From the NCBI GenBank assembly GCA_005239675.1, contig SBBO01000027.1, positions 1 through 46,174 on the forward strand: a DNA stretch of 46,174 nucleotides, written 5' to 3'. The translations under genes and the position numbers were made by a program. The stretch comes from Planctomycetales bacterium (GTDB taxonomy: Bacteria; Omnitrophota; Gorgyraeia; Zapsychrales; Zapsychraceae). Under the pieces are notes generated by a model. The model was not told where the DNA came from and made no database searches. It saw only the letters and a list, made by a program, of their open reading frames with translations. Below, piece after piece: positions 1-46,174 of this stretch; positions within the stretch are counted from its first letter, which is position 1, and each line of letters starts with the position of its first letter.

Positions 1-649
1 GCCGGGGGCAGGACCCGTGGGGGTAACCAAGAAATTGGAACCGTATCTGCCAATATCACGAATCATTAAGCGGCTTGATGGTTCCTATGCCCTTAATTAC
101 GACTATCCGGAATCTATTGGATACATCGCTTCTTTTTATGGAAATTTTGCCATAATCCTGCGGGCCTATGCGTACACGCTTCTCTTGGGAAAAGAAGGAT
201 TAATAGAGACATCCAACCATGCAGTTCTGAGTGCCAATTACCTACGCGAACGCTTGAAAGAACGTTTTGAGCTTCCCTTTGACCGTTTCTGTATGCACGA
301 GGCTGTGTTCTCAGCCTCCCGGCAGGCAGGCCGAGGCGTTCACGCGCTCGATATCGCCAAATTTCTCATCGACCAAGGGATTCATCCCCCCACAGTCTAT
401 TTTCCTCTCACCATCAAGGAATCCATGATGATCGAACCAACCGAGGCCGAGTCCAAACAAACCCTTGATCGCTTCATTGAGGCAATGATTAAGGCTGATG
501 ATTTAAGCCTTGCCGACCCCAACGTTTTCGCTAACCTACCACAATCGACGCCGGTCACCCGCCCTGATGAGGTCAAAGCTGCGCGCGATGTCAATACAAA
601 TTACTTTCTCAACAAAACAGTCCAGACCCAATTAGCAGCCGCGATTTGA
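1..649 (+). CDS. gcvPB: glycine dehydrogenase (decarboxylating) subunit 2, C-terminal part (5' truncated by window)
   Basis: Reading frame is open from base 2 (PGAGPVGV...), upstream of the listed ATG; C-terminal P-protein motifs including GIHPPTVYFPL and IEPTE. Confidence 0.9.
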   Translation, partial: PGAGPVGVTKKLEPYLPISRIIKRLDGSYALNYDYPESIGYIASFYGNFAIILRAYAYTLLLGKEGLIETSNHAVLSANYLRERLKERFELPFDRFCMHEAVFSASRQAGRGVHALDIAKFLIDQGIHPPTVYFPLTIKESMMIEPTEAESKQTLDRFIEAMIKADDLSLADPNVFANLPQSTPVTRPDEVKAARDVNTNYFLNKTVQTQLAAAI

Positions 650-662
650 CCGCCATTTTTAT

Positions 663-1388
663 ATGATTCTCAAAGACATTTCCTTTCCGACACCACAGGA
701 AAATATCCTCTACGATGCTGCCCTTTTGGAACTAGCCGAACAAGGACTGGGAGGGGAGATCCTACGTTTTTGGGAATCAGAGCAGCCCTTCGTTGTCCTA
801 GGACGCATCTCAAAGGCAGCTGAGGACATTCATGTCTCCAAGGTGGTCCATGACCGTATTCCTGTCCTGCGCCGTGTCTCGGGTGGAGGCACGGTCCTGC
901 AAGGCAAGGGGTGTCTCAATTACACGTTAGTTTTGTCTAAAGAACGGCCGGGAATCCAAGACCTGCACCAATCCTATCAACAAATCCTGGGGGCTATCAT
1001 TGCCGCACTCAAGGCCTTGGGTATCAATACTGTATTTCATCCATTGTCTGACATTGCCTTAACTCAAGGCAATAAAAAGTTCTCCGGAAACGCCCAAAAA
1101 CGTTCACGAAGTTTTATCTTACATCATGGGACGCTTCTTTATCGGTTCGATCTTGAAAAAATGGAAAAATATCTAACGGTCCCTAAAAACATGCCCCCAT
1201 ACCGCAAAAACCGTTCTCACAAGGAATTTGTGGCTAATCTTCCCTCGGTCACGGCCGATAGTTTAAAACAAAAAATCCAGGAAATCTTCAATGTTTCCCA
1301 AGAGATCAACCATCTTTCTTCGATAGAAAAAAAGTGCCTGGCCGACCTCTTCAGCCGTTCCAATGATGCTATCTATCTCAATGGATAA
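663..1388 (+). CDS. lplA: lipoate-protein ligase A family protein
   Basis: RRVSGGGTVLQGKGCLNYTLVLS and KKFSGNAQKRSRSFILHHGTLLY motifs; directly downstream of gcvPB. Confidence 0.85.
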   Translation: MILKDISFPTPQENILYDAALLELAEQGLGGEILRFWESEQPFVVLGRISKAAEDIHVSKVVHDRIPVLRRVSGGGTVLQGKGCLNYTLVLSKERPGIQDLHQSYQQILGAIIAALKALGINTVFHPLSDIALTQGNKKFSGNAQKRSRSFILHHGTLLYRFDLEKMEKYLTVPKNMPPYRKNRSHKEFVANLPSVTADSLKQKIQEIFNVSQEINHLSSIEKKCLADLFSRSNDAIYLNG

Positions 1389-1646
1389 AGATCCGCGCCA
1401 GGGGCATAGACCGGCCTACCCATCCCCTAAAGGGGGTAGATCTTAATACCGCGCCACATATTAAGGTTAGGATAAACGCGGGAGCGAAAGTGAACAACGA
1501 AAGTGAATACCGCTGGACTTCATCGCTAAAGTTTGATATAAAATTTGGGCAACGCTATTCCTTTGGGCAATCCTGCGTTGCCAAAAGGCTTTCACGTGGA
1601 CGGGCAGGATTGACCAAATATTTTACAAAGCAAAATATTGTATCTT

Positions 1647-1719
1647 GGGCCATTAGCTCATCTGGTAGAGCAACTGACTCTTAATCAGTGGGTGGCAGGT
1701 TCAAGTCCTGCATGGCCCA
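1647..1719 (+). tRNA. tRNA-Lys (anticodon CTT)
   Basis: Acceptor GGGCCAT (1647-1653) pairs with ATGGCCC (1712-1718); anticodon stem ACTGA/TCAGT with loop CTCTTAA; T arm GCAGGTTCAAGTCCTGC; CCA not encoded. Confidence 0.93.
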
Positions 1720-1754
1720 TTTAAAATGAGGCTCGGGTAGTAAACTATACCAAT

Positions 1755-2591
1755 ATGCCGTCTCCCGATATCGACATCACATCTCTTGAGGGCAAGGCCA
1801 AGCACATACGCCAGAAAATCCTGGAAACGCTCTATCACGCAGGATCCGGCCATCCGGGAGGGTCTCTGTCCGCCGTTGAGATCATGATTACACTGTATTT
1901 TTATAAAATGAATCACCGCCCTCAAGATCCTCAATGGAAAGATCGGGACCGATTGATTATCTCTAAAGGGCACGTGACACCCGTCGTCTATGTAACGCTA
2001 GCAGAATGTGGCTATTTCCCCAAAGAAGAATTGCCAACATTCCGGAGGTTCGGTTCACGACTGCAAGGACATGTGCACCATAAAGTCCCCGGCGTTGAGT
2101 TTAATACTGGATCCTTAGGGCATGGATTATCCGTTGCCAACGGCATGGCCCTGGGGGCACGGATGCTAAAATGCCCCTTTAAGACCTATTGTCTCTTAGG
2201 CGATGGCGAGCTTCAGGAAGGATCTATTTGGGAGGCCGCCATGGGTGCTTCCCACCGGCAGCTCGACAATCTCTGCGCGATCATCGACTACAATAAAGTC
2301 CAGGAGAACGGTCCTACGAATGAAATTAAGAACTTAGAACCACTGACAAAGAAATGGGAAAGTTTTGGCTGGCATGTCCGGGAAGTGGATGGCCATAATT
2401 TTCAAGAACTCATCAAGGCATTAGATGAATTCGATACCATGAAGGGCAGGCCTATGGTCATCATTGCCCATACGATCAAAGGCAAAGGGGTCTCGTTTAT
2501 GGAAGGAAAGGCTGCCTGGCACGGTAAGGCGCCCAACAAAGAACAGCTGGAGATGGCCATCGCACAGCTGCGCGAGGGAGACACACGCTAA
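1755..2591 (+). CDS. transketolase, N-terminal subunit
   Basis: TPP-binding half: SGHPGGSLSAVEIM, GSLGHGLSVANGMALGA, GDGELQEGSIWEAAM. Confidence 0.93.
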   Translation: MPSPDIDITSLEGKAKHIRQKILETLYHAGSGHPGGSLSAVEIMITLYFYKMNHRPQDPQWKDRDRLIISKGHVTPVVYVTLAECGYFPKEELPTFRRFGSRLQGHVHHKVPGVEFNTGSLGHGLSVANGMALGARMLKCPFKTYCLLGDGELQEGSIWEAAMGASHRQLDNLCAIIDYNKVQENGPTNEIKNLEPLTKKWESFGWHVREVDGHNFQELIKALDEFDTMKGRPMVIIAHTIKGKGVSFMEGKAAWHGKAPNKEQLEMAIAQLREGDTR

Positions 2592-3538
2592 TGGAAATGA
2601 AGGCAACCCGCGATGGATTTGGCGAAGAACTGGTCAATCTCGGCAAAGAAAATCCAAAGGTCGTTGTACTTTCCGGGGACCTTGAAGACGCAACCCGCGC
2701 CGAGCATTTCAAGCATGCCTTTCCCGACCGTTTTTTCAACCTAGGTATCGCAGAACAAGACGTGATCGGCACCGCTGCGGGATTGAGTTCAGTAGGATTG
2801 ATCCCGTTTGCCTGTTCCTTTGCTGTCTTTTTGACCAACCGCGCCTACGACATGCTGCGCCTAGATGTCTGCTACAATAAGAGCAACGTCAAGATCGTGT
2901 GTTCCCATGCCGGCATTACTGTTGGAGAAGACGGTGCCTCGGCCCAATGTCTCGAGGATCTGGCGATTATGCGGGTTCTTCCCAATATCCAAGTCATGTG
3001 TCCGGTTGATTTTCTTGAGGCCAAGAAGATGACCCGCGCCATCGCCGCTCAACAGGGCCCGGTGTACATGCGCACTGGCCGCGCGCCATTTCCGGTGATT
3101 ACCAAAGAAGACGATCCATTCCAAATCGGTAAGGCCAATGTCATGCGCGAAGGAAAGGACGTCACCATTTTTGGCTGCGGCCTAATGGTTTACGAAGCCC
3201 TACAGGCTGCCGATATCCTCCAGAAAGAAGGCATCAGCGCCAAGGTAGTAAATATGCATACCATTAAACCCATCGATGAGGACATAATCTTACATTCAGC
3301 AAGGGTGACGGGCGCCATCGTAAGCGCAGAGGAACATCAAATCCACGGGGGATTAGGGAGCGCTATTGCTGAGGTTGTCGTTAGACACAGCCCGGTCCCT
3401 ATGGAAATGGTCGCCATTAAGGATACGTTCGGAGAATCCGGCGCACCGCAGGAACTTTTAAGGGCCTATCATTTAAAAGATACGGATATCGTGGCGGCAG
3501 CCCAAAAGGCCATCCAAAGGAAAAGGCGGATACCATGA
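2591..3538 (+). CDS. transketolase, C-terminal subunit
   Basis: LSGDLEDATR, FFNLGIAEQDVIGTAAGLS, pyrimidine-binding and C-terminal domains; start overlaps stop of the N-terminal subunit gene. Confidence 0.93.
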   Translation: MEMKATRDGFGEELVNLGKENPKVVVLSGDLEDATRAEHFKHAFPDRFFNLGIAEQDVIGTAAGLSSVGLIPFACSFAVFLTNRAYDMLRLDVCYNKSNVKIVCSHAGITVGEDGASAQCLEDLAIMRVLPNIQVMCPVDFLEAKKMTRAIAAQQGPVYMRTGRAPFPVITKEDDPFQIGKANVMREGKDVTIFGCGLMVYEALQAADILQKEGISAKVVNMHTIKPIDEDIILHSARVTGAIVSAEEHQIHGGLGSAIAEVVVRHSPVPMEMVAIKDTFGESGAPQELLRAYHLKDTDIVAAAQKAIQRKRRIP

Positions 3539-4671
3539 TGACAAAAACAACCATCCAACAATTAGCAGAATACGGACAAAGCATCTGGTTGGACTACATC
3601 AGTCGCGACTTATTGGAATCTGGAAAACTGAATGCGCTTATCATCCAAGGCCTGCGCGGGATGACATCCAATCCATCGATTTTCAACCAGGCCATCAGTA
3701 CCAGTCATGATTATGATGGCAAGATTATCGAACTCAAAAATTCCGGAAAAACGACTTTTGAGATCTACGATGCCCTGACCATTGCCGATATCCAAAAGGC
3801 AGCTGACGCCTTTAAACAGGTCTATGAAACAACCAATAGGTCTGATGGCTATGTGAGCCTAGAAATCAATCCGAAAATCGCGCACAAAACCCAGGAACAG
3901 ATCAATGAGGGGATGCGGTTGTTTCGCGCTGTTGGGCGTCCTAACGTCATGATCAAGGTCCCGGCCACACCGCAAGGCTTTCCCGTTATTGAGGATCTTA
4001 TCGCTAACGGTGTCAATGTCAATACGACGCTTATCTTCTCTTTAAAACAATACAAGCACACCATAGACGCTTATGGGAACGGCCTGACGCGACGATTGAA
4101 GAATAAACAAACAATTGATACCGTGCATTCCGTTGCCAGCGTATTTGTCAGCCGCATTGATACGATGATTGACGACATTCTAAACAAGCACCTGATGGCT
4201 TCCCCCACCCACCTAGAATACCAAAATATCAAGACTCTAAAAGGAAAGGCGGCCATAGCTAATTGCCATATCATTCTTGAAAAATATAAACAATGGGCAG
4301 CTAGCCAACAATTTAGGACGCTCTCTCTCCAAGGCGCCAACCTCCAACGACTCCTGTGGGGGTCCACCAGCACCAAGAATCCACAATACAGCGATATCAA
4401 ATACGTGACCGAACTTATCGCACGTCCCACCGTCAACACGCTTCCAGAGAAGACCTTAGCGGCATTTCTAGATCACGGCATTGTTCAGGAGGCCTTTACA
4501 TCCACTGTCGATGAATCACTGGAGACCTTGAATAAATTAAAGGGTCTGGGAATTGACATCGACTCTGTCTGTCAAGAACTTTTGCGCGAGGGAGTCAAGG
4601 CCTTTGAAGATTCCTTTGAAGCGCTCTTGAGCGCCATTGAAAAGAAAGCAGCGCAGTTGTGCGCTCAATGA
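3535..4671 (+). CDS. tal: transaldolase
   Basis: GMTSNPSIFNQAI, MIKVPAT, GVNVNTTLIFSL; overlaps tktC by 4 nt. Confidence 0.93.
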   Translation: MMTKTTIQQLAEYGQSIWLDYISRDLLESGKLNALIIQGLRGMTSNPSIFNQAISTSHDYDGKIIELKNSGKTTFEIYDALTIADIQKAADAFKQVYETTNRSDGYVSLEINPKIAHKTQEQINEGMRLFRAVGRPNVMIKVPATPQGFPVIEDLIANGVNVNTTLIFSLKQYKHTIDAYGNGLTRRLKNKQTIDTVHSVASVFVSRIDTMIDDILNKHLMASPTHLEYQNIKTLKGKAAIANCHIILEKYKQWAASQQFRTLSLQGANLQRLLWGSTSTKNPQYSDIKYVTELIARPTVNTLPEKTLAAFLDHGIVQEAFTSTVDESLETLNKLKGLGIDIDSVCQELLREGVKAFEDSFEALLSAIEKKAAQLCAQ

Positions 4672-5450
4672 GGGAAATCCGCATTTTTGAAGACTCATAT
4701 TCTCTGGCGCGTGATCTCCTAAAAAGGTGGTCAGAGATCGCACGCAAGGCCATTGGCGACCATGATCAATTCAACGTCGCACTGTCCGGCGGGTGCACCC
4801 CCATTGAATTTTACCACCAACTTTCAACCCTTAAGGATTGTCCATGGTGGCCAAAGACACATCTTTTCTGCAGCGATGAACGCCTCGTTCCTCTGGACCA
4901 TCAAGAAAGCAACTTCGGCACCATTAAAAAAAATCTCATCGATCATATCCCTATCCCCAGAGGAAACGTCCATCCCATCCGAACCGATGTTGAGAATGTG
5001 ACGATCGCCGCTGAATACTTTAAAGATGAATTGGTGGGGCACTTCGCGTACCAACGAAAATCATTACCAAGTTTTGACCTTATCTTGCTGGGGATAGGCG
5101 AGGATGGTCATACCGCTTCGCTCTTTCCCCAAATGCAGCATACCGCTAATGCCAATACCGTAACGCTACCAGTTTCTCTGCCGCAGCTTAAACATGATCG
5201 TATCAGCCTGTCTTTATCCGTACTGAACAACGCCAGTTATGTCATTTTCCTGATTCAAGGAAACCAAAAGGCAGGCATTGTCCACCAGATCCTTGAAAAA
5301 AATTTGATCTGTCCGGCCGGGCAAGTCAATCCAACCTCCGGTGAGCTTATCTTTCTTTTAGACAAACAGGCAGCAAGGCAATTATCCCATCCGATGCTTC
5401 TTCCGGAAAGAAACGACAGAATTCCTGATATTTTTCATTGTCTCGAATAA
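4659..5450 (+). CDS. pgl: 6-phosphogluconolactonase
   Basis: ALSGGCTPIEFYHQLS, LFCSDERLVP, LLGIGEDGHTASLFP (DevB/Pgl family). Confidence 0.9.
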   Translation: MRSMREIRIFEDSYSLARDLLKRWSEIARKAIGDHDQFNVALSGGCTPIEFYHQLSTLKDCPWWPKTHLFCSDERLVPLDHQESNFGTIKKNLIDHIPIPRGNVHPIRTDVENVTIAAEYFKDELVGHFAYQRKSLPSFDLILLGIGEDGHTASLFPQMQHTANANTVTLPVSLPQLKHDRISLSLSVLNNASYVIFLIQGNQKAGIVHQILEKNLICPAGQVNPTSGELIFLLDKQAARQLSHPMLLPERNDRIPDIFHCLE

Positions 5451-5531
5451 GCAATCGGATATAATAACTATTGACCTTAAGTTTTTATACGTTCAACGTT
5501 GGCACAACTAAGAACAAGGGATGGGTAGTCT

Positions 5532-7022
5532 ATGGACCCATGGGGTACGATAGCGCGTCTCCCGCGTAGAGAAATCGAGGAATTACAAAACCGCCGGCTG
5601 CGCTATTTCATTAATCGCTATCTTTATCCTTTCAGCCCCTATTACCGTCGACTCTTTGACCAAAATAAAATTCGCCCCCAAGACATCCAGGGCGTCAAGG
5701 ATCTGCAACGCATTCCTTTTATATCTAAAACGGATTTTCTAGCTACAGCAAATGACAATGACCGTAACCGAGATTTCATCCTTCAGCCGGATAAGCAAAA
5801 AATCCGCGCGTCCTGGCCGCCCACCGAATTGGCATCTCTTGCCCTGACGAAGATCGTCCGTGGTCAAACGGCCCTGGAAGACCAATTAGCCACCGAATTT
5901 AAACCAGTCTTTATGACGTTTACGACTGGCACAACAAACCGGCCGGTACCATTCTTCTACAGCAATTACGATATCCAAAACCTCGGTATCTCTGGCGGAC
6001 GTATGTTAAAACTTTTTGATATTAAGTCTTCAGAAAATATCTTGAATATGTTTCCCTATGCCCCACATCTGGCGTTTTGGCAGGTAGTTTTTGGCGCGCT
6101 TTCAGCCAATGCCTTGGCCTTAAATACCGGTGGCGGCAAGGTCATAGGGACTGAAGGCAATATCGCGGCCATAGAAAAGCTTAAACCTTCCATCGTACTT
6201 GGGGTCCCTGGCTATGTCTACCACGTCATGCGAGAGGCCTCAGACAAAGGTCGCAATTTTGCCTTCATCCGCAAGATTGTCCTGGGCGCAGCGCGCGTTA
6301 CCTTAGCTTTTAAATTAAAACTCATAGAAATGCTAACCGCCATGGGGGCAAAAGATGTGGCTGTGTTGGGGACATATGGCTTTACAGAAGCTAAATCAGC
6401 TTGGGGCCAATGCCCATCAGGCCCAGGCATGTCTAGTCCAAGCGGATATCATCTGTATCCGGATAAAGAAATATTTGAAATTGTTGACCCCAAGACCGGC
6501 CAGGTCCAGAAAGAGGGGAGGGATGGAGAGATCGTGTATACCGCCTTGGACGCGCGCGCCAGTGTGGTGATGCGCTACCGCACCGGCGATTTCGTCAAGG
6601 GCGGGATTAGGTACGAGCCGTGCCCTTCCTGCGGACGCACCCTGCCACAATTATCAAGCGACATTACCCGTTTATCCAATATCACCAACATGCATTTTTC
6701 TAAGGTCAAAGGGACCCTCGTCGATCTCAATTGCCTTGATAACATTTTTGCGCAAATCGCGGCAGTCGATGAATGGCAGGTCGAAATCAAAAAGAAAAAC
6801 GATGATCAATTTGACGTTGACGAAATTATTATTTACGCCTGTGCCCGCTCGCATACCAATCAAGACCAGGCCGAGAGTGAACTACGCAAGAAATTTCTCC
6901 TAACGACCGAATTAACGCCCAATGCCTTCCATTGGATTTCCCGACCAGAAATGGTCAAACGCCTAGAATTGGAGACAGCAAATAAAGAAAAACGGATTGT
7001 GGATAAAAGACCTAAAGAATAA
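5532..7022 (+). CDS. phenylacetate-CoA ligase-like (PaaK/F390 synthetase family) adenylate-forming enzyme
   Basis: N-terminal LxxLQNRRLRYFI...SPYYRRLF pattern; FTTGTTNRPVPF adenylation motif; YRTGDFV; paaK-type C-terminal domain. Confidence 0.8.
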   Translation: MDPWGTIARLPRREIEELQNRRLRYFINRYLYPFSPYYRRLFDQNKIRPQDIQGVKDLQRIPFISKTDFLATANDNDRNRDFILQPDKQKIRASWPPTELASLALTKIVRGQTALEDQLATEFKPVFMTFTTGTTNRPVPFFYSNYDIQNLGISGGRMLKLFDIKSSENILNMFPYAPHLAFWQVVFGALSANALALNTGGGKVIGTEGNIAAIEKLKPSIVLGVPGYVYHVMREASDKGRNFAFIRKIVLGAARVTLAFKLKLIEMLTAMGAKDVAVLGTYGFTEAKSAWGQCPSGPGMSSPSGYHLYPDKEIFEIVDPKTGQVQKEGRDGEIVYTALDARASVVMRYRTGDFVKGGIRYEPCPSCGRTLPQLSSDITRLSNITNMHFSKVKGTLVDLNCLDNIFAQIAAVDEWQVEIKKKNDDQFDVDEIIIYACARSHTNQDQAESELRKKFLLTTELTPNAFHWISRPEMVKRLELETANKEKRIVDKRPKE

Positions 7023-7034
7023 ATAAAAAAATAA

Positions 7035-8309
7035 ATGGGACGCGTTGCGGTCATTAATGGCATTCGAACCCCCTTCTGCAAGATAGGCACCGATCTAAAA
7101 GATTTGGCTGCCCAGGAGCTCGGACGCATCGTAACGCGCGAACTCCTGGAACGAACGGTAATCGATCCGAGCACGATCGATGAAGTCATCTTCGGTAATG
7201 TCAGCCAGCCAGCCGATGCGGCCAATATCAGCCGTGTGATTGCCCTCTTGAGCGGCATACCCCAAACAGTGCCTGCTTACACGGTGCACCGCAACTGCGC
7301 CTCGGGGATCGAGTCTGTTGTTCAGGCCGCTATCAAAATCCAGGCAGGGCAAGGCAGGTGTTATGTCGCTGGCGGGACAGAGTCCATGAGCAACATCCCG
7401 TTTTATCTAACCAAGGAACTTAAAGAGATCCTAACCAATCTTTCCAAGGCAAAGACTTTTCTACAAAAATGGCAGGCGCTAAGTCAAATCAGGATGACAC
7501 ATCTCAAGCCGCACAGCGGATTAGAAATGGGCCTCACGGACCCCGTCTGTGGACTGATTATGGGTTCAACCGCTGAGGTCCTAGCCAGAGAATTTGACAT
7601 CACCCGCCAGCAACAGGATGACTTTGCCCTTGAGAGTCATCAACGGGCTATCCGCGGTAGAACGGCCTTGCGTGAAGAAATTGTCCCTGTCATTGCGCCT
7701 CCAAGATATAAGTCAGCGATGGAGCACGATAATGGCCCGCGTGAGGGCCAGACGAAAGAGGCCTTACAGAAATTAAAACCATATTTTGACCGACACTCAG
7801 GCACCGTGACTGTTGGCAATTCTAGTCAGGTGACCGATGGGGCGGCGGTGCTCCTTGTCGCTAGTGAGCAAAGAGCAAAAGAACTCAATCTAAAGCCCCT
7901 GGGGTTCATCCGGGCCTATGTCTTTGTTGGTGTGGAGCCGCACCGAATGGGGATAGGCCCTGCCCATGCTATCCCTCAGGTCCTTAAGAAGGCAGGGATG
8001 CATTTACGCGATATTCAAGCCATTGAAATCAACGAGGCCTTTGCCGCGCAGGTCCTGGCGTGCCTGAAGGCATTGGCCAGCGATGGTTTCACCAAACAAT
8101 TTGGCTATGAGGGATACACCGGCACCATCGACCCTGCAATTCTTAATGTCAACGGAGGGGCGATTGCCCTCGGTCATCCGGTGGGGACAACAGGGACGCG
8201 CCTCATCCTTACTATGCTCAAACACATGCAGCGTCATAACCTCAATACCGGCCTTGTGTCGTTGTGCGTTGGTGGCGGCCAAGGGGCAGCCGTAATCTTA
8301 GAACGATAA
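7035..8309 (+). CDS. acetyl-CoA C-acyltransferase (thiolase)
   Basis: NCASGIESVVQA active-site Cys, NVNGGAIALGHPVGTTGTR, LCVGGGQGAA. Confidence 0.93.
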   Translation: MGRVAVINGIRTPFCKIGTDLKDLAAQELGRIVTRELLERTVIDPSTIDEVIFGNVSQPADAANISRVIALLSGIPQTVPAYTVHRNCASGIESVVQAAIKIQAGQGRCYVAGGTESMSNIPFYLTKELKEILTNLSKAKTFLQKWQALSQIRMTHLKPHSGLEMGLTDPVCGLIMGSTAEVLAREFDITRQQQDDFALESHQRAIRGRTALREEIVPVIAPPRYKSAMEHDNGPREGQTKEALQKLKPYFDRHSGTVTVGNSSQVTDGAAVLLVASEQRAKELNLKPLGFIRAYVFVGVEPHRMGIGPAHAIPQVLKKAGMHLRDIQAIEINEAFAAQVLACLKALASDGFTKQFGYEGYTGTIDPAILNVNGGAIALGHPVGTTGTRLILTMLKHMQRHNLNTGLVSLCVGGGQGAAVILER

Positions 8310-8332
8310 AATTTATCATTAACCATCTTAAT

Positions 8333-10438
8333 ATGTCGATTAATTACTACGAAGAAAACAATATCGGCTTCATCGAATTCAACCAAGACGATTCCAAGGT
8401 CAACATCTTGACGGTACAAGCGCTGCAGGAACTTACTCTTATTGTTGCTCGGCTGCATAAGGCTGCGGCATTAAAGGCCGTTGTTTTTATCAGTAAAAAA
8501 TCCGACGTTTTTATCGCCGGCGCGGATATCAAGGAGATCGAGGGGATTAACGATCCAAGCAACGGTGAGGCTAAATCCAAGGCCGGGCAGGAAATCTTTA
8601 ACGCGATTGAAGACTTAAAGCCGCCAACCATTGCTGTCATTGATGGTGTGGCCTTGGGTGGTGGATGCGAGTTGGCCTTGGCATGCCAATATCGCCTCGC
8701 TACCTTTAATCCCAAAGCCCGTATTGGTCTACCTGAAGTGACCTTAGGCATCCTTCCGGGCTTTGGTGGCACCTATCGTCTACCACGACTCATTGGCTTG
8801 CCGGAAGGACTCAAGATGATCCTGGGAGGAAAACCTGTAGACACACCCAAGGCCCTGCGCCTAGGACTTGTAGACCGGCTCGTGACATCCAATGGACTCG
8901 AACGTCATTTAAATGAATTTATCGATGATGTATGTAATAAAAAGATCCCGGTGGACAAATACAGCCGACGGACTATTAAAGGTTTAGCTGTCTTTCAAGA
9001 AAAATCTTTCATTGGCCAAAGGATTGTCTTTCAAAGGGCAACCCAAGACGTCCTAAAAACGACTAAGGGTTTTTATCCTGCACCATTAAAAGCACTTCAC
9101 GTCATCAGGCAAAATTTCTACATGAATGATCGGGCCAAGGGCCTTGCCCTAGAATCTCAGGCCTTTGGCCAACTGGCCACTACAGCAATTTCCAAAAATC
9201 TTATCCGCGTCTTTTATCTCGCCGAAAAATACCGCAAATTGGGCGTACCTGACACAGAAGGTCTTGTGTCAAAGGCAATGACTAAATGCGGTATCGTGGG
9301 GGCTGGGGTCATGGGCGGTGGTATTGCCCAACTTTTCAGTTATATGGATATCTGGGTACGACTCAAAGACATCCATTATGACGCCCTGGCGCTGGGTCTC
9401 AAATCCGCGGCCAAGCTCTATCGAGATGCCGTCAAAAGACGACGGCTCAAGGCGCATGAGGCCATCGTCAAAATGGGCAAGATCGCCTCTACCATTGATT
9501 ACACCGGTTTTAGGAATACCGATATCGTTATCGAGGCCGTGGTCGAGGACATGGATATAAAACGCAAGGTCTTTCGCGAATTGAATAGCTGTGTCAACGA
9601 ACAGACAATTCTCGCAACCAATACCTCAGCCTTGTCGGTAAGCGAGCTGGCCAAGATAACGAAAGATCCTTCCAAAGTTATTGGCCTCCATTTTTTTAAT
9701 CCCGTCCATAAAATGCCACTCGTAGAAGTTATTACCACCCCGCAAACCAGCAAAGAAACGCTCGCGAGCGTCCTGGCGTTGGTCAAGCGCCTAGGCAAGA
9801 CTCCGATCCTGGTTAAAGATTCCTGTGGCTTTCTCGTTAACCGTATCTTGCTAGGTTATCTCAATGAGGCCGGACGCATATGGGAAGAGGGGGCAGACAT
9901 CGCCACCATAGACAAAATCATGACGGATTTTGGTATGCCCATGGGACCGCTTACGCTTTGTGATGAGATTGGACTGGATATCGGCATTAAGGTCCTGCGC
10001 ATCCTTGCTGATGGATTAGGAGAACGTTTTAAACCAGTTGCCATCTTTGAAAAGGCCTATACCGAAGGCTTTCTGGGAAAAAAATCCGGTAAGGGGTTTT
10101 ACCTACTCGACCGGCGGTCACTGGTCAAAACAAAACAATCCAACCTGCTCAATACAACCGAGTGTCTGCAACGCATGGTGTATCCAATGATCAATGAAGC
10201 GGCCCGATGCTTAGAGGAAAGAATTGTCGATGACCCGGGGGCGGTGGATGTTGGCATGATCTTCGGCACCGGCTTCCCGGCATTTCGCGGTGGATTACTA
10301 CGCTATGCCGACTCCTTGGGGATTAGCCATATAGTGGCTGGATTAAGGCAGCTCCAAGATAAATGGAGGGCCGCGCGCTTTGCGCCCGCTAACTATTTGA
10401 TAAAATTGCACAACGAACAACGAGGGTTCTACTCTTAA
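8333..10438 (+). CDS. enoyl-CoA hydratase / 3-hydroxyacyl-CoA dehydrogenase fusion (FadB/FadJ type)
   Basis: N-terminal crotonase (FIAGADIKEIE, GGGCELALACQYRLA), then GAGVMGGGIAQL Rossmann fold and HFFNPVHKMPLVEVI; start placed at ATG 8333 (MSINYYEENN) rather than 8264. Confidence 0.93.
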   Translation: MSINYYEENNIGFIEFNQDDSKVNILTVQALQELTLIVARLHKAAALKAVVFISKKSDVFIAGADIKEIEGINDPSNGEAKSKAGQEIFNAIEDLKPPTIAVIDGVALGGGCELALACQYRLATFNPKARIGLPEVTLGILPGFGGTYRLPRLIGLPEGLKMILGGKPVDTPKALRLGLVDRLVTSNGLERHLNEFIDDVCNKKIPVDKYSRRTIKGLAVFQEKSFIGQRIVFQRATQDVLKTTKGFYPAPLKALHVIRQNFYMNDRAKGLALESQAFGQLATTAISKNLIRVFYLAEKYRKLGVPDTEGLVSKAMTKCGIVGAGVMGGGIAQLFSYMDIWVRLKDIHYDALALGLKSAAKLYRDAVKRRRLKAHEAIVKMGKIASTIDYTGFRNTDIVIEAVVEDMDIKRKVFRELNSCVNEQTILATNTSALSVSELAKITKDPSKVIGLHFFNPVHKMPLVEVITTPQTSKETLASVLALVKRLGKTPILVKDSCGFLVNRILLGYLNEAGRIWEEGADIATIDKIMTDFGMPMGPLTLCDEIGLDIGIKVLRILADGLGERFKPVAIFEKAYTEGFLGKKSGKGFYLLDRRSLVKTKQSNLLNTTECLQRMVYPMINEAARCLEERIVDDPGAVDVGMIFGTGFPAFRGGLLRYADSLGISHIVAGLRQLQDKWRAARFAPANYLIKLHNEQRGFYS

Positions 10439-10461
10439 TTCATCACTAATTTTCTAAATTA

Positions 10462-11028
10462 ATGCAACGACGCGAACGACAAACCCTAATAACCGTTATT
10501 ACGGCAACTATTGGTTTCGTTTTGATTGTAACCGTACTGTGGCTGTACGCTAGACAATACCGGATGGTGGCGTATAACAACAGTTTCTATAAGTTCTCGC
10601 TGCGATATCCAGCAACATGGTCCTTCGCGGAAAACAAAAACGGCTCAGCCGTTATTTTTTATTCTCCACCGGAAAACCCTCTGGATCGCTTCTCGGAGAA
10701 CGTAAACATCGTAGTGCAGGATATTTCTAAAAACCCGCTGGACCTGGAGCAATATACAAAGATAGCCATCGACCAGATGCAGGCTATCTTTGAGACCAAC
10801 TTGGAGATCCTGGATTCAACTCAAGTCACCATGGATGGCCACCAAGGCCATCAATTGGAATTCATCGGTAAAGGCCCGGATGGAAATCTGCACTACCTGT
10901 GCCGCTGGACGCTTATTGATACTACCGCCTACCAAATAGCCTATGCCGCATTGGAGCCAGAAAACAAGGGGCATCTTAAAAGTGCCCAACGGATGATGCA
11001 TTCGTTCAAGATTCATTCAGACAATTAA
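10462..11028 (+). CDS. membrane-anchored PsbP-like domain protein
   Basis: N-terminal TM helix followed by YNNSFYKFSLRYPATWSF...LIDTTAYQIAYAA, typical of PsbP-related lipoproteins. Confidence 0.5.
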   Translation: MQRRERQTLITVITATIGFVLIVTVLWLYARQYRMVAYNNSFYKFSLRYPATWSFAENKNGSAVIFYSPPENPLDRFSENVNIVVQDISKNPLDLEQYTKIAIDQMQAIFETNLEILDSTQVTMDGHQGHQLEFIGKGPDGNLHYLCRWTLIDTTAYQIAYAALEPENKGHLKSAQRMMHSFKIHSDN

Positions 11029-11061
11029 AGGGGATCAAAAATCAGGAGAATTCCCTACTCT

Positions 11062-11604
11062 TCATAATCGTCTATTTTTCTGTTTACGATAGCGGTCTTT
11101 CGCTGCTTTAATGACCAAAATAGCTTCTTGGGAATTCTGCCAACCTTCAATCCCGGTCTTTTTATGTTCCAGTTCTTTGTATATCTTAAAGAAATGTTCG
11201 ATCTCCTTTAATAGGTGAGGAGGGATTTTTTTTAAATCAAAAATATGATTCCATGATGGATCGTTGATAGGAACGCACAAAATCTTTTCATCAGGACGGC
11301 CTTCATCGTGCATTTTAAATAAACCGATTGGCCTGACATCAATCACACAACCCGGAAATGTTTTCTCTGAAACAAGGACGAGGGCATCCAGGGGATCACC
11401 GTCTTCAGCTAAAGTTTGCGGGAAAAAACCGTAATCACTAGGATAATGAACCGCGGAAAACAACATCCTGTCAAATTTGATCATGTTGGTTTCCAGGTCA
11501 AATTCATATTTATTCCGGCTCCCTTTTGGGATCTCAATAATAACGGTGTAATATTGATTTTTATCGAACTTTTTATTCTGTTTCTTCGGTATAAAGCTCT
11601 TCAT
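11062..11604 (-). CDS. ppa: inorganic pyrophosphatase
   Basis: VIIEIPKGSRNKYEFD, DYGFFPQTLAEDGDPLDALVL; AGGAGG upstream of the start. Confidence 0.95.
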   Translation of the reverse strand: MKSFIPKKQNKKFDKNQYYTVIIEIPKGSRNKYEFDLETNMIKFDRMLFSAVHYPSDYGFFPQTLAEDGDPLDALVLVSEKTFPGCVIDVRPIGLFKMHDEGRPDEKILCVPINDPSWNHIFDLKKIPPHLLKEIEHFFKIYKELEHKKTGIEGWQNSQEAILVIKAAKDRYRKQKNRRL

Positions 11605-11643
11605 AGGTGCATGTCCTCCTAAAGATTTCTATTTAATGAGTCG

Positions 11644-11672
11644 TTGCAATAGACGAGTATTGATAATATACT
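11644..11672 (+). promoter_or_regulatory. candidate sigma70 promoter for fdx and downstream genes
   Basis: TTGCAA - 17 nt - TATACT in the ppa/fdx divergent intergenic region. Confidence 0.45.
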
Positions 11673-11762
11673 AAGATAAATTCATCAATTTGTCGAAAAC
11701 TTATTTGACCCTTTCCTTAAGAGAGTCAAAAGAATACGGCCTTTCGCCGTTTTTCCAAAATT

Positions 11763-12047
11763 ATGGATATTGAGAATATTCTCTATCAAAAACAAATCTT
11801 TGTTTGCACCAACGACCGTAAAAACGAAAAGCCCAGTTGCGGTGACCATTGCGGGGAGGCCGTCTTTACCGAGTTGCGACGCATAGCCAAAGAAAGGGGC
11901 CTGCACCCCAGAATCCGTGTGACCCAAGTCAAATGCCTTGGACAATGCGCTAACGGGGTCAACGTCATGGTCTACCCGGATGGGACGTGGTTTAAAAATG
12001 TCAGGCTCGATGATGTTGCAGAGTTAGCGAGACTTTATCTGTCATGA
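11763..12047 (+). CDS. thioredoxin-like (2Fe-2S) ferredoxin
   Basis: CTNDR...SCGDHCG...VKCLGQCANGVNVMVYPDGTWF, four-Cys shethna-type/NuoE-like pattern. Confidence 0.85.
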   Translation: MDIENILYQKQIFVCTNDRKNEKPSCGDHCGEAVFTELRRIAKERGLHPRIRVTQVKCLGQCANGVNVMVYPDGTWFKNVRLDDVAELARLYLS

Positions 12048-12071
12048 ACGATCCCTTATGGATAAATTGAA

Positions 12072-13928
12072 ATGAGCCTATTTGATAAAAATATCAGCGA
12101 AGAAAAAAAGGCCTCCCTTGAACTAGCCGAGCAATCCCGGGAGACCCAATGGCAGTATCCCAGTTTTGCCCTACACTTATTTCATGGCAAGGTCCAGTGG
12201 CCACTTATTTATCCCTTTCCTGTCCAGTCCATTGAAGATAAACGTAAGGGGGATGAATTCCTCCGTAAGCTTGAGACATTCCTTAAAAACAATTTGGACC
12301 CCAATGCGATCGACGAAACTGGTGTCATCCCTGATCATGTCATCAAGGGTTTGGCGGACCTAGGCGCGTTCGCTATCAAGATCCCGGCCGAATATGGAGG
12401 ACTGGGGATGAGTCAAGTTAATTACAACCGAGCGATTCATTTGGTTGCCAGCTACTGCGGCTCTACGGCCGTTTTATTATCCGCCCACCAAAGCATTGGC
12501 GTCCCGCAACCATTGCAACTATTCGGTACCGATGCGCAAAAAGCCAAATATCTGCCGATGTTCGCCAAAGGTGCCATCTCAGCGTTTGCCTTAACCGAAC
12601 GGCAAGCAGGGTCGGACCCCCGGCAGATGACAACCACAGCCACTCCTACCGTTGATGGAAAGCATTTTCTCATCAACGGTGAGAAACTCTGGTGTACCAA
12701 CGGCCCCATCGCCCAGGTCATCGTCGTTATGGCGCTGACACCTCCCAAAATTGTTGCTGGCAAGGAACGCAAACAAATCACCGCCTTCATTGTTGAAACG
12801 AACACACCAGGTTTTGAGGTTGTCCAGCGTTGCCGCTTTATGGGGCTAAACGGTATCCAAAATGGCCTGTTGCGCTTTCACCAGATGAAGGTCCCTCGGG
12901 AGAATATTATTCTCGGGGAAGGGGAAGGGTTGAAATTGGCCCTAACGACTCTCAACACTGGACGTTTGACCCTACCGGCGGCCGCAACGGGTATTTCCAA
13001 ATGGTGCCTTAGGGTAGCACGACAATGGGCATTGGAACGCAAACAATGGGGGGCCTCCATTGGCGAACATGAAAGCATTGCTCTGAAGTTAGGTTATATG
13101 ACCAGTCATACCTTTGCCATGGATGCCATTAGCTGGTTGACCTGCACCATGGCTGATGATAAGAACAGAGATATCCGTCTAGAAGCGGCCATAGCCAAAT
13201 ATTTCTGCACCCATCACAGCTGGCATATTGTTGATGAAACCCTGCAAATTCGTGGTGGCTCAGGCTACGAACGACAGGCCTCGCTTAAAGCCAGAGGTGT
13301 GAGGGACTGGCCGGTGGAACGGGTCTTACGAGATACGCGCATCAACCTCATTATCGAGGGGACAACGGAGATCATGCACCTTTTTATTGCCCGTGAGGCG
13401 TTGGACCCCCACCTGTCCCGGCTTGAACCTTTATTAACGGCAACCACCTCAGCCGACCGAATAAAATGCATCATCCGCGCTTGCGGTTATTATTTAATCT
13501 GGTATCCAAAGCTGTGGCTGTCCGTGAGGGGGACTGTCCTCCCAGCAGTAGATGACCGAATCAAGCCGTACCTGACTTATATCGAACGTAACAGTCGACG
13601 CGCGGCACGGGCCATGTTCCATGCCATGCTTCGCTACCAAAAGAAATTGGAGGCCAGGCAAGCGGTTCTTAACCGCCTAGTAGACATCGGGACCGAGCTC
13701 TTTGTCATGAGTGCTGTGTGCATGTATGCGGACCATCTCATGAAACATGACCAAGAAAAGGCTAATTCCATTCTTTTAGCAGAACTCTATTGCCGTACAG
13801 CCCAGGAACGAATCGAGGCACTCTTTCATCGTCAACGCGGTTGCCTTGACCGAGACAACATTGCCGTTGCCCAGAAACTTTTGGCCCAAGAATACGCATG
13901 GCTGGAAAGTGATATCGTTAAATCATGA
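12072..13928 (+). CDS. acyl-CoA dehydrogenase family protein
   Basis: FALTERQAGSDPRQM, NGEKLWCTNG, QIRGGSGYERQ, ILRDTRI-like RVLRDTRINLIIEGTTEI. Confidence 0.92.
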   Translation: MSLFDKNISEEKKASLELAEQSRETQWQYPSFALHLFHGKVQWPLIYPFPVQSIEDKRKGDEFLRKLETFLKNNLDPNAIDETGVIPDHVIKGLADLGAFAIKIPAEYGGLGMSQVNYNRAIHLVASYCGSTAVLLSAHQSIGVPQPLQLFGTDAQKAKYLPMFAKGAISAFALTERQAGSDPRQMTTTATPTVDGKHFLINGEKLWCTNGPIAQVIVVMALTPPKIVAGKERKQITAFIVETNTPGFEVVQRCRFMGLNGIQNGLLRFHQMKVPRENIILGEGEGLKLALTTLNTGRLTLPAAATGISKWCLRVARQWALERKQWGASIGEHESIALKLGYMTSHTFAMDAISWLTCTMADDKNRDIRLEAAIAKYFCTHHSWHIVDETLQIRGGSGYERQASLKARGVRDWPVERVLRDTRINLIIEGTTEIMHLFIAREALDPHLSRLEPLLTATTSADRIKCIIRACGYYLIWYPKLWLSVRGTVLPAVDDRIKPYLTYIERNSRRAARAMFHAMLRYQKKLEARQAVLNRLVDIGTELFVMSAVCMYADHLMKHDQEKANSILLAELYCRTAQERIEALFHRQRGCLDRDNIAVAQKLLAQEYAWLESDIVKS

Positions 13929-16030
13929 ATAATTTATCTTCTCTTATCAACCGCTTCCATCTCATCCGGCAGATCCCGATTTTCACAGGACTTACCTGGC
14001 TGGAGCTGCATAAAATCGCGCGAAAGACGATATTCGCCGAATACAAAAAAGGTGACATCATCTGCCGTCAGGGTGACCCTCCGGATTTTTTTTATTGTCT
14101 CATTTCTGGGCGTTTATTGGCATACAAAAGTACCCTGCGGACAGAAAGAAAAGATATTGATTTTATTCACCGTGGCATGCATTTCGGCATTGTCTCGATC
14201 TTGACAGGTGAAAACCATTCGATGACCTTTGAGGCGCTCAACGACTCGGTCATTGTGAAAATCCCAAAAGAAGACTTCCAGACAATCCTTAAAGGTATGC
14301 CACAGCTAGGCTTACGGTTAAGCCATAGCCTTTCGCGACGTATCCGACGCGGCATCCATGACAATGTACAATCGAGCGTTTTCGAAAGTACAATTGTCTC
14401 TATCTACAGTCCGGTCAAGGGGACAGGAAGCTCTACATACGCAATCAATCTTGCCTTGAGCCTGCGCAAAGAAACAGGTAAGAATGTCATATTCATTAAC
14501 ATTCATTCCAAACAAAATAATGAGCATTCTCCCAAAGATGAGACATCTCCCCACTGGAAAGGCACGCCTATTGAGTTGGCCAAGATTGTCGATGACCATA
14601 CAAAAATACTGGAGCGGGTCATTAAACAGGATCTCCCCGTTGACCTCTTGAATGTCTCTTTTGATTCACAGGACATAGGCCTCAAGAAACAAATCGGACT
14701 TTTTGTCAGCGCCTTCGTGGGTGATTATCACTATGTCGTAGTTGATCTACCCAACGACATGGACGATATTGTACTCGAGACCTTAACTCAGTCGGATACG
14801 GTGCATCTTATTACGGAGGATCGGACCAGGGACCTGGAGTCCATCCGTAAAGTCGTGGACCGCCTCGAAAACGCCATGCACACCGACAGGTCATCGGCAA
14901 GGAGAAAGCTTAACGAGGAGAAAATACGCGTCATCATGCGCGTGCTTCAGGATAAAATCTATCCTTCCATTGAAGATATCAGCAAATGCCTGGATTATCC
15001 TGTCTATGCTACCTTGCCTTACATCCAGCCAGCAGAATTAACGCAACGGCGTGATTCCCAGTATTTATTTTTTCTACAGGCCCAATTAAACAGTGAATAT
15101 ACCATGACGATAACCCGCATCGCGCGCGAAATCGGCGGAGTTTCCGTGGGCCTAGCTCTCGGGGGAGGGGCGGCGCTAGGGATTGCCCATATAGGGGTCT
15201 TACGCGTCCTGGAAAAAGAAGGCATCCCGATAGATATCATTGCGGGAAGCAGCATGGGGGCACTGATTGCCGCTTTGTGGGCCATAGGCAAGGATACCGC
15301 TGAACTAGAGAAAATCGCTCGAGAGTTTGAACAGCGAAAGAGCTTAATGAATCTCATCGACATCGTCGTGCCTATCTCCGGACTCTTTGGGGGACGAAAA
15401 ATCAAACATTGGCTGCGAAAACATTTCGGAACACGGACATTTTACAGTGTTCGCGTTCCATTAAAGGTCGTTGCCTATGACTTGATCCGCCGTGAAGAGC
15501 TTATCCTGGAATCCGGACTACTCGTGGACGCTATTCGTAAAAGCATTGCCATCCCCGGCGTCCTTGAGCCAATTCGCGAGAAAGACCGGCTGATCATTGA
15601 CGGCGGAGTCCTTAATCCATTGCCGACCAATGTTCTTTCTAGTCGGCGTATAAAAAAAATTATCGCCGTCAATGTCCTACAATCACCCCACGACACGACC
15701 GAAAGCTTCGCCGCGGCTAAAGACGCCGAACTCAAATTGGAGCAATTATCCTTTCATCAAGCGCCGTTTCGCTTCCTGCAATTCCGCATACTGCGCTTTT
15801 TACTGGACCCCTTCAAACACAACATCTCGGATATCATCGTGCGTACCCTCCAAGCGAGCGAATACGTGTTGGCGGAACAAAGCGCTCAACAAGCAGATGT
15901 CGTGATCCATCCCGATTTGGTTGGTATTAACTGGTTCGAACTCTATAAGGTCGAGGATCTCATCAGGCGTGGGGAGGAAGCTACCTACCGAGCCATGCCG
16001 GAAATTAAAAAGCTAATTGAAACTGAATAA
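13925..16030 (+). CDS. cNMP-binding / MinD-CpaE-like P-loop / patatin-like phospholipase (NTE/RssA-type)
   Basis: N-terminal cyclic-nucleotide-binding fold (IFTGLTWLELHKIARK...GDIICRQGD); middle VSIYSPVKGTGSSTYAINLAL...YVVVDLPN; C-terminal GGGAALGIAHIGVL, GSSMG, DGGVLNPLP. Confidence 0.88.
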   Translation: MNNLSSLINRFHLIRQIPIFTGLTWLELHKIARKTIFAEYKKGDIICRQGDPPDFFYCLISGRLLAYKSTLRTERKDIDFIHRGMHFGIVSILTGENHSMTFEALNDSVIVKIPKEDFQTILKGMPQLGLRLSHSLSRRIRRGIHDNVQSSVFESTIVSIYSPVKGTGSSTYAINLALSLRKETGKNVIFINIHSKQNNEHSPKDETSPHWKGTPIELAKIVDDHTKILERVIKQDLPVDLLNVSFDSQDIGLKKQIGLFVSAFVGDYHYVVVDLPNDMDDIVLETLTQSDTVHLITEDRTRDLESIRKVVDRLENAMHTDRSSARRKLNEEKIRVIMRVLQDKIYPSIEDISKCLDYPVYATLPYIQPAELTQRRDSQYLFFLQAQLNSEYTMTITRIAREIGGVSVGLALGGGAALGIAHIGVLRVLEKEGIPIDIIAGSSMGALIAALWAIGKDTAELEKIAREFEQRKSLMNLIDIVVPISGLFGGRKIKHWLRKHFGTRTFYSVRVPLKVVAYDLIRREELILESGLLVDAIRKSIAIPGVLEPIREKDRLIIDGGVLNPLPTNVLSSRRIKKIIAVNVLQSPHDTTESFAAAKDAELKLEQLSFHQAPFRFLQFRILRFLLDPFKHNISDIIVRTLQASEYVLAEQSAQQADVVIHPDLVGINWFELYKVEDLIRRGEEATYRAMPEIKKLIETE

Positions 16031-16086
16031 GCCTTAAATAAATTCTTCCTGTTGCCTGCTAATTAAATCTGTTTACGTTATACAAA

Positions 16087-18159
16087 ATGCCAGACACCCC
16101 AAAAATAAGAGTCGGTTCGCGCAACAGTGCTTTAGCGCGCGTTCAGGTCGATGAAATCGAGCTCCTGTTAAAGCAAGCAGGAACGATGGCTATCCTGGAA
16201 CGTAAAACATACCTGACCAGAGGCGACAAGGATCAGGTGAGCTCACTAATTAGTAATCCAGCCGATAATTTCTTTACCGACACCCTGGACCAGGCCCTCC
16301 TAGAGGGGGCAATCGACGTTGCCATCCATAGTGCCAAAGATTTGCCTCAATCCTTACCAGAAGGATTAACCCTCTTTGCCTTGACCCGTAGCCCAGATGA
16401 CACCGATGCATTTGTTGGCAAAACTAGCTTTGACCGGATGCCCAGCGGGGCGCAGATCGCGACCAGCAGTCTCTTACGCCAAGAACAGCTTAGGCTTTTG
16501 CGACCCGATCTAAAAATCGTTGACATCCGTGGCACTATCGAAGAACGCCTGCACAAACTTGAGCACGGCAATTGCGATGGATTAATTGTAGCGACTGTCG
16601 CCCTTAAGCGGCTGAAGCTCGAAAGGCACATTCAAAACATTATGCCCTGGGAGACCGCGCCAACTCAGGGCCAACTGGCCGTTGTAGGGCGCTCACAAGG
16701 TTCGCAAGACGCCGCGTTAAAAGAACTGTTTTCCAAGATTGATGTCCGCACGACTTACGGCCGCGTGCTGCTTGTCGGCGCAGGCCCTGGTGACCCAGAG
16801 TTAATTACTGTTAAGGGCCTGCAGGTGCTCGCGGCCGCCGACTGTGTGGTGTACGATTACCTTGTCCCGTTACAACTTTTAGAATATGCTAAGAATGCGG
16901 AGAAAATTTATGCCGGCAAACGCAAAGGCACCCAAACCATGCCGCAATACGAGCTTAATAAACTGCTACGCAAAAAGGCCCTGGCTGGAAAAACGGTCGT
17001 GCGTCTCAAGGGCGGAGATCCATTGGTATTCGGCCGCGGTGCTGATGAGATTGACTACCTGCGGCGTTACTATATTGATGTGGAAATTATCCCAGGGATC
17101 AGTTCTGCTGTTGGGATTCCCTCGCGTTTAGGGGTCCCCTTGACCGCGCGCGACATTTCCTCTTCGGTTGCCTTTGTGAGTGGTTACCGCAAAGGGGAAG
17201 GCAATGCCGAGCTGCTGGAGATTCCGTCCACTGACACCTTGATCTTTTTGATGGGCCTAACCAAGCTCGACCACATCGTCCGGTCACTGGAGCTGGCCGG
17301 CTGGGGCCGTGATACGCCAATGATGATTATCTCCAAAGGGACATGGCCGGAGGAGAAAATTGTGCGCGCCACCATTGCCACCATCCAAGAAAAGGTGAGG
17401 GCACAAACCATTGACCCGCCCGTCTTAATAATCGTTGGCAAGACGCTTCAATTCTACCAGGCGCCAACGGCCGGCGTGCGCCCGCGCATCCTATGCACAG
17501 GGACCAATCCACAGCCCTACGAGAAGCTCGGCAAGATCATTTTATTTCCAACAATTGAGATTGTGCCCGCTCAACTGGACGTGACTATCCAAAAAACGTT
17601 ACTGACGAATCTGGCCCACTACGATATAATTTTATTCACCAGTCGGTTTGGCGTACGGTATTTCTGGGAGCTATTAACTCAAAGACCAGATGTCCAAGCC
17701 CAGGTGCGCGTTAAGCCGTTTGCTGTCATCGGCCAGATAACTGCCCGCGAGATTATAGAATACCGTGTGCGTAAATTGCTCATAGCACAACGTGAGACAA
17801 GCGAAGGACTTCTAGAAGAACTAAGGACTGACTTCAACCTGCGGGGGAAGAAAATCCTTTTCCCACGCTCATCTCTACCAAACCCTTATTTAAAAGAAAG
17901 ATTGATAGGAGAAGGTGCCCAGGTCGATGAACTCACCATCTACGAGAATATTAAACCACCCAAACGCACGTTGCCGCAGACGTGGATTGATGCGATTTTA
18001 TTTACTAGCCCATCCACGGTACGAAATTTTCTAGAAGATTACAATGCCATCCCGGAACACTGGCGCATCTTAAGCCGTGGGTCTTTGACCAGCGCCTGTT
18101 TAAAGGAAAAAGGCTACACGACTTTTCAGGAACTCGACCAATGTCTCTACGAAGAATAA
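16087..18159 (+). CDS. fusion: HemC-like (domains 1-2) + uroporphyrinogen-III C-methyltransferase (CobA/SUMT) + uroporphyrinogen-III synthase (HemD)
   Basis: HemC-like IRVGSRNSALARVQ, AIHSAKDLP; SUMT VGAGPGDPELITVKG, VVRLKGGDPLVFGRG, EIIPGISSAVG; HemD-like C-terminus LFTSRFGVRYFWELL, ILFTSPSTVRNFLE. Confidence 0.92.
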   Translation: MPDTPKIRVGSRNSALARVQVDEIELLLKQAGTMAILERKTYLTRGDKDQVSSLISNPADNFFTDTLDQALLEGAIDVAIHSAKDLPQSLPEGLTLFALTRSPDDTDAFVGKTSFDRMPSGAQIATSSLLRQEQLRLLRPDLKIVDIRGTIEERLHKLEHGNCDGLIVATVALKRLKLERHIQNIMPWETAPTQGQLAVVGRSQGSQDAALKELFSKIDVRTTYGRVLLVGAGPGDPELITVKGLQVLAAADCVVYDYLVPLQLLEYAKNAEKIYAGKRKGTQTMPQYELNKLLRKKALAGKTVVRLKGGDPLVFGRGADEIDYLRRYYIDVEIIPGISSAVGIPSRLGVPLTARDISSSVAFVSGYRKGEGNAELLEIPSTDTLIFLMGLTKLDHIVRSLELAGWGRDTPMMIISKGTWPEEKIVRATIATIQEKVRAQTIDPPVLIIVGKTLQFYQAPTAGVRPRILCTGTNPQPYEKLGKIILFPTIEIVPAQLDVTIQKTLLTNLAHYDIILFTSRFGVRYFWELLTQRPDVQAQVRVKPFAVIGQITAREIIEYRVRKLLIAQRETSEGLLEELRTDFNLRGKKILFPRSSLPNPYLKERLIGEGAQVDELTIYENIKPPKRTLPQTWIDAILFTSPSTVRNFLEDYNAIPEHWRILSRGSLTSACLKEKGYTTFQELDQCLYEE

Positions 18160-19178
18160 AAACAAAAGAATCTGTTCTATCGTTTGCTGCCCAACAACGA
18201 CGAAATCGTTCCCGTCGACTGCGGGCATCCCCAGCCTTACGAAGTCTTGTGTGCGAAACAACGCTAACGCCCAACAATTTGATTCAACCCTTCTTCGTCA
18301 TTGAAGGGACAAATAAAAAAGAAACCATCGCTGCTATGCCCGGGGTGTACCGTTACTCGCTCGATCTTTTACTCAAGGCAATTGAGTCCTTCCAGAACGC
18401 TGGCGGCAAGGCGTGTCTTTTATTTGGCCTACCCCACAAGAAAGATGCCCAGGCCAGTCAGGCGTACGCCAAGACCGCGATTGTGCCCAAAGCTATACGT
18501 CAGCTTAAAAAAAAATTTCCGGGGCTTGTCGTGATATCCGATGTGTGTTTATGTGCTTACATGGACCACGGACACTGCGGTATCGTAGAAAATAAAATAA
18601 TCAATAATGACCAGACATTGCCTCTTTTAGTCAAAATGGCACTGGCACACGCTTACGCCGGTGCCGACTTGGTTGCCCCTTCGGATATGATGGATTTACG
18701 CATAGGGGTTATCCGTGATGCATTGGATCAAAATGGATTGATCAATGTTGGGATCCTGTCTTATGCCGTCAAATATGCCTCAGCCTATTACGGGCCCTTC
18801 TGCGAGGCCGCTGATTCTGCACCCCAATTTGGCGACCGCAAAACCTATCAAATGGATTTTGCAAATCAACGCGAAGCACTCAAAGAAGCCCATCAAGATG
18901 TCTTGGAAGGGGCCGATATCATCATGGTCAAACCTGCCCTGGCCTATCTTGATATTGTGAGTTTACTACGTCGAGAGCTAGTAGTACCTATTGCCGCCTA
19001 CAGCGTGAGTGGCGAATATGCGATGATGAAGGCTGCGGCGGCAAAAAACTGGATTAATGAACGTAGTCTTGTCCTAGAAACCCTGACAGCGATCAAACGC
19101 GCCGGTGCGGATATAATTGTCAGCTATCACGCACAAGATGCACTGCAATGGATGCGAGAGACAAAAGGTAAGAGATAA
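18141..19178 (+). CDS. hemB: porphobilinogen synthase (delta-aminolevulinic acid dehydratase)
   Basis: DVCLCAYMDHGHCGI (Zn-type Cys), APSDMMDLRIG, SYAVKYASAYYGPF, MVKPALAYLD; overlaps the fusion gene by 19 nt. Confidence 0.96.
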   Translation: MSLRRIKTKESVLSFAAQQRRNRSRRLRASPALRSLVCETTLTPNNLIQPFFVIEGTNKKETIAAMPGVYRYSLDLLLKAIESFQNAGGKACLLFGLPHKKDAQASQAYAKTAIVPKAIRQLKKKFPGLVVISDVCLCAYMDHGHCGIVENKIINNDQTLPLLVKMALAHAYAGADLVAPSDMMDLRIGVIRDALDQNGLINVGILSYAVKYASAYYGPFCEAADSAPQFGDRKTYQMDFANQREALKEAHQDVLEGADIIMVKPALAYLDIVSLLRRELVVPIAAYSVSGEYAMMKAAAAKNWINERSLVLETLTAIKRAGADIIVSYHAQDALQWMRETKGKR

Positions 19179-19181
19179 AAA

Positions 19182-20468
19182 ATGCGCACCCAACACTCTC
19201 AAGAATATTTCCACCAGGCCGAAGATGTTTTAGTCGGTGGGGTCAACAGCCCGGTCCGCTCATTTCAGGGGGTGGGGGGCCAGCCATTGGTGATGAAATA
19301 CGGCCGTGGTGCAAAATTGTACGATTACGACAACAATGCCTATACGGATTACTGCCTTTCATGGGGCGCGCTCATCCTTGGGCACGCACCCCCCAACGTC
19401 ATCTTGGGTGCCAAGAAAACTCTGGAGAAAGGCACCAGCTTCGGCACCACGACCCGCGAAGAAATCGAACTGGCTCAATATATTATCCAACACATCCCGT
19501 CCATTGAACTGATCCGTTTTGTCAATTCCGGCACCGAAGCGACAATGAGCGCGCTACGCCTGGCCCGCGGCTTTACTGGTCGCGCCATGGTAGTCAAATT
19601 CGACGGCTGCTACCACGGCCACTGCGATGATCTTTTAACAACATCTGGATCAGGGGTGGCCCAACTAAAAGAATCCTCTAGTCTCGCCCGTGGAATTCCA
19701 GAAAACCATATCCACAATACGCTTAGTTTGCCGTATAATGATATTGCTGTCTTAGAAGAGACCCTAAAAAAACATAAAGATCATATTGCTTGTGTCATCA
19801 TTGAGCCGGTTGCCGGCAATATGGGGGTTATTCCCGGCCAGCTAGAATTTCTGCAACGCCTACGGCAGCTAACAGAACAGTATGGCATTCTATTAATCTT
19901 TGACGAAATCATGACCGGATTCCGGACAAGGGCCGGTGGGGTACAAACGAATTATGGAATTGCCCCCGATATCACCTGTTTAGGGAAAATCATCGGAGCT
20001 GGGTTTCCTATCGGCGCTTATGGGGGACGTAAAGACATCATGCGCTGTTTGGCTCCTTTGGGTAACGTATACCAGGCAGGGACGTTTTCTGGGAATCCTG
20101 TTGTCATGCGCGCTGGACTAGCAACCTTGAAGCTGCTAGATACAAAATTTTATGAACGGCTCAACGCTAAATGCGCCGCCTTTATCCAAGATATCAATGG
20201 GTTCTTAAACACCAACGCGATCCCTGTCCATATAACCCATTACCATGCCATGATGAGTATTCGCTTCCAGCAACAACCAGTAACAAATTATGCTAACGCG
20301 CAGGCTGCAGCAGGGGGGGAGCGGTACAGCAGGCTTTTTTGGCATTTACTGAGTGCTGGTATTTATTGGCCGCCGGCCAATCTGGAGGCATTCTTCATTT
20401 CCAGCGCACATACAATCAAAGATCTGGAATATTTATGTACTCAACTTAAAAAATTCTTAAAACCATGA
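19182..20468 (+). CDS. hemL: glutamate-1-semialdehyde 2,1-aminomutase
   Basis: GGVNSPVRSFQGVGGQPLV, NSGTEATMSALRLARG, FDEIMTGFR, PLP Lys context CLGKIIGAGFPIGAYGG. Confidence 0.96.
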   Translation: MRTQHSQEYFHQAEDVLVGGVNSPVRSFQGVGGQPLVMKYGRGAKLYDYDNNAYTDYCLSWGALILGHAPPNVILGAKKTLEKGTSFGTTTREEIELAQYIIQHIPSIELIRFVNSGTEATMSALRLARGFTGRAMVVKFDGCYHGHCDDLLTTSGSGVAQLKESSSLARGIPENHIHNTLSLPYNDIAVLEETLKKHKDHIACVIIEPVAGNMGVIPGQLEFLQRLRQLTEQYGILLIFDEIMTGFRTRAGGVQTNYGIAPDITCLGKIIGAGFPIGAYGGRKDIMRCLAPLGNVYQAGTFSGNPVVMRAGLATLKLLDTKFYERLNAKCAAFIQDINGFLNTNAIPVHITHYHAMMSIRFQQQPVTNYANAQAAAGGERYSRLFWHLLSAGIYWPPANLEAFFISSAHTIKDLEYLCTQLKKFLKP

Positions 20469-20478
20469 AAGGGCGGCT

Positions 20479-20877
20479 GTGACGCGACACTTTTGTTCTG
20501 CCATCACCTATTTATTCTTGACCTTATTTGCCCTGACTAACATCATTGGTTGTGTTCCATTACTCGTAGGGACCGCCGTGGGGGCAGGTGGCCTTGCCTA
20601 TGTCCGGGGCAGTCTCGAACAAAACTTCGATAAATCCCTTAAAAACCTCCATACGGGAAGCCTGCGCGGTCTCAAGGACATCAAATGCACGGTACACTCA
20701 GATGAGTTCCGTCAACGTTTAGCGAAAATCAAATTCACCTTTACCGATGGTAAGGATGGCACTATCGCAATCGAGGCTTTAACCGAACGGTCAGCAAAAT
20801 TAAAAATTCGCATTGGCATCTTGGGCGATGAAACAAAATCCCGTGTTGTCTTAAATGCAATATTAAGGCATCTGTGA
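20479..20877 (+). CDS. DUF3568-like putative lipoprotein (GTG start)
   Basis: Signal peptide/lipobox LTNIIGC then VPLLVGTAVGAGGLAYVRGSLEQ. Confidence 0.7.
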   Translation: MTRHFCSAITYLFLTLFALTNIIGCVPLLVGTAVGAGGLAYVRGSLEQNFDKSLKNLHTGSLRGLKDIKCTVHSDEFRQRLAKIKFTFTDGKDGTIAIEALTERSAKLKIRIGILGDETKSRVVLNAILRHL

Positions 20878-20888
20878 TTTAAAAGTCA

Positions 20889-21278
20889 ATGACCACACCT
20901 ACACCTGTTATCAGACGCCCCTGGGGTAACTACACCAAGCTATTTCACGAATCCGGTGTCTGGGTTAAACGCGTGGAGGTCAACCCTGGCGCCCGCCTGA
21001 GCCTCCAAAGGCACGCCCACCGCTGTGAAAAATGGAACATCGTCCGTGGCGAGGGCCTTGTGATTATCAAAAAACGTAAGATTAAAGTCGGTCGTGGCTC
21101 AATTGTGGATGTCCCCGTGGGGGTCATCCACCGAATCGGCAATACGGGAAAGGGGAAGCTCGTCTTTATGGAAGTTGCGATCGCTGTTAATGGTGGAGAG
21201 CTCTCCGAAGAGGATATTATCAGGCTGGAAGATGACTATGCACGTACAGCCCCTATCTCCCCAGCCCTAAAATCTTGA
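20889..21278 (+). CDS. cupin, mannose-6-phosphate isomerase type II C-terminal family
   Basis: RRPWGNYTKL...VKRVEVNPGARLSLQRHAHRCEKWNIVRGEGLV. Confidence 0.85.
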   Translation: MTTPTPVIRRPWGNYTKLFHESGVWVKRVEVNPGARLSLQRHAHRCEKWNIVRGEGLVIIKKRKIKVGRGSIVDVPVGVIHRIGNTGKGKLVFMEVAIAVNGGELSEEDIIRLEDDYARTAPISPALKS

Positions 21279-21297
21279 TTGATTCTTGATTCTTTTA

Positions 21298-21326
21298 TTG
21301 ACATGGCTGGACCAGCGTGTTAGGAT
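21298..21326 (+). promoter_or_regulatory. candidate sigma70 promoter with a palindrome in the spacer, upstream of the PocR-GAF gene
   Basis: TTGACA - 17 nt - TAGGAT; GCTGGACCAGC at 21306-21316 lies between the hexamers. Confidence 0.5.
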
Positions 21327-21353
21327 TTTTATGACTAAGAGAACCTAAACTAG

Positions 21354-22379
21354 ATGCAAGATTCCAAACAGCCCACCTTAAAACTAATCAATAAAGAACA
21401 TGGGTGGGATATCTTATCCCGCTTAATTGACGTACTGCACATTAATCTATTCATCGTAGATCATGATGGACTCATCCTCTTACCGCCTGAGGAAGGGAAG
21501 TATGGTAGTCGACTCTTGACAGACCCGGTGTTCGGCTTCTGCGGGAATGGAGAGCCCTCTCATTTTACAAAACGCTTCGAACCATACGGCCGCTACCTAA
21601 AGCACACTAGCCCCTTACAATTACACCAATTCGCCATCCCCATGGTGTTCGAGAGAATAAGAGGGACCATTGGCTATATGATGGTAGGGCCGGTCATCCT
21701 TGATAAACGTCTAGAAGAAAGTGATTATGAGGCGCTAGTTACCAAGCTCAATATTGCTCATCCACAAGACATCCTTGATGAAATTAAAGGCCTATGGGTC
21801 ATCTCCAATGCCATGATGAATATCATCTTGGATCTACTCTATGAAATTGTCAAAAATAATCTTGAGCTAAGTGGTATTAAAATAGCCGTTTCCCAGGATA
21901 GAGAAAGTAATAATGGGCTCACCCAAGAGCTAAAAAAAGCAGCCAAAGACCTCTACTCGGCCGTTTGTCTAGATGAACTCCTGGTCACATTGCTGGATGC
22001 AGCCCTTAAGATGACCGATACCGAGGCCGGATCCATCATGCTCATTGACAAAGAAAAACAGGGCAGTTTAACCGTTAAGGTTTATCGCGGCTTAAATGAA
22101 GAATGGACCAAAAACGCCGAGGTTAAAATTGGGGATAGAATTGCTGGCCTAGCTGCCAAGGGGAAAAGACCGTTTATTATTCATGGTCAGAGAGCGAATA
22201 AACGTATTCGGCGCTTTTTAAAACGGCCAGAAATCCGTCATGCCTTAGTCATGCCGCTTATGACCGAGCAAGTTGCCTTTGGTGTCCTTAATATGCATAC
22301 CCGGAAGAAGCAATGCGCTATTGAAGGCAATATAGAAAATTTGCAATATCTTTCCCGTTTGCTTTCCTCTGTTGTCTAA
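21354..22379 (+). CDS. PocR sensory domain + GAF domain protein (no recognisable output domain)
   Basis: PocR-like FIVDHDGLILLP...HTSPLQLHQFAIPMVFERIRGTIGYMMVGPVIL; GAF-like VTLLDAALKMTDTEAGSIMLIDKE...HALVMPLMTEQVAFGVLNM. Confidence 0.75.
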   Translation: MQDSKQPTLKLINKEHGWDILSRLIDVLHINLFIVDHDGLILLPPEEGKYGSRLLTDPVFGFCGNGEPSHFTKRFEPYGRYLKHTSPLQLHQFAIPMVFERIRGTIGYMMVGPVILDKRLEESDYEALVTKLNIAHPQDILDEIKGLWVISNAMMNIILDLLYEIVKNNLELSGIKIAVSQDRESNNGLTQELKKAAKDLYSAVCLDELLVTLLDAALKMTDTEAGSIMLIDKEKQGSLTVKVYRGLNEEWTKNAEVKIGDRIAGLAAKGKRPFIIHGQRANKRIRRFLKRPEIRHALVMPLMTEQVAFGVLNMHTRKKQCAIEGNIENLQYLSRLLSSVV

Positions 22380-22428
22380 TGTCGTCATCATGAATCCCCT
22401 TAATATTTATAACCTATATTTTATAATA

Positions 22429-22472
22429 AGCATATGCTCATATTAAATATAGCGTTAATATGAGCATATGCT
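22429..22472. repeat. 18-bp perfect inverted repeat (8-nt spacer), candidate operator of the DUF134 gene
   Basis: AGCATATGCTCATATTAA (22429-22446) / TTAATATGAGCATATGCT (22455-22472), each arm containing an AGCATATGCT palindrome. Confidence 0.85.
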
Positions 22473-22482
22473 CAATATAAAT

Positions 22483-22917
22483 ATGCCTCGAAAAGGTAGA
22501 CATAAAAAGGTTCGTTATATCCAAATAATGCCCCAATCCACTCAATTCAGCCCTAGAGGAAAACCGGGGCGACCAGATGAAGTGGAGCTTAATCTCGATC
22601 ATTTTGAAGCCCTCAAATTAGCCGACCACCAGGGATATAATCAATCAGAAGGCGCGAGGGCCATGGGTATATCAAGACCCACTTTCGGACGAATTTTAAG
22701 AGCAGGTCGCAAAATTGTGGCTGACGCATTGGCCAATGGCAAGATGATCCGTATCCGCACAGGAGACGTGCAGGTAGGGGTTCGCCATAAGAATTTCCTC
22801 CAAAAACTTGAAAAACCTGAGGACCTCAGAGCCAGGACAGTTGAACAAACAGCTAGGGAAGGCATTTTGTCCTACGACCGGGATCTGCATTTAATCAGCA
22901 CCACAAAATCCGCCTAA
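22483..22917 (+). CDS. DUF134 family DNA-binding regulator
   Basis: MPRKGRHKKVRYI...FSPRGKPGRPDEVELNLDHFEALKLADHQGYNQSEGARAMGISRPTFGRILRAGRKIVADAL; start placed at ATG 22483 because ATG 22468 lies inside the palindrome. Confidence 0.88.
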   Translation: MPRKGRHKKVRYIQIMPQSTQFSPRGKPGRPDEVELNLDHFEALKLADHQGYNQSEGARAMGISRPTFGRILRAGRKIVADALANGKMIRIRTGDVQVGVRHKNFLQKLEKPEDLRARTVEQTAREGILSYDRDLHLISTTKSA

Positions 22918-23166
22918 TTTTACCTAATTCTTAATTTCTTCTACAACTTCTTATAATACATATTATGTTAACTACTATAATATAGGAATATTATTCTTAA
23001 TGATATATAAGATATATAGTTATGAAGATATTATATCCCCCTGTGGAAAACAGTGCATGAATTTATACAGTTTATACTGGTCTGTAAAGACTAGCTATTC
23101 TAGGCTGGAAAATGTAGTTTTAATGAAAAATTGTTTATAAAATGCCGAACGGGTCAGCGATAAAAC

Positions 23167-23577
23167 TCAAAATGGAATTGTTTCTGGAAGACGTTGGTGG
23201 GGGGTCATGGCCTCAACTCGCTCGACAGTGATCTCTGCGAGGGAAAAATTGGGGTCCTGCGGTCCGCCAAAGTATTGCTTGAGCATGGGGATATTATCCC
23301 AAAGAATAGTCTTTTCATTAGAATCAGTTGTGATCTTGGCAAGGCCTGCGATGCGACAATACCACATTTTCCTATCAACAAAACATAATTCAACTCTAGG
23401 GTTTTTTATTATCTGAGCAATGCTGCGTGACCGGGATAGCAAGGCCACCAAGATTCTTCCGGTATCTTCCACCAAATACGGCATCATCGGCCGCACCCGT
23501 GGCTGATTATCCTCAGTCGTTGCCAAATAGCCGAAACCAGCATCTCTAATTAAGTCAATAACTTCTTCTTTCTTCAT
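23167..23577 (-). CDS. pyridoxamine 5'-phosphate oxidase-like (FMN-binding) family protein
   Basis: GFGYLATTEDNQPRVRPMMPYLVEDTGRILVALLSRSRSIAQIIKNPRVELCFVD. Confidence 0.85.
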   Translation of the reverse strand: MKKEEVIDLIRDAGFGYLATTEDNQPRVRPMMPYLVEDTGRILVALLSRSRSIAQIIKNPRVELCFVDRKMWYCRIAGLAKITTDSNEKTILWDNIPMLKQYFGGPQDPNFSLAEITVERVEAMTPHQRLPETIPF

Positions 23578-24403
23578 AAGATAACCGTCCTTTCGAAGAT
23601 GCGTCTTTTTCCTTGAATTTATCCGTCCCTAAGCGATCCTTATTCTTGATGCTAATCATCTCAGCGGCAATGGCAATCGCGATCTCTTCTGGCAACTGAG
23701 CGCCTATGTCAATTCCTGCGGGGATGTTAACACGGGCAAGCCTTGCCGCAGATACCCCCTCCTCCTTAAGCCTGGCAAAAAATTTGATCCGTTTGGCCTT
23801 GCTAGAAATCACCCCTAAATAGCCGACATTCACCCGGATAGCCGCCTGAAGACACTCAAAATCGTGTTCATTGCCATGAGTAACTACCATAATATAAGTA
23901 TTCTGATCAAGGGGTATTTGAGATAATTTCTGGGCATGGGGACCAACCATAATCCGATCCACATAGGGAAATCGCTTAGCATTGGCGAATTCTTTACGAT
24001 TATCAATAATGGTAACTCGAAAATTGAGCATCTTACCTATGACCGACAAGGGCAGTGCAATGTGACCTGCCCCACAGATGACCAAATGTTTGGGAGCCCG
24101 GAAAGGTTCCACAAAGACCTTGATTTTCCCCCCGCAAACCGACTGTCCCATGCCCCCAAAATAGTCATAGCTGACAATCCTGGACAGTCCAGACTTGATC
24201 GCCTTAAGGCATTCTTGCTGGGCAGCCTTTTCGTTACGCCCCCCTCCTATGGATCCCCAAAGCGTTCCGTCCTCCAAGACAATCATCTTGGCCCCTGCCT
24301 TGCGGGGAGTTCCTTTAAGGGTGGATTCCACGATGGTTGCCACCGCGTAACTTCGCCCTCCCTCAACGGCCTTGAGGGCCTTTATCAACAATTCGTGCTC
24401 CAT
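23555..24403 (-). CDS. XdhC/CoxI family protein (molybdenum hydroxylase maturation)
   Basis: TPRKAGAKMIVLEDGTLWGSIGGG, VICGAGHIALPLSVIGKMLNFRVTIIDNR, YLGVISSKAKR, PAGIDIGAQLPEEIAIAIAAEM. Confidence 0.92.
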   Translation of the reverse strand: MEHELLIKALKAVEGGRSYAVATIVESTLKGTPRKAGAKMIVLEDGTLWGSIGGGRNEKAAQQECLKAIKSGLSRIVSYDYFGGMGQSVCGGKIKVFVEPFRAPKHLVICGAGHIALPLSVIGKMLNFRVTIIDNRKEFANAKRFPYVDRIMVGPHAQKLSQIPLDQNTYIMVVTHGNEHDFECLQAAIRVNVGYLGVISSKAKRIKFFARLKEEGVSAARLARVNIPAGIDIGAQLPEEIAIAIAAEMISIKNKDRLGTDKFKEKDASSKGRLSYEERRSY

Positions 24404-25062
24404 TATTCTTTTTTCTCTGAAATCGGTGAGTCAGAAGGTAAGGGTAGCTTTGTTAACGATTTAGGCAGCGCCCCTCCTCCCGCCAAACCTAATGCTGAAT
24501 CCTCAGGAGCTGTAGTAGTGACTACGCCCGCGTGGTTTGCCTTAAGGGATTTAAGTAAGCTGGTCATTTCTTCTTCTTTAGCAAAAATCGCCTTCTCCAG
24601 CCTTGTTACCTTTTCTTCCAGATAGTTGATTCTTTCTTTGTAGCGCTCGCCCTCAGCCTGGGACGCATTTAATTCAACTTGGGTGATACGCGTCTTGTCT
24701 TTAGCGTCCTTCAATTCCTTTTCCAAGATGTCTTTGAGCTTATTGAATCCTTTGCGATTATTAACTTCTGCCTGAAGCAATTCTTCAGCCTTTGTTAGTG
24801 CCGCGCTTTCTTCCTGAAATAGTTTATCGAGGCGCTGGTATTTCTCCATCCATTGGTCCCGTTGGGCTGTTAGGCTAATTTCCTGTTCAATAATTCTTCC
24901 TTCAGATGGTAGCGTAGCTTCTGACCCCAACGCAGGATTGATCAAAGGGATAGGAATTTTGGGCAATAGCCTATCTTCTTCTTTTTCTTCCTTGCGTAGA
25001 AGTAATAAAACAGTTGCGACGCCCAAAACTGAGATTACCAGCAAAATATAAAATATCACCAT
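24403..25062 (-). CDS. membrane-anchored coiled-coil protein of unknown function
   Basis: N-terminal TM (VIFYILLVISVLGVATVLLLL) followed by long heptad-like Lys/Glu-rich coiled coil; overlaps the xdhC start. Confidence 0.7.
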   Translation of the reverse strand: MVIFYILLVISVLGVATVLLLLRKEEKEEDRLLPKIPIPLINPALGSEATLPSEGRIIEQEISLTAQRDQWMEKYQRLDKLFQEESAALTKAEELLQAEVNNRKGFNKLKDILEKELKDAKDKTRITQVELNASQAEGERYKERINYLEEKVTRLEKAIFAKEEEMTSLLKSLKANHAGVVTTTAPEDSALGLAGGGALPKSLTKLPLPSDSPISEKKE

Positions 25063-25111
25063 AATGTATCTTTTGATTATAGCTCTATTAAGGTTATTTG
25101 AATATTCGTCA

Positions 25112-25139
25112 TTGACACGGCCATAATCACCCCTATAAT
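25112..25139 (+). promoter_or_regulatory. consensus sigma70 promoter for the mocA-like gene
   Basis: TTGACA - 16 nt - TATAAT, both hexamers exact. Confidence 0.75.
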
Positions 25140-25146
25140 TTGATCT

Positions 25147-25737
25147 GTGATTTCTGCTATCCTATTATCCGCAGGTACGAACAACCGCTTCGGTAGCCCC
25201 AAGGCGTTGGCCAAGCTAGGAGATGAGAGCGTAATTGATCGCCTACTTAAGGCTCTCATCGCAGCAGATATTGACGAAATTATCGTTGTCCTCGGGTCCG
25301 GGGCGGACCAGATAAAACCTCACCTATTTAAGCATAAAAATATTCATACTGTCTATAATAAAGATTATAATTTGGGCCAGACATCATCATTTAAAATCGG
25401 GTTAACTGCTGTCAGTCCCCAGGCAACCGGTATTTTACTATTACCCGTTGATTATCCGCTAATCCGAGAATATACCCTGACTCAATTGGTTGCCTACTTT
25501 AAGGAAAATAATCCTACGATCCTAATCCCGACATATCAAGATCACAAGGGACACCCCCCGATCTTTAGCAACCGACTCAAGGAAGAATTGCTCGCCCTAG
25601 ACAATGGCGAGGGGATCAATACGCTTATTCATCGACATCTAAACGAGACATCGCTTCTCCCCCTCCACGATGCAGGTGTCATCCAAAGCTTTAACACTCA
25701 AGAGGAATTTGAAAGACTAAAAAGGATAGTAAGCTAA
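25147..25737 (+). CDS. nucleotidyltransferase, molybdenum cofactor cytidylyltransferase-like (MocA)
   Basis: ISAILLSAGTNNRFGSPKALAKLGDESVIDRLL, LLLPVDYPLI, HKGHPPIFSNRL; GTG start. Confidence 0.8.
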   Translation: MISAILLSAGTNNRFGSPKALAKLGDESVIDRLLKALIAADIDEIIVVLGSGADQIKPHLFKHKNIHTVYNKDYNLGQTSSFKIGLTAVSPQATGILLLPVDYPLIREYTLTQLVAYFKENNPTILIPTYQDHKGHPPIFSNRLKEELLALDNGEGINTLIHRHLNETSLLPLHDAGVIQSFNTQEEFERLKRIVS

Positions 25738-25750
25738 AGAGTAAAAGTGA

Positions 25751-28096
25751 TTACGCTGAGGCCTGGGCTGCAAGTTCAAACTTTTCTTTTTCCATCAAGG
25801 CCTTGATAATCTTGTCTGGCGTAAAAGGAAGCTCCTTGAGGCGGATGCCGACCGCGTCATAGATCGCATTGGCAATGGCCGCCGATGTTGGCAATAAAGA
25901 GGCCTCCCCCATGCCCTTGGCACCGAATGGGCCTTCGGGGTCATTGCTTTCAACCATAATGGACTCAACGGGCGGGGTTCCCATGCTGCGGGGAAGACGA
26001 TAATTCGCAAAGTTGCCATTGGCAGGACGTCCTTTCTGATCAAACCGCAAATTTTCTAAGAACGTATATCCGATCCCCATCACCAGCGACCCCTCGATCT
26101 GGCCTTCCACGGCCTGAGGGTTAATAGCCTTGCCGATATCGTGGGCGTCCCACATTTTTAAAAGCTTGACTTCACCGGTTTCCTTATTGACCTCAACCTC
26201 AGCGACTTGAGCCTCGAACCCATAACTTCCCGAGACGTTTCCTTCTCCAGTACGAAAATCAATGGGCGTTGTCGGTGGATTATAACTACCGCGACCGATG
26301 ATCTGTCGACCATAGTTAAACGAATAGCAAAGCTCCAAGGCCTTGTCAAAATCCATCAAAATAGAATTGTCTTTTTTAAGGATAACCTCTTCCGCCGCAA
26401 TATCCAACTCTGCCGCATTAAGGTTATTTTCTTTGGCAACCACATCGAGGATTTGCTGCTTGGCATCGCGAGCAGCCCGTAGAGTCGCATTGCCGGAGAT
26501 AAACGTCACGCGACTGGCGAAACTTCCTGTGTCAAAGGGGGTGATCTCGGTGTCACCGGACTTGCATCGGATGCGGTTGTAGCTTACTCCCAGCTCATGG
26601 GCGGCAATCTGGGAAAGGGCTGTGTTAGAACCTTGACCAGTATCCGCTGCCCCCGTAAATAAATAGACAGAACCGTCCTCTTCTACCTTGACAATAGATC
26701 CCGCTGATTCATGCGATTTATACATCTTGGAGCCCATCACATCTGCGGCAATCCCGATCCCTATCCCGCGGCACAGATGTTTCTGTTGACCACGTTTTTT
26801 ATACCAATCTGAGGCGCTCACTGCCTTCTCAATGCATTCACGTAGACCGTTGGTTGTTATGACCATCTTGTTGATAGTCACCATGTTGGGACCCGTGATA
26901 TTCTTTAGGCGAAAGACAATGGGGTCCATACCGATCGCCTCAGCGACCATGTCCATGTGCGATTCAATAGCAAACCCAGCCTGGACACCGCCAAAACCCC
27001 GCATAGCGCCGCTAATGGGGGTATTGGTATACACCCGGTAACCAGTCATCCGAAAATGTTGAATTTTATATACCATAAAAATGCGCATGATGGCGGCGGC
27101 CAAGACCGTTGGCCCATAACTGCAATACGCGCCGCCATCGGCAATGACCTCTCCTGTCATCGCCAGTAGCGTACCGTCTTTTTTAACCCCCGATTTGACG
27201 GTATAGATCATGCCATGTTTGCGCCGCGAGGCAATGAATTCCTCCTCGCGGTTATAACAAATTTTGACCGGTAATCCTCCTGCCTTCTTAGAAAGAAGAC
27301 AGCTGGCAAAATCCATCGGAAGCATCTCCAATTTACCACCAAACCCACCACCCACCGCCAGCTTGATGACACGAACATCGTTGAGGTCGATATTGAGCGT
27401 CTTAGCCAGTGCCTCACGGCACTTGAATGGCGCCTGGGTGGATGACCACAGCGTAATCTTATTGGAAAATGTCTCCCATTGACCAACACAGACATGTGGT
27501 TCAAGGGCCGCGTGATGGGCCGCCGGGGCGTAAAAACGATCCTCCCGGACATAATCCGCCTCCTTCATGACGCGGTCCGGATTACCAAAATTAACGGGTA
27601 ATATAACAGCGATATTGTTCAAAGATTCGTGAATCTGCGGGGCGTCGGGTTTCATCGCCTCTTGAACATCAAAGACAGCGGGTAGAGGCTCATACTGGAC
27701 ATCGATTAAGCCTAGGGCTTGCTCTGCTATTTCCTCATCGATGGCGGCAACGGCGCCGATTTCATCCCCGACATAGCGCACCTTTTCGGATTCAATGGCC
27801 ATCTGATCAACAGTGTGCGGAAAAAAATATTCATTGGAACCAAATTTAATATTGTAGGTATCTTTGGCGGTAATAATGGCCCGCACCCCGGGCAATTTCT
27901 CAGCCCTCGTAGTATCGATACTTAATATCTTGGCGTGGGGGTGTGGACTGCGGATCATCTTACCGATGAGCATATTGGGAAAACTGACATCAAAGGCATA
28001 TTTGGCCTGGCCAGTTACCATGCCCTTACCATCGATACGCGGCACGCTTTTACCGACCGGATTCACGTATTCCTTGTTCAAGGTTGCCGTTTTCAT
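25751..28096 (-). CDS. xanthine dehydrogenase-family molybdopterin-binding subunit (substrate uncertain)
   Basis: VGGGFGGKLEM, GAMRGFGGVQAG, GAADTGQGSNTALSQIAA, FGAKGMGEASLLP (candidate catalytic Glu). Confidence 0.9.
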   Translation of the reverse strand: MKTATLNKEYVNPVGKSVPRIDGKGMVTGQAKYAFDVSFPNMLIGKMIRSPHPHAKILSIDTTRAEKLPGVRAIITAKDTYNIKFGSNEYFFPHTVDQMAIESEKVRYVGDEIGAVAAIDEEIAEQALGLIDVQYEPLPAVFDVQEAMKPDAPQIHESLNNIAVILPVNFGNPDRVMKEADYVREDRFYAPAAHHAALEPHVCVGQWETFSNKITLWSSTQAPFKCREALAKTLNIDLNDVRVIKLAVGGGFGGKLEMLPMDFASCLLSKKAGGLPVKICYNREEEFIASRRKHGMIYTVKSGVKKDGTLLAMTGEVIADGGAYCSYGPTVLAAAIMRIFMVYKIQHFRMTGYRVYTNTPISGAMRGFGGVQAGFAIESHMDMVAEAIGMDPIVFRLKNITGPNMVTINKMVITTNGLRECIEKAVSASDWYKKRGQQKHLCRGIGIGIAADVMGSKMYKSHESAGSIVKVEEDGSVYLFTGAADTGQGSNTALSQIAAHELGVSYNRIRCKSGDTEITPFDTGSFASRVTFISGNATLRAARDAKQQILDVVAKENNLNAAELDIAAEEVILKKDNSILMDFDKALELCYSFNYGRQIIGRGSYNPPTTPIDFRTGEGNVSGSYGFEAQVAEVEVNKETGEVKLLKMWDAHDIGKAINPQAVEGQIEGSLVMGIGYTFLENLRFDQKGRPANGNFANYRLPRSMGTPPVESIMVESNDPEGPFGAKGMGEASLLPTSAAIANAIYDAVGIRLKELPFTPDKIIKALMEKEKFELAAQASA

Positions 28097-28103
28097 ATCT
28101 TAC

Positions 28104-28601
28104 TTAATTCCTGCGGTCTAAGAGGGATGCCTGCTCGCATTGGGCCTTTATTACCTTGCCGGCATGACGGATGGCCTCAAAAATTTTAAGATATCCCGCG
28201 CAACGACACAAATTGCCATCAAGGGCGTATTCAATTTCCTCCTGGCTAGGCTCGGGATTCTTGTCTAACAAGGCCTTGCACGACATGATCATCCCCGGAA
28301 TACAGAATCCACACTGGACTGCCCCATAATCCAAGAAAGCCTGCTGAAGGGGGTGAAGTTCTTCACCATTTGCCAAGCCTTCGATGGTGTTGATTTTCAT
28401 CCCTTCGCAATTGGCCGCGAGGGCAATGCAGGAGAGAGTAGCCTTACCATCGACTGCTACCGTGCACGTCCCACATTCTGATTCCTCACAGGCCGTCTTG
28501 GTTCCCTTCATCCCGAGATGATCACGCAAAACTTCCAGCAGTGTCTCATGGCCTTTTAAGTCTAACTGATACTGTCTTTGATTAATTTCGAGAGTAATCA
28601 T
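28104..28601 (-). CDS. (2Fe-2S)-binding subunit of molybdenum hydroxylase
   Basis: CEESECGTCTV...C and VQCGFCIPGMIM...DGNLCRCAGY. Confidence 0.95.
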   Translation of the reverse strand: MITLEINQRQYQLDLKGHETLLEVLRDHLGMKGTKTACEESECGTCTVAVDGKATLSCIALAANCEGMKINTIEGLANGEELHPLQQAFLDYGAVQCGFCIPGMIMSCKALLDKNPEPSQEEIEYALDGNLCRCAGYLKIFEAIRHAGKVIKAQCEQASLLDRRN

Positions 28602-29460
28602 GTGATTTTCCGATCAGGTCACGGATGGCATGCTTAATGCCAACACGGAACATGTGTTTCTTATAATCACTACTGCGCGTATCATAGATCGCTTCATCCA
28701 GATACGCCAACGCCTGCTCTTCAATCCCAGGGCGGATGTGGTTTTCATTAAGAAAACCTTCCAGGACATAGTCTCTTTGAGCAAAGGTGACGCAATTATT
28801 CACGGCAACGATCGTCTCGGAAAACCTTCCTTGCACCGGACGTGTCTTGATACATAAAGATAATAATGGAATGTCCACGTAAGGAGACTTCTTGGCGCGA
28901 AAATAGGCCATGGCAACGCTGGCATCCTCTGCAATGGTAACATGGGTAAATACTTTATCCGTTTTGGCGGCGTTCTTAAAAAATTCCTGCGCCGGGACCG
29001 CTATCTCTTCGCCATTGGTCCCTGTAAAATGAAGACGCGCCTCCAGGGCAATCATGGTGGCCGGCATTTCCGTCCAGGTGTAACGGCAGGTCAAATTCCC
29101 TCCAAGGGTTGCCATATTCCGGATAAGCTGGGACGATATGTTCTTGGCAGCGATGTGTAAAATCGAGGATTTCCCGGTCAATTGGGAAGAGTTGTAAATC
29201 TCATCGATCGTGGTCATGGATTTAATAATGACATGTCCCCCTTCCCGAGATATGCCCTTTAGTTCAGGAATATGGAAAAGACTGATCACGTGTTGGGGGG
29301 TTTTGGCCCCTTTACGCTTAAGCGTTTTAAGGTTGTTCAGTAAAAAAGTCCCCCCTGCCTGCAGTCGGACATCGGGCAGGGCGCCATAAAGCTCAAGGGC
29401 CGCTGCTAATCTCTTTGGGGTGTGTAAATTAAATGGCTTTAAAAGCATAATCTTGTCCAC
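28582..29460 (-). CDS. FAD-binding subunit of molybdenum hydroxylase
   Basis: FNLHTPKRLAAALELYG...LQAGGTFLLNNLK; IRNMATLGGNLTCR. Confidence 0.9.
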   Translation of the reverse strand: MDKIMLLKPFNLHTPKRLAAALELYGALPDVRLQAGGTFLLNNLKTLKRKGAKTPQHVISLFHIPELKGISREGGHVIIKSMTTIDEIYNSSQLTGKSSILHIAAKNISSQLIRNMATLGGNLTCRYTWTEMPATMIALEARLHFTGTNGEEIAVPAQEFFKNAAKTDKVFTHVTIAEDASVAMAYFRAKKSPYVDIPLLSLCIKTRPVQGRFSETIVAVNNCVTFAQRDYVLEGFLNENHIRPGIEEQALAYLDEAIYDTRSSDYKKHMFRVGIKHAIRDLIGKSHDYSRN

Positions 29461-29511
29461 CGCTTATCCACGCCAATCCATTCTTGAAGACTTTGCAGTG
29501 GCGGTGAATAA

Positions 29512-29544
29512 TAGTAAAATTTTACTAGTTGGTAAAATTTAGTA
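29512..29544. promoter_or_regulatory. tandem palindromic operator-like sites upstream of the molybdenum hydroxylase operon
   Basis: Perfect 16-bp palindrome TAGTAAAATTTTACTA (29512-29527) plus related TTGGTAAAATTTAGTA (29529-29544), GTAAAATTT cores 18 bp apart. Confidence 0.6.
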
Positions 29545-29701
29545 TATCAGGAGATCTTATTTGTGCAAGGAAAAACTCTGCTTCCAAAGATAAGTAGAGA
29601 TTATAACTCTAAGATTAAGAATTCAAAATTAACAGAGATGAGAGGCTTGACTTTGTCTTATTTTAAATTACAATCTACCGCTTCCGAGGATAAAGGAGGG
29701 T

Positions 29702-30064
29702 TCAATCATCTAACAACAAGTTAATTTTATATAACAATTCTTCTGCTTTAAATGGCTTGGTCACATATTGATCCGCACCCTTGACTCTACCAACAATTCT
29801 ATCCGCATCTTCACCCTTAGCGCTGAGCATGATAATGGGGGTGTTGTCGTGTTTCTCTCGTCTAATCTTACGACAAACTTCATATCCGCTTATTTTAGGC
29901 AGCATCAAGTCCAAGATGATCAAATCTGGCTGTTCGTTTAAAAACCCTAGAAAACCCTCTTCCCCATTAAGCGCCACAATCACCTCAAAATTAAGAAACT
30001 CTAACCGAGCCCTTAGTAGCTCAATGATGGCAATCTCATCTTCAATGATTAAGATCTTTTTCAT
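29702..30064 (-). CDS. single-domain response regulator receiver protein
   Basis: ILIIEDEIAIIELL, DLIILDLMLPKISGYEVC, PIIMLSAKGEDAD, VTKPFKAEELL. Confidence 0.95.
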   Translation of the reverse strand: MKKILIIEDEIAIIELLRARLEFLNFEVIVALNGEEGFLGFLNEQPDLIILDLMLPKISGYEVCRKIRREKHDNTPIIMLSAKGEDADRIVGRVKGADQYVTKPFKAEELLYKINLLLDD

Positions 30065-30157
30065 AAGCTTTCACCCTGACCCCCTGCGTTTTCTAATTTA
30101 AGTATATAATATTTTCCTAAAAATGGCGAGCTAACCACCTGCGATGAGATCTCTTAT

Positions 30158-30211
30158 GACAAGGAGTGACATTGTCACCTTCCCTTGTCCACTCCTAATT
30201 GCGGTGGACAA
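30158..30211. repeat. overlapping, mutually exclusive inverted repeats
   Basis: GACAAGG...GTGACATTGTCAC...CCTTGTC (30158-30189) overlaps TTGTCCAC...GTGGACAA (30185-30192/30204-30211). Confidence 0.7.
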
Positions 30212-30273
30212 AATCTTTATTTTCTTCTTGAGATATATAATTCTACAGCAAGATTCGACATGTTTAAATAAAA

Positions 30274-32136
30274 TCAGGGAGTTTCTCCCTCACGGGGGGA
30301 TGGGGCTGTCAGCCCCAAATCCTCCATGGCCGTTTCTACAACCGCCATATCCCAGCCATGGGAGGACAGTTCCAGCTGAATCTCTGACAATGATTGATGG
30401 CGAAATTCTTCTCTATAGTTTTTCAAAAACACCTTAAGTATCTCAAGATTATAAAGCTGATGTTTATTGAGGTGCCAGCGCATGGGTTTGACCATAACAT
30501 TTTTATTGACCAACCAAAAGATAGCAGCCAAGACAATCGGTAACCCCATGACCAATGATGAACTCAAAAAATAAACCGGGCTGGATACCCCCAGGATGTA
30601 TTCGGCACAATGCCAAAAAACGTCAAAAAGATAATGTCCTACTACAACAGGAATAATCCCGTAGCGTAGATATACCCAAGACAAGAATATCCCCAGACAT
30701 GTTACCTCAATACCACGAAACCACATCGGGAACACAGGATAATTGCTATGGCTAAATCCCCAGATGATCGATGAAATTAAAACCGCCATAACGGTATTAT
30801 TAAAAATTTTCTTAAGAAAACTAATGGCAAACAAACGGTACATCAGTTCTTCAGCAAAACTGGCCTGAAAGCCCAATGTAAACGTCGCCAGAAACGGCCA
30901 ATTGGCCGTTGACAAATTACTGAGCCATGCGTGCTCCACCCAGACCCCCCAATACTGTTGGCCGATATGAATGCTAATAGCCTGGATCCCCAACATAATG
31001 ATCCATACACTGTATCCAAGGCCAATGGCCTTGGCGGTCTCCCGGGAAAAAAACGTGGAACGTACATAAAAAAGAAATGTCCCCTGTGGCTTTTCCTTGA
31101 ATACCTGAAAATGCAAGGCCTCTCCTGCTAGGCTGGGCATAAAAAGAATGACACTGACAAACAAGGCATTAAGTACTGTCTGGAAGGCGGCCCTACCCAG
31201 ATAGGCACTAAAATCTCCTGACGTATTGTAATCAAACAAGATGTTCTGCCATTGATTAAAAAAGGACAGGATCGACAACACAAAAGAAAAAACCATAAGA
31301 CCAATATAAAAATCTTTCGTGATATGCATGGACAAGTGGTTACGCCGAATAATCATGAAAAATACAGCAGATGTGAATAAAATCAGATATAAGACATGGA
31401 TGATCTGCGACAGGATCTGACCAGTATCCCGAATACTGGCCATGTATCGACTAAAGGCCTCGGGGATTAGCAGGCTGTTTTTGGAAAACGAAAGGATTTC
31501 CTGGCCCGATATCTTAGCTGAGATGATGAGCTTTCCGGTGCCGGAGTTTTCATCTCTACTCCAGGGGATCTGCACGTCCCGGCGTTGCCAACTAAACGAA
31601 AAATCCGTGCGGTTATCCAAGACCGTCGCCAGATCACCTTTAATCGCGTATTCGTCAAAATTAAAGTTAAAATTCTTATAAAGAAAATTGATAGCGGTGT
31701 GCTTGGCTTCCTCGCGGGAGACTGTTTCCCTGGCCGCTGTCTCCTCGATCGTGTGCTGGAATCCGATCACCTCCCCTGTTGCGGAGCTGATAAGGGCCTT
31801 ATAGCTCTCCTTTTCTTTTTCACGGAAAAACCGAACCAGCGCATAGAACAAATCAAAATCATGTTCTTGGATAAACTCGATGAGACCAGAAAAACCAACA
31901 CTGCGCTGAAGATACCGATCTGTATCCTGATCGATGCTAAAGACAACAGCACTCTTAAAACGCTCGGGGTCCTCTTGGCGGGAGCGTAGATAATCCTTGG
32001 CAATGGCAAGCGCCTGCTTACGGTCGATGGAAAAATTAGTGAATTCTAGCTGTGGATAGCTGAACTGCCACCACACGACAAGACTGACAGCGGACAAAGC
32101 GCCAAACAATAACCAAGTGCGTCGGGTGATAGGCAT
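30274..32136 (-). CDS. CPBP-family intramembrane metalloprotease with large extracytoplasmic N-terminal region
   Basis: SFAEELMYRLFAISFL, SSIIWGFSHSNYP, VVGHYLFDVFWH; N-terminal TM and two PepSY-like segments (RKQALAIAKDYL..., REEAKHTAINFL...). Confidence 0.8.
   Translation of the reverse strand: MPITRRTWLLFGALSAVSLVVWWQFSYPQLEFTNFSIDRKQALAIAKDYLRSRQEDPERFKSAVVFSIDQDTDRYLQRSVGFSGLIEFIQEHDFDLFYALVRFFREKEKESYKALISSATGEVIGFQHTIEETAARETVSREEAKHTAINFLYKNFNFNFDEYAIKGDLATVLDNRTDFSFSWQRRDVQIPWSRDENSGTGKLIISAKISGQEILSFSKNSLLIPEAFSRYMASIRDTGQILSQIIHVLYLILFTSAVFFMIIRRNHLSMHITKDFYIGLMVFSFVLSILSFFNQWQNILFDYNTSGDFSAYLGRAAFQTVLNALFVSVILFMPSLAGEALHFQVFKEKPQGTFLFYVRSTFFSRETAKAIGLGYSVWIIMLGIQAISIHIGQQYWGVWVEHAWLSNLSTANWPFLATFTLGFQASFAEELMYRLFAISFLKKIFNNTVMAVLISSIIWGFSHSNYPVFPMWFRGIEVTCLGIFLSWVYLRYGIIPVVVGHYLFDVFWHCAEYILGVSSPVYFLSSSLVMGLPIVLAAIFWLVNKNVMVKPMRWHLNKHQLYNLEILKVFLKNYREEFRHQSLSEIQLELSSHGWDMAVVETAMEDLGLTAPSPREGETP
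30276..30290 (-). terminator. candidate intrinsic terminator at end of the long minus-strand operon
   Basis: Minus strand AGGGAG-AAA-CTCCCT followed by GATTTTATTT; overlaps the CPBP stop region. Confidence 0.4.
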
Positions 32137-32825
32137 TAAAGTAAGTGAATAACTTCTTTGGGGAGTCGGTCAAGCTCCTGGCGGCCCAATATCTTAATAG
32201 ACCAACGCAACAGCTTCAATTTTCTGGCTAGTTTTGGATCCGGCTCGGATAGGCTCGCCAGACGTTTGCGGGAAAGAAAAAGAATCTTGCGCAGCACATT
32301 GAACACAATCCTCGCCTCCCGCGCACGCTTATTACCCGATTCAACGATATCGTTTAAACTATTAAAAGCGATTTCATTGACAGTTGCGTTGTAATGATCC
32401 AGCTTCTGGATGAGGGCCGGGACCATGGGCTTAAAATACCGGTAACGATCCAAACGGCACAAGGTGTGTAGGGCCTCAACTTGCACAAAAGCCGAATCGG
32501 TCAGTTTCAGGCGACGAATCAATATCTTCTCCATTTGATTTTTCTCGCGCGAGACAGACTCGGCGCTGTGAAGTTCCTTGTATGTCCGGATCGCGGCAGC
32601 GCCCTGATAAGAATTCAGGGTGTCGTCTTTAATCATGGCGACGATCACGTCTTTTGAGAGCCCCTGGTATCTTTGCGTGTAGCCATCCAGCAGCATCGCG
32701 TCATCAAAAATAGATTGCTCGAAAGAATCACCTCTTGATTCAGCGTGCAGGACAGACACACCCCAATAAAAACCGCCAATCAAGGAAGCAATCATCACGA
32801 TTAATTGTATCCATTTGGGTCGCAT
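32136..32825 (-). CDS. secreted/anchored HEAT-repeat-like protein of unknown function
   Basis: Signal-like N-terminus; helical repeat pattern (SAFVQVEALHTLCRL, VPALIQKLDHYNATVNEIAFNSLNDIV). Confidence 0.5.
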   Translation of the reverse strand: MRPKWIQLIVMIASLIGGFYWGVSVLHAESRGDSFEQSIFDDAMLLDGYTQRYQGLSKDVIVAMIKDDTLNSYQGAAAIRTYKELHSAESVSREKNQMEKILIRRLKLTDSAFVQVEALHTLCRLDRYRYFKPMVPALIQKLDHYNATVNEIAFNSLNDIVESGNKRAREARIVFNVLRKILFLSRKRLASLSEPDPKLARKLKLLRWSIKILGRQELDRLPKEVIHLL

Positions 32826-32827
32826 CT

Positions 32828-33685
32828 TTAGCCTCTCATTTCCATGGATATATCAATAGATCGATGAGAATGTGTCAAGGCCCCCACAGAGATGCGCTCC
32901 ACACCGGTTCGCGCAACCTGACGGATATTTCTTAACGTGATCCCGCCTGAGGCCTCCAAGAGAGGTCGCCTCCCTGGCATTTTATTTCTCAGGACCACCG
33001 CGCGCCTCAGCTCTTTTATGGGCATATTGTCCAACAAAATGATATCCGGGCCAGCCGCCAAAGCCTGCGCTAATTGTTGAGGCGTATCCACCTCAACCTC
33101 AATAGCCTTGTGCATGACTTTACGTAGATGCCCAACCATCTGCGGAATCGTTTGACGCTGACCACAAACCTTATAATGATTGTCTTTGACCAATACCATG
33201 TCCTTTAAATTGGACCGATGATTGACTACTCCTGCGCAACGGGTCGCATACCTCTCTAGTTGTCGTAGGGCCGGGGTTGTCTTACGTGTATCCAAGATTT
33301 TGACCTGATAGCCGGAAACAGCCTGGACATACCGATGGGCAGTTGTGGCAATGCCGGAAAGATAACTTAAAAAATTTAAGGCGGTCCGTTCCGCTGACAA
33401 TAAAGCCCTTGTCTTTCCCCTCAAAGACATGATCTTCGTATGTCCTGCCACTTCATGCCCATCGCGACAGTAGGCAACAAACTGAATATTCCTATCCAAC
33501 ATCTCAAAAACCCTTCGGGCAATGGCCAGGCCGCAGATAATAGCTTCTTCCTTGACGATAATTTCGGCGAGGCCTTCCTCTCTTGGCCCCACCAGCCATC
33601 GTGTCGTCACATCGCTTCTGGCGCCATCTTCACGTAACGCTTGGTGGATAATCGTATCAATAGGATCAATGCCTTTTTTGTGCAT
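32828..33685 (-). CDS. nadC: nicotinate-nucleotide pyrophosphorylase (quinolinate phosphoribosyltransferase)
   Basis: ALREDGARSDVTTRWLV, AERTALNFLSYLSGIATTAHRYV, LDTRKTTPALRQLERYA, LEASGGITLRNI. Confidence 0.95.
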   Translation of the reverse strand: MHKKGIDPIDTIIHQALREDGARSDVTTRWLVGPREEGLAEIIVKEEAIICGLAIARRVFEMLDRNIQFVAYCRDGHEVAGHTKIMSLRGKTRALLSAERTALNFLSYLSGIATTAHRYVQAVSGYQVKILDTRKTTPALRQLERYATRCAGVVNHRSNLKDMVLVKDNHYKVCGQRQTIPQMVGHLRKVMHKAIEVEVDTPQQLAQALAAGPDIILLDNMPIKELRRAVVLRNKMPGRRPLLEASGGITLRNIRQVARTGVERISVGALTHSHRSIDISMEMRG

Positions 33686-33693
33686 CGAGAAGA

Positions 33694-36366
33694 TTATCCT
33701 AATCCTGAAATAACACTCTTGAGTTCCTTAATCTTGGCCTTCAAGACCGCCATCCGCTCTTTTTCTTTGCTGACGATCTCTTTGGGGGCCTTTTGGAGGA
33801 ATGCTTTATTGCGCAACCGCTGGGCAAGTCCTTGAAATGTTTTTTGCTGATCTCCTAGCTGGTTCACCATCCTTTCTCTTTCTTTGCCAACGTCGATAAC
33901 CCCTCCTAATGGAATCAGGCATTGAATATCTCCAGCCAATGCCGTTGCGGCATCTTTAAGATGGGTGGATTTCTTGCTGATCGTCACATTCGCCAACCGT
34001 GCCATATTCATGAGAAGCGTTAGATTTGCAGACAAAAGTGCTGCCTCTTTTTCAAACGAAGTAATCAAACAACACGCCACACGCTCGTTCTGGTTCACGT
34101 TCCATTGGACGCGGATGTTGCGGATGCAGGTGACAACCCCTTTAAGAATTTCCATGTCTTTTTCTGCGGATCGATTAATCATTTTTCTTGAAAATACCGG
34201 CCAGGCCTCACGGCACAATGGATTTTTCCCTTGATGAAGCGTAGCCCATAGCTCCTCGGTCACAAAGGGCATAAAGGGATGAATCATCTTCAGGGTATCT
34301 TTAAGGATACCCAATACGATATCCTCAATTGCCTTCTCGGACCAGCGGTCCTTGATGAGCTCCAAATACCAGTCGCAAAAATCTCCCCAGAAAAATTCGT
34401 AGATGAGGTTTTCCGCTTCAGAAAAACGGCATCTCCCCAGGGCACGATCGACTCGGTTGAGCGTTGTATGCAACCGCGAAATAATCCAGCGCGTCGGCAA
34501 ATCCAATTTCTTTAAATCAATGGTGGTTAAATCGACCTCTGAGCGATCAACATGCATCAAGATAAGCCGTGATGCGTTCCAGATCTTGTTGGCAAAATTG
34601 CGTCCGACCTCAAACTTTTCCTTGGAGACAAACAGATCCTGGCCGGAATTAAGGATGAGACTAAATCGTAACGCATCGGCGCCATATTCACGGATAATCT
34701 CTAAAGGATCAATCACGTTGCCCAATGACTTGGACATCTTACGGCCTTTCATGTCGCGGACGGTGCCATGAATATAAACATCCGTAAATGGGATATCGCC
34801 CATAAATTCAAATCCAGCCATCATCATACGCGCCACCCAAAAAAATATAATCTCCGGTGCTGTGAATAAAGATGAGGTTGGATAGAAATAATCCAGGTCT
34901 TGCTTACCCGAATCTGACCTATCTTCGGTTGGGTGAGTGGATAAAGGCCAACCGAGGGTAGCAAACGGCCATAGCCACGAAGAAAACCAGGTATCCAGGA
35001 CGTCCTCATCCTGTCGCAAATTAGCTGAACCGCAATGGGGACATCGTGTCGGTGTCGTCTCGCTTACTATCGGCTCTTTACATGCCAGGGTACAGTGGTC
35101 GTCTCCCCCACAGTACCAGACCGGAATCCGATGCCCCCACCAGATCTGGCGGGAGATGCACCAGTCGTTGATATTTTCCATCCAATGAAAATAGACCTTG
35201 GTCCAGCGGGAAGGATGAAACTTGATGCGGCCTTTACGCACCGCCTCGATAGCGGGCTTGGCCAAGGGCTTCATCTTAACAAACCATTGTTTAGACAAAT
35301 AGGGCTCGACAACCGTGTGACAGCGATAGCAATGGCCAACGGCATGGGCGTGAGGTTCAATCTTCTCCAGCAATTTCAGTTGGCGCAATTCCTCAACGAT
35401 CGCCTCGCGGGCCTCAAAACGGTCCATCCCTTCAAATGGCCCGGCGTGCCCATTGAGGATAGCGTTGGGGTTCATGATATTAACAAATTCCAACTGGTGG
35501 CGTTTGGCCATAGCAAAATCGTTGGGGTCATGCGCGGGTGTTACCTTAACCGCCCCGGTCCCAAATTGAGAATCAACGAATTCATCAGCGATAATCCTGA
35601 TGGCCCGGTTTACCAATGGAACGACCAGTATCTTGCCGATATATTTCTGATACCGCTTATCCTTTGGGTTAACTGCAACAGCGCTATCCCCGAGCATAGT
35701 CTCCGGACGAGTGGTTGCCACGACAATAAACCCATTAGGGTCATCCTGGAATGGATAGCGCAGGTAATAAAGATTCCCCTGCAATTCTCGATGTTCTGCC
35801 TCTTCATCCGAGAGGGCTGTTTGACAGCGGGGGCACCAGTTAATAATATATTCCCCTTGATAAATCAGTCCCTTTTTATATAAAGAGATGAAGGCACCCG
35901 ATACCGCCCGGCAATATCCTTCATCCATCGTAAACCGGGTGCGCCCCCAGTCGCAGGAGGCACCAAGCTTCTTCAATTGGTTGATGATCGTGTCGCCATA
36001 TATTTTTTTCCAATCCCACAAGCGACTTAACATCTCCTCACGGCCAATATCATAACGGGTCTTTCCCTCTTTGGCTATTTGACGCTCGATGACATTTTGG
36101 GTGGCGATCCCGGCATGATCGGTCCCTGGCATCCAAAGTGCCTCAAACCCACGCATCCTTTGATATCGCATCATAATGTCCTGAAGGGTATTATTGAAGG
36201 CATGGCCCATGTGAAGAATCCCTGTGACATTAGGTGGAGGGATAACAATAGTATAGGGCTTCTTCTGGGGATTAACGTGGGCGTGAAATAAATTTTGGTC
36301 GACCCAATACTTACTCCATTTTTCATCAACCTCATTGAAATTAAAGCGTGCAGAGAGTTCAGTCAT
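33694..36366 (-). CDS. valS: valyl-tRNA synthetase
   Basis: PPPNVTGILHMGHAFNNTLQD, GRKMSKSLGNVIDPL, editing domain TTRPETMLGDSAVAVNP, C-terminal coiled coil. Confidence 0.97.
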   Translation of the reverse strand: MTELSARFNFNEVDEKWSKYWVDQNLFHAHVNPQKKPYTIVIPPPNVTGILHMGHAFNNTLQDIMMRYQRMRGFEALWMPGTDHAGIATQNVIERQIAKEGKTRYDIGREEMLSRLWDWKKIYGDTIINQLKKLGASCDWGRTRFTMDEGYCRAVSGAFISLYKKGLIYQGEYIINWCPRCQTALSDEEAEHRELQGNLYYLRYPFQDDPNGFIVVATTRPETMLGDSAVAVNPKDKRYQKYIGKILVVPLVNRAIRIIADEFVDSQFGTGAVKVTPAHDPNDFAMAKRHQLEFVNIMNPNAILNGHAGPFEGMDRFEAREAIVEELRQLKLLEKIEPHAHAVGHCYRCHTVVEPYLSKQWFVKMKPLAKPAIEAVRKGRIKFHPSRWTKVYFHWMENINDWCISRQIWWGHRIPVWYCGGDDHCTLACKEPIVSETTPTRCPHCGSANLRQDEDVLDTWFSSWLWPFATLGWPLSTHPTEDRSDSGKQDLDYFYPTSSLFTAPEIIFFWVARMMMAGFEFMGDIPFTDVYIHGTVRDMKGRKMSKSLGNVIDPLEIIREYGADALRFSLILNSGQDLFVSKEKFEVGRNFANKIWNASRLILMHVDRSEVDLTTIDLKKLDLPTRWIISRLHTTLNRVDRALGRCRFSEAENLIYEFFWGDFCDWYLELIKDRWSEKAIEDIVLGILKDTLKMIHPFMPFVTEELWATLHQGKNPLCREAWPVFSRKMINRSAEKDMEILKGVVTCIRNIRVQWNVNQNERVACCLITSFEKEAALLSANLTLLMNMARLANVTISKKSTHLKDAATALAGDIQCLIPLGGVIDVGKERERMVNQLGDQQKTFQGLAQRLRNKAFLQKAPKEIVSKEKERMAVLKAKIKELKSVISGLG

Positions 36367-36390
36367 GATAGAAATTAACTTAAGGTAGGA

Positions 36391-37962
36391 TTAGTGTTTC
36401 TTCTGATCCTTGAACAATTTATATTCGATACTGTCCGTCAGCGCCTCCCAACTGGCCTCGATAATATTTTCGTGAACACCAACGGTTGTCCAGGAATCAG
36501 TATTGTCCTGCGATTCAATCAAGACGCGTACCTTAGCGGCGGTCCCTTCTTTAGTGTCCAAGACGCGCACCTTATAATCGGTTAAATGCATTTCATTTAG
36601 TTGTGGATAAAATTTCGTCAGCGCCTGGCGCAGGGCCTTATCCAGCGCCTCGACAGGGCCACCTCCTTCGCAAGCATGATACCGGTCTTCACCATTGACG
36701 TTAACCCTTATCGATGCCTCCGCAAAGACCCTCCCATCGAACCGTCTTTCCGAAGCGGTACGGAATCCCTCCAACTTGAAAAACGGTTTGTATTTCTTGA
36801 GTAACCGTTTAAGGAATAGTTCAAAGGAGGCATCCGCCGCCTCAAACTGATACCCGCTATGTTCTTTATCTTGTAAGGCCTTTAATAAACGACTGGCCTC
36901 CGGCGATTTTTTATCCAAATGGACATCCATCTGCTTGGCCTTCAGGACAATAGGCATCTTGCCAGCCAGCTCAGAGGTGATGAACCGCCGGTGGTTGCCC
37001 ACCCTGCCAGGATCGATGTGCTCGTAGGCCAAAGGGTTTTTGAGCATGGCGTCAATATGCACGCCCCCTTTGTGGGCAAATGCCGAATGGCCTATAAAGG
37101 CCGCGTTGTCCGGCAGCCGATGATTACCAATCTCGCTAATGCAATACGAAGTCTCCTTGAGTTTGCATACATTTTTGTCCGGGATTGAGGACCTGTTTAA
37201 TTTCGTTGCCAGGATCCCTATAATCGTGCATAAATCCGCATTGCCGCAGCGCTCCCCTAAACCGTTGAAGGTGCCCTGCACGTGCACACAGCCAGCCTCG
37301 ATTGCGGCAATACTATTAGCAACACCCATCCCTAAGTCGTTATGTGCATGGATCCCCAAGGGCTGCTGGATGTCTTTTTTGATCTTTAAAATAATTTCTT
37401 GAACTTCTCTGGGTAACGTACCACCGTTAGTATCGCACAGGACAATACAGTCTGCCCCAGCTTCCTTTGCTGCAACAATAGTTTTTAGGGCATACACGGG
37501 ATTGCGTTTGTAACCATCAAAAAAATGCTCGGCATCGTAGATCGCTTCTTTTTTGTGTTTTTTGAGAAAGGCGATGGATTCAGCGATCATCCGAAGATTC
37601 TCATCGAGGGTGGTCTTTAAAATATCCGTAACATGAAGATCCCAGCTTTTACCAAAAATGGTAACGGCAGGGGTCTTAGAGTCGATCAAGGTCAATAAAT
37701 TTTTGTCTTCTGGGGCAGAGATATTAGCCCGACGGGTCGACCCAAAAGCCGCTATGACTGCGTGCTTCCATGGGCGCTTCACGACGCGCTGGAAATATTC
37801 CTTATCCTTGGGGTTTGATCCTGGCCAACCGCCCTCAATATAATGCACACCCAATTGATCGAGTTTCTCTGTAATCTTAATCTTATCATTAACGGAAAAT
37901 GCAATGCCTTCGGTCTGGGAACCGTCGCGTAGTGTTGTATCGTAAATAGTAATCCGCGTCAT
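36391..37962 (-). CDS. cimA: (R)-citramalate synthase
   Basis: ITIYDTTLRDGSQTEGIAFSVNDKIKI, GIHAHNDLGMGVANSIAAIEAG, C-terminal LeuA-type dimer domain; start placed at MTRITIYD (37962). Confidence 0.9.
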   Translation of the reverse strand: MTRITIYDTTLRDGSQTEGIAFSVNDKIKITEKLDQLGVHYIEGGWPGSNPKDKEYFQRVVKRPWKHAVIAAFGSTRRANISAPEDKNLLTLIDSKTPAVTIFGKSWDLHVTDILKTTLDENLRMIAESIAFLKKHKKEAIYDAEHFFDGYKRNPVYALKTIVAAKEAGADCIVLCDTNGGTLPREVQEIILKIKKDIQQPLGIHAHNDLGMGVANSIAAIEAGCVHVQGTFNGLGERCGNADLCTIIGILATKLNRSSIPDKNVCKLKETSYCISEIGNHRLPDNAAFIGHSAFAHKGGVHIDAMLKNPLAYEHIDPGRVGNHRRFITSELAGKMPIVLKAKQMDVHLDKKSPEASRLLKALQDKEHSGYQFEAADASFELFLKRLLKKYKPFFKLEGFRTASERRFDGRVFAEASIRVNVNGEDRYHACEGGGPVEALDKALRQALTKFYPQLNEMHLTDYKVRVLDTKEGTAAKVRVLIESQDNTDSWTTVGVHENIIEASWEALTDSIEYKLFKDQKKH

Positions 37963-37966
37963 CGCC

Positions 37967-39187
37967 TTAAACCCCAAGCTCAAATTTTTGATGAAGAGAG
38001 CGCACGGCCTTCTCGGCGTGCCTTTGATTGATAATACACGAAATGCTGATCTCGGATGTTGCGATCATTTCAATATTAATCTTGTTCTCAGCCAAGGCCT
38101 GAAACATCTTGGCCGCGATACCGTGATGGGAACGCATGCCGGAACCAACAATCGAGATGCGCGCGATTTTCTTCTCAGAAATAACTTCCCCGGCCTTAAT
38201 TCTCTGGGCCACCGCCTTAGCGGACGCAAGCGCCTTGGACAAATCGCTCTTGGAGACTGTAAAAGAGATGTCTGTATGCTTGGTGTGGCTGACATTTTGG
38301 ACGATCGTATCAACGCTGACCCCCGCCCTGGATATCTCGGTAAATATCTTGGCCGCGATACCCGTCTGATCAGGAACGGCACAGATAGTAATCTTCGCCT
38401 CTGACTTATTGCAGGTAATCCCTCGGACAGCGACGTCCTCTAGTTTTTCATCCTTTTGGACAATCATGGTTCCTTCCTCCTTTGAGAAACTGGAACGCAC
38501 ATGCAGTGGGATATCAAATTTCTTGGCAACCTCGATGGAGCGTGCCTGCATGACCTGTGCCCCTAAAGAGGCCATTTCCAGCATTTCTTCGAATGTGATT
38601 ATCTTGATCTTCTTGGCCTGCGGGACAATCCGTGGGTCCGTCGCATAAATTCCTTCCACATCGGTATAAATCTCACAGACCTTGGCCTTTAAAGTTTGCG
38701 CCAGGGCAACGGCGGTCAAGTCCGATCCTCCACGGCCGAGCGTCGTGATTTCGTTATCACAGGTCACTCCCTGATAACCGGCAACGACGACAATCTTGCC
38801 CTCGCCCAAGGCCTTGCGGATCCGGCGATCGCTGATCGTCTCGATGCGTGCCTTGGTATACATCCTATCGGTTTTAATACCGACCTGGGGGCCGGTCAAG
38901 GAAATGGCATCATAACCACGCTCCTTAATGGCCATGGCCAATAGGGCGCAGGAAATCTGCTCGCCGGTGGACATGAGCATGTCCATCTCCCGCTCCGGGG
39001 GATCCTTGGAAATTTTGTACGCCAACGCCTCTAATTCATCCGTTGTGTCTCCTAATGCCGACACCACCACCACTAAATGATTGTGGTTATTCTTAGTTGC
39101 GATGATGCGTCTGGCAACCGCCTTGATCCGATCGATATTGGCGACAGAGGAACCACCGTATTTTTGAACGACAATATATCGCTTCAT
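37967..39187 (-). CDS. lysC: aspartate kinase
   Basis: VQKYGGSSVANIDRIKAVA, TTLGRGGSDLTAVALAQTL, tandem ACT domains. Confidence 0.96.
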   Translation of the reverse strand: MKRYIVVQKYGGSSVANIDRIKAVARRIIATKNNHNHLVVVVSALGDTTDELEALAYKISKDPPEREMDMLMSTGEQISCALLAMAIKERGYDAISLTGPQVGIKTDRMYTKARIETISDRRIRKALGEGKIVVVAGYQGVTCDNEITTLGRGGSDLTAVALAQTLKAKVCEIYTDVEGIYATDPRIVPQAKKIKIITFEEMLEMASLGAQVMQARSIEVAKKFDIPLHVRSSFSKEEGTMIVQKDEKLEDVAVRGITCNKSEAKITICAVPDQTGIAAKIFTEISRAGVSVDTIVQNVSHTKHTDISFTVSKSDLSKALASAKAVAQRIKAGEVISEKKIARISIVGSGMRSHHGIAAKMFQALAENKINIEMIATSEISISCIINQRHAEKAVRSLHQKFELGV

Positions 39188-40383
39188 TGTTTGGCTATGA
39201 ATTTCGTCATGAGCGCCTCGCCACTCTCAAATTTTATGCCTTTTTCTCGAGCGCTTATCTCGGTAAACTGTGGGGCGCCATCTACGCTGACCCCTTTACC
39301 GTACATGACAAAACATACAGGATCAGCAGTATGAGTTCTTAATTCGATTGGTGTAGGATGATCCGGAAGGAGCAAAATCCGCACATCGTCATGCCTACCG
39401 CAACCATTCAAAATCGTACCAACGATCAGATCGTCGATTTTTTCAATACAGTCGATCTTGGCCTGAAGGTCACCGTTGTGCCCTGCCTCGTCGGTCGCCT
39501 CGATATGGATATAAACGAAATCCTTGGTCTTGAGGGCCTCGAGGGCATACTGAGCCTTGCCCAAATAATTTGTATCATAATACCCCGTTATGCCAGGGAC
39601 GTCAATAATTTCAAGGCCGATCAGCCGACCTATACCACAGACGAGATCAACGGCCGAGATGATGGCGCCATTGATGCCGAATTTTTCCCGAAAAGGCATC
39701 AGGCGAGGGTGCACCCCTTGGCCCCACAACCAAATATTGTTGGCCGGATTCTCATGAAGATCGATGCGCACCTGATTGACCGAATGCTGTTCAAAAATTT
39801 TTCTTGATTTTTCCATCAACATCAAAAGCATATCAGCCGCTGCGCCACGAGGGAGATAAGAACGGATATCTTGATTGATGATGTCATGGGGCGGATAAGT
39901 CTTCAGCTTTAAATAATCCCCTAGCCTACTTGTCTTCATGATTAAAAGATGCCGATAGCTACGCCCCGGATAAAACTTGATCCCCTCTTGAACGATCTCT
40001 TGGTTCAAGGCATCAATCAATAGAGTGGCCTCTTTGGAAGAGATATGCCCAGCACTGTAATCAATCATCATATTATTGGAAATCGTGACCAGATTGCAAC
40101 GAAACGCCAGCTCGTCATTATTTAAAATGATCCCCTGATTGGCCGCCTCCAATGGTGCGCGTCCGGTATGACATGTCTTGGGGTCATACCCTAAAATCGA
40201 CATATTGCCAATGTCTGATCCAGGGCTCATCCCATCAGGGATTGTCTTCACCAGCCCCACCATGCCATGCATGGCCAGAAAATCCATATTGGGGCGCCTG
40301 GCGACCTCCAAAGGCGTCTTATCGCCAATTTTCTTGATAGGCAAATCCGCCATGCCATCTGGGACAATGACAATATATTTCAT
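39184..40383 (-). CDS. archaeal-type cofactor-independent phosphoglycerate mutase family protein; candidate alternative homoserine kinase
   Basis: IVIVPDGMADLPIKKIGDKTPLEVARRPNMDFLA, HIEATDEAGHNGD, LLLPDHPTPIELRTHTADPVCFVMYG; located between lysC and thrC/hom. Confidence 0.88.
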   Translation of the reverse strand: MKYIVIVPDGMADLPIKKIGDKTPLEVARRPNMDFLAMHGMVGLVKTIPDGMSPGSDIGNMSILGYDPKTCHTGRAPLEAANQGIILNNDELAFRCNLVTISNNMMIDYSAGHISSKEATLLIDALNQEIVQEGIKFYPGRSYRHLLIMKTSRLGDYLKLKTYPPHDIINQDIRSYLPRGAAADMLLMLMEKSRKIFEQHSVNQVRIDLHENPANNIWLWGQGVHPRLMPFREKFGINGAIISAVDLVCGIGRLIGLEIIDVPGITGYYDTNYLGKAQYALEALKTKDFVYIHIEATDEAGHNGDLQAKIDCIEKIDDLIVGTILNGCGRHDDVRILLLPDHPTPIELRTHTADPVCFVMYGKGVSVDGAPQFTEISAREKGIKFESGEALMTKFIAKQ

Positions 40384-41033
40384 AATCGTTCACCTAAGAT
40401 ACGCACCAGTTTTGCGGACAGCTGCTCCCGGCTGTCGACATCTGCTAAAACCGTTACGGTATTATCTATAATATACCCTTTATACCTCTGAGAATCCGAC
40501 TGATTGGCAACAACCAAATCACAACCAACCTCACGAAATAATGATACGGCCTTACGGCCCGCTGAGCTTCGCGTCAATTGTGGTTCTAATTTGAATCCAA
40601 CCAAAAAAGTTGAGGGGTTGAGTCGTTTGACAAGGCTGATCAGTTTAGGGGTTGCGATCAATTTGAGCGTTAACCCTTTTTTTTCTGAGGCCAGTTTACC
40701 ACCAAAGGGTCTTCTCAACTTGTAATCCGCAACCGCAGCGGCATGGATCAAGGCATCCACTTTACCCTGCAATTCCTGCCTCAACAGTCTTTGTAACTCC
40801 TCAAAGAATAAAAACTTTAAAATCCGTATCGACCGCGATACCAGTGGTCGGGCCACTGGCCCCTCGAGGAGTGTTACCTGGGCACCGACCTTAGCACAAT
40901 CCAAGGCAATACGTTGTCCCAAGGCACCGGTAGAGGTGTTACTTATGACACGCGCCATATCAATGGGCACCCACGTCGGACCACAAGTCACAACAACTCT
41001 TTTATTCTTAAGTGGATACCCAGCGCCCGCCAT
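40380..41033 (-). CDS. stand-alone phosphopantothenate-cysteine ligase (CoaB domain)
   Basis: VVVTCGPTWVPIDMARVISNTSTGALGQRIA, ALIHAAAVADYKL, FLVGFKLE; no CoaC (flavoprotein) domain. Confidence 0.8.
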   Translation of the reverse strand: MAGAGYPLKNKRVVVTCGPTWVPIDMARVISNTSTGALGQRIALDCAKVGAQVTLLEGPVARPLVSRSIRILKFLFFEELQRLLRQELQGKVDALIHAAAVADYKLRRPFGGKLASEKKGLTLKLIATPKLISLVKRLNPSTFLVGFKLEPQLTRSSAGRKAVSLFREVGCDLVVANQSDSQRYKGYIIDNTVTVLADVDSREQLSAKLVRILGERL

Positions 41034-41035
41034 CC

Positions 41036-42094
41036 TTACAACCCGATCTCTTTTAGAATAATCTTAATGTCCGGCTTTAGCGTGACAGGTGGCTGAATGT
41101 TTTTGATCGCGATATCCGGGTCCTTGAGGCCATGGCCAGTCAAGGTGCACACACAGCTAGCCCCTTGATGGCTCTTAAAATAACCTGCCTTATGCAACTT
41201 CAACACACCGGCAACCGATGCCGCTGAGGCGGGTTCGACAAAAAGACCGCTGTGCGAGGCCAAACGTTGGTAGGCCTCCAGGATTTCGACATCGGTCACG
41301 GCATCGATCTTACCCCCTGATTCATCCCGGGCAGCAACCGCGCTTTTCCAGCTTGCTGGGTTGCCAATCTTGATCGCCGTTGCAATCGTCTCGGGATGTT
41401 CCACCACCTTGCCTAGGACGATAGGGGCTGCCCCAATAGCTTGAAATCCCAACATGATCGACAAACGCTTAGATCGCCCTGCCTTCTTATATTCGTTGTA
41501 CCCCCTCCAGTAAGCGGTGATATTGCCAGCGTTACCAACAGGGATCGCATGAAACTCTGGTGCATCACCCAGGCAATCACAAATCTCGAAGGCAGCGGTC
41601 TTTTGTCCTTCAATCCGATAGGGATTAACGGAATTGACCAACTCCACTGGATATCTACCAGAAATCTCTCTGACAAGCGTTAAGGCCTCGTCAAAATTAC
41701 CACGGATCGCAATGACCTTTGCCTGATGGATCATGGCCTGCGCCAATTTGCCTAACGCAATATTGCCTTCAGGGATTAAAACGACACACCGCATGCCGCT
41801 ACGCGCCGCATAGGCCGCCGCTGATGCCGAGGTGTTCCCGGTTGAGGCACAGATGACTGTCTGGCAACCTTTTTCCTGTGCCTTGGAAATAGCCATCGTC
41901 ATGCCGCGATCCTTGAATGACCCCGTTGGATTGAGCCCTTCGTACTTCAAGAAAACCTTCAGACCGGTTACATGGGAAAGATCGTGGGAGTAAAGAAGCG
42001 GTGTATTCCCCTCAAGCAGTGTAACAATGGGTGTTTTCTGAACGACAGGGAGGAATTCTCGGTACTGTTCAATGACGCCTTGCCAACTCACCAC
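41036..42094 (-). CDS. thrC: threonine synthase
   Basis: [64 protein letters not shown]. Confidence 0.95.
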
Positions 42095-43380
42095 AAGTTC
42101 TCCATGCGGATGGCAACGGGTTTACTTTTGACGATCGAAAACTTCTGGATCTTTTCCAACGCCAGACGGAGGTTCTTCTCCATTGTATAATTCGTCAACA
42201 TGATAACGGGCACAGCCCAGGCTGCCTTATGCGCCCGCTGGGTCACTGAATTAATGCCAATGCGGTAACGTCCTAAGACCCCTGTAATCGTACTCAAGAC
42301 ACCAGGCTTGTCCGTTGCCATAAACCGGATATAAAACCGTGTCTTGACCTGATCGATCTTGCGGATCCGAAAGTTAGGGGCCTCGCTGTACAGGTTGCAG
42401 AGTAAATGCGTATCCTCGCCGTGCGAGGCTAGATTCAATAAATCACTCACTACCCCTGAGGCGGCCGCCATTTGACCAGCCCCCTCGCCAGAAAGCAGGA
42501 TGTCCCCTAACGGATTGGCGTTAAGATAAAAGGCATTATAAATGCCACTGATCGAGGCTAAGGGGTGTTCTTTGGAGATAAGGGTTGGATGGACACGGGC
42601 CTCCACCACATTCTCATGACGCTTGGCAATGGCCAAGAGCTTGATGGTGAGATTCAAACTCTCGGCATAGGCAATATCATCATGGGAGATCTGAGTAATC
42701 CCTTCGGTGTAAATATCGCTTACCTTCACGAATTTTCCAAAGGCAAGGTACGCTAAGATTGCCAGCTTGTGTGCCGAATCCATCCCATTGATGTCCAGTG
42801 TTGGATTGCTCTCGGCAAACCCTTTTTCCTGGGCCAGCTTCAGCGCTTTGGAAAAAGAAAGATTGTTCTTGGTCATCTCGGTTAAAATAAAATTGCATGT
42901 CCCGTTGATAATCCCGTAAATACGATTATAGGTATTGCCCACGATACCTTCTGTAATCGTTTTGATAATAGGAACCCCCGCGCCCACGGACGCTTCAAAA
43001 TAGAGTTGACGGTTTTGTCGTTTGGCCAAACGAAACAACTCCTTGCCCTGATTAGCAATCAGCAGTTTATTGGCCGTGATCACGTGCTTGCCTCGGCTCA
43101 GGGCTGTCGTAACAATCTCTTGGGCCGGGTGCAGGCCGCCGATGAGCTCGATGGCGACCTCAATATTTTTATCATCGAGGACATCGGCGATTTTGGTCGT
43201 GAGTCTCGCCTTTCCCAATCCACGGGTGTCTTTCTTGTGAATGCTTCGATCGCAAAGCGTGCGCAACACGAACTCAACGCCATATTTGGCACGGATATAC
43301 TCATGACGTTTCTGCAAAAACTTTACAACACCACTCCCAACTGTTCCGTAACCAATCAACCCTATCTTGATCTTACGCAT
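42088..43380 (-). CDS. hom: homoserine dehydrogenase
   Basis: [40 protein letters not shown]-terminal ACT domain; start placed at MRKIKIG (43380). Confidence 0.95.
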
Positions 43381-43735
43381 GATAATGGTCTTCTCCATCT
43401 ACGAAAAATTCACTTAACTTAGACAAAATAAACTCCCCCTGACGGTCAAGAGATTCAAACTTGATCCTTGTTTCATAAATCATGTCCCTTACTTTCTCGT
43501 GCGATTCAAGGACGCGGCCCTCTAGGTGGGTAGCCTCAGCAAGATAGGGAGTTTTCAGCTGGATTACTATTTTGACACCTGGCTCAAATTTCCGGGAAGT
43601 GACAAAACACATGCCTCCCCCACTAATATTTTTCAATTGCGTCGATTCATACTCACGCTCAGGGAAATCTTTCTCGGAATAGAAAAGGATAAAATGCTTA
43701 TCGATGCGTTTATGTTTGCGTCGTTCCTGACTCAT
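43373..43735 (-). CDS. PilZ domain protein
   Basis: RRKHKRID (RxxxR-type) and LKNISGGGMCF ((D/N)xSxxG), c-di-GMP-binding signature. Confidence 0.82.
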   Translation of the reverse strand: MSQERRKHKRIDKHFILFYSEKDFPEREYESTQLKNISGGGMCFVTSRKFEPGVKIVIQLKTPYLAEATHLEGRVLESHEKVRDMIYETRIKFESLDRQGEFILSKLSEFFVDGEDHYHA

Positions 43736-43761
43736 GGCTTCATCCTCTCAAACCCACCTGA

Positions 43762-43835
43762 TCGGAGCGGACGGGCTTGAACCGTCGACCTCTTGAACCC
43801 CATTCAAGTGCGCTAGCCATCTGCGCTACGCTCCG
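43762..43835 (-). tRNA. tRNA-Pro (anticodon GGG)
   Basis: Reverse strand: acceptor CGGAGCG/CGCTCCG, anticodon stem CTTGA/TCAAG with loop ATGGGGT, T arm GACGGTTCAAGCCCGTC; CCA not encoded. Confidence 0.93.
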
Positions 43836-43861
43836 GAATCTATCTATACTAAAATTAAGTG

Positions 43862-43890
43862 ATTATACACTATTCCAAAAGGCATGGAAA
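43862..43890 (-). promoter_or_regulatory. candidate sigma70 promoter for tRNA-Pro (and possibly the downstream operon)
   Basis: Reverse strand TTTCCA - 17 nt - TATAAT, about 27 nt from the tRNA 5' end. Confidence 0.45.
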
Positions 43891-43949
43891 GAAAAAAACC
43901 GGAATTTACCCGAATTTACTTAAATGCTCCTTTTAAAAAGCCTCAGCTC

Positions 43950-43992
43950 TTGACAAATGCCGATTTATACATTATATTCTGTATGGACAGAA
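43950..43992 (+). promoter_or_regulatory. strong sigma70 promoter with overlapping operator-like palindrome upstream of the GbsR-type gene
   Basis: TTGACA (43950-43955) - 17 nt - TATATT (43973-43978); TTCTGT-ATGG-ACAGAA at 43977-43992. Confidence 0.7.
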
Positions 43993-44017
43993 CTAACGGG
44001 ATTAAAGGAATATATAA

Positions 44018-44554
44018 ATGGAACTTACGTCTATCATGAAAGACTTTATCGTCCATTGGGGTGAGATGGGAACGAAATGGGGCATCAACCGTACCGTTGC
44101 ACAGATTCATGCCCTATTACATCTTTCTCCCGAACCATTAAGTGCAGAGGAAATCACCAGCCTGTTAATGGTAGCAAGGTCAAATGTAAGTAATAGCCTA
44201 AAAGAATTAGAAAACTGGGGTTTAATCAAAGTTACGCATGCCTTTGGTGATAGAAAAGAGCGTTATGAATGCATGAAAGATGTTTGGGAAATGTTTCGCA
44301 TTATTTTAGATGAACGCAAAAAACGCGAAATTGATCCCACCCTTGAAGTTTTGCGAAATTGTATCACTGAAATGGATAAGACAAAATCAGAAGATCCATA
44401 CACAAAAAAACAAATAATGGAGTTTTTAAATTTCTTTGAATTAATGACAGACTGGTATGATCGAATGAGAGCTATGCCTGTCGCTAAAATTTTAGAAGTA
44501 TTGCATGTGAAGAAAGAAATAACACAGCTTCTACGGGGAGGCGGGAAGAAATGA
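44018..44554 (+). CDS. GbsR/MarR family transcriptional regulator
   Basis: GTKWGINRTVAQIHALLHLSPEPLSAEEITSLLMVARSNVSNSLKELENWGLI. Confidence 0.9.
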   Translation: MELTSIMKDFIVHWGEMGTKWGINRTVAQIHALLHLSPEPLSAEEITSLLMVARSNVSNSLKELENWGLIKVTHAFGDRKERYECMKDVWEMFRIILDERKKREIDPTLEVLRNCITEMDKTKSEDPYTKKQIMEFLNFFELMTDWYDRMRAMPVAKILEVLHVKKEITQLLRGGGKK

Positions 44555-46038
44555 TTACTCTATTTTTGATAATCATGATAGTTTTTTTATTGGCTGTTAG
44601 TATTTTTCGTCCTCAAGATATAAAGCATGATTCTTCCTGTCTTAAATTTTATGATTTCTGGAATTGGAATAGTCAGATCGAAAGAAGCCCTTATTTATTC
44701 TCCGGACTGGTCTTATTCTTTATAAAACATAATGTGGATCGTTATGTTTATTATTATTTTTATCATCGAAACAATTGGCAACTCTTCGATTACCTTTATC
44801 CATTTAGTCATATTGGACAGAGAGAATTAACCCAAATAGACATCTCGTTTTTTACGATAATGTTCTTGATAGCAATCCCTTTTATTTACTTGGGTGTCGG
44901 TTTAACCATCAAACGACTTCGAACTTTACAATTGCCTTTGTGGTTGGTTGTATTTTTCTTTGTCCCGATTCTTAACTTTTTATTTTTTCTTCTATTAAGC
45001 GTCCTCCCCTCTCCCGAAACAGACCATCCACATTCCTTAGAAGATAAAATTTTAGTCAAAAAAATTCTTGATAAAATTATCCCAGACAGTCCTTTGGGAA
45101 GTGCCATCGCGGCTATTTTGATTGCTTCGATCCTTGCTTTTTCTGGCGTTCTTCTTGGAGTAACCGTCTTTAAAAATTACGGCATAAGTTTATTTGTCGC
45201 GGGACCATTTTCGTTGGGTTTGATCGCGGCTTTATTACATGGTTATCACGGGCCAAAATCTCTAAGAAGCTGTATGAGTGTAGCGAGTTTATCCATATTC
45301 ATGTTAGGAACTATTCTAATTGTATTTGCCTTTGAGGGATTTATTTGCATCTTGATGGCTTTGCCAGTTGGATTAGCGATGGCTGCTTTTGGAGCATTTA
45401 TGGGATATTTTATTCAACGAAGACCAACTGCAAATGATGATACTGCAAGAATTGTTTCACTTTTAATTATCGTACTTCCTTTATTTATGGGCGCAGAGTA
45501 TGCCTTTCAACCAGAGCCGACTGTATTTGCCGTGAAATCTTATGTTGATATCAATGCTACGGAGGATATTGTTTGGAAAAATATTATCGCTTTTCCTTCT
45601 TTGCCTGCACCACGAGATATTTTATTTAAAGCCGGCGTTGCTTATCCAACTCATGCGGATATTAAAGGCACGGGGGTGGGGGCGATCCGACAATGCCATT
45701 TTTCTACAGGAACATTTATAGAGCCTATTACAATATGGGATGAGAACAAACTCTTGAAATTTGACGTTATAGCCCAGCCTCACCCCATGAAAGAGCTCTC
45801 CCCCTATAAAGACATTCATCCACCGCATTTAGATAATTACTTGGTTTCCCAAAAAGGACAATTTTTATTATTAAGATTGCCTGATGGAAAAATAAGGCTG
45901 GAAGGGACGACTTGGTATTACAACAAAATGTGGCCGGAACCTTATTGGAGAGTATGGTCAGACCATATTATTCATCAGATTCATTTGCGAGTATTAAAAC
46001 ATATCAAAAATATTTCTGAAGCAGAGCTTTCTTCGTAA
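44551..46038 (+). CDS. polytopic membrane protein: DUF805-like N-terminus, second TM block, C-terminal SRPBCC-like domain
   Basis: GLTIKRLRTLQLPLWLVVFFFVPILNFLFFL (DUF805-like); C-terminal VKSYVDINATEDIVWKNIIAFPSLP...LEGTTWYYNKMWPEPYWRVWSDHIIHQIH (SRPBCC-like); ATGA overlap with the regulator gene. Confidence 0.7.
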   Translation: MITLFLIIMIVFLLAVSIFRPQDIKHDSSCLKFYDFWNWNSQIERSPYLFSGLVLFFIKHNVDRYVYYYFYHRNNWQLFDYLYPFSHIGQRELTQIDISFFTIMFLIAIPFIYLGVGLTIKRLRTLQLPLWLVVFFFVPILNFLFFLLLSVLPSPETDHPHSLEDKILVKKILDKIIPDSPLGSAIAAILIASILAFSGVLLGVTVFKNYGISLFVAGPFSLGLIAALLHGYHGPKSLRSCMSVASLSIFMLGTILIVFAFEGFICILMALPVGLAMAAFGAFMGYFIQRRPTANDDTARIVSLLIIVLPLFMGAEYAFQPEPTVFAVKSYVDINATEDIVWKNIIAFPSLPAPRDILFKAGVAYPTHADIKGTGVGAIRQCHFSTGTFIEPITIWDENKLLKFDVIAQPHPMKELSPYKDIHPPHLDNYLVSQKGQFLLLRLPDGKIRLEGTTWYYNKMWPEPYWRVWSDHIIHQIHLRVLKHIKNISEAELSS

Positions 46039-46140
46039 ATAATATTTTTAATTTTTCAATTTCTTTTTCTTTTTCATTTAGGGAACGGTCAATAGATCGT
46101 TACCCCCCTTGCTGAGTAAAAGATGCTTCCAACGGAGGAG

Positions 46141-46154
46141 TTGATCTAGGTCAA
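46141..46154. promoter_or_regulatory. candidate FNR/CRP-family binding site
   Basis: TTGATCTAGGTCAA, one mismatch from TTGAT-N4-ATCAA. Confidence 0.45.
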
Positions 46155-46174
46155 CCGGAGGAACCATCAATAAA

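Follow-up and report, generated by a model that had tools for sequence, protein, structure and literature searches.

How can a hydroxymethylbilane synthase (HemC) build its product if it lacks the domain that normally anchors its cofactor? In canonical HemC, a thioether links a dipyrromethane to a Cys that has been called invariant; the cofactor sits in the space formed by domains 1 and 2, and movement of this Cys draws it through the cleft (PMC3949521; PMC8561815). The dipyrromethane is thought to be central to the mechanism (PMC7242693; PMC3949521; PMC8561815). The question is raised by one gene in a 46,174-nucleotide stretch of DNA from a member of the Omnitrophota (the window), in which an earlier note had described a HemC-CobA-HemD fusion with neither HemC domain 3 nor the cofactor Cys.

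The open reading frame (16087..18159, + strand) encodes a fusion of 690 aa, as delineated by ORF calling with Pfam and NCBIfam profiles; its frame, length, and coordinates are exactly those given in the earlier note. HemC domains 1 and 2 occupy residues 7-204 (16105..16698, + strand) and are matched by PF01379 at 176.7 bits against a Pfam cut-off of 22.1, with no domain 3 following them in the profile match or the predicted structure. At the point where domain 3 would be expected to begin, residues 205-224 (16699..16758, + strand) are predicted to form a short helix and linker, modeled as helical at 206-218 and 220-223. The glycine-rich VGAGPGD of the methyltransferase follows at 230-236, so that the direct passage from HemC into this motif noted earlier holds, with only the short helix preceding it. 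The CobA part (SUMT, uroporphyrinogen-III C-methyltransferase; residues 225-456; 16759..17454, + strand) exceeds the cut-off of the SUMT model TIGR01469 (247.5 vs. 185 bits), with the tetrapyrrole methylase domain PF00590 at residues 227-433. The HemD part (uroporphyrinogen-III synthase; residues 483-678; 17533..18120, + strand) likewise passes PF02602 (124.2 vs. 27.5 bits). Downstream, Pfam and NCBIfam profiles identify hemB (porphobilinogen synthase; 18141..19178, + strand), which starts within the last 19 bases of the fusion, and hemL (glutamate-1-semialdehyde aminomutase; 19182..20468, + strand).

The absence of domain 3 extends beyond this ORF. A Pfam search of the fusion found no PF03900. 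Relaxing the threshold to E<=10 brought up none in the whole assembly either; 11 control genomes were positive in this search. PF01379 occurs once in the genome. A second hemC or a separate domain 3 can thus be rejected there, and with it the suggestion that the fusion is the partner of a full-length HemC encoded elsewhere; none was found in the short-only relatives described below either. The assembly is 87% complete in 50 contigs, so its own absences are weak evidence taken alone; the loss is credible because it holds in dozens of relatives.

Alignment also bears out the motif changes and the intact catalytic Asp context reported in the earlier note. The sequence reads PADNFFTDTLD where canonical HemC has GGKGLFVKE, eliminating both Lys59 and Lys64 (E. 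coli numbering), and the FFTD signature (residues 62-65; 16270..16281, + strand) stands where the canonical lid has LFVK. TSSLRRQ has become TSSLLRQ, with Arg131 replaced by Leu and Arg132 retained. The HSAKD motif (residues 81-85; 16327..16341, + strand) includes the catalytic Asp equivalent to E. coli Asp84, and Lys83 and the cleft arginines 11, 132, 149, 155, and 176 are present as well. Ahead of the CobA part there is a single Cys, Cys163 (16573..16575, + strand), located in HGNCDG as had been stated.

Searches for PF01379 and PF03900, which the earlier note had proposed for the genome and its relatives, revealed the short-only pattern in both. Among 193 Omnitrophota genomes, PF01379 was present in 104 and PF03900 in 58; the remaining 46 of the HemC-bearing genomes, including that of the window, have short HemC only, two of them (G062 and G169) with a gene end that is unreadable. 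In readable loci, short HemC is found as a stand-alone protein (209-259 aa from stop to stop), as a HemC-HemD fusion (families f40 and f44), or as a HemC-CobA-HemD fusion. Genome G144 encodes a HemC-CobA fusion, with a second, overlapping frame for HemD, in a region where the sequence is partly masked. Further triple fusions are found in public records (L106-L108, L110-L113, and L136), some possibly from the same genomes as the sample.

A Chlamydiae record (L117) provided the lead into a second phylum. Of 92 Chlamydiota genomes sampled, 80 carry HemC and 79 of these lack a match to PF03900. Only G259 departs from the pattern: its gene, 332 aa long, includes a domain 3 that scores below the threshold. 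The short-only genomes include what appears to be Chlamydia itself as well as complete-looking genomes of 1.0-1.3 Mb. In 12 small Chlamydiota genomes, mostly single-contig, the HemC frames span 235-262 aa, and one of these Chlamydia-like proteins matches NCBIfam NF002202, named hydroxymethylbilane synthase, at 431.5 bits. Many other Chlamydiota have a HemD fusion, as judged by ORF length and HEM4 overlap. Two records carry fusions of HemA to short HemC (GlutR_N, Shikimate_DH, and PF01379; L153:5128-6657 and L119:3447-5360); L153 and L136 belong to one assembly, which thus has two short HemCs. Genome G067 has a full-length HemC (L010, on G067:C45) together with a short hemC-cobA-hemB operon on a 3-kb contig (L094, on G067:C28), a combination that could be real or stray contamination.

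In an unrooted maximum-likelihood tree of 115 HemC sequences, all full-length proteins, including that of E. coli, fall on the opposite side of one branch from the short HemCs (support 100/98). The Chlamydiota group (99/95) and the fused clade (100/100) are each set apart by a branch of their own. The window HemC lies on the short side, shares the FFT signature, and ends after domain 2. Because full-length and short forms split at one branch, a single origin of the short form is possible, and as the tree is unrooted, gain and loss of domain 3 are not ordered by it.

The residues that remain are strongly conserved. The main alignment comprises 46 short sequences, 44 from short-only genomes and two from genomes in which a full-length HemC is present as well; two further sets were centered on Chlamydiota (n=34) and on Chlamydia-like sequences (n=12). 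In all 46, R11, S13, Q19, D46, F62, H80, S81, K83, D84, S128, S129, R132, R149, G150, R155, A170, R176, Q198, and G199 are kept (E. coli numbering), and the other two sets agree except for one row with S13T. C242, in contrast, is found in none of the 46, nor in either of the other sets. Lys59 is lost throughout the short family, with Ser, Thr, or Asp in its place in most of the 46 sequences. Loss of Lys64 and an aliphatic residue at position 131 are traits of the fused subclade: Leu, Val, or Ile occurs at 131 only in the window's eight fused relatives, whereas others have mostly Arg and sometimes Lys, Ser, Ala, or Asn. The replacement of Lys59 need not abolish catalysis, as a crystallized E. 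coli variant carrying Gln at this position was used to accumulate ES2 (PMC8561815).

Structure prediction of residues 1-225, another check proposed in the earlier note, yielded a HemC fold (AlphaFold2; pLDDT 95.1, pTM 0.90). The top 32 PDB matches to this model are all HemC, with TM scores of 0.76-0.90 normalized to the query, and the best is E. coli HemC (1pda). In the model of all 690 residues (pTM 0.53), the CobA part and its surroundings are poor and the interdomain arrangement is not readable.

The genomic setting is that of tetrapyrrole synthesis. In the window, the hemC-cobA-hemD fusion is followed by hemB and hemL, and where a locus extends far enough for the neighbors to be seen, short hemC is mostly accompanied by cobA, with or without hemD, and by hemB and hemL. 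Elsewhere in the genome, hemA adjoins a ferrochelatase gene. The siroheme decarboxylase domain PF17805 is absent from this genome and from seven relatives, which argues against a siroheme-decarboxylase route to heme and makes the ferrochelatase route more likely. Given hemA, ferrochelatase, and the missing decarboxylase domain, uroporphyrinogen III probably feeds both the CobA branch and the heme branch in this organism. The ferrochelatase ORF itself (L245:864-2219, on G000:C4) is 452 aa long, has about 120 residues before the Pfam domain, and has hemA and the gene for ATP synthase subunit a as neighbors.

Taken together, the sole gene copy, the conserved cleft, the operon, and the predicted fold favor the non-canonical deaminase among the explanations put forward earlier. 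Short HemC is quite probably an active hydroxymethylbilane synthase consisting of domains 1 and 2 only and operating without a Cys-bound dipyrromethane primer. Judging from conservation and the predicted structure, domains 1 and 2 with their arginine-lined cleft would bind porphobilinogen and join it by means of the conserved Asp. With domain 3 and its Cys absent, the usual Cys-bound dipyrromethane could not anchor the growing chain. The cleft might then hold a dipyrromethane or a porphobilinogen as a non-covalent primer, or there may be no primer. The fused HemD would receive the product and convert it to uroporphyrinogen III, which would then go either to CobA in the same protein or into the heme branch. 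If porphobilinogen started the chain, aminomethylbilane would be the expected product. Aminomethylbilane is a poor substrate for HemD. The fusion to HemD in many lineages thus favors hydroxymethylbilane as the product, and a held primer, wherever HemD is present. Counting against an active enzyme is the fused subclade itself, which has also lost Arg131 and Lys64 and has changed further than the stand-alone relatives.

Several other explanations must be weighed against this one. The dipyrromethane could still be covalently bound, with canonical chemistry, to a different residue, whether a Cys that varies between lineages or a Ser, Thr, or Lys. Most short HemCs do contain at least one Cys: it occurs at E. 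coli position 75 in 19/34 sequences of the Chlamydiota-centered set and in 10/12 of the Chlamydia-like set, and at position 218 in 14/34. Cys163 of the window protein could in principle be such an anchor, yet as a general replacement it is rejected, with Cys at its column (position 164) in only four of 46 homologues, the window protein included. Against a moved anchor, no column is universally Cys in any of the three sets, and Cys is entirely lacking from six complete stand-alone ORFs (L071, L075, L086, L122, L148, and L216), which come from Omnitrophota, WOR-1, Chlamydiota, and one further bacterium. A Cys anchor therefore cannot be general, though a non-Cys anchor might be, and we regard relocation of the attachment site as unlikely. 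It is a good deal harder to believe that domain 3 is supplied in trans by a stand-alone protein that has diverged too far for PF03900. Extreme divergence can escape profile searches, but nothing matched at E<=10 in the window's own genome, the operon neighbors are known enzymes, and no conserved spare small protein is present in the 15 aligned loci described below.

The idea of a degenerate scaffold, the HemC part being regulatory or structural, tetrapyrrole coming from elsewhere, and only CobA and HemD being active, draws on the missing domain 3 and on the replacement of Lys59, Lys64, and Arg131 in the fusion. It is disfavored, and indeed very improbable, since the remaining substrate-binding and catalytic residues are near-invariant in three sets comprising dozens of divergent sequences, the operons contain hemB and hemL, which make porphobilinogen, and HemD requires the product of HemC in genomes from which full-length HemC is absent. 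Least credible, to the point of being negligible, is an artefact in which a frameshift, misassembly, or binning cut off domain 3. The incomplete, 50-contig assembly of the window would allow for it; for the family as a whole it is ruled out by a boundary that recurs unchanged across numerous independent assemblies, contigs of more than 1 Mb among them, by the additional triple fusions in public records, and by the 100/98 split in the tree.

A further puzzle is posed by genomes in which HemD appears to be missing. In the Omnitrophota sample, no HEM4 match was found in 16/46 short-only genomes compared to 1/58 genomes with full-length HemC, the latter being only 56% complete. The association of short HemC with HemD absence (Fisher test, p=4e-6) is inflated by shared ancestry, because a single subclade of the tree holds the HemD-less sequences. 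A profile built from the HemDs of sister short-HemC genomes detected both positive controls and had no match in 15 of the 16 genomes; in G115 it gave only a 56-residue match with E=0.01. The idea of a HemD hidden by divergence is thus rejected within the reach of this profile, which found nothing convincing in the 16 genomes. With G062 (82% complete) left out, the remaining 15 genomes represent nine families, with completeness of 90-99%. Their loci (L075, L079-L086, L088, L089, L091-L093, and L095) all contain a gene resembling PAPS reductase, a Met8-like dehydrogenase, hemA, and short hemC, followed in 14/15 by cobA, hemB, hemL, and a small nitrite/sulfite reductase; L079 terminates at a contig end. 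With gene identities confirmed by Pfam for L091, these loci look like a siroheme operon for sulfate assimilation that has no known uroporphyrinogen-III synthase. HemD-less sequences are marked by Pro at column 12, Ser at 103, and His at 171; His 171 also occurs in HemD-bearing members of the same subclade (L087 and L090), and these columns may mark ancestry rather than function.

It is possible, if on the unlikely side, that porphobilinogen is polymerized without any dipyrromethane, for example from free porphobilinogen, and that the HemD-less genomes make siroheme without a classical uroporphyrinogen-III synthase. The type III isomer would then be set by short HemC or by another enzyme, or a type I siroheme would be used. 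The HmbS of Plasmodium falciparum was once proposed to perform both steps and was later shown not to do so (PMC8698207), which makes an unrecognized HemD a serious alternative to an intrinsic activity of HemC in these genomes. No pathway other than the classical one is described for making uroporphyrinogen III (PMC7242693).

Other genes in the window are of interest in their own right. Directly upstream of the hem operon, a 701-aa protein (13925-16030) combines a cyclic-nucleotide-binding domain, a weak MinD-like AAA match, and a patatin phospholipase domain (Pfam). A protein of the PsbP family, known from photosystem II, is encoded at 10462-11028 (Pfam). An apparent beta-oxidation cluster (5532-13928) includes an AMP-binding ligase, a thiolase, a hydratase/dehydrogenase, and an acyl-CoA dehydrogenase, and a cluster of the xanthine/aldehyde oxidoreductase type (23167-29460) has MoCoBD, 2Fe-2S, and FAD subunits and XdhC, with a MobA-like gene on the opposite strand.

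Short HemC is widespread and apparently unremarked. Almost all Chlamydiota in the sample, along with many Omnitrophota, seem to manage with neither the textbook anchor Cys nor its domain. The need for a covalent primer thereby becomes testable with small natural enzymes, some of which are Cys-free, and the HemD-less siroheme operons pose the question of how the type III isomer is set. The window protein and four stand-alone forms from Omnitrophota and WOR-1 pass the cut-off of the general HemC model while matching only about its first 70-75%, so that automatic annotation hides the loss of domain 3. The earlier note had asked whether the architecture is already characterized: a short family exists in NCBIfam (NF002202) and a fusion of HemC with CobA-HemD has been noted in Euryarchaeota, but no description of a HemC without domain 3 was found in the open-access literature on short or Chlamydia HemC, HemD, and their fusions.

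Compared with canonical HemC (TIGR00212; E. coli 1pda/1ah5 and human HMBS), the short proteins share domains 1 and 2, Asp84, and most of the cleft residues, and the window HemC part shows 33-35% identity to the E. coli structures in the region that aligns. They differ in having no domain 3 (PF03900), Cys242, or Lys59, and the fused clade has lost Lys64 and Arg131 in addition. A close known counterpart is the chlamydial HemC of NF002202 (PRK01066, 241 positions), which likewise ends after domain 2 and has the signatures FFT, DIRGTIEERL, and LQG.LA in common with the short HemCs; other Chlamydiota HemCs also fall on the short side of the tree. The chlamydial protein is stand-alone in Chlamydia-like genomes, whereas the window HemC is fused to CobA-HemD and remains below the NF002202 cut-off (170.9 vs. 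251 bits). With respect to fusion, a report on Euryarchaeota notes, in its cluster 192.3, proteins joining HemC to CobA-HemD (PMC11237513), the same three enzymes as in the window protein. A Leptospira HmbS-UroS protein, for which dual activity is reported as cited in PMC8698207, unites HemC and HemD as seen here, but without CobA.
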